Below are positions 1-64,000 of a stretch of DNA of 64,000 bases, one piece after another. The stretch comes from Letharia columbiana (Eukaryota; Ascomycota; Lecanoromycetes; Lecanorales; Parmeliaceae), in assembly GCF_014066305.1 (NCBI RefSeq), contig NW_023501082.1, positions 62,001-126,000 of the forward strand, read 5' to 3'. The position numbers were made by a program, and so were the translations under genes. Each line of letters starts with the position of its first letter. Positions within the stretch are counted from its first letter, which is position 1. The notes under the pieces were generated by a model that had not been told where the DNA came from, ran no database searches, and saw only the letters and a program-made list of their open reading frames with translations.

Positions 1-1744
1 GGGTCGACCAACCCTCTCTCTTCGTCGCTCCTACCCTAGAGCCTGACCCCTGCCAACGAGCTCTCTTGATGCTTCAATGGTATCTCAGTAAGCAAGACAG
101 CAGAATGTGGGTAGGACGACGAAGCTGAGCGGCAAGAAGCCGTTGAGGCTTCTTGGGGAGTTATTCCCCAGGGAAAAGGGAGGACCATGATGGTCTAGCG
201 GAGACGGAATCGGTTTGCGAGCAAGTGAGCCCCCACCCGCCGACGTCAGAGTTCTGTATCCGTAACGAGGAGCACGGGGTGCAGCTGCAGGATTACAGCG
301 CTCAACGAATGCCTTTCGCCGGCACTCTCTCCATTGTTCAATACGGCCATGCGAGTCTACATCTTTTCACTTACAATGAAGACTACGTTACTACCTTTTC
401 TCCCCTCTCCATCCGTATCAAGGGCATTTTTTCTACTAGTTCGTACTCCGAACTCGAGGGTGAGACATTCATTCATCTACGGCTGAAATGATTATGTAAG
501 CCATGTGAAGCACGAAGGAAAAAAAGTGGTCCCCTTAGAGTACAGCCGGTCTAAATATTTAGGTGCGGCTTCTGCCTCCGCACAAAGTTAATATGTGGAC
601 ATAGAATTTGGCCCCTCGCTGTCACCTCCCTGTCGCTGTCCTTCTGTGCTGTTTCTCTACACTACCACCGCTGCAGCGGAGAGTCATACTTTTTTTTTTT
701 GGGGAAAAAAAAAGTAGATAGGTGGGCGGAAGCGGAGAATGGCGTGCATTGACTATGTATCTCGCTATCAATCTACCTCAATAGGCTCCGTTTAATACGG
801 TGTCTTGTGCACCTCGTCCGGGAAATCTGTATACCTTACCGTAGAGGACCTGTAATACGCTCTATTTGGGATCCACCACCTTAACCTCATCGGCCTGTTC
901 GGTAGTTTGTGGCGACTGCGACTCCAGCTCGAGTATCGAGACTTGACGCTTAAGCCTCTCTTATAGCCGACGTCTGTAAGCTCCGTCTCTTATCGATAGC
1001 ACGTTCAAATACTCGAGTAACGCCCTCTCGCTCTCGGCTCCTCCCACATGAAACTGAATCTTCGAATCCTTCGTGGTGTTGCGTGTGTGTAGTTCTTGCG
1101 GTGTGATACTTCCTGAAACTGACAATCCGCGGACCTCTCGTCTTTTTTCTGGGTGGGCGCGGGGGTGGGCGCGCGGGTGTTGTGGGGTGGGTGGTGTGCC
1201 ATCTTTGTCCTTTCTTTGTGGGGCTGCCGTATATTCTGTGTTTTGTGCCGAGCGGTCACAGAAAAGCTGCATCGCCACATTCTCCGAGTCAGAGTAGGCG
1301 GCAAGGCTATTTTCGAAGCAAAGGGCAGAGAATGGGGAGCTTGTGTTCCGAGCTCTGCGCACCAGCCGTCCAATTGGAATCCCAAGCATCAACACCCATG
1401 CCATCACCCCTCTCACCATCCGTCCTCTACCGGAGCAAGATCCCAGGGAATCCCGCAAAGCCTGGTCCGGCGTCGTTGATGCTATCAGAGCCAACGATAT
1501 GCTAGCCGCAGGCAGGGGGAGGCCGAAGATTGAGAACGGGCAGAGGGGCATGAGAGTGGCGGAGAAGGCGGAAGGGAAGAGGTGGGAGCCTCGGTTCTTC
1601 GGGAGAGTGGAGGGGGATGGAGTGGTGGAGAGGTTGGAACTGAATGAATCACGGGTTGGAAGAGGAGAAGATGGCAAAGGGGTTTGGAGGTGGGATGGAG
1701 AGAAGGCGAGGATGGTTTTGAGGCTCTTTCATGATGATATGTAG
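1..1744 (+). pseudogene. Decayed oxysterol-binding protein (OSBP/Kes1-type), 5' end outside window
   Basis: OSBP-related proteins move sterols and phosphoinositides between membranes. Pieces of the fold appear in family order. A start block with LLMLQWYLS lies near 30-90, and a KPLRLLGELF block near 138-168. EQVSPHPP, matching the EQVSHHPP fingerprint with one His changed to Pro, lies near 220-242. ELEGETFIH follows near 455-480. A C-terminal block with EQDPRESRKAW, then KIENGQR and RWEPRFF, runs from about 1425 to 1610 and its frame stops at 1744. These pieces sit in different frames with stops between them, and 490-1340 has no long family-like frame, so no set of ordinary introns restores one protein. 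The upstream end lies outside the window. The family call is firm and the pseudogene call is likely, but a gene with several undetected introns is a weaker alternative. Confidence 0.72.
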
Positions 1745-1935
1745 CCGAGTGGTTGAAGGATGAGATCTCCTGCTCGTTGGTGAAACTCCTTGGGCTAAGA
1801 ACTGTGTAACACTGTGGGAAGAAGTACATTGAACTGGGAGCTTGACGGGACGTGTTTGCCCTGTTGGAATCCTTTCACTGTCAGGAGCCAAAAAAGAAGT
1901 CGACTCTCAAAAATCGACCGCCACGCATATTCTAA

Positions 1936-2063
1936 CGACCTACGCAGGATTCGCACCTACAACCTGGATTGAAACCTTAGTATCTGAGCTGCACTGGTAT
2001 GTGAGTCACGGAATCGTACGTTTTGCGTTGTAAACAAACGCGCTACCATTGCGCAAGCAGGCC
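1936..2063 (-). tRNA. tRNA-like sequence, interrupted, probably a relic
   Basis: On the minus strand a 7-bp acceptor stem can form between 2057-2063 and 1937-1943 with two G-U pairs. A D-arm (GCGC AATGGTA GCGC), an anticodon arm TTTGT/GCAAA and a T-arm with loop TGCGAAT are all recognisable. About 60 nt of extra sequence separate the anticodon arm from the T-arm. The loop would give the anticodon ACA, which is not a normal fungal tRNA, and there is no clear T-run terminator. It is probably a tRNA pseudogene related to the copy about 240 nt away. Confidence 0.35.
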
Positions 2064-2305
2064 AGTTGTTCTTGCTTCTTGGACACTATTCCCAACTATG
2101 CGTGAATGATCATAGACAGAGAATGATTTGCTGGGGTGGATTTTTTTAAAGGTGAATGATCGGTGATGTGTTTACCTCGTCTTACGTCAGATGCTCGATT
2201 CAGAAGGAGGGGCGTAGGTGAAGCCAAAGCAAAAAATCAAAACAAAATCGTGAGGTCTATCTTTTGCAACCCTGAGTTGCGAGGGAAAGCTCGAGGACTA
2301 AAAAG

Positions 2306-2436
2306 TGAACCATGTCTGACTCGAACAGACAACCTTCACAATGGGATCTCAGTATTTTGCGAAGTGAATTTGGAATGGGTTTTAGGCTCTACCTTTCGGA
2401 CTGGAATCGAACACGCTACCATTGCGCCAATGGTCC
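2306..2436 (-). tRNA. tRNA-Trp(CCA), interrupted
   Basis: Read on the minus strand, the acceptor stem pairs 2430-2436 with 2307-2313 over 7 bp (one G-T). It is followed by a D-arm GCGC/GCGT with loop AATGGTA, an anticodon loop TTCCAGT with CCA, and a T-arm GTCTG/CAGAC with the classical loop TTCGAGT. A run of five T follows the discriminator base, as expected for a Pol III terminator. About 58 nt interrupt the molecule. If they are an ordinary intron after position 37, the 3' anticodon stem is GTGAA with one mismatch. If they lie in the variable loop, the stem CCGAA forms at once. Either way the insertion is odd, and the gene may be functional or a relic. Confidence 0.6.
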
Positions 2437-2742
2437 ATTTTTCTGTGCAGTATAAGCCTTGTTCGCATACTTATCTGGTATCACTACGCTGAAAAAGATC
2501 ACAGGGAAGGATCCTTGTCTATAGGTAGCAGAAGCAAATGGTGAGATGGAACGGGGGATATTTTGAGCTGGGACTCTGACGGCTGTCAACACCCAAATGG
2601 AGTCTTTGGATTTGTGAATCGTACTCTACCTTCGCTGGTATTGCACGAGGATGCTTACTGGGACCGTACCAAATATTCAGTACTATTTCTTTTTTTTTTA
2701 AAAAAAAGCTTGAGCCATGGAAAGATTCCTTCATTCTCATCC

Positions 2743-4469
2743 TCATGATGCCTTGAGCTGCCGTTTCAGCATTCCACAAAAGCTCTCGAAAAGCACGCTG
2801 TCTCTGCCCTGCAACCATCGGACCATGACTCCAACTCCACCCTCATTCTCCTTCCTTAGCTGAATTTTGAAGCCGAGGGCTGGTTCGCCATTTTCATCAT
2901 CCTGATCCATGGCCTGGTCTTTTTCCACAGAGTCGGTAGGACTCTGTTGCTGCTTGCGCCTCGCTGCTCGGGACCAAACACTTCCTTTGGCAAAGCCAAC
3001 CCCTGTCGCCATAATTGGGCGATACTGCCATCGTAGTTCAAGCGCTTGAAGCGTGGCGTTCAGACAATGTGAACAGCTCTCGATTGATGTCTCGACAGTA
3101 AACGAGGACTCTGAAGGAAAAGGAAGTAGATGCTTGGGAAGTGTAGAGGTACCTCTTGCAGCGTCCTTCACGGGTTCCATCAGCTGATGAACGACTACAA
3201 TTTCGTCGAGAAGGTCACACTTACGTGACTTGGCCGCATACTTCCCCAGCTCCATGCTACAGCCCAGCGTCTCGTTTTATTCCCTTGCACCAGGTCTTTG
3301 ACCGCCCAATTGTCGACACCCGCGCCTCTCAGATTCCCAACAACAATCTCAACGCTGCTGTATTTCCCTAGCATGCTAGTGTACCATTGGCAGCGGTCCT
3401 TGAGTACCTTACTCTCGTCGATCATCCGGCTCACAAATGCAATCTCGCCTCCAGGTGTGACCATCTCAACATCAGCACCTGTACAGGCTGAGCATGGTGG
3501 CCTGGACTTTGCGGCGGCTGACGACAGGAGATCGGAGGTAGAAGAGTAGAATGGCGGGTTGCAGATAGTAAAGTCAATGCTGCAATTGTGTAAGACGGGG
3601 CAACATGGAGCTGCCAGAATTCCTACCTTTTGAGGCCAAACGCGTCAAGAGGTACCAGTGGATCATTTGGCTGGGTTTGAAGAGGACGTATCCGGGATTT
3701 GAGATTGTTTTGGAGAATGTTGCGCTTGGCATAGGTCATGTTCTTCTCATCGATATCTGTAATTGAATTAGTGGAACTTCAAGAACCTCCTAAATAGGAA
3801 TGGTAAAGTACCGGTGACAGCAAATCTCCACTTCGGCCTCTGAGAACAGCCAAGCAAAGGGTAAATGCAGCTTGCTCCAGTTCCTCTAGAAAGATACCCT
3901 CAGCCCCAGACTGCGGAAACTCACGACTGGCGAGTCTCACATGTCAAGTCCAGTAACCGTCCGCTCGGCATCATAGCGGTCGCTGTATCTGTTGCTGGTA
4001 GTATCGAGCAGATCCTGGATCCATAGGATGTAATTGAACCTTTCATCAAGGTCAGGATAGTATCACCACCCTTTGGTCACGGCTCACAATTACCGATTAG
4101 GGACCTAAGTGTTCAAGTTCGTTCTTGAAGAGTAGTATGGAAGAATAGAAGGTTGCACGTACTGGCGGGCATAGACGGTCATCAGGTAGGTCGAGCTTGA
4201 CGCCAAAATCTCGCTCCAGCAGGCTTTTCGTGAGCTGTCTGAGTCATGTGAACAGCAGTCTGGTTGCTAACGCGCGAAGAAGTCTCACTGTACTGCGTCT
4301 GGGTTGCTGAAATCCAGCTGTCCGTTCGATTTCAAACTGAAGAGTTGTCATTTGTATGAAGCGCTGGAGATTCCGAAGAGTCTTCGTACTATTTATTGAA
4401 AGCAGGGGATTGAAGGGCCAAGACAGCGAAGTCGACATCCTCCTCGTATATGTTTCTCTTTGCCATCAT
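2743..4469 (-). CDS. METTL16-type RNA N6-adenosine methyltransferase (DUF890)
   Basis: This family methylates adenine in U6 snRNA and similar hairpins using S-adenosylmethionine. The model has nine exons: 4469-4390, 4336-4289, 4238-4163, 4104-4094, 4039-3941, 3885-3812, 3756-3627, 3579-3225 and 3183-2743. Phases agree at every junction, giving 437 residues. The N-terminus has EDVDFAVLALQSPAFNK and NGQLDFSNPDAVQ. LTKSLLERDFG, DDRLCPP and RFNYILWIQDLL follow. The SAM loop is LDIGTGASCIYPLLG, and the catalytic CNPPFY motif sits in exon 8, followed by GGEIAFVSRMI. All are typical of the family. The fourth exon is only 11 nt. The last junction uses acceptor CATCAG at 3184-3189, chosen because the nearer TAG would give an immediate stop. 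The start is the first of two adjacent ATG codons. The gene is divergent from EMW1 with 159 nt between starts. Confidence 0.88.
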
Positions 4470-4628
4470 TCTCAGAAAAGCATTTCAACACACGGTATCA
4501 TAGTTTCGTAGAGCCGGAGATAGAGGCTCAGCCCCGGGCGCTTAAATTATACCCGCGCGCAAGAAAGGCTTGGCTTACTCCAGATTTGCACCGAGTCGTG
4601 GGTAAATTGCCGTTTAGCCATCGCAGCC
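4470..4628. promoter_or_regulatory. Short divergent promoter between METTL16-like and EMW1-like genes
   Basis: Only 159 nt separate the two start codons, so both genes must share this control region. It has a GC-rich stretch around 4530-4562 and no obvious TATA box. Shared control of two conserved housekeeping genes is an inference. Confidence 0.5.
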
Positions 4629-7526
4629 ATGGCCGCAGACCTTTCCCAAAACTTGACAGACGTGCATGTACGCTCTTTACTTGATCAAGCTTATGATGAG
4701 CTTGGACTTGAAGCCCTCACACTACAGTCATGTGACGGGGATTGGCCCCAGTTCCTCGCTCAACGATTACAGCATCTCCTCGAAAAGCAGCCACAAGCTG
4801 CGAGTATAGACCACGAGTTCTTATCCCTTGCCACTTTTGCATTTAGTTGTTTCCTCCAGGCAAATGTCTCGGGACCCCCGTTGTCCTACAACTCGGCTGA
4901 TGGGATCCTTCCAAGCTCTCTCTTCGAAGGGACTAACACCACCGTTGAACGACTGCAAAGGCGGCTGATCTCGGGCCTGAGCATTGATGGAGAAGCAGTT
5001 TACCGACTTATTCCCCACGTTGAGCTCTTTTGTCTAGCCAAATGTATTCTAAACCACCCATCAATGACGCAGGACTTACCGCTCAGACTGGCTCGCCTGA
5101 GGGCGAACTTCTGGCATCAGCGGCTGCTTACCGATATCTCTTCATCTTTACAAGATACAATTTACGATGACTTGCAGCTCATTGGCGACAGCGTGCTCAG
5201 TAGCCCCCCTTTCAATAGTATCATTACGCCCGCTCAGTTCTTCCTTGAACGGGCAACAATCCACATTTACCACGGTTTTGACCAAAGAGCGAGAGCAGAT
5301 ATTGAACAGGCGGCACGGGAAAGATCTTTCCATTTTGCATTGACTGGAAGGTTAGGAAAACGGACAAAGTACCAAGAGAAGGAGTTGAGCCAGCTGGTTG
5401 TGCTTGCCACAAGCGTAGATGAGGATGATGAGGCAGCTCGATCCGGGAAGAGTACGAACGCAGACACCATTGAAACGGGCCCAAGCTCCTATCGACGAAC
5501 AGAAGCAATACCTCGAAAGCTGAATTTGAACGATGACACTCTGTTGGAGTCAATTGCATTCACCCAACCCGCAGCATCCGTCCCAGATTTCCAGCAAGAT
5601 GACCACCTACATCCATCGTTAGAGACTTTGGATCCTGGAAACCAGCCACTCCTACAACCGCTTGACGCTATCATTCTCCTTGCTACAGCCTCGTCAATTA
5701 CAAATACTTCACCAACAGACGGCTTGACTCGCGAGGAAACTTTGCCATACGCCGAGCGGGTCATTTCGGGAGGTAGCTCGAACTGGCAGGTGTACACTCA
5801 AGCCCTGATAGTCCGAAGCCGCATCGAAGGCTATCGATCACGCACCATAGAAAGAAGCGTGCTGCAGCTGCAAGCTGTCGTCGACCAAGTGGTTGCGGAA
5901 ACTTCATCGTATAAGGCTTCCAAAGACGATGCAGCATCCGCAATGACAACGTCCACGACGTTCCTACCTCAACCAAAATCGACCGAATCAGCATCTGCCT
6001 CCGAACGTCTCCGATACATACATCAGCTCGCTTCTTCTCCACGATGGAAACTTGAGGCCGAACTTGCAGACCGCTGGGTCTCTCTTGGTGGGCTCCGCAC
6101 AGCACTAGAGATCTATGAGCGTCTCCAAATGTGGGCTGAAGTTGCTCTGTGCTGGGCAGCGAATGACCGAGAAGACAAAGCTCGGAAGATCATACGGCGC
6201 CAGCTATACAACTCTGTCATCACCACATCAACGAACAAGCTCCTCGAAGACGATGAAGACAATGATGTTGGAGACTACAGGATAGAACGGGATCCTCTAC
6301 CAGCAGATGCTCCACGTCTCTTCTGCATCCTTGGTGATCTTGAGAAGTCCACAGCTGCGTACGAGCGTGCTTGGGAGATATCGAATCAGCGGTATGCTCG
6401 TGCGCAGCGCTCATTGGGTAAATTCTACTCAGCGAATAAGGATCTTGACAAAGCGGGCACAGCTTACGCAAGATCACTGAAAGTCAATCCGCAAAATCAT
6501 GCGATTTGGTTTGCCTTGGGATGCATTAGACTCCAACAGGAGGACTGGGCTGGCGCCGTGGACGCTTTCGGACGAGCCGTACAAATTGAGGATACCGATG
6601 CAGAGTCTTGGAGTAACCTTGCGGTGGCCCTGTTGAAACTCCCACCTCATATATTACCGGGCGACCCAGATACTTTTGGTACAAAGCTGGATAGAACCCA
6701 CTCCAATGTTGAACTTATGCCAGAAGGTTGCAGTAATGGCTCCAATGTACCGGCAACGGACCCCCAAAAACACGTAAGGGAGGCTTTTGTCGCGCTCAAG
6801 CGTGCCGCAGCTCTCAAGAGGGAGTCCTTCCGAATATGGCAGAATCTACTTAGTGTCTCGATCAAACTATCACCACCTCCATATACTGAGATCATGATTG
6901 CTCAAAATCGGCTCATTGAACTACTCGGAAATAATGAAGGTGAGAGGTGTGTCGATGTTGAAATTGTCGAGGCACTGGTAGCGCACCTCGTCACTGCCTA
7001 TCCACGAGCTCCAACAGATGCGGAGACGACGGAAATTAACGATAGGCAGCCCGAAGACGGCGGCACACTCCAGGTGTCAGCGCCTAAAAGGGTGGGATTT
7101 GAACGGATGGTGATCGACCTAGTTCAGAAAAGGGTCACGCCTCTTATTACTTCGTCTCGCCGTCTATGGCTAGTTACCGCCAAGCTGTCGCTGTACCTGC
7201 AGCGTCCATCCGCAACCTTATCCGCCTATGAGAAAGCATGGCGCGTCACCCTGAATCAACCTGGATGGGAAAGTGGTACTGGGGAGGCAAAGGATGCTTG
7301 GAGAGAGGTCGCTGACTCAACGATTGATCTATTGGATGGATACGAGAGCCTAGGGGAAAGAATTAGAGAAGCTGGGATGGGCGCAGGAGAGTTGGTTGCT
7401 AAGGATTGGAGATTCAAATCCAGAAGCGCGGTCAGGTCCGTTCTGGCAAGAGCGAAGGAGGGGTGGGAGGGCGACGACGGGTACGAGACCCTAGGGGAAA
7501 GATTGCAGGAGCTGAAGAGTGCATGA
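4629..7526 (+). CDS. EMW1/TTC27-like tetratricopeptide repeat protein
   Basis: This is an intronless frame of 965 residues. Yeast Emw1 is an essential TPR protein linked to cell-wall integrity, and its animal counterpart is TTC27. Family-specific stretches are visible: RWVSLGGLRTALEIYERLQM followed by an ALCWAA block near residues 480-510, and RLFCILGD then AYERAWEIS near 560-585. Consecutive TPR units run from about 588 to 690 (FYSANKDLDKAGTAY; AIWFALGCIRLQQEDW; ESWSNLAVALL), with a further helical unit containing FRIWQNLLSVS near 735-750. The length matches the fungal family. The start is the first ATG of the frame, close behind the divergent neighbour. No signal peptide or membrane segment is seen. 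A cytosolic role is expected; the biochemical function is not evident from sequence. Confidence 0.9.
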   Translation: MAADLSQNLTDVHVRSLLDQAYDELGLEALTLQSCDGDWPQFLAQRLQHLLEKQPQAASIDHEFLSLATFAFSCFLQANVSGPPLSYNSADGILPSSLFEGTNTTVERLQRRLISGLSIDGEAVYRLIPHVELFCLAKCILNHPSMTQDLPLRLARLRANFWHQRLLTDISSSLQDTIYDDLQLIGDSVLSSPPFNSIITPAQFFLERATIHIYHGFDQRARADIEQAARERSFHFALTGRLGKRTKYQEKELSQLVVLATSVDEDDEAARSGKSTNADTIETGPSSYRRTEAIPRKLNLNDDTLLESIAFTQPAASVPDFQQDDHLHPSLETLDPGNQPLLQPLDAIILLATASSITNTSPTDGLTREETLPYAERVISGGSSNWQVYTQALIVRSRIEGYRSRTIERSVLQLQAVVDQVVAETSSYKASKDDAASAMTTSTTFLPQPKSTESASASERLRYIHQLASSPRWKLEAELADRWVSLGGLRTALEIYERLQMWAEVALCWAANDREDKARKIIRRQLYNSVITTSTNKLLEDDEDNDVGDYRIERDPLPADAPRLFCILGDLEKSTAAYERAWEISNQRYARAQRSLGKFYSANKDLDKAGTAYARSLKVNPQNHAIWFALGCIRLQQEDWAGAVDAFGRAVQIEDTDAESWSNLAVALLKLPPHILPGDPDTFGTKLDRTHSNVELMPEGCSNGSNVPATDPQKHVREAFVALKRAAALKRESFRIWQNLLSVSIKLSPPPYTEIMIAQNRLIELLGNNEGERCVDVEIVEALVAHLVTAYPRAPTDAETTEINDRQPEDGGTLQVSAPKRVGFERMVIDLVQKRVTPLITSSRRLWLVTAKLSLYLQRPSATLSAYEKAWRVTLNQPGWESGTGEAKDAWREVADSTIDLLDGYESLGERIREAGMGAGELVAKDWRFKSRSAVRSVLARAKEGWEGDDGYETLGERLQELKSA

Positions 7527-10500
7527 GGTTAGTTTGTTCTACATGACATACGAATATTAGACCTCCGGTCGATGGAGAGACTTTCACAGGCTGCAGAACT
7601 CGGGCTCACCGAAACCTGCAGCTGGACATGCATTGGAAGCAAAGGGCTCGACAATCTATGACGTCTCACAGACTGACCCACCGAAAGTCTGCATTACCAC
7701 TCAAAGTCTGCTTGTGTATGTTTCTAAGGTGCTGCCACCTTAAGCAACCAAACTTGAAACGATGTGGATACTCTTGGCAAGGTATCTTGTGCGGATTCCT
7801 CTTCAGGTTGTCCCCGTCTTCTCCAGGACTTCGAACTGCGCATTCCTTGAACGAAGCCGCTAATTCAAGGCCAAGCGACTAGTCTCCCATTTGAGGTTTG
7901 ATGGATCCTGATAAAATCGCTCTATCGGCACACTCGCCTAGTCGTTGCCCTCCTGTCTGGGTTTCTTTGCTGGCGCTCTCTCTCTCCCTCTTACTCGACT
8001 TCCATCACGGGAGAGTACTCAGATGCGCTCAGCAGCAATGGCAAATCAGCGGCTACCACATCCCGTTGCAACCAGCTCCTGTGCTGCAGCTTCTCTATCG
8101 GCATCGACCGGTCCCAAATCTCCAGTCTCTACAGCAGCAGCCAGGCTCAGTAATTATATTTCCGGCTACTTATGCATGCGCAAAGCTCTCTGTCCACTTG
8201 CGGCCAGAATGTTGACAGGTGTATCTACATCTGCACTGGAGATAGTCCAGATGGTGAACGTGGAGACATGATGTACGCCCCATGAGCGCAAAGACTACTT
8301 TGAGCATGCCATCGAGCGTTCGAAGAGCGAGAAAGTTCTGGGGTACAGAAGTGAAGATACCTGCCTTGCATTGACCCAAATGAAGTAGTTCCTGCATACC
8401 CCGGAAGCAAGGGGTCTTGGCACTGTAATGCGCACCCTTTGCACCCCCAACACCTGAGACGTTGCTGTATCAGCATTGAATCTAATTCATCGATCCGGTC
8501 TGATGTCAGCATTTCGAGAAATCTATTTCTACTCCTTTCTTTATTCGCTACTCCCACTTTCTATCCTCTCAATTTCCATCACGACAGAGACGAGCATGAT
8601 TAAGCCCAGTGGCCTGAAACTCCAGCACCGAGAGAACTTCGGAGCCAAGAATGGGAGACCGATGTGCAAAGACGCAACAGGGCGGGATGTCGTCTCGGAC
8701 AGGAGGGAAGGAAGCAAACAATCATCACTACAGTCGAGCCTCGAAGAAGAAAAAGTCAGCTCCAACTCCAACACCGCGGAGCGTGTCGCGCGGTTAACGC
8801 CAATCAACACATGGCTTTCTTCAACTCAACCATTAGGTCTCTACTAGTGGCCAGTTTTCCTCCTTCTCGTCCTGGTCTTCTGGCGCTCTCCCTCCTATTC
8901 GGTCTCGATTCGGACAGCTTCGTCATCGAACCGATTCGACAACGCCAACACTGTACCTCATTCCAATTTCGCTGCATCTCATTGCTTTGCTTCAGCGCAT
9001 CGTTGTGCATCCGCAAACCCGAAGGTCTCTTGCCTAATTTCAACCCTCAACCAACGACATTGATTTCTCCCGTCCTGAGGACATGCAAGAAGGACAACAA
9101 GGACTGGTACTGGAAAATGAGGTTGAATGGACGGCGTTACAAGGTTATGTGCTCGAATTCATTTATACGAGCTTCCACGGACCTCACTCTCGAAGGCGGC
9201 GGGGTGGCGGGATGGTGTCTTCAAAGATGCATCTTGGATAATTCTAATTGCGAGGGCAGTTTGTATCTTTTTGATCGCCTTTTCGAAAGCAACTGTTTCT
9301 TCCAGCAGAGTAACGAACGGCCGGCGTTCGAAGCGGGTGAAAGAGTTCTAGCCGCGAAAGTTTCGAAGGATTGAAGTTGATAGCGTCCTCTTACCATTAG
9401 TCTGCTCCCTTTTTGCCAATCAGTATCTCGAGGGCCTTTTTTGGATCCGTGCAATCTGTTGTGACTGTGCCTGTTAAGGGAAGGCTCCACAATGTTTTTC
9501 GCCTCGCGAGGCTGATACCCGTTGGCCCTTGCATCGGTGTGACCGAGCGGCTACTGCAACATTCACATCGCTTCTCCATGTCACAAAAGATTTTGAATAA
9601 GCCTTGAGGTTGATGAAGTTCTAGAACATCTCTGCATTCTTCTACAACGACCAGGAAATATCGCGCTCCAGTCGATACAAACACCTCTATCACGAACGGC
9701 ATGAAGTTTGATACTGAAGGAGAGTACTTGGAGAGGATGTGGGAGGATCTCCAACAACATGACGCTGGGAAGAGCGTCGGCGCATCACGAGACAATGGCA
9801 CTACAGACGGCAGCTTGAAAGATACCAAAGCTCTTGAGCCCAGCTCTTGATACACGTTTCTCGCCCACGCCTTCTGGGCCGTCTTTGCTTGCCTCCTAGT
9901 TATGTCTGCCATCAATCAATTCAAGGTGGCATCGATCGCAGAATCAAAATCCCCTGTAAGCTTTGTCAAGGAGAACCAGGGTGCTGCAACTCTCCCAACA
10001 TGCCTTTCTCGGGACATCAACAGCACCTTATCTGTGTTGGGCTCTCACGCCACTACGGCAGCTCCGAAAGTGTTGTTGAAGTCTTGTACACTTTCTCCAC
10101 AAAACATGTCGCTCATTAGCAAAGTCTTCAGCGCATGCTCATGCCTCCTTAGCACGTCAACAGAGGATGATGAACCTTCGACAGTGACCATCTGAATGCA
10201 CAAATCCGAGAAATTTTTCTCAGGTGTCAGTCTTGCTAATAACGTTTCATAGACGACAACAGTTTGGACGATGAGGGTTTCTGCAACGACTTTTCCCAGC
10301 AAAGTTTCCAAAACTCGACAAGAACCGTGACACAATGCTACGATGACGCGCGCCTATGTGCCGCACGCAGCTCCGCCAGATCGAGCTCAAGCAGCATCAC
10401 TGCAATCCCTGCGCAATTCGAAAGTTTGACATTTGTGTTCCCAGACCAAACCTCCCTTCATTCAATGCATATGTATGTTCTCCTCAACGGGTTGGTATGG

Positions 10501-11357
10501 GGCTTCACTTCCTACATACTTCATAGCCCATTTTACTTAGATAGTTACCAGATGCACCGTGCTTCACACATGTTGCTTACATGCTCTATGACAAAGCATT
10601 TTTCTGCGAGCTCCCCTAGGTGGACGATGATAGTCGACAAGCTAAGCTGGTAAGCTAAACCGACGCGGACACATACCACTTCTACAGAGGGTCTTGTTTT
10701 TCAAGTGTTTATCAGACAAAAGGTGCTTTATTTTGATAGCTATTTAGCCCAAAAAGCCACAAGGGCCTTGGCTTAGCTTGCTACACCACAAGTCAATCAA
10801 TATCCTAGAACTATATATCCATAGTTCCCGGCTCATAAATCGTGTCATTCGCACACTTTGTGCCCTCCTCTAATTTCGATATCTTCGAGCTTAAATATGC
10901 GAATTGTATCTCAAACGTATAGTGCTAGAGCAGAAAGGGTCTTCGTGAAGGAGGTTCTTGGCCCGAGTTCCCCAGATCATACGGTCCCGGTGTCATCTGA
11001 CGTACGGGGGCTATTGCATGAGCCAGTCCTGCGGCCTCATACTAGCCTACATGACCCTGCTGCCCTTCAGCCGCCGCTCTTCATTGGACTGGTTCCCTGA
11101 TTCGTTGACACCAATGACTGGGCAGACAATAGGTGCCTTCATGGCGTGTCCCAACACCATCCCTCGTCACAACACAAACAACCCTACATAATCCTCGAAG
11201 TCATAACTAACAATCTTTAGTGTCACAATTTCAGCCCTCCTACAAAACACACTACCTAATTAGGTCAAGCGCGGCTTGACAGTACCTACATATACAGACT
11301 TCACACCGAAATGGACCTCTTCATAGCTATCATTCTATTCACACTGCAATACCAGCT
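7527..11357. other. 3.8-kb stretch without a supportable gene
   Basis: Open frames occur on both strands, the longest being 8664-9374 (+) and 9397-9915 (-), but none shows a family motif, convincing splice sites or consistent coding character. A CT-rich stretch lies near 7960-8000. The region may hold decayed genes or lineage-specific non-coding DNA between the EMW1 gene and the paralogue array. I cannot place a function here. Confidence 0.4.
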
Positions 11358-12873
11358 ATGAGCATCTATTCAGTCCGCGACATTAAGGGTGAAGAAACAT
11401 TGATCTCGACATCGACTCGGGTCAGCGACCTCACCAACAGCAGGCTTTCCGGACACGTAAAGATGCGGGAAGTTAGCAGCAAGGCAACTTTCCCCTTTTT
11501 CGACCTACCAGCGGAGTTGCGAAACAAAATCTATCGCTACTTGCTGTCGACCAAGTACACCAAAGTCGAGCTGACGTACCACCTGCAAGGCCCACGGGTG
11601 AGTCTTTCTTTCGATGGAGAACACCAATCTTTAATCTTTATTCCTTTTGTCAGCATAAGTATGCTAATGCTCTCCGAAACAATAGGACGGCTTTCCATCA
11701 TGTCAGCCTTCTCATTACTAACGCTTTCAAACAGGAATCCTAGGCACAAATCGACAAGCATACTTTGAGGCTGCCGATATATTCTATCGCAAAAACCTGT
11801 TTGTATCTCTCACGCCCTCACGCTTTGGGTTTGACTCGAAAATGGCAGGGGTCGTCGTTGTGGCCACTGACCACCATGCGAGCAACTTCAAGCATCTCTC
11901 CATGAGAGTGCACATCAGCCCTCACTGGTATAGTGACGAGCGATCGCATACCCCTTTTGATCAGTTTATCATAGCTGGAGACGATCTACCTTCCTTTTGC
12001 AACATTCTACCGGGATTGAATATCCATGGTCTTAGACACTGGAAGAGGGAGATATGGATTTCGACTAACGTCTGTGTCCAAATTAATGTTCAACGCTTTG
12101 CGGATGTTGAGAGCAATAAAACCAAGCCTGAGACGGACCCTTTCTCGGTGAAGAGACTACTGGAGCTTTTTCGTCGTCTCTATGGTATGAGAGTCAGAGT
12201 AGGAGGCCATGTGACGCCATCATATAAGGAGAGCATCGAATATTGTGCTGCGCGACAGCCACCCACAGCTGCGGATCTGGTATGCATGATCTCCAAGCGC
12301 AGAGAGGAGGGCACCCAGTCTATGCAGAATAGCAACATTGCCACAGCGGTGACAACATTCGAGTCGGCTTTAGATTTGTTGAGGTCAGGCCACATGCGCC
12401 TTACAATCCATCCAGTGACGGTAGCGACACCAGAAACTCCCGATAAACAGGTCACGACAGCAATGCAAACCCTCGAAATCAATCTCAGATGTCTGCTAGC
12501 TTCTTCGTACTTGGAGCTTGGAGAACATGCCAAATCCTATCGCTGTGCGCAGGACTTGAGGCTCACAAAATTGTTCGATCGCTACCGTACTTTTAGTCCA
12601 CCGGAAGGGCCAGACTGGGCTCGCATAATGTTCATCCAGGCCATGGCTGGAAAGGCCTTGGGTCAGCCGGTTCAAGCGCTCATGGATCTCGACCTTGGGC
12701 TGACTTTTTGTCCTGATGATGAGGCAATGAAGGAAGAGAGAAAATCCTTGTGTGGGTTTGTACGGAAAAAGATGAATAGCGATTTGCAGATGAATGGGGC
12801 GCGGGCTTTGGATAGGAGGACTACAAGGTTAAAGAAGCGTCAACCCTCTGCTGTAGCTCAGAGCGTGGTGTGA
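11358..12873 (+). CDS. F-box-like/TPR-like paralogue A
   Basis: First member of a local six-gene family. Model: 11358-11658 joined to 11735-12873 (intron GTATGC...ACAG with a TACTAAC branch site), 479 residues. The intron was chosen because it alone joins the two frames without a shift. Residues 50-69 carry the family N-terminus (LPAELRNKIYRYLLST), which resembles an F-box or 2EXR-type helix pair. The conserved ILGTNRQAY and FYRKNLFVSL block follows the intron. FIIAGDDLPSFCNIL, then VKRLLELFRRLYG, precede a C-terminal half of paired helices resembling divergent TPRs (AVTTFESALDLL; LEINLRCLLASSYLELG; GKALGQPVQALMDLD). It ends in a basic tail. It has the longest leader of the family and its intron sits farther downstream and in a different phase. 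If the N-terminus is an F-box the protein could be an SCF adaptor, but that is inference. Confidence 0.72.
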
Positions 12874-13479
12874 TGGAAGAACCTTGAAGCATGGAATATA
12901 GAAAAACATGCCATATAGACTCTGCTTATGGAAGCATGGTGGGCTGTCTTTCATGTGGGGCCAAGATGAGCTACTGCCATACCACTGAGCGAAAAAGAAA
13001 CAAACGGACTGGGAAAGTGGCTTCGAACGGTACCCCGATTCTAAGTAGTCAAAATAATTCTCTCCCTGTGATAGAGACGACCAATATCCATCTCTTATCA
13101 TGTTTTACGTTGCCAAATTAGCTCTATCACATTAAAGGTACTGGAGTGAAGCTTCACGGAAGAGTGTTGGATGGTCTTCTTTGGGTTAGCCTTCTTCTAT
13201 TTTGTCAGCCGAAGAGCACACAACAACTTTTGCATAACTCTCTTCCAACATTTACTGCCATCATAAACCCAGCAACGAAGGATCAACACCTGATACACGA
13301 CCACATCATTTAGTCACCATACTGGGGCAACGGCATGCCATTTCAGGCTTTTGGTAAACGACACATTTGGATCTAGACCCAGCGAGACTGACCTTTCAAT
13401 TACTACGACACTAAGTTGAACACCCTTTTTTCGGACCAACATCAGAGACCGACACTCGAGGTCATCCAAGTATCCGACA
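12874..13479. other. Intergenic, array genes A to B
   Basis: 606 nt with no supportable coding or RNA feature. It must contain the 3' end of gene A and the promoter of gene B. No TATA box or repeat stands out. Confidence 0.4.
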
Positions 13480-14926
13480 ATGTCTGAGTCCCCTAGGTCT
13501 ACTCCCGCGGATTTGATGCCTTCAGACAAAGATCCTCCGACTTGTGCACTTCTCAGGCTACCTACCGAGATCCGGGATGAAATCTATCGCTATCTACTCT
13601 CCTCAGAGTACATTAAATGCAAGATCCCATACCCGGTAAGTACATTTACCGTCTTCATCGAGAGCTCTGTACTCTTCCTTTATGGTCCAGGGCTAACGCC
13701 GACGGTATAAATAGGGTCGCGCATTCGAAACCACCTACTACACCTACCCTTTTCACAAACAAATCCTGTGCACGAATCGCCAGGTCTACCGAGAGGCCAT
13801 ACACATTTTCCGAACGGAAAACCTGTTCTTCCGCTTCACCACCAACCACCCTAACGTTGGGCACATTCTCTGGTCGTCGCAAGGTCTTCTCCTCCTCACT
13901 CACGGCATCCGGGCTGGCTCTTTCAGGCACCGCGCCATGGACGTCATCCACTATTGCCCTCGATCAGGGACTACCGGGGATCACAAAAACTGCGATTGCG
14001 CCCATCTTGACTTTAAGACATGTCTGTTCGTGAGCGACCAATTGCCCAACTTGTTACGTACTTTGAGGGCTTACAGCCAGCAAGGCAATCGATGCCTTGC
14101 ACAAAGTTCGTTCGCGGTCTCTGTCTTCGATGACTTCGATCAGTGGTCCACTGAAACACAGCCGTGTACCTCTTATGTTTGTCCACGCATCCGGAATCTC
14201 CTAGACCCATTCAAACTCCTCTACGACGTGGATGATCTAGACATCCAAGGATCGGTGAATGAACCATATAGGCAGTCGATTGTAGCAAGCGCTACACAAC
14301 GGGAGCCAACAGTAGCAAAAATCGTCACTACTGCATCGGCATTCCAAAAACAAGGCGACGAAGCCTTCCGCAATCACCATTTCGAACTCTCACTCTCCTT
14401 GTACACATCAGCAATCAGCGAAGTTCAGGTAAACCACCATTGGGCTGATTACACGGGATTTGTGACGACAGGGCAATATGCTGGGATGAGCACACCGCAC
14501 GCCGTGAGGAGGTTCAAAATCCGGATTCATTCGGACATGGCGGGCGCTCTCGTGAAAGTAGGTGAATACAGGAGAGCGACGGACCACGCAAAAGAGGCCA
14601 TCAAACAGAGAAACACGCGCGGAACACCACCGGAAGAGTGGGAGGGGCTGTATCTCACAACCACCGACTGCGCGAAGCCGTACCTCTGGGGCGGACTGGC
14701 CTACGAAGGCCTCGGAGACCTGAATCGGGCGATCTACGGGGTGGGAGAGGCGTTGTTTTATTGCCCGGAAAACAAGAGGTTGGAGAGGGAGTACAAGAGG
14801 TTGGAGCTGGAGATTGAGAAGCAGGGGATTGTGCCTACGGAACATGCGTTCGGAAAGGGTACGAACTGGTGGGTGCGCCCACTGGTGGTGCGGAATCAGA
14901 GGAGGTTGGGGGGATCGCAAAGGTAG
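13480..14926 (+). CDS. F-box-like/TPR-like paralogue B
   Basis: Model: 13480-13635 joined to 13715-14926. The intron (GTAAGT...ATAG, branch GCTAACG) lies between codons. The product has 455 residues. The N-terminal motif LPTEIRDEIYRYLL lies at about 27-40. After the intron comes KQILCTNRQVYREA and ENLFFRF, then LLDPFKLLYDVDDL. The C-terminal half has a clear TPR-like helix pair (KQGDEAFRNHHFELSLSLY) and a later unit (LWGGLAYEGLGDLNRAIYG, then FYCPENKRLEREY). The exon 2 frame is uninterrupted, so the gene looks intact. The insert between the two halves contains HKNCDCAH, not shared with neighbours. The molecular function is unknown; the architecture suggests an N-terminal Skp1-binding or dimerising segment plus a protein-binding TPR domain. 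Confidence 0.75.
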
Positions 14927-15271
14927 CTGGAAAGACAGCTCAGTAGGCAGAGCCTCTAAACATTGGCTATGTATCTTGTCGTCATGGTAGACTGGCCTAC
15001 TTTCCAGGCAAGCAACTTCAAAGTTCTGGATCTCAGAGGCATGCAGTCTTTACCTGTGCACATTTCTTGTTATTCCAAAACCTGTTCTGCGTGGTGAAGG
15101 AATAGCCTGCACAGCCAACGACAGTCTTTGAGTCTGGGGACAAAGCAGGATTTTTTTTCACACTGATTCACGCTACCTCGCAGTTCAGGCCTACACCGTT
15201 GACCTGAATCCCTCGCCAAATACTTCCATCCTCTCTCAACTGCATCCCATCAACCCCCTATCAAGAACACC
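14927..15271. other. Convergent intergenic spacer, array genes B and C
   Basis: 345 nt between the 3' ends of converging genes B (+) and C (-). No gene or repeat seen. Confidence 0.4.
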
Positions 15272-16772
15272 CTAAGAACTTTTCTTGACTCTATCAAAGT
15301 CCGCAGGATATCTCATCACGAACGGCTGTCCATACCTCTTCTTGCGTCCATCCCTGTCCAGACCCTTCCCTGCCAGAGCTAGAACTTCTCTGACCGTCCT
15401 CAGCTGTCTCTCTCTGTGTTTCCTCTCGTCATCCTCGAACAGTTTCAACTCCTCTTCCAGATGGGGTGCAATGTCCACCGCTTTCTGCATCGAGCTGACT
15501 GCTTCCCCCACCGACCGAGTTTGTTATTGGAACGCGCATGCAGTTCATAAGCCCTTAGGTAGCGACGATCGGCCTCGTGGTCGATGTCGGGTGGACCCCC
15601 ATCCTGGTCGATGGTCCTCACCGCCCGTCCGCTCCATTTGCGACATTGTTCGTACTGTTCCAGTTGGGCGTGAGCTGCTGCCAGCCTGATGCGGAGGCTG
15701 AATACAATGTTTGTATAGACGTGGTGGAAGTCGCTTCCAGCGGTGGAAAATGAGATAGGGTTCCCCAACATCCGCACAGGCCGGTCGAATATGGAGCATG
15801 AGTTTTTCAGGTCGGTCATGGCGGCTTCGTAGAGTCTGATGGCCTGACGGAAAAGGTCTTTAGGTTTAGTATTTCGGGCGTTGAAGACATCGTCGCCTTC
15901 TCGGATCTTATCTCGCACCTTGAACGAGCGTTCTTGGAGGCTGGGGGCCTTTTTGCAGATGTCCAGGCATAGCTCTGTCTTGTATTGTTCGTCCAAAGAT
16001 CCGGTGATTTTGGTGGATTGAAAGCTGTGGAGAATGCGAAGAGGTTCTAGCAAGCTTTTCACTTGCGGTATGGTGAAGGAAGCACGGTTTGGGCTTGTTT
16101 CAGCTGTTGTATTGCAGTGCAGGTTGACTAAGAGCGTGCTCTCATAGATGGCCTTTGACGATTCCCCACCAAGAAGTAACGCAGTGCAAAAGGCTGGCAG
16201 ATCAGCTCCGGCGAAGATACGCTAGGAACAGTCAAGAGTTAGTATACCTGATCCAGAACAGAAAAACGAGTTACAGTACTCTTTGGAGTACACACCTGAA
16301 AAGGATGTTTATCCTGGTAGTGGATAAGGTGTTCCAGCTCGACTTTGATGTGCAAGACACTATAGACAAAGCCAGATGCTATCGCACCTTCTGCAACAAT
16401 CGGCACCCCAAGCCATTCAAAGTCGACGTTCCAATCTGTGAGGTCAGATGTCACCTCCACAAACATGTTCTGATCGTATAGGACACAGCTGGCCTCCCGG
16501 TTAATCTGGCGATTGGCCCCTAGGATTCCGGGGTGGAAACGATAAACATGTGTAGGACGAGGTGTGCAGTCGAAGTCTTTGGTTAAGTCATAGTTATACT
16601 CCCATTCCTAGTACATCTTTTGAGCTCTTGCCATGTTGAACTAGATTTTTGCTGGGTAACTTACTGGGTCTTCTTCCCTGGGGTAGTGCTTGGTGTACTT
16701 GGTTGAGAGTAAGTAAGCATATATCTGGTCACGAGTCTCGGCAGCGAGTCGCAAGAACGGAGGTGTCTCCAT
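15272..16772 (-). pseudogene. F-box-like/TPR-like paralogue C, one frameshift
   Basis: The only array member on the minus strand. Exons: 16772-16665 (36 codons, LRLAAETRDQIYAYLLST), 16607-16296 (HPGILGANRQINREA and QNMFVEV), and 16221-15272. Both introns have good ends (GTAAGT...CTAG; GTGTGT...CCTAG with branch CTAAC) and keep phase. Exon 3 reads IFAGADLPAFC and VKSLLEPLRILHS, then TPR-like helices. Around 15511-15514, inside a G-rich run, the frame slips. The paralogues' last helix pair continues only in another frame (GEAVSSMQKAVDIAP), which runs to the stop at 15272. One missing base explains it. Everything else is intact, so this is either a very young pseudogene or a sequencing error in a homopolymer. 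The extra second intron is not found in the other copies. Confidence 0.68.
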
Positions 16773-17196
16773 TGTTCAAGGGCTTGCGCGTATCGATGGT
16801 TTCGTTATACGCTGACAGGATACAGGGTTGATAAAGTGGCGTGTGCTGATGGGGAGATGGGGAGTTTTTATCGATGGTATGGACGTGGTGTCGAAGATAG
16901 TTGATGTGTTTTGGGGTGATGATCTTATTGGTCTTGTAAGATTGAAATTTTCCAGACTAACCTTCTTCAACCGTGATTGGTGTTATCGCCACTTCATTAA
17001 CAACCCAGGCAGTGTTCCTCCAGCGTGACACAGTCTGCTATTGGTCAACTACCCGAGGCGTGACAGGTACTGCAATCTTCCAAGGCTCCCATGGTCACTG
17101 ACTTGACTTCTTTATCCTTGACGCCCACCGGGTCGCTTGGCTTGGATTCCTGAAGACGTGACTTGATTCGAATGATTCGAACTGTAAAGTCCAGAC
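16773..17196. promoter_or_regulatory. Divergent promoter, paralogues C and D
   Basis: 424 nt between the divergent starts of C (-) and D (+), which would serve as a shared control region. No defined elements could be recognised by eye. Confidence 0.4.
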
Positions 17197-18536
17197 ATGG
17201 CCGACAGCCGAGAACTGTGTCCGTTTCTGAGTCTTCCACTCGAGATTCGGAACCCCATTTACTCCTATCTGCTTTCCACCAAGTACACAAGAGAAGACAT
17301 GATAGAAAAGATCACGGTAGGTATTGCTTCCCAGTCACTCAGCTGGATACTGACAACGCATACCAGATTTCTGATAGCAAATACAAAGGATCCCACTACC
17401 GTCCAGCTCACAAGTACCACTTTCAGCCAGCCATACTCCGCTGCAACCACCAGGTCAACCAGGAAGCTACGGCCGTCTTTCACAATACGAATCTTTTCGT
17501 CTCGGTCTCCCATAATTACAGCAGCGGGGAGATCTCAGCCTTCGGAGAAAAGTTCGATCTCCTCGAGAGCCAGTGTGATGGACGTGGCTTCCCTGTCCTT
17601 GCGCGTGGTAAAAAAGCGCGGCTCTTCGACGGCTACGCTATGGAGATTTATCTCGGTAGAGCTAATAGGAGAGACGCTCGGGGAAGGTGGTGGAACAGCC
17701 CGAAGCCACAGAAATGGGAAATCCGACCAAAATTCATGATCGCGTCTGACGATTTGCTGCAATTTTGCAAAATATTCCTACTCCTCAGTATGAGGGCAGC
17801 AAAAACAGATGCAGAGTCCGACTCGATGTTACATCTCAAGAAAGCAATGCTTCTGGTAGATGTCCTGCATAAGACTGATCAGCACAACCGCGCAAATGAG
17901 GGTCCAAGACCAGCTATACGAAGACTTCTAGAGCCTCTCGCTTACTTTCACAACATAGGACTCGTCATAATCGAAGGCCCCGTGCCAACGCTATATTCTG
18001 AGGCCATCAGGCAGAGAATTCAAAGGCGAGCACCGAGCGCGCAAGACCTGGTTCATGCAGTGTCCTCACTGGTAGAACAAGGTGACGCAGCTTTCCTCAA
18101 GAGAGACTTCCATTCAGCTGTTTTTGTGTACAAGAGCGCTCTTGAAAAGCTCCATGCCGGCAGCCAGAAGCGCCCAAAACTTGAGACGATGGTCGAAGGT
18201 ACATATACAGGAATGGTCATCGGCGGGGTCAAAAATTTGCTCCAACACAAAGTCTACTTGGGCCTTTCCAAAGCGAGCTTACAGCTCAAAAGATTTGAAA
18301 TGGCGCATCATTGGACTCTTGCCGTCGCCCGCGGTCTCAGAGATACACGTGAAATACTCTCACAGATGTGGTTCTGCCGAGCTTTGGCGAGCAAGGGGCT
18401 GGGAGAGCTGGAACAAGCCCTTAAAGAGATGGAGATGGCGAGGCTGATACAACCCAATGATCTGGGAATCCTGGCTGAGATAGCTATCTTGTCTAGCCTT
18501 CTGGGACCGGGGAAGCAGCAAGCAGAGGCCGTTTGA
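17197..18536 (+). CDS. F-box-like/TPR-like paralogue D
   Basis: Model: 17197-17316 joined to 17367-18536. The 50-nt intron (GTAGGT...CCAG) is phase 0. Product 429 residues. Exon 1 is almost exactly the F-box-like segment (LPLEIRNPIYSYLLST at about 13-28). Exon 2 opens with a linker and then FQPAILRCNHQVNQEA and TNLFVSV. DDLLQFCKIFLLL and IRRLLEPLAYFHNIGLV follow. The TPR-like half includes EQGDAAFLKRDFHSAVFVY, YLGLSKASLQLKRFEMAHHW and FCRALASKGLGELEQALKEM. The frame is intact. It shares head-to-head spacing with the frameshifted copy C. A cytosolic or nuclear adaptor role is plausible, but nothing in the sequence identifies a partner. Confidence 0.76.
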
Positions 18537-19204
18537 GTATTCTTTTGAAAAAGGAGGTGTAAGAACTCTGCTACATAGCCATTAGGACGAATATTGGAGT
18601 TACTTATTATGACACTACCACGCACCTGATAGTTCTAAGTCCTTTGAACATTTCCTGAGCCATCGAGAACAGGAGCACAAGACCAGTGAAAGTCCCAAGT
18701 TAACTGTGACTCGTTGCCAGCCATTCGCTAAATCCCAACAGGCAAGGAAGAAACAAACATTTGCGCTCAATGTCATTTTGTTCTATCTGTAGCTGAGTGT
18801 GAATTTCTATACAAGAATTAGCATTGATAGCTGGCTGATTGCCTCTTCTATATATTTATTGGTCCTAGGCCTCTAGTGGAGGCACCCACCAACCGGGGGC
18901 TGTTTTAGCACCCTTGGTGGACAGAACTAATTCCGGCACTGGCAAGTAAGTCGCCAGACTGTTGGGAGTGACGGGTATGAGTAGATGGAGAAACCTTCAC
19001 CCACTTTTTGACATAATCTTGTTTTTTAGTGGCTTTTCCATGAGACTTGCAGCCAACAACACAGCAAATTCACATCATCACAGTGTATTTAATTAACGTC
19101 AATTCTCCACAAGTCAACCCGCTTCATTTCCACATCGATTCGCTTCTTCACAAGATCTCAATTCTCGTACGTCTAGATCTAGGTCACAGCTTCCAACAGA
19201 ACGC
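18537..19204. other. Intergenic, paralogues D to E
   Basis: 668 nt. No gene seen. A short imperfect hairpin (GGCCTCTAGTGGAGGC) occurs near 18869-18884. Otherwise it is unremarkable promoter and 3'-end DNA. Confidence 0.4.
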
Positions 19205-20615
19205 ATGCTAGAAATGTCCGACACTAGCGGAAGTTGTCTGTTCCTCGGCTTGCCCTTGGAGATCCGCGAGCAGATATATGGCTATCTTCTGACAACCAAA
19301 TCGACTAAAGAATACGTCCTGCACAAAGCACCGGTATGCGACACTGGGTCACGCTGTTTTCCAATACTTACTCGTACTCCAGAGACTCGGCAGAAGGAAC
19401 CCAAGAGAAGTCAATCCAAGCAGTCAACACCGGCCGGGGCATGTATATCGTTTTCAGACAGCAATATTGCGCACGAACAGACAGATCAACAAGGAGGCCG
19501 AGCATGTCTTTTATGGTTGGAATCAATTCGTGTCCATATCCCATAATTGCAATGTCATGAAAGCCTTCAACCATCTGCAAGAGATTTCCAAAAAAGAAGG
19601 CATCAAAAAATTCTTCGAACGAAGAGGCTTCCCGGTCCTCGCGATAGATCAGACAGCAAGAGATTTCGAACACTACGCCATGGACGTCTTTTTTGGTCAG
19701 TTTCCCACCGCACCAACCTCTGCTTCGCTAGAATACTGGTGGACCAACGGAAAGAGAAGCGAAAACGACTGGCGGCAAAAAAACATGTTCATGATTGCCT
19801 GCGATGACTTACAGCAGCTCTGCAAGGTTATTCTAGAGGTCCATCATTGCGTATACCGTCGTGCTAGGTTCCCATCTCGAGACCATACAATACTCCTTGT
19901 GGACGTCATCAATCGTGGCGACCGGCTGAGAAGATGCTTGAAAGATGGCTCCATTCCAGTCGATATCAGAGTAAAGCGACTTCTCGAACCCTTTCGAAGG
20001 CTCCACAGCATTGGCAGAGTCATCATTGCAGGACGGATGAACGAGCAATACAGGAGTGAGATTGTGGCCAGTATTATGAGAGAGCCACCAACCGTCGAGG
20101 ATCTGATTAACACGGCTTGTGCGACCAAAGCAGAAGGCGACGAGGCCTTTCGCAACAAGGACTTCTACGCGTCTATTTCAGCGTACGAGAAGGCGTATAG
20201 CGACATCGAGGCTGGTCATCAGCCTTCATCCCTTTTTGCTTTAGTTGCAAAAGGCAAATACGAGGGACTACTGGTCTCGCGCGCCAAGGAACACCTCTTA
20301 TTCACACTGCGTCTGGAGATTGTGGCAGCCCTGTTGCAGCTTCGTGAGTGCCAGCATGCTCAAAACTGGGGAAGGGTGGAGCTCTACACCCACAAAAACG
20401 TGATCTCCGACGCCGAATTTGCTCGGATTTGGCACCTTAGGTCGCAAGCTAGTAGAGGGTTGGGTCACTACGAGGTAGCCTATCATGAGCTGGTTCAGGC
20501 GGTAGTAACCCATCCTGATAATAAAGACATGGCGGCGGATCTTGGAAACATGACCGCCAACGTATTGAAGAGCTCGGCGGTAACGCTGACATGGGCGTCA
20601 TCGTCTGGGGTTTGA
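19205..20615 (+). CDS. F-box-like/TPR-like paralogue E
   Basis: Model: 19205-19333 joined to 19383-20615. The 49-nt intron (GTATGC...CCAG) is phase 0. Product 453 residues. N-terminal motif LPLEIREQIYGYLLTT at about 16-31. After the intron: VYRFQTAILRTNRQINKEA, WNQFVSISHN, then DDLQQLCKVILEV and VKRLLEPFRRLHSIGRVII, the clearest copy of this block. TPR-like helices: KAEGDEAFRNKDFYASISAY, LRLEIVAALLQLRECQHAQN, LRSQASRGLGHYEVAYHELV. The frame is open throughout. A second possible start (the fourth codon, MSDTSG) would shorten the protein by three residues. Confidence 0.77.
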
Positions 20616-21118
20616 AAACATAATCGACTGCAGAGAGGGTGCCGGACAGACCTAGAGGACGCTGCGGGAAGGAAAATCCGTGTATGATGGGAAGAGATGC
20701 ATCGAAGCAAAGGGCTAGGGTGGCGAGCGATAGATTCTGCGGAAAATCAGCCACATGGTTGGACGACCGGGGGAATACAGGCTTAGACTACGAACAGGAC
20801 ATTATCTTGATCAGAAACATCACACTGCTCACGTTGTTCTTCTCTAGCCCAAAACGGTTACTCCAACGGACTTTACCTGTTTCAAGAGTGGACGCCCTCC
20901 CCAAGATTCCTCTTTCTTTTCTGTTCTGTGCTCCGAGCCTTCGACTCCCAGATTGATTCCCATAAGCTGTACGCATCTTCCCTCACTCCTCTCATCGATT
21001 CCAGCCACTCTTTTTCGCGAAAAGCTCCGCTAGCACAACTTCATTTGTGTTCTTCAACCGCACAGTTCCCACACGACACAGAACTTCCTTGCACCCGTCT
21101 GCTTCCCGCGAAGGCCAA
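20616..21118. other. Intergenic, paralogues E to F
   Basis: 503 nt without a supportable gene. It has pyrimidine-rich patches near 20830-20930 and 20975-21040, as expected for a fungal promoter and leader. Confidence 0.4.
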
Positions 21119-22422
21119 ATGGCATGTCCCTTTCTAGAAAAGACAGCACTGGAGATCCGCAACGAGATCTACTCGTACCTACTGTCCACTGAGTACACAA
21201 AGCGGCCCGTTTGTGATGATGAGGTGAATCTCCTCTTACTAGCCGATTAATGTATTTTAGCATCCAAAGTCGCTGATTTCGAACTCAGATACCTTCGCGT
21301 ATCAAACGGAACTTAGGATGCAGCCATTTGTATGACTTGCAGCCGGCAATCCTCCGTACCAACAAGCAGATCAACAAGGAATCCCGCCGTGTCCTCTACA
21401 ATGAAAATCTGTTCGTTCTGGTCAAATACCCTCAGGGTTTTGGGTTAGATGGAGTCCTGACACAGGATTTGACACTACTGGCCGCCAAAGAGGACGACGT
21501 ACGCTGTTTCCGGTCAGATTTGCTTATCAGCTTGCACGTGGACCTTTGTCTGCCGGGGATTGAGTCACAAATTGTGATTGCTGCCAACGAGCTTCCGGTG
21601 TTCTGCAGATTACTTAAACAGTTCGATGACAAGATTTCCGGATTTTTGTCCAGACTCATATTGTCACTCGGAGTTTTTCCCTCTTACACACTGGACGTCG
21701 ACGCTTCCGCGCATATGAGAAAATCCAGCCGAGTGTCATGGAAACCACGTCCTTTACTGCAACAGCGTAAGCTTCTAGAACCTTTCGCAGGGCTCCATAG
21801 TATGACGAACCTTAAGATAGCGGATATGGACGGCAAGACCCAATATATCAATGTGAAACTAATGGAAGACGTCAAGAAGAGGGCCAGTCGGGCACCATAC
21901 AGCATGGAAGAGGTTCTGGACACATCAGCCAAGATCAACGAGAAGGGCAACGAAGCCTTCCGCGCCGGTGACTTTGCGCTCGCTCAGTCACTGTACGAAT
22001 CAGCTCTGGTAACCCGTGAAGACGGGAACCGCTACCTTGAAGAAGGCGAGCTCGCTGGACAGACGCATCTCCTCCGAGCAACAGGTTTACTAGGATTCCG
22101 GATAGGGTCCAACTTGGTCGCCGCACTCCTCCGCTTGCAGCAGTGGACGGCTGCTCACGAGAAGGCAACCAAGGTAATCAACATGGTAGAAAAAATTGGA
22201 AAGAATATTGTCTTTGAGCCTGGCGCGCTGGCTAAGCTCTATCATCGGAGAGCGCTGGCAAGCCAGGGAATGGGAAAGATGGCTCGAGCCGTTAAGGAGA
22301 TTCAAGAGGCATTGTCCTTCGACCCAAAAAACACGCAGATGAAGGCGAAATTGAAGGAGTGGAAGTTGCAGTCAAAGGATCCGAACCAGGTACAAGCCGC
22401 ATTGAAGGCATTGACGATGTGA
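21119..22422 (+). CDS. F-box-like/TPR-like paralogue F
   Basis: Model: 21119-21223 joined to 21289-22422. The 65-nt intron (GTGAAT...CTCAG, branch CTGAT) is phase 0. Product 412 residues, the shortest copy. A nearer TAG at 21258-21260 was rejected because it breaks the frame. The N-terminal motif is ALEIRNEIYSYLLST, with Ala in place of the usual Leu-Pro. Then come YDLQPAILRTNKQINKES, NENLFVLV, ANELPVFCRLL and KLLEPFAGLHSMTNLKI. The TPR-like half includes EKGNEAFRAGDFALAQSLY, FRIGSNLVAALLRLQQW and HRRALASQGMGKMARAVKEI. It is the last intact copy before the MET8-like gene and the AT-rich island. Confidence 0.76.
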
Positions 22423-22703
22423 TGTACTAGTACACGGCTTGCATCTCAGCGAAACCCCTGGAGCATGAGTTGTTTTGAGGGTGAAGGTCCTCGAGGAAGA
22501 CGTATTAAGTTTCCCCGCTCACATTGCTGAGTGTTCGGAATCAATTGCTGGTGGTCTGCTTCATTTAATAGGCGTCGAGCATGCGTCATTGCTGTTACTC
22601 TTTTCCGATTCTTACATCTAACAATCCAACTTCTTGCGACTGTATTTCAGCCTCATTTCATGTATCTCTAACCAAAGCTGACGCTGGTTTTCGGAATACT
22701 GTA

Positions 22704-23520
22704 TCATATCCACCACCCAAAACTCCCATCAAACGCAGAGCCATCGGCCAAATCGCCGCACCGTATCTCCTCGAACGTAGGCACAGTATTAGGCTTGTAG
22801 AAGCCCAACAAATTCTCCATATCCTTCTCCTCCATCTCCACTAGATCCTCCAAACTCCATTGTTCGCACACTTTGCTCATCCACCCCATCCTCTTTGGAC
22901 CCTCTTCGATGTCTGGCGCCACTTTCCTCAACTTCTTCCTCAACATACCAACTTTCTGTACGGCCGCCCCAATATTCTTGGGCAGGTTCTTCGCAATCTG
23001 CTTCCGCACGATACTGGCCAGCTTCGGTCCGTTGCCGTTCGTAGACACCATGATCTGTAATGGCCCATCTCTGTGGACGCTACCGAAGTAGAAGTCGCAT
23101 TCCGGAGGCACGTCGGCGATATTGGCCGCTACCTTTTTCTCTTTACACAACTTCCAAATGGTGGTGGATGCGTCAGGGTCGTCAATGGCTGTGAGAACCA
23201 TGTCGACATTGTCCAGGTCTGACGGCTCAAACTTGCGGTCATGGTAGTCCACTTGGCCCTTTTCTATACGATATGCCACTTCTGGGTTGAGGCCACCGCG
23301 AGGGGATATGAGGGTTACTTTGGCGTCCGCGTTAAGGACGTTGAGAATGCGACCTGCTGCTACCTGGGTAGACGATGATCAGTCGCCACTGCTGGCTCAA
23401 AGAGAGAAGGTGCAGGGGACAGACTTCTCCCCCTCCCACCACGAGCACTCGCTTATTTCGAATCTGCCAAGCAAGAATTAGTGAGCCACCACCTTCAATA
23501 GCTGGAAAGTCCTCTGGCAT
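22704..23520 (-). CDS. MET8: MET8-like siroheme synthase (precorrin-2 dehydrogenase/ferrochelatase)
   Basis: Met8 oxidises precorrin-2 with NAD and inserts iron to make siroheme, the cofactor of sulfite and nitrite reductases. Model: 23520-23425 joined to 23363-22704, 251 residues, close to the length of yeast Met8. Exon 1 carries the Rossmann motif RVLVVGGGE. Exon 2 continues VAAGRILNVLNADAKVTLI, then NVDMVLTAIDDP, CDFYFGSVHRDGPLQIM with STNGNGPKLAS, and MGWMSKVCEQWSLEDL near the C-terminus, all family traits. The donor of the intron is GTCTGT, a weak site, but the join is in phase and restores the motif. The gene ends 281 nt after paralogue F and is convergent with it. Confidence 0.88.
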
Positions 23521-23649
23521 TTTATAAAGCCTTAGGTATGCAAGAATAGTAGCAAAAGCAAAGAGTGGATTGAGGACCGCTTACGTAATATGCTATCGGC
23601 ATTCGGCAAGTCCCGTCTCCGTTGGCTTAATAAATTGCAGATGCCCTCA

Positions 23650-23707
23650 CTCGCGGGTAGCAGAAAAGCCTATACACCCTCGCGGGTAGTAGAAAAGCCT
23701 ATACACC
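23650..23707. repeat. Two tandem 29-bp units at the edge of the AT island
   Basis: Two adjacent 29-bp copies differ only by a C/T change (CGGGTAGCAG versus CGGGTAGTAG). They are GC-rich and lie about 80 nt outside the left arm of the AT-rich inverted repeat. They may mark an insertion boundary. No matching pair is seen at the right edge. Confidence 0.8.
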
Positions 23708-23785
23708 CTAGCCCGCAAGCGGCTAGAAGAAGCAAGATTACCTTATATATAATTCTATATATAAATCTATTTTTTTTTTTATTAT

Positions 23786-26071
23786 TAAATATAATATTAT
23801 CGCTAAATTATTACGCTTTTTAGTAAAAATAATATATTCTTATAAGAGATATTATTATTTATAAACACTTTTAAAATAATAAGTCTTATTAATAAATTTA
23901 AAATAATATAAAGATTTTCTTTAATATTACGCGTAATTAGTATTTTAAATATTTAAATAATTCTAATATATATAAATATTATTATTATTATAATCTCGAT
24001 TATAAAAATATTAAAAAGCTTTATTAAAAATATTTAAAGTTTAGATATAAAAAATAAAGTTAATCTTAAAGCTCGAGATAATAATTATTTTATAAAAATT
24101 AAAATTATAATATAAGAATAACTTAATTTTAAAGTAAATTTAAAGATATTAAGCGATATAATTAAAAATAAATAGATTTAATATTATATTATAAATATAT
24201 TATATATTATAAAAGCTAATATAATCGAAATTTAATTAAATATAGATTAAAATTTATATATATAAAATTAAAGAAATATTCTAATTTTAAAAATTAATAC
24301 TTCGTTTAATTTTTTAATAAATATTATTTTAATTAGAATCTATAAAATAAATTATAAATTATTTAAAAATTAGATAAGAGATATTATTAGAATTATATAT
24401 AATATATTAAGAAATTCTTTAAAAATAATAGCGAAAATTTCGATATTATATATAGATTATAATTAAATTTAATTTTAAATTTAATTTTATATTCTATACT
24501 ATATTTATTAATAATAATAAAAAATATCTAAAAGATTTATTAAGATAATATTTTTAAATTTATTATAGTATTATAAGTATAATAAGCTCGTTAAAGAAAA
24601 TTAATTTATTTATTTTAAAAGAGAATAGAGATTTAGAGTATAATATTAAGATTTAAAATTATATTATTAGAAGTTAAAAAAAAAAAAGATTTATAATATA
24701 TAAAAATTATATTAATTTACTTAATTTAATCTTAATTAAAAATTATTAATAATCTTCTAAATAGAATCTATAAAAATTCTTATATTAAGATAATTAAATT
24801 ATAAAGTATTATATTATAAATAATTGGAGTTTATCTTAAAGATTTTTATAGCGTTAATAGTTTCTAAAGGCTTTAACTATAATAGATAATAACGATTAAA
24901 TAATAAATTATTAATAGAGAATAATAGAATTCTGTGGGGGCGCTTTCTTTATGTTGGTTATAGACTTTTCTACTATTCGCGAATACTCTAACTATATGGA
25001 TACGCCTTCTTTCTAGAATTCTATTATTTTTTTATTATATCTTTATTTAATCGTTATTATCTATTTGTCTAAGCCTTTAGTTTTTTTTACGCTTTTATAA
25101 TCTTTAATATTTTTTTTTATTATCTATATATATACTTGTATTTATTATCTTAATATAGAACTTTTATAGATTCTTTTAGAGATTATTAATAATTTTTATT
25201 AGATTAATTAGCGATTAATTAATTTCTATATATTATAATCTCTTTTTTTTAACTTTTTAATAATATAACTTTAAGTCTTATATTATACTCTAAATCTTTT
25301 TTCTTTTAGAATAATAATAATTTTCTTTATAAGCTTATTATACTTATAATACTATAATAATTTAGAATTTTTTTATAAATCTTTTAGTATTTTTTATTAT
25401 TATTAATAGTTATATAAAATATAAATTAGATTTAAATTATTTATTTAGCTTATTAATATCATTTTTCTTTTTTTTGGATTTTTTAATATATTATATATAA
25501 TTCTAATAGTTCTCTTTCTATTTTTAAATAATTTTAATTTTTTTTAATTCTAATTAAATAATATTTATCGAAAAATTAAACGAGTATTAATTTTTAAAAT
25601 TAAAATATTTCTTTAATTTTTATATATAAATTTTAGTTTTTTTAATTAAATTTCGATTATATTATTCTTATAATATATAATATATTTATAATATAATATT
25701 AAATCTTTTTCTTTTAATTATTCGCTTAATATCTTTAAATCTATTTTAAAATTATTTTCTTTATTATAGCTTTATTTTTATAATATTATTTCTCGAGCTT
25801 TTAAATTAATTTTATTTTTTATATTTAAATTTTAAATATCTTTAATAAAGCTCTTTATATTCTTTTAATTAAATTATAATAATAATAATAATATTTTATA
25901 TATTAGATTATTTAAATATTTAAAATATTATTCGCGTATATTAAGATCTTTTATTATTTTAATTTTTATAAAACTTATTATTTTAAAAGGTTTATAAATA
26001 ATAATATCTTTTATAAAGTATACTATTTTTCTAGAGTTATAATTTAGCGTAATATTTATTTAATAATAAGG
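23786..26071. repeat. RIP-saturated AT-rich island forming a 1.1-kb-arm inverted repeat
   Basis: Nearly all A/T, with the dinucleotides CA and TG almost absent, as expected when RIP has converted CpA to TpA on both strands. The right half, read backwards on the other strand, matches the left half over its whole length. The outer edges share the block GCTAAATTAT next to TATTATTTATAAAC. Mid-arm both have CTTATTATACTTATAATACT, and the inner edges end in AGAATTCT (24926-24933 and 25015-25022). Left arm about 23786-24933, right arm about 25015-26071, with many differences between arms. No coding capacity is left. It is probably a dead inverted duplication or transposon pair. Confidence 0.85.
24934..25014. 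other. 81-nt loop with normal base composition inside the RIP palindrome
   Basis: Between the two AT-only arms lies a single-copy segment with clear G/C content (GTGGGGGCGC near its start; ATGTTGGTT; GGATACGCC) and several TpG dinucleotides. It has a small internal echo, CGCTTTCTTTATG against CGCCTTCTTTCTA. Being unduplicated, it would not itself be a RIP target. Confidence 0.8.
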
Positions 26072-26180
26072 AAAGAATGATTTACGCGTGGATTTTTGGG
26101 CTTCTTCTGCCGCTTGCCTGTTCGGCTTTCTCCCCGCGCCTCACAAGGCAACACTGTCTCGCTGTGAGACCAAGGGCAAA

Positions 26181-28271
26181 ATGTCTGCTCGGAAGCTCGG
26201 GGGAGGAAGAGTGCTGGGTAATGGGAGGCCTCTCTCACCAGCATATCCTCCGAGGAATCCTAACCTACTCTCGCCAACAGCCAGCTCTGTGTCCGTCAGT
26301 TCCTCCTCCCAACCTTCGACGGATGCCCAGGACCTAAGTTCCAGAATATCACTGGACCAGAGCGATGGAGATATCGCTGCAGCGGCTGCTCTGGCAGCGT
26401 CCACAAGACTCGCCTGCCCAATATGCAATGAAGAAATGGTAGGATTCGCCCCGAGGCACTAGGAAAGCGGCACACTGACTGGGCATAAGGTCACTCTATT
26501 GCAGCTGAACAGACATCTTGACGACACTCATAAGAATCTTGAGGAGGTCAAACAAAACGAAGCCAAGGATTGGTTCAAGACTCAAATGGTCAAGGCGAAG
26601 CGATTCCAGCCACTAGCCGTGCTCAACCAGAAGTTCAAAGGGTTGGATGTCTTCGAGTCGGACGACAGACCACAATCGCCCCAGCTACTGCCAACCGCTG
26701 CGGCTCCTGAGCCCTCACAGCCCGATCCTGAAGAACTCGTCACTCGAGCTCACTGGCAGAGACATGGACCGAATGACGCTTGCTCGGAGCCGGCATGTGG
26801 CAAGAGGCTTACATCGGCCAACGGCAATGTGAACTGCAGGAAGTGTGGGAAGCTTTTTTGTGATGAGCATACTATGTACAAGATGAAGCTCTCGAGGTCA
26901 GCCCAGCATGAGCCGGTAAGAGGTCTTTGGTGCAGGGTTTGTGAGACATGCTACAAGTCAAGAGAGGGCTACAACGACCGGAACGGCTACGAGCGAAACC
27001 ACACTACCGATTTCGGGCATTTACGAAGGAAGACCGTTGATAAGACTTTGTTGGAAGTTTCCCGGCTGGAGAAGCGGCTCACGAAGCTTACACAGCTCCT
27101 AGCCAATCCACCAACAGAGAATATTCCTCCAGGAGGTGGCCTGCTTTGGTCTCTGACAGGCGCCAAAAATCAACGGAAGCAGACAGAGCAGTCCATAGTA
27201 GACTGGGAAGACGATGCTAGTGTTCAACGATGTCCATTCTGCCAGCAGGAGTTCTCAAGTTACACATTCAGGAGGCATCACTGCAGGCTTTGTGGCCGCG
27301 TGGTCTGTGGAGATCCATTGACAGATTGTTCGCAGGAAGTTGGACTAACCGTTGCTACCCGTACGTCACCCTCCAAATTCCTGGGTCTTCCCTGACTGAC
27401 GTTTTCAGCGACTGCCAACGTGGCAGAGAAAGCTGTTAAACAAGTCGGCGTCGATGTTAGGATGTGCAAAGAATGCAGGACCACTGTTTTCAGCAGAAGT
27501 GACTTTGCAGCTGCCCTCGCACATAAGCCGCCAGACGTTCGAACATATGAGAATCTCATTCAATTCGAAAGAGGCATTCGACTAATGTTGCCAAACTTCC
27601 AGCGACTGCTGATGATTCTACAGTAAGTGCTCCTGATGATTCTAGAGCTACGTGGGCTGATAGTGTACAGAGACCCGGACAGGCCTCCATCTCAGGCCCA
27701 GCTTGCGGATGCTTCCAGAACGCGCAAACGGCTGGTTGACGCCTTTGGCCAGTACAATACTGCAGCTCGCCGAATCCGAGATCTGCCAACGGACTCGCCT
27801 ACTCAGCAAAGGCTACAAAAGGCCATCTACCAACAAAGCTCCAATTTCCTTCAGATCCACATGCTTCCACTCAAGGCGCTCCCCAAGGTCCTTAAGCATG
27901 CCACAGCCCACGGTATTGGCTCCTCTGAACGTGCGCCACCCAACGGGAAATCAGCCGGTGCCCTTGCATCTATCAAATACAATGACATTGATAACGCGTC
28001 CCAAGTCAGCAGTAGCAGCGCTGTATCAGCTTTGGAAGCAGAGGAGAAGACGCTTCGCGAGACCCTCATAGTGCTTGAAGAGCAATTATTCCTTGTCAAA
28101 GAACAAGTAGCGGATGCTAACAAGCGGAGGAAGTTCGATGAAGTCAGCAGCCTTGCGCAGAATGTTGAGGATCTTAGCAAGGAGATTGACCACGTCCAAG
28201 GGCAACTTGGACAACTTGATTTCGCGGGTGCATACGGGGCGCAATCACCGAGGATTCTACCAGCAAGATGA
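26181..28271 (+). CDS. PEP7/VAC1-like FYVE-domain endosomal tether (rabenosyn family)
   Basis: Vac1/Pep7 binds PI3P and Rab5-type GTPases and a Sec1-type protein for vesicle fusion at the late endosome. Model: 26181-26438, 26505-27360, 27409-27622 and 27671-28271; all phases fit; 642 residues. At the N-terminus a zinc finger is split by intron 1 (CPICNEEM, then LNRHLDDTH). A first FYVE-like unit with CGKRL, CRKCGKLFCDEH and LWCRVCETCY spans about residues 190-255. The second has the diagnostic basic motif FRRHHCRLCGRVVC at about 340-355. The C-terminal third is helical with a Rab-binding-type stretch (TRKRLVDAFGQYN) and a coiled coil ending DLSKEIDHVQGQLGQL. The last intron is short (48 nt, branch CTGAT). 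The start lies 110 nt from the AT island. Confidence 0.88.
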
Positions 28272-28763
28272 ACGAGGGACAAAGCCGCACCTTGGGAAGT
28301 GTCCAACGTTGAAAGACCTCGAGAAATAGAAAAGGTTGATTCAGGTCGGCTTATATACTGCACGACGCTGCCACATACTTTACATGAGATAACGTCGTTC
28401 ATGCTATTCATCATTGCTCTCAAGTTCAACATTGCTTCAAGGGGCGGGCTGACCTCGTATGGAAATAAGGAAGTTGTAGCGTCATGTTCGAATTGTACCA
28501 CCATTCCCATCTCCTCTTCTAATTGATCCTCCTCCCTATCTTGCGCTCGCTCAAACTCATCCTACTCGAATTACCACTGCATACAGGCGCACGAGAGCCG
28601 GCCAACTTCTCTTTGACCGCCTGGCTCCCTTCTATCGAATGGCATCTCTGACGGCATCGACCTTGGTTACACGACTCCAGAAGCCGTGTACCAAAAGCAT
28701 GGAGCACGCCGATACTTTTTACTGACATGAAAACGTGATACCCTGGAAAAATTATTTCCCTTC
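28272..28763. other. Intergenic, FYVE gene to decayed paralogue
   Basis: 492 nt without a supportable gene. Confidence 0.4.
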
Positions 28764-29728
28764 ATGAGATTGGCTCGTGAGATACGCAATCATATGTACC
28801 CATACCTATTCTCCACCAACCACACAAGGGAGAACAACGATGAGACCGAAGGGTTAGACCTTCTCTGTTCATTGGGAGTTCCAATTACCAAGGCAAGACG
28901 CACGCTGACTGTCGGAGGCAGAGTCACGGTCCCTAGTGCCCAGCCGTGGCACGTACTCTGCGATTGAGCTTACTCTGATCTTCCGTGGGCAGGCTGGCGA
29001 GTATTGTCCCTGTGTCCTCATGTTCGCAGGCGATGACATGATTAGCTTCTGCAGGGTTGTGTTGAGATTAGGGCTGTCCGGAAACCCCCAAAGCTCGTTG
29101 ACGATCACGATCACGGGCGTTGCACCAACTACGACGAGCTTCTTGAAGCTTCTGGAGCCATTCCATCGCCTCCATAGCATGGCGCTAGTGAGGATCACTG
29201 GCCAAATTGAGTCTGGATATAAGTCAGACCTCATCACGAAGATGTCAAAGCAAGCACCAGCAATCGATACAATTTATTCAAGAGATTCAAAATGGCATTG
29301 AACAATGCGATCGCAAGCATTGTCGACTCCTCAACGACTATCTCAACACTCAGAAGAGTTTGGGAAGATAGTGAGGATCAAGGCCGGGCCAACCCATTTC
29401 AGAGAGCCTTCCATCACATCAGGTCCGATTTGGAAATTAAGCTTGCTGAAAACTATCTCAAACTTGAGAACCACAGCCAGGCGCATGAATGGATTAGTCT
29501 TATTCTGGCGCTAATCACTCCTTATCCCCCAGTACCTCGGAATCGTCCACGGGCCGCGGCGTGATATGGGGGGGCGACATATGCAAGCGTTTACTCACTC
29601 GCGGCACAGGCGAGTGAAGGGTTGGGATTGGTAGAGCGAGCTGTTGAGGAGATGAAAGCGGCAGTTTGGCACGATGCTGGAGACTCAAAACTGACTGCGG
29701 AGCTGGTACGCCTGGAGAGAAAGACGTA
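28764..29728 (+). pseudogene. Decayed F-box-like/TPR-like paralogue G
   Basis: A seventh copy of the array family, separated from it by MET8, the AT island and the FYVE gene. It keeps the N-terminal motif in eroded form (LAREIRNHMYPYLFST) and a GDDMISFCRVVLRLG block. It also keeps FLKLLEPFHRLHSMALVRI and two TPR-like pieces (EIKLAENYLKLENHSQAHEW; ASEGLGLVERAVEEMKAAVW). These lie in successive different frames. The whole ILRTNRQ/NLFV block and the TPR start are missing. No splice sites reconnect the pieces. Too degraded to encode a working protein. Confidence 0.78.
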
Positions 29729-30143
29729 AAGTGGAGATGGGAATTGGAAGGTGCTTAAAGGAGGGTTGGGTGTATGGAGCATAGGTCAAGCATGGCGCAA
29801 GGAGCTGAGACCCGTGTTACATGATCAAAGCTCAGCGTCAATGATGCTGAGGCGGGTACTGTCGCAGTCTTGGGACTTCGGCGAATAGCAGGGTGTTTAT
29901 GGCCTGTAGCCAGAAAACTGAGATCTCATGGAAAATGACTCTGAATCGTGACTTCCTCTCAGTAACTAGTCATCACGTCACATACTAAGATCCTACCCCT
30001 CAAATCCGGCAGGCACATTTGGCTGCACCCAGCATGCTGCTTGAACCTCGTCAACAAATAATTCGTACGTCGACACTCTTCCGCAACGATATCGCAACTG
30101 AACGCAGTCCTCCAGCTCCTCGAATCTTTGAAGACTTCTAAAC
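29729..30143. other. Intergenic
   Basis: 415 nt, upstream region of the surface-protein gene. Nothing else seen. Confidence 0.4.
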
Positions 30144-31476
30144 ATGCTTCCCACCCTTGTCACCCTGCTCTTCCTCCATCTCCAATTTTCCCTTGCTCTA
30201 AGCCTCCAGATCGGCAGCGTTCTTCCGAGACTCGTTAAGGATGTTTCGTCCAGCATCTTCGGTCACAGCGCCTATGTCGACCAGAAAGTCGACCAGACTC
30301 CTCGCTCGTTTCTCAATCATGAGCAATGGCATCAGCGTCATGCGGTCGCCTTCATGAACGCCTCATCAATTGCATATATGACACTCTCATCTCCCACTGG
30401 ATTCGTGAGCACGAAGAGTCTGAGATCATCGCTAGCGTCAGCGTCAGCCTTCGCCAACTGCTCTAGCACCGCGAGTCTGGTGGTCTCAGCACTATCGTCA
30501 GCGCCGGCCTCTACAAGTTATTCGAGCACCATGAGTCTGGCCCTACCATTGTCCTCAGCGTCTGCCACTGCTCTCAAACCAACCAGTCTGGCTTCGCTCC
30601 TCGGTCACACAAAGGATCTTAAGACAGACACATTAGCACACTGGGACGATCAAACCGAGTCAGCATGCAGTACAGCTCTCATCGCTCTACACGGCGTCGC
30701 TACGAATCCATCTGGCATTGCAGCTTGCTACAACATTCAGAGCCTTGACAACTCTACAGGCATTTTCGAAGTCGATCTACGGCTCTACCGCATCTCTGCA
30801 CCCAGCGAAGGATGGGTGAAGCTCAATCCTTCGAGCGTGGGTGTCGGACTGTCCTACGTCAATGCAACTGTATCTGCGACCAAAGCGAGGAAGTCCAAAA
30901 GGGAGGATCAGACGCTTCCTTGGTTCCCTGCCCAGAGAGATGAGGCTGCAGATATGTACATCCGACGATCTACTGGCGTTCCACCAAGAAGACTAGGAAG
31001 CATGACTTTCGTGGGCACTGTAGATGACGATGGACCATTAGCGGAGCTGAAGAACATGTGAGTAATGCATCTTACGCTGCTCCAAATAGTGGCTGATGGC
31101 CATGCAAAGGACCACGGCGTTGTCACTCCTCACCCCAGCGATTACACTCTCCGGCACTGAGCAGGATGGCACCTCACTCAACACTCGGCTGTCAAGCCAA
31201 GACGCATCCTTCGTCAACGGAGTCTTTGCAAGTACAAGGTCTGGAGGCTCCCAATCAGCAACAGGGACGGATGTCAACGAGTCCATGCTGCCCGGCATTA
31301 AGCTGGTCGGCTTCCCCATAGGCCTTGTCATCAGCAGTATCTGGGCTGTGCTGTACTTGATGACAATGGGATATGGGACGATCAGCAGGTATCAAGCGAG
31401 GGAATCATACAGGCGAAGAGTCAAGAAGAGGTTCAGTGGTGATACTATTACCAAGAGGAGGATGAGATGGGCTTGA
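30144..31476 (+). CDS. Putative type I membrane protein, Ser/Thr-rich
   Basis: Not recognised by name. Model: 30144-31057 joined to 31110-31476 (52-nt intron GTGAGT...AAAG), 426 residues. Residues 1-20 form a signal peptide (hydrophobic, ending LALS). A Ser/Ala-rich repeat zone follows (about 92-155). Next is a folded-looking domain containing CSTALIALHGVATNPSG, AACYNIQSLDNSTGIFEV and LRLYRISAP, with one Cys in each of the first two stretches. A second Ser/Thr-rich stretch leads to one transmembrane helix near 370-390 (VGFPIGLVISSIWAVLYLM) and a basic tail of about 37 residues. This layout fits a plasma-membrane or wall-anchored sensor or receptor-like protein. The central domain resembles one common in ascomycete hypothetical proteins; the function is unknown. 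Confidence 0.75.
30417..30600 (+). repeat. Imperfect tandem repeat of about 55-60 nt within the surface-protein gene
   Basis: At least three units, each starting near GAGTCTG or CAGTCTGG, encode SL plus a Ser/Ala-rich stretch (for example SSASAxxxxSST). Number of units may vary between strains. Confidence 0.6.
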
Positions 31477-32476
31477 GACTAGTGGATCCTAGATGACGGG
31501 TTTCTTCGGAATGACATCTAAGCAGCATGATTCCTGACAGCACGAATTTGGCAGGTATATTTTTCGACTGTCTCTAGGTTTTGGTGGACAGCTATGGCAG
31601 AATAAGATACAGGACAGACAGGTACAAGATGGGGAAGAAAGCTTTCGTCCCCTTGTCTCACGAGCGATATCTATCCTTTCCTATCGATAAGCTTGTGGGG
31701 GGCACGGGGATATTTTGCGGAGAATGTTGCGCTCTAGAACACTTGTAGTCGAGAAGGCTGAATAATCACAGATCAAAATGCATCGATTGGTCAGACCTTA
31801 AAATAGAGATCTAGTGAAGTACATAGTACCTTGGTGTTTCGAGATCCCCCCCCGAGGCTGTGTGGCAAAGCGGCTGGTGATGACATAGCTGCGACTCAAA
31901 ATTCTTTCCGACCCTTCTTGGTTGCTCGAGAAGATGCTTTTGACCTTTACCATTCATTCATTCAACACAACTGGGAAATAATGATTCAATGAAAGCGATA
32001 GCGTTGTGTAGCCTAGACCTTGCCGTATCTGTAGAGCCCAAGAAGATGCCAATAATATCTTCTTCCTAGCTGTTGCAAGTGGGTAATTCGATTCCAGACT
32101 CGGGCAGGACTTTGGCGGTGAGAAAATCGTTTCGGCTGTTGCCAGCGAATCATGGACTTACCGTTCCCGGCCTAGCCTCAAAAAAATTCCACCACAAATC
32201 TTTTAAGAAAGCGCCAGCCTCACCAGATCCTTCTCCTTTTCTTCCACCCTCTCCTCTCTCTCTTTCTCACTCATAGACTGTGTCTCTTCTTTCAATAGAC
32301 GCATTTGTTGCATAATCCACTTAGAGTCACATAGAGCACGAATTCGCGTGGCCTTCATCTGTCCATACCCGACTTAGATTTCACTTGAACGCCGCGTACA
32401 TCACCCACAAACCGTTCGCCTCCTAATCAGAGTCCATTCTCCCATTTGTTGAGTACACCGAACACAACTACAAACC
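31477..32476. promoter_or_regulatory. EF-3 promoter region with pyrimidine tract
   Basis: About 1 kb without a gene. A long CT-rich run at roughly 32222-32275 precedes the EF-3 start by about 200 nt. Such tracts are common upstream of strongly expressed fungal translation genes. Transcript start not determinable here. Confidence 0.5.
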
Positions 32477-35400
32477 ATGCCCTCTGTCGACGTCATGGAC
32501 AGCGCACCCTCGAATCCTGCTACTCAGAAGAGCGAGAACCAAAAATCCGTCAAGGTGCTCGATGAGCTGTTGAACAAGCTGACCATCTCGAAGACTGCGG
32601 ATGAGACGAGCGCTGCTGCGGGCAACATCGCTACTTTCATCAATGGAGACATTGAGGAGCATGATGCTCCCACGAAGTGAGTTCTACCACATTTTCTACG
32701 ACCACAGCTTTTCCGGATCTGGGACTTTGCCACGGTCGCAGGTTCTAGAAACCCTTCTCCATAACCGAACCCTTGCTGACAACTTTCTCACGCAGAGCGG
32801 TCGCAGTCTTAAAGCAGCAACTCGCAAATAAGAAAGACGCAGGTGCACGAGAACGTGGCCTGAACACCATCCGGGCCATTGCCCAGCACTCCTCGATATC
32901 CGCAAATGTCGAACCATACTTGGTGGCGCTCCTCGCGCCGACTCTCTCGGCCGTTGGTGACAAGATGACCCCAGTCAAGACCGCCGCACAAGCAGCAGCT
33001 CTCGCGATAGCGAAGGCTATAAATCCCAACGGTGTCAAGGCCATCCTACCTCCGATCATTCACTCGATCAGAAATGCTCAGAAATGGCCCGAGAAGATGA
33101 CTTGCCTGCAGTGCATCGAAGCACTTGTCGAGTCCGCACCAGCACAACTTGCCTACCGAGTCCCAGACCTGATTCCGGTCGTCTCAGAAGCAATGTGGGA
33201 TACCAAGGCTGAAGTCAAGAAGGCTGCATATGGTACCATGGAGAAAGTCTGCAATTTGATTGTGAACAAGGATATCGACCGCTTCATCCCCGAACTTATC
33301 AAATGTATCGCCAAGCCAGAAAATGTCCCCGAGACCGTCCATCTCCTTGGTGCCACCACCTTCGTCACTGATGTTCACGAACCAACTCTGGCTATCATGG
33401 TTCCTCTCCTCGACCGTGGTCTTGCAGAGCGCGAGACAGCTGTTAAGCGAAAGGCCGCTGTCATCGTTGATAACATGTGCAAGCTTGTCGAAGATCCCAA
33501 CATCGTGGCCGCTTTCTTGCCCAAACTCATGCCTGCCCTGCAGAAGAACTACGATAATTTGGCTGATCCCGAGGCTCGTGAGAAGACAAAGCAAGGTCTA
33601 GAGACTCTGGTCCGTGTCGGAAACGTCAAAGACGGCAAGATCCCCGAGAAGTCCCACGCTGGTGAAGTCACGACTGTCCACGGTGTTCTGAAGCAGATCC
33701 TGGAGCCTTCGCACAAGGACGCCGTGCACAAGTTTGGCCCAGTGGTAGAATACATCGCAGCCATCGCTGGTCAATTGATCGATGAGAAAGACAATGACTC
33801 TGCTAGCTGGACTGAAAACACCCTCCCATACATTACAGCTATTGTTGGCGACAAAGATGCTAGAGGAATTGCCGATGCTCTTCGAAAGCGCGCATCTCCA
33901 GGTGCAGTTGACGAAGCTGATGATGAGGAAGATGACGAGGAAGGCGAGGACCTTTGCAACTGCACATTCAACTTGGCCTACGGCGCTAAGATCCTCCTGA
34001 ATCAAACACATCTCCGTCTCAAGCGCGGTCAACGCTACGGTCTTCTCGGTCCCAATGGTTCTGGAAAATCCACCCTCATGCGCGCGATCAACAACGAGCA
34101 AGTCGAGGGATTCCCAAAGAAGGACGAGGTCAAGACCGTCTTCGTCGAGCACGACCTTGACTCGGCCGATACCGAGCAAACCGTTATCGGCTGGACCATG
34201 AAGAAGCTTGGTGACGTTGGCCTGACCATTGAGAAACCTGCGGTCGAGGCCAAGCTTGAGGAATTCGGGTTCTTCAAAGAGCAATTTGAGGGTCCCATCA
34301 CCGCGCTATCTGGTGGCTGGAAAATGAAGTTGGCTCTTGCCCGTGCCGTCTTCGAAGACCCCGACATCCTCCTTTTGGATGAGCCTACCAACCATCTGGA
34401 TGTCAAGAACGTCAAGTGGCTCGAGGACTACCTGACCAATTCGCCCTGCACATCGATTATTGTGTCGCACGACAGCAAATTCCTCAACAATGTCATTCAG
34501 CACGTTATCCACTACGAGCGCTTCAAGCTGAGGAGATACCGAGGCAACCTTGGCGAATTTGTGAAGAAGGTCCCATCTGCTCGCTCATACTACGAGCTGA
34601 GTGCCTCCGAAATGGAGTTCAAATTTCCCGAGCCAGGTTTCCTCGAGGGTGTCAAGACCAAGGCCAAGGCCATCGTCCGTGTCAACAACATGACCTTCCA
34701 ATACCCAGGTACCAGCAAGCCTCAAATCCAGGACATCACTTTCCAATGTTCGCTCGGCTCCCGTATCGCTGTCATTGGTCCTAATGGTGCCGGCAAGTCT
34801 ACTCTCATCAACGTCCTTACCGGAGAGCTCATCCCTACGATTGGTGATGTTTACACGCACGAGAACATCCGTATTGCCTACATCAAGCAGCACGCCTTCG
34901 CCCACATTGATCACCACTTGGACTTGACTCCGTCAGAGTACATCCAGTGGCGATTCCAGACCGGTGAAGATCGAGAGACGATGGACCGCGCCAACAAGAT
35001 TGTCACCGACGAGGACGAGAAGGCTATGGACAAGATCTACAAGGTTGACGGCACACAACGACGAGTCATTGGCATCCACTCTCGAAGAAAGTTCAAGAAC
35101 TCCTACGAGTATGAGTGTTCCTTTGTTCTCGGCGAGAACGTTGGCCAGAAGAACGAGAGGTGGACTCCGATGATGACTGCTGACAACGCCTGGATCCCAC
35201 GTACCGAAATCCTTGTTTCTCACTCCAAGATGGTTGCAGACGTCGACCAAAAAGAAGCTTTGGCAAGCGGACAGTTCCGTCCATTGGTCCGAAAGGAGAT
35301 CGAGGCTCACGGCGCTAACTTTGGTCTCGATGCTGAGCTCATCTCCCACTCACGTATGCGTGGTCTCTCCGGTGGGCAGCGTGTCAAGGTCGTGCTTGCT

Positions 35401-35858
35401 GCCTGCTCGTGGCAGCGACCTCATTTGATCGTTCTTGATGAACCGACCAACTACTTGGACCGTGACTCCCTGGGCGCTTTGTCAAAGGCTCTCAAGTCAT
35501 TCGAGGGTGGTGTCATCATCATCACTCACTCGGCTGAGTTCACGCAGAATCTGACTGAAGAGGTAAGCTACTATTCCGACCATCTTGTCAAGGTGTACAG
35601 ACGCTAATATTATTACAGGTCTGGGCAGTCATGGACGGTAGGATGACGCCTTCCGGTCACAGCTGGATCTCGGGCCAAGGCTCTGGTCCTCGCCTCAAGG
35701 AAGACGGCGAAGAGGAAGAGCGCTTTGACGCCATGGGTAACAAGATCGACTCAACGAAGAAGAAGGTCAAACTATCTTCTGCTGAGCTGAGAAAGAAGAA
35801 GAAGGATCGGATGGCCAAGCGCAAGGCTGGTATTGAGGTCTTCTCTGACGAGGAGTAG
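32477..35858 (+). CDS. Translation elongation factor 3 (EF-3)
   Basis: EF-3 is the fungal-specific ATPase that helps release deacylated tRNA from the ribosomal E site. Model: 32477-32676, 32796-35562 and 35619-35858; phases agree; 1068 residues, the usual length. The N-terminal HEAT-repeat region (about 70-400) contains [21 protein letters not shown] four-helix part and two ABC ATPase domains follow. The first has Walker [10 protein letters not shown] near 485, signature LSGGW near 571 and Walker [13 protein letters not shown]. The second has GPNGAGKST near 728, LSGGQ near 924 and [12 protein letters not shown]. The chromodomain-like insert lies between ([20 protein letters not shown]). The C-terminus is the typical lysine-rich tail, in exon 3. 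Codon use is strongly C-ending, fitting high expression. Intron 1 is long for this genome (119 nt). Confidence 0.97.
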
Positions 35859-37137
35859 AGAAGTGGAAATTCCAAAGTCATTGGTAGCATGGTGGTTTCG
35901 CATGTTTTCCTTGTGTAGCAGGCGTTGGAGAAAATGGAGGATGCGAAGATGAAGATGGCACGCGGAAATGACATCGGAGTGTTCAAGGGCGACTTCGGCC
36001 GCTGCCCACGGTGTTCATGGATGCTGCATAATGTTTTTCTTTAGACCGTGTGCGACTGGTTGCATTTATTTGACTCACGCACTAGATTTAGATGGAGGAT
36101 AGATGATGGGAAAACAAGTAGAATGTTCCAATCCGATCTCGAAAAAGGGGCCCATCTGTCGTGATACTTTGCCCTATCAAACGTTCGATTCTAGCATGGT
36201 CTACTATGCAGGACTCGGTCTTAGAGTGGGATATCCGTGGTCCATCGAACGAAGATGTCCGCCGCAAGCAGAACACAGAAGATTTCACGATGGAGCCATT
36301 CATAAATGCACCATGGCTTAACTGATGAGAACGTACCAGAGCTTTTATTTCTGGCCTGCCTCATTGACAAGTACATCTAATCTACTCATCCACTAGTCCA
36401 GCAATCTGTTGATGTTTCGTCTCTACCGTACTTACACTCCTGGGGGCAACGATGCCGAGACTGCCAAGATCACACCGAGGTCGGCCGAGAGTTGCCAAGC
36501 GTCGGAGATCGGAAACAGGAAGGTGCAGAATGAATGGATGATGCAAGGTTTCGCCTATTTCAGGTGTCAAGGGCTCATCGAATGTATCCCTGTAATCAAG
36601 GGCGAATGAAAAGGCTTGACTGGGATTGTTACCCCACCAGTGGCTTGACTGGTGCTGATGGGGCTGCTTGAAATCAAATTGTTTTATCCATTATCATTTA
36701 TTGATTGATTTATCTTTCTTTTTCATTGACTCCCCACGTGTCTTTCATTATTTCCTCTCTCGTGTCATCATCATTAAATATAATTGTATCTATAACGACC
36801 TTATATATTCCCTGCATTAACGTTGCCTGATTGTCGTTATGAACACCTTTTTTCTTCCTTCCCCTCAGCGATTGGTCCCTTAATGTTTACTTTAAGCTCT
36901 TGCGACACGTCCTCCTCAAGACCCTTTCACCTATCCACCACACTCGTTACCACTTGTGGCACTTGAGACCATCCGGGGTCAATTGCAAGTCGTCTGTAGA
37001 TGACATCTTCGACTTGATGAAGCATTCACTAGACTACGTACAAGCCATAACCACCAAGCGACCACGTCATTCAAGAGCCGAGCTGCCCTGACAGAACACA
37101 AAACCGAGGATCCAGCGTGTTCTCCTTATAAGCTAGG
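35859..37137. other. Intergenic, EF-3 to glycosyltransferase
   Basis: 1279 nt with no gene I can support. An AT-rich patch runs through about 36665-36800. The sequence is otherwise plain. Confidence 0.4.
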
Positions 37138-38625
37138 ATGCTGCTTGGCGGTCGCACCGTAGTCATCGTGTTCCTCCTCTGCAGCTCCCTCGTCCTCTTA
37201 CGCCTCCGCCATCACTCTGATTCTCCACATGTACATGTGAAAGCCGGCGGCCAGACGAACCAAGGAGGATGTTCGGGAAGGCTCGCACGGCTGAATGACC
37301 TGGGCATCAAATTCCCTGTCAAATATGCTAGCCGCGACATAATCATAAAAGCTAATTCAGACCTCAACCGGACTTCTCTCACCCAGATTGATGCTCCCTT
37401 ACTGTCAGACGTACAGATGCTTGACCCCGTCAAAAATCCTGATGGGGAATTGGAACAATGCTCCCCTTCGCTGACATTGGAGGTACCCGCTTTCCCAGGG
37501 CAACCTGCTAATGCTTCTCATATCATATTCGGCATTTCGACATACATCAAGCGCATGGACGATTCAATACCACACCTTCAAAGATCGCTAGCTTACACCA
37601 ATGCCCGGCTTATCATCTTGGCCGTAGATTTTGGCGAGGTGACGCCAAGCCGCAAAGAAATGGCAGTGCTGGAAACTCGCATGCATGGCCTTGGTATAGA
37701 CGCTACGGTCCTTGGAGCACCAAAGGATAGCTCGATGCAAACTCGATACTTCTCTCTGGCCAAAATCCTGTACGAACGAAGAGATTCTAAAACTCAATGG
37801 ATCTCCCTTTTGGATGATGATACCTTTCTACCTTCAATGCACTCATTAGTCGACACACTTGGCACCTACGACTCGTCAAAGGAATGGTATCTCGGTGCCA
37901 TGTCGGAGGATTGGTGGTCCGTCATGGTCTACGGCATGATGTCTTTTGGTGGAGGGGGCACGTTTCTATCAATCCCACTAGCGGCTCAGATCAACGCCAA
38001 TTATGACACCTGCTTACAAGAATCAACCGCGAACCAGGGAGATATCAGGGTTTTCCAGTGTATTACGGCACATACCACAACAAAACTTCAGCCTCTAACC
38101 GGACTCCACCAAACCGATCTGGGTGGTGATCTCTCCGGTTTCTATGAAAGCGGCCGCTTGCCGCTCTCTCTACACCACTGGAAGACGGGATGGCATTTCG
38201 AGCAAAAGCCTGAACAGAGAGCGCTGAATACGTACCCCATGGCAAAGATGCATCTTGTGTCCGACGTCTGCGGTGACTGCTTCCTGCAACGATGGCAGTT
38301 TGGCTCCGACACGATTCTGAGCAATGGATTCTCGATCTCGACATACCCAAATCAGAACTTCCTGGCTGATCTTGTGAAGAACAAAGACATGGACAAGATA
38401 GAGGATACATTCATGCCGACCCGGGAGGTCAATTCATTCATGCAGGGCTATGAGCATTCTATTGGCCCGCTGAGGCCCAGAGTCGAGGGGAAGATCCAGT
38501 ACAAGTTATTAGATGCCAAGGCGGAGGATGGAGGTGTCAGGCAATACTACATCTACAAAGCTTTGGATGAGGAGCCGGATATCCTATATGAGATTTTCTG
38601 GACCAGGAACGAGACTCATGTCTGA
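37138..38625 (+). CDS. Fungal glycosyltransferase, GT31/Fringe-like, type II membrane
   Basis: Intronless, 495 residues. A short cytosolic start and one signal anchor (VVIVFLLCSSLVLLRL, residues about 8-24) indicate a type II Golgi protein with a luminal catalytic domain. Fringe-like features are the nucleotide-sugar and metal motif SLLDDDTFLP with DDD at 226-228, SEDWWSVMVYGMMSFGGGG about 35 residues later, and DLGGDLSGFYESG with LSLHHWKTGW further on. Cysteines in the C-terminal part (VSDVCGDCFLQRWQFG) probably form disulfides. The acceptor and sugar cannot be told from sequence; many fungi carry uncharacterised members. Length and motif order fit a complete gene. Confidence 0.82.
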   Translation: MLLGGRTVVIVFLLCSSLVLLRLRHHSDSPHVHVKAGGQTNQGGCSGRLARLNDLGIKFPVKYASRDIIIKANSDLNRTSLTQIDAPLLSDVQMLDPVKNPDGELEQCSPSLTLEVPAFPGQPANASHIIFGISTYIKRMDDSIPHLQRSLAYTNARLIILAVDFGEVTPSRKEMAVLETRMHGLGIDATVLGAPKDSSMQTRYFSLAKILYERRDSKTQWISLLDDDTFLPSMHSLVDTLGTYDSSKEWYLGAMSEDWWSVMVYGMMSFGGGGTFLSIPLAAQINANYDTCLQESTANQGDIRVFQCITAHTTTKLQPLTGLHQTDLGGDLSGFYESGRLPLSLHHWKTGWHFEQKPEQRALNTYPMAKMHLVSDVCGDCFLQRWQFGSDTILSNGFSISTYPNQNFLADLVKNKDMDKIEDTFMPTREVNSFMQGYEHSIGPLRPRVEGKIQYKLLDAKAEDGGVRQYYIYKALDEEPDILYEIFWTRNETHV

Positions 38626-39567
38626 GCAACATCTGTCGTCTCAGAGCAAGTCATGTACATCATGCCGTGGAATCAAGCCTTTGCCAAGTCGGGAGGAAAA
38701 CCAGGAGCGCCGGTCCTTGTTCCTTGCCGCCAAGTCTTGAGGGATTTGCGAATAAGAGAGAACCCGACCAGACTTCCGCATTGTGACAGTTCGCCACGTC
38801 TTGTCTTTGAATTTGTCTTCTTTGACGCCATGGATTCAGATACCTTGAGAGCAGCATTGCTGGCCGCCTCATCCCAAGGTTACCTCAAGTCGGGGTAGCA
38901 ATGAGTGCGATGTAACGACCGATACACGAGAGCGCAAAGGATATTTAGAAACGAATTTTGGAGGTTTTGGGAATTTTGGGAATTTTGGGAGTTCAGGGCC
39001 AATTCTGTTCGGATAAATAATTTTATTGTGTGTATAAAAGCTTTCATAGAAGGTGGCCGCAAGCTGGTAAGCCGGCGGACTATGTATGAAGTATGACTCA
39101 AATGAAAGGCAGGAAACAGAGACCATTCTCACGGTTACCGTGCCCTCTCAGCCTGCGGACAGCGGGGACAGAGTCTTCAAAAGCATGCCAAGAATGAACT
39201 GCCAAGCTCACCAAGGGTGGCAGTGACTCTTTCGCAACAGACCAGGCTTTCAGCGAGGCCTCCAAATCTCCAAGGCTCCAATAATCAGCCTGCGTAAAAT
39301 CTCGACTCCGCCTTCTCCGCTCACTGCCCGGTCAACGGATAAGAGCCGCTCAGCGGCAGCGAGCCTCGCTCAACGTCACCGTGGCGCTAGCGTCAGCCCT
39401 ATCAACAGCTGCGCCTGCTTTGCTAAGCGATGACTCTAATCTCTCCAGCCTTCCTTATCCTTCTACAAAACTCACATCATATCTGTCTGAAAAACATTCG
39501 TCTCCTTCTACAACCTCAGAAAAACAAGTAAACCAAATTCCGAAGCAATCGGACATCCTACTCAACC
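38626..39567. other. Intergenic with a short 9-bp tandem repeat
   Basis: 942 nt between the glycosyltransferase and the next gene. A small tandem repeat (GGGAATTTT repeated about three times) lies at 38965-38991. A pyrimidine-rich leader-like segment occurs at about 39430-39510. No gene is supported. Confidence 0.5.
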
Positions 39568-40344
39568 ATGGGAGATCCGTACCGCCAAAATTCCGCCTAC
39601 GACTACCCCACCACCACTACAACCCACGCCCCTTACAATCCCACCCAATACGCTCCTCCAGCAGCAGACCAGTATGCCGGCGCCCTAACGACTCGTCACG
39701 GCTCTACAGCCAGCAGCTACTATCCCTCCCAATCGAACATGCAACTTTCGCAATCCTCCAACCGCCCTCCTGACTCCGACTACCTGGACCCAAACCGCCC
39801 TCGCAGCGGCCACAGGCACGGGCACAAATCCCGCGACCATTCGCGCCATGGTAGAGACGCCGACCGTGACGACGATGGCCACCGTGGCCATGGGAGGGAT
39901 AGGAGTCGCTCCAAGAGCCGCGGTGCGGAATGGGGCGCCACTCTCGCCGGCGCGGCCGCCGGAGGTTTGCTGGGGCGCAAAGCGGGACACGGTGGCAACC
40001 TAGGCACGGTCGGTGGGATCATCGCCGGCGCCGTCGGCGCGCACGAACTGGAGCGCGGATACGAGAAACGGAAGGAGAAGAAACGGCTGGAAGACCCATA
40101 CGCGGAGGAGAGGCCCTCGAACCACAGGCGCAGATCTAGCGGCGGATTGATCGGCGGGATGAAGGATAAGGTCGAGGGATTGCTGAATCCGGACTCGGGG
40201 AAGGAAAAGAGGCGGTCGAAGAGTCATGTCTCTTCGAGCCGGAGGAGCAGGGGCTATGATGACTACAGCGACGATGAGTACGATGATCGGTATGATGGCA
40301 AGAATTCCGGGGGCGGAAGGAGTAGACGGGATGATTATTACTGA
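39568..40344 (+). CDS. Glycine-zipper, basic low-complexity protein
   Basis: 258 residues, intronless, no assigned function. It has a Tyr/Pro/Thr-rich N-terminus (about 1-65) and a His/Arg/Asp-rich stretch (HRHGHKSRDHSRHG) ending in RSRSKSRG at about 115. Next is a glycine-zipper segment (GATLAGAAAGGLLGRKAG; GTVGGIIAGAVGAHELERGY, about 122-165) that could insert in or lie on a membrane. A charged C-terminus rich in RRS and DDYSDDEYDD follows. Similar RS-plus-glycine-zipper proteins are common in filamentous fungi and are often stress- or membrane-associated. That assignment is weak and rests on composition. Confidence 0.7.
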   Translation: MGDPYRQNSAYDYPTTTTTHAPYNPTQYAPPAADQYAGALTTRHGSTASSYYPSQSNMQLSQSSNRPPDSDYLDPNRPRSGHRHGHKSRDHSRHGRDADRDDDGHRGHGRDRSRSKSRGAEWGATLAGAAAGGLLGRKAGHGGNLGTVGGIIAGAVGAHELERGYEKRKEKKRLEDPYAEERPSNHRRRSSGGLIGGMKDKVEGLLNPDSGKEKRRSKSHVSSSRRSRGYDDYSDDEYDDRYDGKNSGGGRSRRDDYY

Positions 40345-41092
40345 GGAGGGAGGCTAATGCGAGGGAGAATCGGGATGGGGTTTCAGATCTTCGGGATATG
40401 GGTGGTTTTAGTTGGCATTGGCGGTAACGATTTATAATGACACGACTTTCTCCCATAGTGTAAGCGATAGTAGTAATAATCCACGATGGAGAAATGTGCC
40501 CGCACGGTTTCCGAAAATCGATGCTTCAATCAACGCATGTTCGATAGTCTCAGCCGGTAGTGGTCCACCTGTAATCTCTTCCTGCTCCCACTTCCCCTTC
40601 CAAACGAAGCATGCCATTTCCGCAGAACCCTTCGCCGAGAAAACATCAAAACACCACCCCAACCCCACCCACCCAACGCCCCAAACACTCCCAATCCCAA
40701 TCCCAATCCCGTCCCACCTTCCTTCCCATCTTCCGGAATCCCCACCTTCCCTCCCTTTGTCCCGGATCCTCACCCGATGCAACCGGCTCAGTAAACAATC
40801 GCTGCACATCGCCATGAGTAAGGTATCGTATCGTATCGTATCGTATCGTATCGTAGGCGCCCTTAACCAGTCTAGCGCCAATAATTTGAGCACTACTTTA
40901 AGGTACCGTACACGCGGAATAATAGACCGGGCTTAGTTTACTTGTATGATAATGGTTTTGGGACGCAATGGCCGGTTCTTGATCAGGTTTCACGGACGTT
41001 AGGGTAGTTATTATTACTTTTTGCTGTTTGTGGCGCTTGCTACGGGCTAGACCACTACCCAACTGGCGGACCTCTGAGTGAATGGGCAGAAA
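40345..41092. other. Intergenic with microsatellite
   Basis: 748 nt without a gene. Contains C-rich stretches near 40650-40760 and the GTATC microsatellite. It is the last ordinary spacer before the decayed RiPP-like cluster. Confidence 0.5.
40823..40855. repeat. GTATC microsatellite, six units
   Basis: Six perfect GTATC units plus GTA. A likely length-variable locus. Confidence 0.9.
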
Positions 41093-42753
41093 TTATACAG
41101 TATCCAGGAAATGAAGGTATTTCAAAGCTGGTCGAGGTCCGAATCCCATGTCCCCTCCACACCAACAGCACCGGCAGCATGAAAGAACCCAATGCAGAAG
41201 AAAGCGGCCATGCCAAACAACCCATCCAACACCGACTGCCTTCTGCCATGGGGTGACAGAAACCGGAACTGCGAGTCCGAAGGTCAAACGGTAGGCTCCC
41301 ATCATCGCACTCGTCTCGAGAGCGTGCTGCCGGAAGCATTCGATCACTTGGTTGACTGCCACAGGCACTAATAATATCGCTGGGAAGGTGATGACGATAA
41401 CGCCTAAGGCGAGGACCATGTAGTGATTATGATATTGGAGCGCAACGCCGAAAACCCCCAAGCCAATTGGGCAACAGCATGAGCGAAGGCAGCCACAGAG
41501 TATGCAACCTATATTCCGGCCTCCACGTCCCCCCCCATATCTTCCAGATAGCCAAACAGGAAGCCAGTCATTGAGATAATGCCCGTATACTTGGGCGAGT
41601 ATAATACCGCACCAGAGACTGAAGGTAAATTCGGCATTCTGCTGTGGTGGGAACCCATATCCACCCTTTTTGTCGGGCTCTTGGAGGAAGACGGTGAGGG
41701 GTGTATTGATCATGACATCTCACCCGAACGGGAGTAAATGGAAGGTACCGGCCAGAATGGTGACCGGAGATAAACGAATCGCAAAAGGGGCGGTCGCGGA
41801 GTGAGACTAGTGTGGTGGGTTGGTGCATTCTGCAGAGAGCTTCGATGTCGATGGTATCTCATAACTTCAGCGCGACTCATAGCCGGCACAGCTTTGGTCC
41901 CGATGAAGAATGTGGCAATCCTGTTTGCTATCAAGGTTTTTGGTGTCGCGGTGGAAACCCTTCTCCTCTAGAAAGAATGATACAAGTACCAAGGCTATAC
42001 CCTGGAGCCCGCGTCCACCAAAACTCGACCGGCAGTCCACATGCCCTACAATGAAACCGCCGAACGTAGAACCCGTGATAGTGCCCAACAGCAAACTCAG
42101 CGAAAAGATGAGGAAGACCTTGCCTCGCTCATGCAAAAAGAACTGGTCGGCGAAAGTACTTGCGCCTAGTATGGATGGTACAGTAAATAACAGAGCCAAA
42201 CATACCCGCGAAAAGTCGAGATGCGATGAAAGGGTTGTATTCATTCGAGTCGGTCATAGAGGCCGCCCAGATGTTGCATGCCACCGCTCCAAAAAGACTC
42301 CACCAAGTGGTCGAGCATCTACCGATGATTTTCGTGAAAGGTACAGAAAAAAACTGTCAAAGGCGAGACCAGCCACCGCTGCAGATATCTTGACAGAATC
42401 TGGTCAGTGGTCCGTGGCAAACAACAATCCGTTCAAGAAGATGAAGAATATTGAGTAGGACATCTCGACCGGAGTTTTGGCATAGAGTTTGCCTTGAACT
42501 TCAACAGCCAGCTAGTTAACTAGCGAACTTGGAGTCGTGGCGAAGGCGGCGGGACGTACCTTAGTGTTGCCAAAATGGTATACTTCTTGCGCTGTGGTCA
42601 ATTCTATTCCACTGTCCGCGATCAGTACTTGCGATAGCTAGACCGATTGGGCTGGAGAGGCTGTACCAATGCGTCAAGGTGATCACTTGTGGGGCGCGGG
42701 ACAAGCAGAATATTTTGCCTGCCCATCTTTTTGCCTTCAGGCATGAGCTGCAT
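41093..42753 (-). pseudogene. Decayed MFS transporter
   Basis: Pieces of a major-facilitator transporter of the fungal multidrug/HOL1-type group, in order on the minus strand. They are a cytosolic start with NILLVPRPTSD and RKKYTILATL; a segment near 42240-42000 with PSILGASTFADQFFLHERGK and GSTFGGFIVGHVD; a loop EPDKKGGYGFPPQQNAEF; a helix with LWCGIILAQVYGHYLNDW; and hydrophobic helices to the end. Breaks include an in-frame TGA at 42598-42600, at the place of a Trp expected before PQRKKY, and several frame changes between 42450 and 41700. An efflux pump would suit a RiPP cluster, and the decay matches its neighbours. Confidence 0.75.
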
Positions 42754-44071
42754 CCATTATGGTGATGTAGGACTTCTGCTTCTCCACCGAGTCATTCACT
42801 CTAGCATTTCCGTGGCCGCTTCTCATCTTCGGACGTGCTTTCGATCGTATATCAGGCTCATCTTCACTTTCGGCGGCAGCCGTGATGATGGGAAGTTCAG
42901 GGGAACACCATTTTGAGGCAAGAACTGAAAACGTGTATGTACATCCGTTCGCTGGACCTGGTTCTAGGGCCGCAATCCATTGCCAAGCTTCGGTCCTTTG
43001 TATACAAACCCTCGACTCAAATGCCCTTAAAATCCTCCTTGGTCGGAACCATAGATGTCCATGCGCATTAGTGTCGTGCACCCCGACCGAATCAGGGTTT
43101 GCTCACGGCTCGCGGCTCATTCCTCGAAGATGATCTTGGAACTTGGTCGCAGACTCACCCCCCCCCCGTATGTACCCTCCTCCATCGAGCGAACAGTTTG
43201 GTCCGCACTTCTTGAATGGTCGAGAGAACGGAGATGGGCCCGGGAAGAAGGGTGAGATGGCGGGAGGCTGTAATGCATGCGTGGGATTTTTGGGGGGTGC
43301 CATCAGATAGGTGTACCCATGGTCGGTCGTGGTTACCTACCTTTCTCGTTCGGGTTTTGGATCGAGTTGCTGCACCAGGGGGAACATGGGCTTGGTGGCC
43401 CCGGCCAACCGACGCTCTGCCCGCTCACCTTTGGGTTATGGTCACGTCACGATCGGCACAGTTTTACTCTACAGCAATACGTATACGATGTTGGTAGTCT
43501 GCGTTTCGCAATGAGCATGTTCTCTTCTATCGGCATGGGCGGTCTACTCATTCCAAGCCATGTGCTTTGAATCGTCGTTTGGTATGGTCTGGACGTCTTT
43601 TGGCTGTCGGGCGGTGCATTCCCATGCCTTATCTGCCAATTGCCATCGGAAATTTTTGGCCTACGTCAACTGGGGCTGCGTCTCCGCCAGACATCGTCGA
43701 TCTCTGCTAACGGGAGAGAAACAAGGCTGAGGAGACTGCCCAAGCCATGAATGATGAGGCGGAGTGTGCTTTGCTGGAACACGCATGCTGGCGTGGGCAT
43801 ATATGTACAAATTACGCCAACGCAAGGCTCTACTGCCAACAAATAGAATCATCTGGTCAATATCGGGGACACCACATGAGATTCAGCATCAAGAGACGAG
43901 GTCGCGCTGAGACACATTTACAACTCATCTTCCTCTTCCTTTGACATTATCCGATGCAGGCATATGCAGTTCACCCTTTCTGCCACACTCTTCCATGCGC
44001 TGTCAGCCTTGAATTCCACATGATAGAAACCTTCCTTCATCGGTCTCCGCAAGCAGCATGACCCCAAAAGG
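42754..44071. other. 1.3 kb without a supportable gene
   Basis: Several medium open frames on both strands, none with a family motif or good splice sites. Given the broken genes on both sides it may contain further erased cluster genes. No tyrosinase or P450 motif was found. Confidence 0.4.
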
Positions 44072-44986
44072 CTACAGTATCCCTCCATCTGCACTGGCCC
44101 GATGCAGTCTCGTCCACGTAGCCAGATGATCAAAGTTTCGACATTGGTGCTGTGTGCCCCAACCATCCACACTAGCGATCTTTGCGCCATCAGGCCCATT
44201 CTGCAAGGTTTCCAACGTCTTGTCTGACGCGCACATAAGAGCTTGGCGGAGGTTGTCGAAACAGTGCTTCCATATGATCGGGTGAGTGATGATGATGCGA
44301 TGTGTGATTTGCTGCGCATGTGATTGGAGGAGGGAGCATCAGCTGTTGCAGAAGTAGCGTGGGCTGTGTAATACCCTGTTCGTAGCTCGTTCTTGATCCA
44401 ATCATTATGGACCATTCCTAACAATATCGGTGCAGATTGAGGACGACACCCCAAGCGGTGAAGTTGGTGGAACGTTACCACCGATCTTATGTGTTCTACG
44501 TCTAGTCTCTTGCCTGCATATTCCACAGGCTTGACGTGGGAATCCACAGCGACAAAGCCTCTGCCTACTAAGAGATAGTTCTTCAGCAGTCTTTGTCTTA
44601 GAGGAGTACTGAAAGCCACTTACAAGGTATGAGACGACTCCATGCCCGATCAGTCTTCGGAGAAGGCGCCTTGACAAATGTGTCGTGTGATCTGAAAGTG
44701 ATGGCAAAAGGAGCAGGACCGACTATGAAGTATAGCAAAGATCGGTCAGACCTTGGTTTAGAAATCAAGCCGAAGAAAAGTTCCTTGTCCCCTTACCAAT
44801 GCTCCAAGAACCGAGACGCTTCGGGTGATTGGATGCATGTGCTCCCACTCAGAGACCCAGAATGGCGCAAATTGCGCAGCTCAAGAAAGTCACATGTGGA
44901 AGTTTCTTGCTGCTGCAACGGTGGCGATGCGAAGGAACGAGCCTATCGTCTAGCAATTCCTCGGTGAGATCGTAGTTCGCTCTCAT
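44072..44986 (-). pseudogene. Decayed UstYa-like (DUF3328) oxidase, copy 1
   Basis: UstYa-type proteins are small membrane-anchored oxidases that help cyclise fungal RiPP cores. Readable on the minus strand are a cytosolic start (NYDLTEELLDD) and a membrane helix (LPHVTFLSCAICAILG). The stretch SPKTDRAWSRLIP continues across a good intron (GTAAGT...CTTAG) into GRGFVAV and VVTFHQLHRLG, the first HxxHC motif with Cys replaced by Arg. The C-terminal block has DNLRQALMCASDKTLETLQ and VDGWGTQHQCRNFDHLATW, both classic. Breaks: TGA at 44849-44851 right after the membrane helix, and a one-base shift at about 44265-44270 in the middle of the second HxxHC motif. The linker between the motifs is also in doubtful frame. 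The family call is strong; the inactive state is likely. Confidence 0.8.
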
Positions 44987-45479
44987 CCGCCTTTGAAAGT
45001 GCCATGGCATACAGAGAGGTGCGAAGAAACAAGGTTGCTAGGAAGGATTTTGGAGGATGCAAATTGCAGCTGCGACCGACTAATGTATAGAGTATCGATG
45101 CAGGCACATGCAATGGCTACGTCACTCGCTATCAGGGGGGTCAAGGTTTGGAAAACCACACTTTTGATGCTTTCACTCGGTTCCTTTTCAGGTTTCACGA
45201 TATCCCATGAGCTTGGCACAGAGCTGTTCCATTGTATTGGATTGCCAAAGCTAGTTACCCAACGACCAGAGACCACATAAACCCTTTCGGTCTACCGTGA
45301 TCTGAAACAAACTTCTCCGGGGACGCGATCTTGAGATTATCTGGCATATATCAACCCTACAGAACCCCGGAGGACATTTCCCCTCGACTTACGCGAGCTC
45401 AGTCTCAGGTCCAAGATCCGGGGGGCCCGTGGACGATCCTCACGGAAGCCGCCAGGATACGCCGGACCTATCGAACCAT

Positions 45480-46540
45480 TCAACATTTCGTTCTTGCGCC
45501 AAGGATGGCTGGGTCAGTCTTACCCAAGGGAGGATGCACCAACATGCCCTCCTCGAGAAGGTCAATGGCTCGCCGGGCAGCCCACTCCATGGGTCCATCC
45601 CAATCAACGCATGTATGCTCTAGGGTAAACTCCGGCTGTGGCAGTTTGACGATCTGACCCCAGTGAAACGTAATCAGGGTTGTGTCACCGCGGCACTTGA
45701 CGCTTTGTCTGAGGATTTCGATACAGTGCTCTAGTGTTTGCAGACACGGTCCTCATCAGTCCCTACTCCTGTCCAAGGCTATCAGGCAGGAAACACAGGG
45801 ACTTGTATATCTGTATGCCCTCCCATAGTTTCTTTTGCGCGCTGGCCAAATCTATGGCCGTAGTAGCCCATACGAAAGGCTTGTCTGATACATTTCTTGA
45901 TCGCAGGTAAAGTCAGACCTCGCATCCGAGAGCGACCGTTGGAAACATTGCTACCAGGCCGTGTAACTCGTGGATGGAAAACGGCCTTCTCGCCATGGTA
46001 CCCACCACCATTGCCAAGAGGAATGGAGGATCGGTTGACTGCAAGCAAGTCCTCTGCTGGGGTTCTCATATCGGTGTCTGATCATGGTCAGCAAGAATCG
46101 TATTTCAACGAACAACAGATCCTCCACGTGGCTCACGTTGCAGTAGATCATGCCATGACTTGTCAAGAACTGGACGGGAGTTGCCAACATCTGGACTAGT
46201 AAGGTTGGGGGCGGCGTTGAACACATAGTTTATTATCTTGGAGAGCCTCTTGCGCCGGGCCTGCCATTCGCTGATGTGTCATTCTTTGGTTCTTCAACGG
46301 AGTCCAGTTTAGCGTACCCTAAGTCAAAAGGCAATGAGGGTCTTCCTCCACCCTATTTTGACTGCGGACGATAGTCAAGCTCACGAGAACGTTTATAGCC
46401 AAAAACATGAGATGTAGGGCAATAATTTGAGGATGTCTTCGATATCAAGGCGTGCGATCGAGATGATTAGCTCTGCCATCGTCGAGCTCGAGGCTATTGC
46501 TCCTATCATCCAGAGGGACTTTTTGGTCTGCATGACGAGA
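45480..46540 (-). pseudogene. Decayed UstYa-like (DUF3328) oxidase, copy 2
   Basis: Second copy, same strand, about 500 nt upstream of copy 1. Pieces in order: a membrane helix (IIALHLMFLAINVLVSLTIV, about 46425-46365) and RPVLDKSWHDLLQ. A phase-correct intron (GTGAGC...GATCAG) leads to AEDLLAVNRSSIPLGNGGGY and then KAVFH. The first HxxHC motif follows, with its Cys position read as Gly. A second intron leads to KCIRQAFRMGYYGHRFGQ. The block LEHCIEILRQSVKCRGDTT carries the second HxxHC remnant. FTLEHTCVDWDGPMEWA lies near the end, and the stop is at 45480. Breaks: a stop just before the membrane helix, and about four extra bases at 45967-45982 that shift the frame inside the first motif. One junction before LEHC does not splice cleanly. 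Confidence 0.78.
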
Positions 46541-47188
46541 CAAGGGCACTTTGGAGACTCGAGTGACGGTTCTCCGGAAAGCAATGTTTGGGGCACCATC
46601 GACTGCTTTCGAAAGCTTTTGAAGTGCTCTGTCTGAACCCTTGACATCACAAAGATACGAAGACGCTCCGACCCACCGGGACTGAAGATGTCCGTCCGAG
46701 AGATGGTTGGTGCGGATGGCATTTTTGGATACAGGATGAAGATTCCAGATTCTCGGATCACATGACGGATTGCTCGACGCCGATCCAGACGAGCGCTTTG
46801 ATAAGCCTGATCACAAGGCCATTGAGACCTAGAGCATGCACATACACCCTCTCTCCAGGGGAGAGTCCAGCACAGGCCTGTGTGTGTAAGCTGAGCAGGA
46901 AAACCGATAGTCCGTCCGTGCTGGGTTTACATATGCAACATGCATATAGTTCGCATCTGCAGCTCGCAAATCTGGCGGTGCGGTGAAGCTACCACTCAAT
47001 TTCTCCTCCACGGTTCGGAAACTCAAACGTAATAAAGCTTGCATCGAGCACATGGTTTCTCATTTCACGCGCAGCGCTGTGGCCTTTGTCTGATAACTTT
47101 CCCTCCACAACCTACCGGGAGAATTCCAGCTTTGTCTGACTTACCGTCCTGCTTCTGAGCCAACAATCCTCAGCCATCCACACTAAGA
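46541..47188. other. Probable shared upstream region of UstYa copy 2 and the precursor gene
   Basis: 648 nt between divergent genes. Possible start of the UstYa copy 2 cytosolic tail. No other feature recognised. A Zn-cluster regulator site could lie here but none is evident. Confidence 0.4.
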
Positions 47189-47488
47189 ATGTACCTATCG
47201 CACCTCTTCTGCTGGTCCCTGGCCTTAGCCTCAGGTGTGACCCGGCATGCCTCTGGCGCCGGTACCTGGGAAGGAGTGATCACCAACAGTTGCCCGTGCA
47301 TGCCATCTGTTGCTGATAAGTCTTCGGGGGCCCTAGCGATCGAAAAGCGTCAAGACGCTGATGCTGCTTATGGAGTCTATGAGAAGAGGGATGCCGCGTA
47401 TGGTGTTTACGAGAAAAGACAGGACGCGGATGCTGCGTGCGGGGTGTGTGAAAAGATAGGATGCGGACGCCGCGTGGGGTGTTTATGA
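47189..47488 (+). CDS. Ustiloxin/dikaritin-type RiPP precursor, repeated YGVY core
   Basis: 99 residues, no intron. A hydrophobic N-terminal signal (about 1-24) is followed by a leader with CPCMPS and then a short repeat array whose units end in the dibasic Kex2 site KR: KR-QDADAAYGVYE-KR-DAAYGVYE-KR-QDADAACGVCE-K. Signal peptide, KR-separated repeats and a Tyr-bearing core are the known signature of UstA-like precursors, whose cores are cut out by Kex2 and cyclised through aromatic side chains by UstYa-type oxidases. Two UstYa-like genes lie within 3.2 kb. Units 1 and 2 are intact. In unit 3 both Tyr codons read Cys. A further unit continues out of frame at 47451-47495, so the array has lost its end. 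I know of no product with a YGVY core, but cannot exclude one. Confidence 0.8.
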   Translation: MYLSHLFCWSLALASGVTRHASGAGTWEGVITNSCPCMPSVADKSSGALAIEKRQDADAAYGVYEKRDAAYGVYEKRQDADAACGVCEKIGCGRRVGCL

Positions 47489-47495
47489 GAGATAG
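47451..47495 (+). pseudogene. Out-of-frame fourth core repeat of the precursor
   Basis: In the +1 frame relative to the precursor this stretch reads a KR site, a TAG at 47457-47459 where the other units start with Gln, then DADAAWGVYE-R and a stop. One lost base in the preceding Glu codon and one C-to-T change explain the loss. The core here has Trp in place of the first Tyr. Confidence 0.75.
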
Positions 47496-48301
47496 TTACG
47501 CCGGTAGCGCAGCCTGATAGTTGAGCTTCCTCGTCGCGGGATTAGGAAATGGATCAGGGGATATGAAAGGAGGCGTGGTCCAGGATACCAAATTGCCGGT
47601 TCTGTATAGTCCATATGCTTCAGTCACCACTACAGCTGCAACGTGATAGTGTTGGAAGGTGTAACGGTTGGTTTGTTATTATATGGAGGAGTACTGCTAT
47701 TTGTGGTATGTGCCAAGCATATAGGGCTGAGAGGCTAACACTTCTAACACATAGTGCACGGCATTTCCATGTCTATAGTGGGTCTTCCAACAATAGATAG
47801 CTTCCATCGCTGTCCTGGCGCTTGATACCGCGATCGTTTCTTCCATGCAGCCGGCCACGGTACGCGGTATAACAGACCTTTAGGATTCAGAGTGCCGCGT
47901 AGAAGAAGCTGGATTTGGCTGACCAGCTGATCTTCCGTGAATCGACTCAAGAGGATCGAGTGGACCCTTTAATTCTCGCTGGCAGGCCTTCCCTCTCAGG
48001 ATCTATAAGGCAAGGTTTCCTGCACAAGTTTTGGAATCGGTCCGCTTGAAGTACCCATCATCTTACAGATCTCCATACTGTAAATCTTGCCCGCCGTGAC
48101 GTCGCCTTTGAGTGCAAAACGTAAACGTCGATTAAGTCACGGTAGGAGCTATAAAATACGAGATTCCTGAGACCCCTAGAACCCTTGAGACAGGAACTGA
48201 TCATCAGATCGCAACAATGACATATAGCTGAAGGAAACTCGAGGATGTACGACGGGGCGATGAACTCATTACCATCAATCGGTGAAGGTTGCCTTCCAGC
48301 C
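47496..48301. other. Intergenic
   Basis: 806 nt between the precursor (+) and the rhodopsin-domain gene (-). No gene supported. Confidence 0.4.
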
Positions 48302-49806
48302 TCAGTGACCAGTTGGAGCCTCGAGGGGTATTCTGGAAACACTCCCAAAGCCACAATAAGACTTAAATCTTACACCACGTTTCCTCGTGGATGTGGCTGC
48401 ACGACTTTCGTTCCACCCGTACTCCTCATCTTTTCCCTTTCCATCCTTACCGCGGTCTTCGAACCTGGTGTCCATCTCCGTGACCTCCAGAATTCTGTTC
48501 GTGGGCACGATGTTTACCCGGCTACTGTTTTCGTTCGGCCAGCTGTACGCTGCTCCACGGCTCGCACTGTTGGCCGGTCGCACAATCTTCGTGGGAACGG
48601 TCTGAAGCTCGTAGGAAGACTCGTGGCGTGGACTAGAGAGCTTGCTGTGAGATTTCCTTGTCATGGAGACCCTAACTTGGATATTGTCGAACAGGGTTTT
48701 GAAGATAGGGCGAAGAGTCGGAAGGCAGGCGGCAAATATGATCACATTGATTTCGAGGCTATGGACGGGTGTCGTCGTGAGTGACGATGGTTTGAAAATT
48801 GAGGTCAAAGTGTTGGTACTCACGCGTTCCAGATCAGTAGGTCGACCGTGATCCCTATTGTGCCATCAGTGGGGTTCAGACCTCAATTGATGCTTGCGGT
48901 CATACAAGTGAAGTCGGAGTGAACGGTCAATGTTGGCAGATAGGAGGTCTTCACGGCCGCACAAATGCCAGCGCTAGATCAAAAGGATTCGGTTAGACGA
49001 ACATGTCAGGGCCGCATACGCCAGAGAGGTTTCTTACAAGAATCCCAAGCCGAGAAGCGCGCTCAGACCAGCCTTTTTTCTCTTGTTCAATTGTAGGTTC
49101 CAGATCATAGTGATCCCAAATATGGCGAGGGCAAAGTCCACAAACACAAACCAGCCTTTATGTAATGTCAGCTGAGCGGTAAAGTTTGCATGGAATCCTA
49201 GACACACATGCAAGCGCCACGTCGAGATCGTTTATCTTTTTTGGATGCGGGCACTTGCCTGCCGAAGGTATCCAAAGCGCCTTTGGTGGGGAACATTGGG
49301 CGAAGATGGAGATAATAAGTATGCAGGCAGCTATGAATGCGGAGATGGATAGGAAGTAGAGAATCCTTTTCCTCCATCTATTCGGTGCCATAAGTCGGCC
49401 CATCAGAATTGCAACCGAGATCTTGCCCGTCGCAATGGCCATGATACAAAATGTTTGCGATACCCAGTTGAACAGAGTGGTCTCCTCGAGCTGTGCAGAG
49501 CTCAAGTACATGACATGACGAGCGCCGCCTTTGGCTGCGTAAAGCGTGAAGAATACAGAATAGGTTATTGTGAGCCCCTAAACTCACGTGTCAGATGCTT
49601 CTGATCATTGTCCTCCCCTGGGCTTCTCGTACCATGGTGCAAAATATAACCCAGTCATCCCACCACAAATTTCGGGTGATCCATACCCGAGAATATACCC
49701 TGAGACCAACAACTATCAAAGAGAGCGAGCAAAAAGCCCAAGTGACTATCACCAACTCATCAGCCCGATTGTGATCTCCCTCTGGCGAAGGAGGCGGCGC
49801 TGCCAT
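48302..49806 (-). CDS. Fungal rhodopsin-domain integral membrane protein (PTH11/SAT4-like)
   Basis: Seven-helix membrane protein of the large fungal family that includes PTH11-type receptor-like proteins. Six exons in phase: 49806-49633, 49577-49208, 49155-49038, 48973-48906, 48854-48824 and 48758-48302; 405 residues. The first helix is followed by the family motif LRVYSRVWITRNLWWDDW. The third region has LFNWVSQTFCIMAIATGKIS, then ILYFLSISAFIAACILIIS and CSPPKALW. Next is FVFVDFALAIFGITMIWNLQ with KRKKAGLSALLGLGFL. The end of the core is TVDLLIWNALEINVIIFAAC with LPTLRP, the strongest family block. The cytosolic tail is hydrophilic. A 31-nt exon carries the VDLLIWNA part. No CFEM domain precedes it. 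The gene looks intact, in contrast to the broken cluster genes beside it. A role in sensing or transport is unknown. Confidence 0.87.
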
Positions 49807-51431
49807 TGTAAACGGTAAAAGCGAGCGAAGTAACGAGGTTTGCCAGATGAAGATGTGTGATCTTAGGGCAGATAGACCCCTGCTGTAATTTACGGAAATA
49901 GGACGGAGAAGGACGCGATTTATAACAGTCTCTTACGCCGAGCTAGAGCCTATTTGCAATTTTGAGAACGTCATGGAACCGGTGGTGGTCACCATGCCGT
50001 ACCTTTGCAGTGTTACTTCGGAAGTTGAGTGTCTGCAGGACGGCCAAGTCAAGTTCTTGTGGAAAACTATGTGCGTGCACACAGTGTACCCTCCAAAGCT
50101 ATCAGGTATCCACACTCGTAAAGTGGGAACAGGGATGTGGCAGTATCTGTGAAGCAGGTGCTAGAGGGTAAACAAAGTATGTACGATATCTCGGGCTGGA
50201 CAGCGTGTATTTTCTTTTGTAAAGCTGATAGTGAGCCGTACCTGCGCCTTCTGATTGGCTAATTTATTACTCTCGACGTTGAATTAGCGGATTTCAAAGG
50301 GATCTGATAAGTGTCGGCCCTTTTCGGTATGTGTACACCCCTTTGGATCGGGCTGATGTGAGCGACTGTTGGAATAAAATATGCGCGCTGAGCTCCTCGG
50401 ACATACGTAAAGGTGTGAGGCATTTTCTTCGAAGGTTGCTGTATTCTGCCATATTTCTGCAGGGGAACGGACCCGTCTCTGATGCAACCCTACAGAAAAG
50501 AAAGTAGGCTCTTACTTGAGTTTCCCGTCGAAGCCCCGTCCCAGCCCGGCCTATTACGCAGCGTAAACGGATCCGACTGCTTGGCTGCTTGACGGTGTGA
50601 TGCAATGTCGGTTAAAGTTGCTGTATTTCAAGACCATTTTGTACGAAACGGGTTCGACTGCTTTAACAGGTAATGATGTGAGAAATTATATCCGATGGAA
50701 GGGGTGTACATGTATCAAAAAGGAGGAACACATATTCGGTCCGATTTGAAGTCGCTATGGTTTGAATGAATTATGGGTGTGAGAAATCTTCTTAGATGCA
50801 GGTCAAAGCTGCTGTGATTTAAGACAATCATGCATAAAGCGGACTTGACTACTTGGACAATTGATGATGTGAGAATGCACTTGAAAGTGTTGAAGACCAT
50901 CCTGCAGAAAGCGTATCCGACTAACTCAATGAGTAATGACGTGAGAGGCTTTCTTCGCTGCAGATGGAATTTGTGAGCCAAAATCGCGCGTCCCATTAAG
51001 ACTTGACTCTCAAGGATTGATGTTGATGTTCATAGAAAAGTGAGCTCAGGTTTGAGTATAAGTATCTGCTAGCGTCATCGTCTGTTCTCCCGTGAGCTAG
51101 TATATGCTATACGGCTAGAATCACATCCCTCGATGACAAGCAGCATCCAATATGGCATGGAGAACAGTACCCTACCAACCGAAGTGTCATCATTGGCTGG
51201 AAGCATGGCGGGGCTCGTTAGTGTGCGCATGTGGAGCATGCGTCAGCCATGCATCAATAAGGTAACCCTACTTGATGAGCTGAGGATTTTCTCGCAAGCC
51301 TCACCAGATCATCACCGCCATTACCTGTCAGCTTTGGAATCTGGTGATCTAAACGATTTCTGACTCTCTTTAAACCTCAGTGTCTCAAAAAGCTTGGCTA
51401 GCCTCTCATCACATGCCAACGCTGTTCAACC
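49807..51431. other. 1.6 kb intergenic with degenerate repeats
   Basis: No gene supported. Two short frames (49962-50171 and 51133-51363) have no recognisable content. The middle holds a set of degenerate tandem copies listed separately. The last 300 nt are the methyltransferase promoter. Confidence 0.45.
50611..50966. repeat. Degenerate tandem copies of about 80-110 bp
   Basis: Three or more related units share the pattern AAGAC-AT...GCAGAAAGCG...CGACTA...TAATGATGTGAGA. They start near 50611, 50803 and 50883, with a partial copy near 50760. A looser relative lies near 50430. Copies differ at many positions and the spacing is irregular. Confidence 0.55.
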
Positions 51432-52934
51432 ATGGAGGTCAACCTTTCCTCCCTTTCACGTCAAATTGAGACAATAAGTAAGCTTCCTCCTGAAGAAGTA
51501 TCGGAAGCTCTAAGCCCCGATGCCGCGAGGGAACTACGACGGAATCTGAACAGACTGAGCGTCGCTTTGGAGAGTCCCGGGGATATTGTTGACCGTATCG
51601 TGTACTCTGTGAGCCCTCTTCATACAAGAGCCCACGTCTCCCTTCGAATGCAACTGCTCGGTGCTGATGCGATGGCTTGGACTAGCCCCTAGACTTGGTC
51701 GCGATCCGCCTTGCTGTTGATCTTGGTATATTCAAGATCTTGGCTGACAGCCAGGAACCGAAGAGTATTCAACAACTGGCGGGGGCGACCGGGGCAGACG
51801 CAACGCTGCTAGGCCGAATTCTCAGATTACTAGCCAGCATTGACGCAGTTGCAGAGGCAGGTCCAGAAACATATGTGGCGACAAAGATCTCAAGGGCCTT
51901 TACCACGGCGAAAGGTATCTCTGGCGCAGGATTCTTGTATGTACCTGCTGTGGCATTTTCCAGTCCCACATTTGACCCAAAATTTGCAGCGTAGACTGTC
52001 TTGTGCACGCTTGGGCCAGCCTTCCTGCTACCCTAGCCAAATCACATTACCAGAACCCTACAGACCATCTCCACACCGGGCTCCAAGTCGGCTTGCGAAC
52101 CGACATGCACGCGTTCGAATGGTGGTCCAACCATCCCAAAGTCTTCAACGACTTCAATATCTTCATGACTGCCCAGCGCGAGGGGCGCGCTTATTGGCTC
52201 GACTTCTACCCGTTCGAGCAGAAGCTGTTAGCCGAACCTCGTGACAGTGAGCACGACATCCTCTTCGTCGATGTCGGCGGAGCGCTTGGGAGTGAGATCA
52301 GAGAGCTACGGAAGCGATATCCAGCGTTGAAGGGTCGGATGATTCTTCAGGACCGGCAACAAACAATCGATCACGTCTCAGCGGACTCCGGAATGGAGGC
52401 GATGGTGCACGATTTCTTCACGCCACAGCCTGTTACTGGTAAGGTTTTCTCAATATCTTCTTCCATAAATTACAGCGAGCACTCTCCCTGTCCTGAACGT
52501 ACTTCTTTTTCTCCACCGAATGCTCGCAAGATCCCCATGTTTTCTCTCGCCTATCGTCTTCTAACAAATGTCGCCTAACACCTTCTTCAACAGGCGCACG
52601 ATTCTACTACCTCCGCAACATTCTCCACGACTGGCCTGAGCCCCTCGCACGCCTCATCCTCCAACATACCAGCTCGGCCATGACACCCGGCACGTCTAGG
52701 CTACTCATCAACGAACTCGTCGTTCCGCTCCGAGGCGGTGGACCTTTCCCACCGCACTCGGATTTCAACATGATGTCAATCGTCGCCGGGATGGAGAGAA
52801 CGGAAGCTCAGTGGAAGGAGCTACTTGGGAGTGTCGGACTGGAGATTCTGGAGATCTGGACTGGGGACGGGGAGACCGAGAGCATCATTGAGGCCGTTGC
52901 TGCTGTTCGGGATGGACTAGACGTTAACGGCTAG
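51432..52934 (+). CDS. SAM-dependent O-methyltransferase (plant COMT/StcP-like fold)
   Basis: Transfers a methyl group from S-adenosylmethionine to a hydroxyl of a small molecule; common in secondary-metabolite clusters. Model: 51432-51608, 51686-51936, 51990-52438 and 52594-52934; 405 residues. The acceptor at 51685 was preferred over the next TAG because it keeps phase. The N-terminal dimerisation part contains LVAIRLAVDLGIFKILAD and the winged-helix ATGADATLLGRILRLLASI. HYQNPTDHLHTGLQ and AFEWWSNHPKVFNDFNIFM follow. The SAM-binding motif is FVDVGGALGSEI. The catalytic His is expected in YYLRNILHDWPEPLARLIL, which is complete. The C-terminus is RLLINELVVP and FNMMSIVAGMERTEAQW. The frame is intact. 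It could act on the RiPP, or on an unrelated product. Confidence 0.88.
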
Positions 52935-54346
52935 CGAGAGCTGAAGTTACTAAACAGATCATTGACAACGTTCCATGATGCAAAGGTCTAACGCAATCGC
53001 CTTCCTCGCGGGTCCTCAGCGCCTTTATAATGGAACCATGATATCTAGCATACCATGAGGCCATGAAAGCGCCGATGCCTTGTCTTTGGTGTGAAGGAAC
53101 CCTGTTGTGCGTTGTGTTGAAAATGAGTACACTCTTTTGACTGGGTGTCTGATCACAACAGAAAGAAGATTTGTTCGATAGCTTTTTTAGTTCCTTCCCG
53201 ATTCCGCGTCAATCTTTCCTCCTCGGACTCTGGGAGAGACCACATCTACACCACCCCTCCCAGTCCGGCTCGATCGCTACGATCCAAGAACGGCGCGATG
53301 AGTGTTATTCGGACCGAGTAGCCGTATCTGCCATCGTTCCCGCAAAACCCCTAGGTCTTCCACGCGCAGGAAAACTCCGTTGATTTGGATCTTGTGAATG
53401 GAGGAGTGGCTGTCTGCACGCTGGTCCGTCGGGTCTTCCTGGCTTCCGTCGAGGTAAAACAAGTCTGGATCATTTGGTCCGGTTTTTGTGTCTCCCCACG
53501 CCACGACTCATCAGAACCGAAACCTTTGAGGTCGTGGATGCATGTGGTAGGTACGTACGTACGTCGAGGCGCTATCGTGATTTCCACCACTCGCCCCGAA
53601 TGTCGGCTTGTCGGACGTGTTTGGAAGATTTCTTCCCGGGCACTGAGACCCGTTCTTCGGGATTCACAGACGACTCGTAGCAGCTGTGACGCTCAGTCTC
53701 AGCACCCTCATGGACAAACGACTCCCTCACACGCTGCCGACGTCGTAGCTTCATCCTCGTTAGGAGATATGGGAACGGAATCAAACCAGTATCGAAGCGA
53801 ACGAGAAAGAAATCCCAGACACACATCACAAACCGACGACGCCGAAGGCTATGAAACAAGGCGGCGCTGTACAAAGCCTCTTGCGGCTTCAAGTTTTGAG
53901 TCCGTGAGATGAATGCTGGGTTCTGGTGTGCTGTGACTCTTCCGCTGGCCCGAGGTAGGACCGGGCTCCGGTAGCAACGACCCCTATGTATTTGTGAGTA
54001 ATTGTGGACTCGCATGGTTTGTAGGTTTCGCTGCTTTGAAAAGGGGTGTTTGATTGGTCGCTGAGGCGAACATGACCGTGGGTATTGCTCGTGCTGAGAG
54101 TCAGCTTCCTGACACCTGAAGGGTGTATTGGGATGTGGTGTAGGTTGTATGCCATGAGCATGATCCTGATGATGTAAGGATATGATTTCTTCTGGTATGC
54201 AAAGCTATGATACGTTCATAAGTTTTGAAACAACGGTTTTTCGGCGGAGCTTTGCTTCCCAAGCAAAGGATACTGCTCTCCATGCAACGCCAATAGTCTT
54301 TGTACACTCTCTTTCCCTTTCTTTTTCCCACTTTTATTTATTCACT
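52935..54346. other. 1.4 kb without a supportable gene
   Basis: A 175-codon frame at 53385-53912 (+) has no recognisable motif and low-complexity character. A short run of TACG-like repeats occurs at about 53551-53564. Otherwise nothing. Confidence 0.4.
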
Positions 54347-55998
54347 CTAATCCTGCCACACATCCACGCTCTCCTTCCTCCTCTTCTTCGACGGCGTTTC
54401 ACAGATGTCTTGGTAGTTTTGAGCTAGGGATCTCTTGTATCCTCTGTGACCTGTTGACGGAGGAGTCGGCAGCTGCGAGGTTTCGTCCGTTCTGCCTTCC
54501 TGCTTGGCCAGACTTTTAGTGCAGGCAACTTCTTCCAGCTGGTCCAGGAGCTGGGAGCTGTGGTCTGGAATCTGTCTGTCCTTCTGTGGCGATGAGGGTA
54601 ACCCGAATCGGGAACCTTTCCCAGCTGGGGCACTTCTGTTCTCCAAAGGCTTTTTCTTCTTCGGTGTAAGGAGGACTCGGGGTTGTGTAGATTTCTGTAG
54701 ACTGGAAACGGAACCAGTCATCCAATTCTCTTTGTCATTCGACGGCTTGGCTGCCACGATCCCATGTGCGACGGCCTTCGGTATCTGCTTGTCATTTGCC
54801 TTCATTACCTGCATACTCAGCCTTGGTTGTGTCTGAAATATATCCGGTCGATGCCTCCTCATGGAGTGAACCCAGGCGTCGCAGTCCATGGACACCCAAT
54901 AGTCCAGTACATCCTTCCATACACTTGCCGAGGGCTTTGTCAGATTAATAAATATCACCATCCCCTTCCCTCCAGCTCTCGCATGGACAGCCTTAGCGAA
55001 CTCTCTGACCATAGTCTTAAGCCCATGTACATGGAGCGATGTGCCCAAAATCAACAACACATCCGGCTTCATTTTTAGATCTGAGGCAGTAATGTCTCCC
55101 ACGGCATCAGCCGATGGATGTTCCTCTCCGTAGAGCACAATATTCGGCCTCAAGGACCCAATCTTTGTTCCGCGCTTCCCTCGATTCTGCCGATCCTGGT
55201 TTGCCGCCGCACAAAGCTGACATGTTGGAGCCTTTCCAGCAAGCAGCCGCGTACTATGTCGGTCTTCCCATTCGCATGTCTGCTGGCAAAGCGTACACCT
55301 CAAGACTCTCAAGTCCCCGTGCAATTGCACAACTTCACATCCACCGTCGAGGTCAGCCCCCGGCTGCGTCCGTGATGGCAATCTCTGACCCTCCATTGAT
55401 TTCTTGGTGAACCGCGTTCGACTGCCCTTTCCCTGGGTCATATCCGTATTCAATCCTTCCATTGCCTCCAACCCATCGATATTCTGCGTGTAGCATCTAA
55501 CCAACTTCCGCGTGTCTCGTAGGGTCTTTATGAAGCGATGAGTAGATGTGGCTTTCTTGACTTCTTCGTGTATTTTCTGGCGGAGAGATGCGATGAAAGT
55601 ATAGAAGACTGAGGTGCTGATGGGATCCTTCCATAACTGGGCGTCGAAGAGGTCTTTGCCTTTGACGTTCTTGGGAATCGAGGGAGGTATAGACTTTGAC
55701 TTTGTGGAGGGAGAGGGAGGGCTGGAGGATTTCCTTATCGTACCACCAGAGATTGCGCCTAAGGGAACAGCATCGCGTTGGGCTTTTATGAGGGAGTAGA
55801 GTCCTTCTTCTGAGCGGAAGTCCTACAGCGGTAATTAGTATAATGGGTGAAGTGGGGCGGCTTCAAGCTTACTGGTATGCCACAGTTTGTAGATATACCG
55901 GCCCCTGTGAACACAACAACTTTCTTTGCTGCTGCTAGTGTGTTGGCGATATTCTGAAGCTGACGATTGTTCTCTGGTGTGACTTGGAGGATAGGCAT
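54347..55998 (-). CDS. Sirtuin, Hst3/Hst4-type NAD-dependent deacetylase
   Basis: Hst3/Hst4 enzymes remove acetyl from histone H3 lysine 56, using NAD. Two exons: 55998-55873 and 55822-54347; 533 residues. The NAD motif VVVFTGAGISTNCGIP (about 28-42) continues across the intron into DFRSEEGLYSL. CYTQNIDGLE follows near 152-161. The catalytic His lies in VVQLHGDL near 210. A zinc site of two Cys pairs (RCTLCQ; PTCQLC) follows at once. RPNIVLYGEEHP and LLILGTSLHVHGLK complete the catalytic core. The C-terminal 200 residues are disordered with basic patches (LTPKKKKPLENR; TPSKKRRKES), probably nuclear localisation signals. Length and the insert between the NAD motif and the Cys pairs fit this subgroup. 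It sits between two possible tailoring genes, but it is a conserved gene and may be there by chance. Confidence 0.9.
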
Positions 55999-56389
55999 TT
56001 TGAGGGAGATATCAAAATGCAAGCTCAATCGAATTTGATGCTGAATCGAAATACTCAGACTACCTTGGGTTACCGATGAGGCTGCTGAGAGATACAATGG
56101 TACAGGCTCTGGTTATGCGTAGCTGCGGATAATGCAGTGTTCCCAACGACGCGACTTGAACAGACGCGCCTTATCTTAGCGCACCTGTTATCCACTTAGT
56201 ATTGCATAGAGTGATACTTGGCGCCAAGGCGAAAAACGATGCCTCACCAAACAAGATGGAATGGAAGTGTTTGATATGGCTAGACCTTGCTGTCACTAAG
56301 TTAATAGTTCAGAAGCCAGAGTTGTAAAGGGCATGTGCACGAGGTTCATATATATAATTTCTAGCTTACTCCCAGCAAGATGAATTTCA
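55999..56389. other. Intergenic, sirtuin promoter and monooxygenase 3' end
   Basis: 391 nt with no gene seen. Confidence 0.4.
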
Positions 56390-58237
56390 TCAGTCATCCT
56401 TATTCTCGTTCATTGCACCATGGCCATTCTTTATTGCCTGGGTCTTGTCCAGAGGCCAATCCAACATCCCCTGCCTATCTAAGTAGTAGGTTTTCGAAAT
56501 TTCATTGCTCCTATCACGCTCGCTCCAACCATCCCCAAACCAGCCAAATTCGTTGCCATCAACGTACTCGTAGTCAAAGTCCTCCCATCGTACCTGGTCT
56601 AGGGCCTGGATAGCATGCAAGCTGCTACCAGGCCATAAAGCTGTCACCCTGCCGTCTTTGCCAGACTTGTACCAACTGCTACAGTCCTCGCTGAAGACAG
56701 TGCCCTTGAAGTATTCATCACAGAAGTTGGCGAAGCGATTGACAGCGCTAGGTTTGGGCTGCATGCTGAGGATGTTTTGCGTTTGTATTTTAGCCAGGCA
56801 AGATGCGAAGTAGGTGGATTGGCGTTCTAAGATCATGATGAAGTTGCCGGTGCCGAGAGCGCTATTGGGGCCGACGGACATGAAGTAATTGGGAAAACTG
56901 TCAACCATCATGGAGAGGTAGCTTGATGTACGCTCGCTCCATCTGTCAATTAGCGAAGTGCCATTAATGCCATAGACCGGAAAGCGATTTAAAAAGCTGG
57001 TGTCAAAACCTGTCGCACAGACGATTGCGTCAACCGGGCGGTGGGTGCCATCGTAAGCGGCGATGCCAGTCGATGTGACGTGGGAGATTGAAGTCGGAAT
57101 GACAGAGACATTGTCGGCAGTTAAAGCTTCAAGGTAACCTGGGCCTGGTGTAAGGCGCTTGCACAAAGGCGGAAAATCTGGCAGTATATGGTCGGCCACT
57201 TCAGGCTTCTTGCCCAGGCGGTCGCGCATCGATTGAGTGAAATATTCACGGGCATCTTTTTGTGCGTCGCTTCCACGCACAATGACGTTGTGGCCGCCCT
57301 GGAGTTCTGCTTCAATGTTCTTGCGAAAGGTTAGATACGAAGCGGGATCCTTCCGCCATTCGTCCTTCTCTTCTTCCGTGAAATCAAAGTTGCCAGCTGC
57401 GCCATGGCGCTTTTCAATCTCACCTCTGGCGAAGGTCCCAGCTATCCAAGTTCGTCCTCGGATGTAGTGATCGAGGTGCTGCACTTCTGGTTGCAAGCTT
57501 GGCACGATCTGGATGCCGCTCGATCCAGCTCCGATGACAGCGACTTGCTTGCCCTGTTGACGTTTTCAGCAATTTGCACTGAAGGACTTTTGAGAGATGT
57601 TCACATTGTAATCATAGCTTTCATCCCACGCCGCGCTGTGTAACAGCTTTCCTCCAAAGCCGTGCAGCCCAGGGATTGGCGGCCATCTCCACTCATTCAA
57701 GGCCCCAATGGCTGTGATCAATGCATCTCCTTGATCCTCAAATACTACTCCCGTCTTGACATTTTCGAGCTTGACTCTCCACTTCGCTGCGCCTTCGTTC
57801 CATCGTGCCTCCAGCGCTTTGTATCCCAGCTTCATGTATTGGCGGCAGTCGTATTTCTCAGCCACCCGCTTCCAGTATTCCAAAATCTCGGGGGCTTTAG
57901 CGTAAAAGGAAGTCCATGCTGGATTGGACTCGAAGGACAGCTGGTAGCAGTGAGCGGGTATATCTATGGCGCGATCAGCCGTAGCCTCATGAATTTGGAA
58001 GCTTTAGTACTCACCACAAGCACATCCAGGGTACTTGTTCTCGAACCATGTTCCTCCCAGCTCCTCGTTCTTGTCGTATATGACGAGATCGAGTTTTCGT
58101 ACCACCTGAGGTAGATTGATTGCAGCAAGAATCCCTGATACGCCGGCTCCAATACAAATGACTTTCAGTGGCCTGACAGTATCAACGCTCCGGTTTGGTA
58201 TTATTGATCTCGACGTCAGAGGTGTGGCAGAAGGCAT
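56390..58237 (-). CDS. Flavin-dependent monooxygenase, Baeyer-Villiger type
   Basis: Inserts one oxygen from O2 using FAD and NADPH. Exons 58237-58015, 57963-57605 and 57553-56390 join in phase; 581 residues. FAD site KVICIGAGVSGILAA at about 25-39. ELGGTWFENKYPGCAC matches the class B loop. The BVMO fingerprint FxGxxxHxxxW is present as GFGGKLLHSAAW, which precedes the second intron. The NADPH site VAVIGAGSSGIQIVP follows it. ATGFDTSF near the C-terminal third is also typical. A long C-terminal part with WPGSSLHAIQALDQVRWEDF matches fungal BVMO-like enzymes such as those oxidising cyclic ketones or polyketides. The frame is intact. Ustiloxin clusters contain flavin monooxygenases, so a tailoring role is possible, but the distance (about 9 kb from the precursor) makes this only a guess. 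Confidence 0.9.
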
Positions 58238-59637
58238 TATGAAGGAGTGATGTTATGAGAAAAGATGAGACAGGAGCAATGAGTCCATCGATTTGCTTCA
58301 GCGTTACACTGGCCGTGGCAGTTTTAGCCTGGATTCGGAAGCTCGTACCGATGGAAGTACTGCTTGTGTGCTCGGGTTGATTGGCTGAAGCGGTCCATCA
58401 GCAAGACTTAGTCATTGGGCTTCCCCAGACGAGGAGAAGCCTGGTACCCTGACCGTTGACCCCAGATGTTCATCGTAGCCCGCGCCGCTAGGCAATCAGA
58501 TGCGGCGTACATATGGGAGGGAGGGGGGGAAGGTCATGGACGTCTAGCAAGACGGATAAACAATGGCGGGGTAATTAAGTTGTCTTGTAGGAATCTCTTT
58601 TGGTCTCGCTGGACATAGGAGACGTAAGTTCGTACAGTTAGTGGAGCCTTAGCGGCAAAGATGTAGTGCCAAGACCGGCAGGCGAGAGCGGCAATCCTTC
58701 GGGAAGGAGCACCCGACTTCAGTTTCCCCACGAGAGGACATCATATCTGTACTCCGTTAAAAAGACCTCTCCATTGCAGGCTTTGCAGCTCCTCTTCTTC
58801 ATGTGTGTATCTATCTTCTTATCTATACTGCCTCATTGCCTCAATGTGAAACCTTGGTCCTTACGGTACTAACTCGCTCTACATCATAGTGCGCAACAGC
58901 AACTCCTGAGAAGATTGCCTACCTGTACCTACAGCAACAAGCTCCACCTCCTGGTGTGGTACCCACATTAAAACCCCGTGTCCAGCATCGCTTGTATATA
59001 GCCTAAGCCAACAACAATTCATGCCGGACACCTTCCCTCTGTTCCGTCGCATGAAACGTTTGCATGTGGTGGCGCAACATGCGGTCTTTGACCTCTCAAG
59101 CGCTTCAATGGCGGGGATTTTTCACGGCGTGAAGCCCACTCTATCCAATTATCTCCAATATCACTATCTTATCCCCCAGTTGCCCACGTTTCAAGCTGCA
59201 GTCGGCTTGGAACGGCGCGAGGCAGTGCCGGACGTCTATTTTCCGCGCTTGAATCCATTCGAGCCCATGAAGAAGGAGGCGTCTCCCGGGACTCCTAAAT
59301 ACCCTGCGTCTTGCAGCATGGTAGGCCAATCAATTCGACTTGCTACGTCACTCCCCTGGCGCTTGTGTGGGAGATTGGGATACCTGATAGACACCCTTCA
59401 GTCTCAGTGCCTTGAGATACTCTCGCTCTCTCTCCTAGTCATTCGCATGTAGCTTGTCGCTTGCTGTTCTGTTGTTTCATTCTGTCCTTCGAAAACTCGA
59501 TTGAATTGATATCTACAATCCTCAGCTCAAGTGCAAAGACTATGATATAAGTCGCATGACCTGCTCCCACGGTTCGTACTCTATCCTTCCTTACCAACTG
59601 GGTTCAACTTTGCTGCTCCAAAGGCATCTTGATAGCT
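58238..59637. other. 1.4 kb without a supportable gene
   Basis: A 143-codon frame at 59021-59452 (+) shows no motif and no splice support. Upstream region of the repeat-containing secreted protein lies at the right end. Confidence 0.4.
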
Positions 59638-60786
59638 ATGGCTAACCTCCTATCCTACAGCCTTGTTGCCGTGCTCGTAGCTGTCTCATTGGCCGCCCCT
59701 AATCCTGCCGTTAACAGAATCGATGCTCCCCCCCAGAGACCACATTCTACCACCATTATCGGTTCAAAAACAACCCTCAGCTCATCGACAGCGCCACACA
59801 TCACCCTCAAGCCAAGAAAACCCGCCGTCAACAGGATCGATGCCGTTGGTGTCAATGTACACGGTAAACCCACCAGCAGCTCAGCCCACAGCAGTAGCTT
59901 TCGGACTCTCGTCAGCACAACGGTGGGACCACACATCGCTCTGAATCCCAGGGACCCCGCAGTCAACAGGATCGATGCACCTGGCCACAAGCCTCATTCC
60001 AGCACCCGGACTAGCTCAGCAACAGCCGCTAGCTCATCGAATAGACCTCACGCTCCTATTGAAGAACGAGCCCCAGCTGTCAACAGAATCGATGCGGTTG
60101 GCAATGGTGTGGTCGACCAGGCCTTGGTCAGCGTAGTCGGTGGAACCCCTGTCACTCTAGCTATAACCGATGTCCAACAGCTAGAGGTAGCAGCGTAAGA
60201 CATTTTCCTACTTTTTCATTTTATTACGGCTGACAAAGACTTGCGAAGTACCGAGATCATAGGCGCCGCAGCAGCTCCCATGCCCGTCATCAGTGTCAAC
60301 CCGTTGCCAAATAATACGGCTGTCCCTGCATCCTTCTTTGCAGGCCCTACACCTAGCAGTAGCGCTATACCTTTCGAAGTCCCAGACACCGAAACCGTCA
60401 TCTACATCACAGTTCACCCCGACCGCCCCATCGCCAAGCTTGATATGGGCCAAGTCCTACTTCACGCCATGTCCGAGTTACGCGAAACCATTAACGAAAA
60501 TGGGGAGGATGGCTGGTTGCCCGAAGACGACTGGTCATGGTTTGCGGAGACGTGGGATTGCTTACTAACTGCGGATCGGAATTTGATCCCCGGACCGGGT
60601 GGCCGTGCGCAGCATTTGACGTACGGAGTTTTGCACAACGCGTTGGTGGGACTGTGGGGCGCGATGTATTCTCATGGAAGGTACTTTGCGTGCGACTTTG
60701 AAATTGAAGATGCACAGTGGGGCATTGTGGGAAGTGGGAGCATGAATTCTTGGGACAAATCGGAGGGGAGTCTCACTACCTCCTAG
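59638..60786 (+). CDS. Secreted protein with four PAVNRIDA repeats
   Basis: Not recognised. Model: 59638-60194 joined to 60249-60786 (54-nt intron GTAAGA...CGAAG with branch CTGAC), 364 residues; an ATG three codons upstream is an alternative start. Signal peptide MANLLSYSLVAVLVAVSLAA. The first PAVNRIDA follows it almost directly, then three more, each after a spacer of about 35-50 Ser/Thr/His-rich residues. The local contexts alternate: APPQRPHS, AVGVNVHG, APGHKPHS, AVGNGVVD, so repeats 1 and 3 match and 2 and 4 match. Single basic residues (KPRK, NPRD, EERA) precede repeats 2 to 4; no KR sites. The C-terminal part has a folded-looking region with ETVIYITVHPDRP, LPEDDWSWFAETWDCLL and LVGLWGAMYSHGRYF. 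Likely extracellular; function unknown. Confidence 0.76.
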
Positions 60787-61307
60787 ATTAAGAATCCCTC
60801 GATGTGGTATGTACGGTGCCAAGGGATTGCGTGGAGCCTCTTGGTACATTCCTACACAGCGAAGCATCGTCTGTCAAAATATGGTTCTCGGCCACGTTTC
60901 AGCTATGACTCCTGCGCGTGTCGGCTATGTCACCAGATTTGTATGGGGTGTGGGGGTCGAAGACATACCCCAGGAGAGTTCTGAGAGTAGAATAATTGAT
61001 GCAACCTACACATCACACCTGAAATTTTGACATCGTCGTGGGGAGAGCGGGAATTTGCTGACACGTAGCAGCTTTCAAGCTCTCGCTCAACACTGTGACT
61101 AGCTCCGTGTGCGGGGAATATATCGATACGATACATATGATTCATCTTACCACAACCGTCTATGAAACCTCAAAACGCAATCTGTTTTCGCAAGCACGTG
61201 ATCATCGCAACCAAAAGCAAATGACCATTTCCCCCCCTTTTCAAACAATGAACCCACAGTCCCAACTCCAAGTCCCTCCTTCTCCAGATCTCCCTCGTTA
61301 ACCATCA
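60787..61307. other. Convergent intergenic spacer
   Basis: 521 nt between two 3' ends. No gene or repeat stands out. Confidence 0.4.
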
Positions 61308-62966
61308 TCACAGCGTAATGTGAATGGCGCTCTGAAGAAAAGCACCACCTTCTGAGTTGTCATCACCGGCACGGGAAGTCTCAGAGCCGTCATCGGGAGT
61401 GTCAGCGCCGCTGTCGGAGCTATCAGGGCAACGACCATGGTCGCCCACTTCAGCTGGAGACGGGCGCGCCCTGTCGATGGAAGTTTCTCGAGGGGCTGCG
61501 CCAAGATTGTTCGGATTGTTGAATGCTCCAGCGCCATCACGAGGGGCATCTCTAATCTTCGCGTGAGCAACGGGGGCCGGGGCGTGTTGTTGATCGCGAG
61601 GAACCTCTTCGGCGACGCCTTCGGCAGTAGCGTAGGCCACGGCAGCTGCGACAGCTGGGTGATTTGCATCGTTGGCTAGCTCGGCCTGTACACGAGCTGC
61701 GACTTGCGCAGGGGTCACGGAGTCGTAAGAAGGAGGCGCCTGCTGGTTACGGCCTCGGGATCTGTCAACATTGTCATTGGCGCGTTGGTCTTGTGGTGGA
61801 CTTTGACGATTCCCAGCTTGATGAGGTTGACTTGGATCACCACGCCACACACGATGAAACTCCACATCGCCATCCCAGATATCTGCTGGGCGGGGTCCAG
61901 CGACACGAGGCATTCGGCCACGTCTATCTGGTAGGTCACGTCCAATATCGTGGACTTCGAAATCTTCAGCCTCCTGCCGCTCCCGCTCTCGATCCCCAGC
62001 ATCGAGTTCATGATGCATTTCGATAAGGAATGCTCGATGAATTATCTCTGCAGCTGTTGGAGCTCGTATTTCTCCAGTGAACTCGTCTCTATAATCATCA
62101 AACACGGATCGGATAGTGAGATCTGAGGGGTGGTATCCTCTGAGACGATTTCTAAGATGACGACGTGCTTCGTAGATGCTGTCCTGAAGATGATCGTCAT
62201 CGAAATCGTCCTGGAAGCAGTATTCTGTGCGATAACGTCCTGCTCTACCCAAGTCACGACGATCCAAGCGCCACCCCATGTCGAAATAATTGTCGTAGTT
62301 GTCCGGAAAACTGTCGTAGTTATTCAGACGGGGCTCCATGCCGCGTCTCACTTGAGGCCGAAGGCCACTCAAATAATCTACGTCCATGTCACGGCTCCCA
62401 CGAAGCCCACGTGGAGCATGAAGGCTTCGTAGATTGAGGTTCGTGTCAAGGTAGGGCCATTGATCAAAGTGGCCCATCCCGATGTCGCGAGCGGGAGAGG
62501 GCAGCCGATCGCTCCTCAATCGGTGCCTACGAGAATCGCCGTGTAGCTCATCGTCGAAGATAAACCCGCCATCAGCTTCATCGTATGAGATTGGACCGCG
62601 GTTTCGGCGACGTCCACGTCGATCAAATTCCAGCTCCTCATCAGCCGCATCGTATGGGGGTGGGCTAGGGTACCGACGTCCGCGCCGACCGTGTTCGGCT
62701 GGTCCCAGGTCGTTGTACTGCTGCTCCAGGGGCGGATAGATGTCTCGATCCTGACTTGCAAGCCCACGGCCAACATGTCTGAGGTTTTTTCCGCGACGAG
62801 ATTGTCCGTAACGAGGGGGTGTCATTTCTTCGTCGTCTTCGTAGCGATCATGTTCACGCGCAGGCCGACGCTGTGGCATACAAACTCGTACTGTGTCGTT
62901 GGCTGTAGTATCGCGCTCAAGGAGGTATGGCACGTCCATTGCCGTGTAGCGAGGCTGTCCTGCCAT
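61308..62966 (-). CDS. Arg/Asp-rich hydrophilic protein of unknown function
   Basis: Intronless, 552 residues from MAGQPRYTAMDVPYLLERD. The same frame is open 71 codons further upstream, but that part is low in charge and looks like leader, so the internal Met is preferred. The protein is almost entirely hydrophilic, with repeated acidic and Arg-rich boxes (SYDEADGGFIFDDELHGDSR; YDAADEELEFDRRGRRRNRG). Pro-Pro-Tyr type sites (SPPPYDAADE; APPSYDSVTP) could bind WW domains. A mid-region SIYEARRHLRNRLRGYHPSD leads to TAAEIIHRAFLIEMHHELDA, which is more likely to fold. The C-terminal part has an Ala-rich helix (AAAVAYATAEGVAEEV). No signal peptide or membrane helix is seen. No family recognised. 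Confidence 0.62.
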   Translation of the reverse strand: MAGQPRYTAMDVPYLLERDTTANDTVRVCMPQRRPAREHDRYEDDEEMTPPRYGQSRRGKNLRHVGRGLASQDRDIYPPLEQQYNDLGPAEHGRRGRRYPSPPPYDAADEELEFDRRGRRRNRGPISYDEADGGFIFDDELHGDSRRHRLRSDRLPSPARDIGMGHFDQWPYLDTNLNLRSLHAPRGLRGSRDMDVDYLSGLRPQVRRGMEPRLNNYDSFPDNYDNYFDMGWRLDRRDLGRAGRYRTEYCFQDDFDDDHLQDSIYEARRHLRNRLRGYHPSDLTIRSVFDDYRDEFTGEIRAPTAAEIIHRAFLIEMHHELDAGDRERERQEAEDFEVHDIGRDLPDRRGRMPRVAGPRPADIWDGDVEFHRVWRGDPSQPHQAGNRQSPPQDQRANDNVDRSRGRNQQAPPSYDSVTPAQVAARVQAELANDANHPAVAAAVAYATAEGVAEEVPRDQQHAPAPVAHAKIRDAPRDGAGAFNNPNNLGAAPRETSIDRARPSPAEVGDHGRCPDSSDSGADTPDDGSETSRAGDDNSEGGAFLQSAIHITL

Positions 62967-64000
62967 GTTGATGTGGTAGAAGCTGGGTCCTTGTGAGGGT
63001 GTTGGTGAGTGGGAGAATGAGAGCCGGCTAGAGGGAAGGGCAAGGATGGTACACACTTTTTGAAGGTATGAATTGACAACTGCGTTAGGTATGGCTGATG
63101 TTGCAAAAAGTGGTGTAGTTGTTGTAAGGTGATGTAGGAAGGAAAGAACAGTGTAGCACGCACTGGATTCTTCTTCCACAAGCTGGATGTCGAAGGCTAA
63201 ATGTCGAGCACAAGAACGATGAGCAACACAGCACTGGGTTGATTGAAAGTGTTAACGCACCGGAAGTGTTTTAGCTTCGTTTCGTGTTAGACATCACGAG
63301 GCAGTGCTCTAATGCCAAGGCTATAGGGCTGCCATTCGAACAGTGACACCCTACCACTTGAGGAGTATTTGCGTTGCCGTCTTACCCGATTGGTTGCTCA
63401 AGCCGAAGCACTTCTCTTACATTCCGGTTATATCTACGTATCCGTATAAGTGGGAGCAACGTTATATGAAACATGGGGAACTCTCAGCTACTTACAACAT
63501 ATATCCTGCTGTTGTTGTTTCTTTCGTTTTGTTCCCCTCGAAGAATGTATTTGGCAACCTCGGGTGCCAAATAGACGGCCAGACAGGCGTTCGATATATA
63601 TGTCAATTCATGGATGCAATACAAATCCAGCACTAGTACTCCTCAGCTAGTCGGGAGAGATTTCAGTGGAAGTCATACATGGAGAGAGGCTCAAGATTCT
63701 AAGTCCGCACAGGCAAATCGTTAGGAAAAGTGGCAACCCTACAAGCTCCCATGTTTCGTTTCTGCATACTTGTATGGGTGTCAACCAGAACGAATTGACT
63801 GTTTGTATTAACTCAATCGAACTTGGAACCTTTGCCGCGGTAATGGCCCCCTCTATGCATGACTTTTGCTCGATCCTTCTCGATGAAGGAGCAAAGCCAG
63901 CCTACTCGTGATGTGGAGAAATATGCATTTGCAAAAAGTATCCGGTACAGAATCCTCTGAGACTTTGAATACTGATATTCAGCCTCCGCAGTATTGCAAG
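62967..64000. other. Window end, no supportable gene
   Basis: About 1 kb. The first 200 nt are the promoter and leader of the minus-strand gene. Short frames at 63343-63650 and 63666-63911 (+) have no recognisable content. Confidence 0.4.

What the first reader, a model, noticed from the sequence alone, without database searches (positions are those of the whole stretch)
41093..47495. Decaying fungal RiPP (dikaritin-type) gene cluster with a possibly new YGVY core
A KR-punctuated secreted precursor, two UstYa/DUF3328 genes and an MFS pump lie within 6.4 kb. UstYa-type proteins next to a Kex2-cut repeat precursor define this class (ustiloxin, phomopsin, asperipin). The YGVY core does not match the core sequences I know. 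Both oxidases and the transporter are broken, while the precursor is only partly damaged. That is an unusual snapshot of a pathway being lost, and relatives of this strain may carry a working version.
Basis: partly seen in the sequence, partly recalled or inferred. Interest (0 to 1): 0.93.

Follow-up and report, generated by a model that had tools for sequence, protein, structure and literature searches.

The report
Broken fungal cyclic-peptide gene cluster
A fungus carries the wreck of a small gene cluster that probably once made a short secreted ring peptide (core YGVY), and some unbroken-looking pieces of related genes turn up in other sequenced samples; it is a new member of a known class rather than a new kind of system.

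Summary
The window (fungal genome, 52.2 Mb, 161 contigs) has a KEX2-punctuated repeat precursor at 47189-47485(+), two UstYa/DUF3328 genes on the minus strand (about 46440-45480 and 44910-44070) and an MFS transporter (42720-41191, minus). All four are damaged. The first HxxHC copper motif is lost in both UstYa copies (HELHG with a frame break; HQLHR), whereas 19 of 20 other UstYa places in this genome keep it. The transporter changes frame inside stretches continuous in paralogues. Core units run YGVY, YGVY, CGVC, then an out-of-frame WGVY. RIP indices are ordinary and neighbouring genes are open, so this is indel/substitution decay. Of five precursor relatives, P0001 and P0004 also carry out-of-frame tails; P0002, P0003 and P0005 show only in-frame DADAAYGVY units, P0005 with a leader. 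Seven UstYa fragments are 66-75% identical; the one that covers the first motif has HELHC. Gene neighbourhood in relatives could not be tested. Word searches found no paper with the repeat strings, but supplements could not be read. Verdict: a degenerate dikaritin-type cluster, a new member of a known kind; real, moderately interesting.

The parts
47189..47485 (+). KEX2-type repeat precursor ORF (99 aa), degenerate; leader-like N-terminus weak
   Evidence: one match in the genome; relatives P0001-P0005
47351..47389 (+). repeat 1, QDADAAYGVY-EKR, core YGVY
47390..47419 (+). repeat 2, DAAYGVY-EKR (short unit), core YGVY
47420..47455 (+). repeat 3, QDADAACGVC-EK, Cys at both core Tyr places
   Evidence: the same CGVC unit in P0001
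47460..47495 (+). repeat 4 with stop, DADAAWGVYER, out of frame with repeats 1-3
45480..46440 (-). UstYa/DUF3328 copy A, pseudogene. Pieces: possible membrane segment about 46440-46320 and exon piece about 46229-46120 (both by eye); by homology 46069-45974, HELHG 45972-45958, 45871-45797, C-terminal exon 45737-45489
   Evidence: PF11807; tblastn with P0006-P0012
44070..44910 (-). UstYa/DUF3328 copy B, pseudogene: piece 44729-44619, HQLHR 44469-44455, piece 44269-44075, not in one frame; the upper end is by eye
   Evidence: PF11807; paralogue ORFs from L048, L049, L050; motif scan
41191..42720 (-). MFS transporter pseudogene, frame changes and an in-frame stop
   Evidence: paralogue alignment; weak Pfam MFS_1
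47650..47749 (.). about 100-bp degenerate copy of a short dispersed repeat (TGTTGGAA...TTCTAACA), about 160 bp behind the precursor ORF; not part of the pathway
   Evidence: 10 other places listed, 78-87% identity

Best explanation
This is the remnant of a dikaritin-type (ustiloxin-like) RiPP cluster: precursor, two DUF3328 oxidases and an MFS exporter. When intact it most likely worked as follows. The precursor entered the secretory pathway; a KEX2-type protease cut after each EKR to free units such as QDADAAYGVYEKR; the two membrane-bound copper oxidases modified the core, most plausibly cross-linking it through one or both tyrosines of YGVY; trimming and MFS export followed. In this genome the pathway is predicted dead: both oxidases lack the Cys of their first copper motif and are not in one frame, the exporter is frame-broken, and two of four core units are spoiled or out of frame. 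Shown here: the genes, their damage, and relatives in sequence. Inferred: processing, cross-link chemistry, export, and loss of function.
For: UstYa profile matches at two adjacent minus-strand places. Seven UstYa relatives of copy A, E 3.7e-33 to 1.6e-23 over a 90-residue region, 66-75% identity (7 of 7 candidates). KEX2-delimited DADAAYGVY units in P0002, P0003 and P0005. P0007 reads on as one frame where the window changes frame at HELHC: residues 1-32 match 46069-45974, residues 32-101 match 45972-45766 in another frame. First HxxHC motif read in 19 of 20 UstYa places outside the window and in 0 of 2 here, Fisher p 0.013. Alanine mutants of the conserved His and Cys of HxxHC(x)nHxxHC lost activity in the DUF3328 enzyme CctR (PMC12435403, passages). 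Transporter pieces lie in three frames across stretches that are one ORF in a paralogue. Longest stop-to-stop frame centred in 40-48 kb is 233 aa, against 310-1000 aa in the other seven 8-kb bins. RIP indices ordinary.
Against: No relative's contig could be fetched, so precursor and UstYa are not shown to be neighbours anywhere else. The precursor's leader is weak. Some frame changes could be introns; copy B has no close relative here to settle this, all three protein searches being used, and 7 of 10 pieces scanned apart gave no UstYa or MFS match. No tyrosinase lies on this contig: the 3 matches of PF00264 in the genome are on C38 and C62; ustiloxin and phomopsin need one (PMC7329392, passages), asperipin-2a does not (recalled). 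I did not search for P450 genes. P0001-P0012 bear no organism names. The motif tally compares only two copies.
Confidence: 0.88

Rival explanations
1. The precursor is a linear KEX2-processed peptide (pheromone- or effector-like), and the UstYa pseudogenes beside it are unrelated.
For: 6120 of 7878 KEX2 repeat proteins in a kingdom-wide survey had no DUF3328 gene within 15 genes (PMC7329392, passages). A cross-linked product has not been shown.
Against: Two UstYa genes lie within about 3.1 kb of the precursor; in the same survey pheromone-type precursors had DUF3328 neighbours in only three cases. Tyr is kept at both core places in the units of P0002, P0003 and P0005.
Confidence: 0.08
2. The breaks are sequencing or assembly errors and the cluster is intact.
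For: Frame changes are indels, which some assemblies create; no reads were available.
Against: Other 8-kb bins hold open frames of 310-1000 aa. Both UstYa copies also differ at the motif Cys by substitution. P0001 shares the CGVC unit and has its own out-of-frame tail.
Confidence: 0.03
3. The precursor is still under selection as a diverged peptide (for example a CGVC peptide) while the oxidases were lost.
For: Two YGVY units and their EKR sites are intact; P0001 keeps the CGVC unit.
Against: P0001 has lost a core Tyr in unit 1 (GAHGVY) and its frame after CGVC; the window has lost frame after CGVC too.
Confidence: 0.04

Closest known systems
Dikaritins / ust-RiPS (ustiloxin, phomopsin, asperipin-2a)
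   Same: KEX2-cut repeat precursor with Tyr in the core beside DUF3328 genes; a transporter nearby
   Different: Core YGVY, not YAIG/YVIG or YVIP (PMC7329392, passages) nor FYYTGY (asperipin-2a, recalled); no tyrosinase on the contig; genes broken
UstYa/DUF3328 family (PF11807; CctR is the characterised copper enzyme)
   Same: Profile match over the C-terminal part of both copies; in copy A the residues of the second motif can be read on either side of an inferred intron (H-T and E-H-C)
   Different: The first HxxHC motif has no Cys in either copy, and copy A changes frame at it
Other KEX2-repeat plus UstYa loci of the same genome (C17, C32, C33, C4, C70)
   Same: Same architecture; units of C17 (DSDAIYDHA) and C70 (DADEAWGGG) resemble DADAAYGVY by eye before the core
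   Different: Other cores; the UstYa places beside them keep the first HxxHC motif

Membership tests
dikaritin (ustiloxin-type RiPP) cluster | precursor with repeated cores delimited by dibasic KEX2 sites | tested here: met
dikaritin (ustiloxin-type RiPP) cluster | signal peptide on the precursor | tested here: inconclusive
   hydropathy only: 2.07, against 2.30 in P0005
dikaritin (ustiloxin-type RiPP) cluster | Tyr in the core | tested here: met
   YGVY in 2 of 4 units here; YGVY units in P0002-P0005
dikaritin (ustiloxin-type RiPP) cluster | DUF3328 genes close to the precursor | tested here: met
   two, within about 3.1 kb
dikaritin (ustiloxin-type RiPP) cluster | same gene neighbourhood in relatives | not testable with these tools
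   contigs of P0001-P0012 cannot be fetched
dikaritin (ustiloxin-type RiPP) cluster | cross-linked product | not testable with these tools
   needs mass spectrometry
ustiloxin/phomopsin subtype | tyrosinase gene in the cluster | tested here: not met
   3 PF00264 matches in the genome, none on C47
functional UstYa/DUF3328 enzyme | HxxHC(x)nHxxHC copper motif in one gene | tested here: not met
   HELHG with a frame change; HQLHR: degenerate members, not working ones
functional MFS transporter | continuous coding frame | tested here: not met
   pieces in three frames and a stop

The most novel reading that the evidence does not exclude
A dikaritin family absent from the texts that I could search, built on (Q/M)DADAAYGVYEKR units, exists in several fungi and makes a small peptide cross-linked through the two tyrosines of a near-symmetric Y-G-V-Y core; it is being lost repeatedly (here, in P0001 and in P0004), while this genome keeps other clusters of the same architecture.
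Probability: 0.35. Interest if true: 0.5.

Novelty: new member of a known kind. Interest (0 to 1): 0.42.

Why it matters
It adds a core sequence (YGVY) and a family of precursor units to a peptide class of which few products are known. It gives a case in which loss can be read gene by gene: oxidases and exporter broken, half of the core units still readable, related sequences at a similar stage, and in-frame pieces elsewhere. The genome's other KEX2-repeat/UstYa loci make it a natural system for asking which clusters a lineage keeps.

Tried and rejected
RIP as the cause: indices over 41-48 kb are like those of most of the window. The second motif of copy A as a frame break: I first read it so, then relatives suggested an intron between H-T and E-H-C, so it is not counted; the donor of that intron does not look canonical in the window, but this is inferred from proteins only. 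Second motif of copy B: inconclusive. Read without a split, the second motif is seen in 15 of 20 UstYa places outside the window and 0 of 2 inside; I do not use this. A second precursor copy: only one match by protein, and by pattern only the two units of this gene matched without mismatch. Rfam in 36-56 kb: none at gathering score. Solved structure related by sequence to P0007: none at E 0.1. NCBIfam: weak MFS matches far under their cut-offs and one chance match to the precursor. Pfam on P0001-P0005: none. Literature: 'YGVY' (word start) with 'RiPP', 0 papers; four longer repeat strings anywhere, 0 papers; 'YGVY' anywhere in four papers, 0; ustiloxin with pseudogene, RiPP and fungal, 2 papers, passages of one read. 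Supplements could not be read, so the core may be listed there.

In the repeat scan I dropped as artefacts an Arg-rich ORF in L014, an antisense ORF in L017 and one in L024. The 35 matches were merged by me into 22 places (2 in the window), and the tally was read by eye; the exception outside is C65:187357. One search tested unit frames with a wrong pattern for L015 and L024; one search repeated these.

Full report
Where it is. The window is G000:C47:62001-126000 of an unnamed fungal assembly of 52.2 Mb in 161 contigs. The region 41.1-47.5 kb lies between a 496-aa open frame with Fringe/DUF604 matches (37135-38622) and an ORF without Pfam match (39535-40341) on one side, and a fungal rhodopsin-domain gene (49161-49932, minus) on the other.

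The precursor. An ORF at 47189-47485(+) begins MYLSHLFCWSLALASG and goes on to EKR-delimited units: QDADAAYGVY, DAAYGVY, QDADAACGVC. After the third the frame is lost; a fourth unit, DADAAWGVYER, is readable in another frame. Chance does not explain it: 3 matches of the degenerate pattern in the window, 0 in 100 shuffles; the peptide test finds only words of this ORF, and nothing in 20 shuffles. One match by protein in the genome. The N-terminus is hydrophobic but weaker than in other precursors.

Relatives of the precursor. The first search gave 4 proteins at E up to 10 among 39 candidates; the second, set for longer proteins, gave 2 among 1041, one of them new. P0001 matches 47 of 50 residues and shares the CGVC unit, but has lost a core tyrosine in unit 1 and runs into a tail that matches another frame of the window: a sibling whose copy also looks broken. 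P0004 (E 4.1, not significant alone, 75 aa) also has a tail that matches another frame of the repeats. P0002 has three QDADAAYGVYEK units and P0003 two, neither with an obvious leader; P0005 has a hydrophobic leader and three MDAD(T/A)AYGVYE units. So of five relatives two look frame-broken, and one looks like a leader-bearing precursor. None bears a name, and their contigs cannot be fetched here.

The oxidases. PF11807 matches two places on the minus strand. For copy A, relatives P0006-P0012 (7 of 7 candidates, 66-75% identity) give an exon map by tblastn: 46069-45974, 45871-45797 and 45737-45489. P0007 is the only one of the seven that covers the first motif; it reads HELHC in a continuous frame, whereas the window changes frame there (45974/45972) and reads HELHG. 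The second motif seems split by an intron. For copy B, paralogue ORFs place pieces at 44729-44619 and 44269-44075 in different frames, and its first motif reads HQLHR. Of 20 UstYa places outside the window, 19 keep HxxHC at the first motif; here 0 of 2 do (p 0.013). In the DUF3328 enzyme CctR the motif binds two copper ions, and alanine mutants of its His and Cys lost activity (PMC12435403, passages). Both copies are therefore predicted dead.

The transporter. Three paralogue regions, compared ORF by ORF, align from 42720 to 41191 (minus) in three frames, with frame changes inside a stretch that is one ORF in a paralogue, and one stop inside another aligned stretch.

Nature of the decay. RIP indices are ordinary. 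The longest stop-to-stop frame centred in 40-48 kb is 233 aa, against 310-1000 aa in the other seven bins. The lesions are small indels and substitutions. A copy of a dispersed 100-bp repeat lies behind the precursor; I see no evidence that it caused the loss.

How it would have worked. By the known logic of the class (secreted repeat precursor cut by KEX2, DUF3328 proteins needed for cyclisation: PMC7329392, passages), EKR-delimited units would be released in the Golgi, oxidised by the two UstYa enzymes and exported. A link through tyrosine side chains is my inference. No tyrosinase lies on this contig, which speaks against the ustiloxin/phomopsin subtype.

Novelty. No paper held has 'YGVY' as a word start together with 'RiPP', nor the strings YGVYEKR, DAAYGVY, AAYGVYE or QDADAAYG anywhere. 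Supplementary tables of the KEX2-repeat surveys (PMC7329392, PMC6339444; passages seen) were out of reach. The architecture is common. Of 16 UstYa regions fetched from this genome, 5 also hold KEX2-delimited repeat ORFs with other cores, 4 of the 5 with a signal-like start nearby; in 4 of the 5 all units found lie in one frame, in L015 they fall into two.

Noticed in passing
L010 (G000:C17:60001-69000), L015 (C32), L017 (C33), L021 (C4), L024 (C70): Five other KEX2-delimited repeat ORFs beside UstYa genes, with units QDSDAVYDHDHGERLDSDAIYDHA, SDPAKDYIYPFKTYPEEE, ENPDGDLYEYKA (8 DLYEY units), ADDEPGAPSIWSVE and ADADEAWGGGTE. In L015 two units lie in one frame and two in another, so that one may be broken or spliced.
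   Followed up: partly
G000:C62:42204-53243: A tyrosinase match (42.2-42.8 kb) lies about 5 kb from a UstYa gene (47.1-47.7 kb), with a second UstYa at 52.9-53.2 kb: possibly an ustiloxin/phomopsin-like cluster. No precursor was recognised in L014.
   Followed up: no
window 59560-60198 (+): Secreted-looking ORF (MANLLSYSLVAVLVAVSLAAPN...) with four spaced copies of PAVNRIDA; no Pfam match at 0.01.
   Followed up: no
window 24001-26000: A 2-kb island of 11-12% GC in a 49% GC window.
   Followed up: no
window 11280-22422: A run of at least five similar ORFs (by eye: TN(R/K)Q-(V/I/A)-x-x-E motifs and a shared C-terminal part), apparently a tandem family.
   Followed up: no
window 47650-47749; L032-L038, L040-L042: A dispersed repeat of about 100 bp beginning TGTTGGAATTCAGCATCTCAGCCC; ten other places listed at 78-87% identity; on C88 two copies lie in opposite orientation 5 kb apart.
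   Followed up: partly
G000:C65:187357-187581: The only UstYa place outside the window where the first HxxHC motif was not seen in the scan.
   Followed up: no
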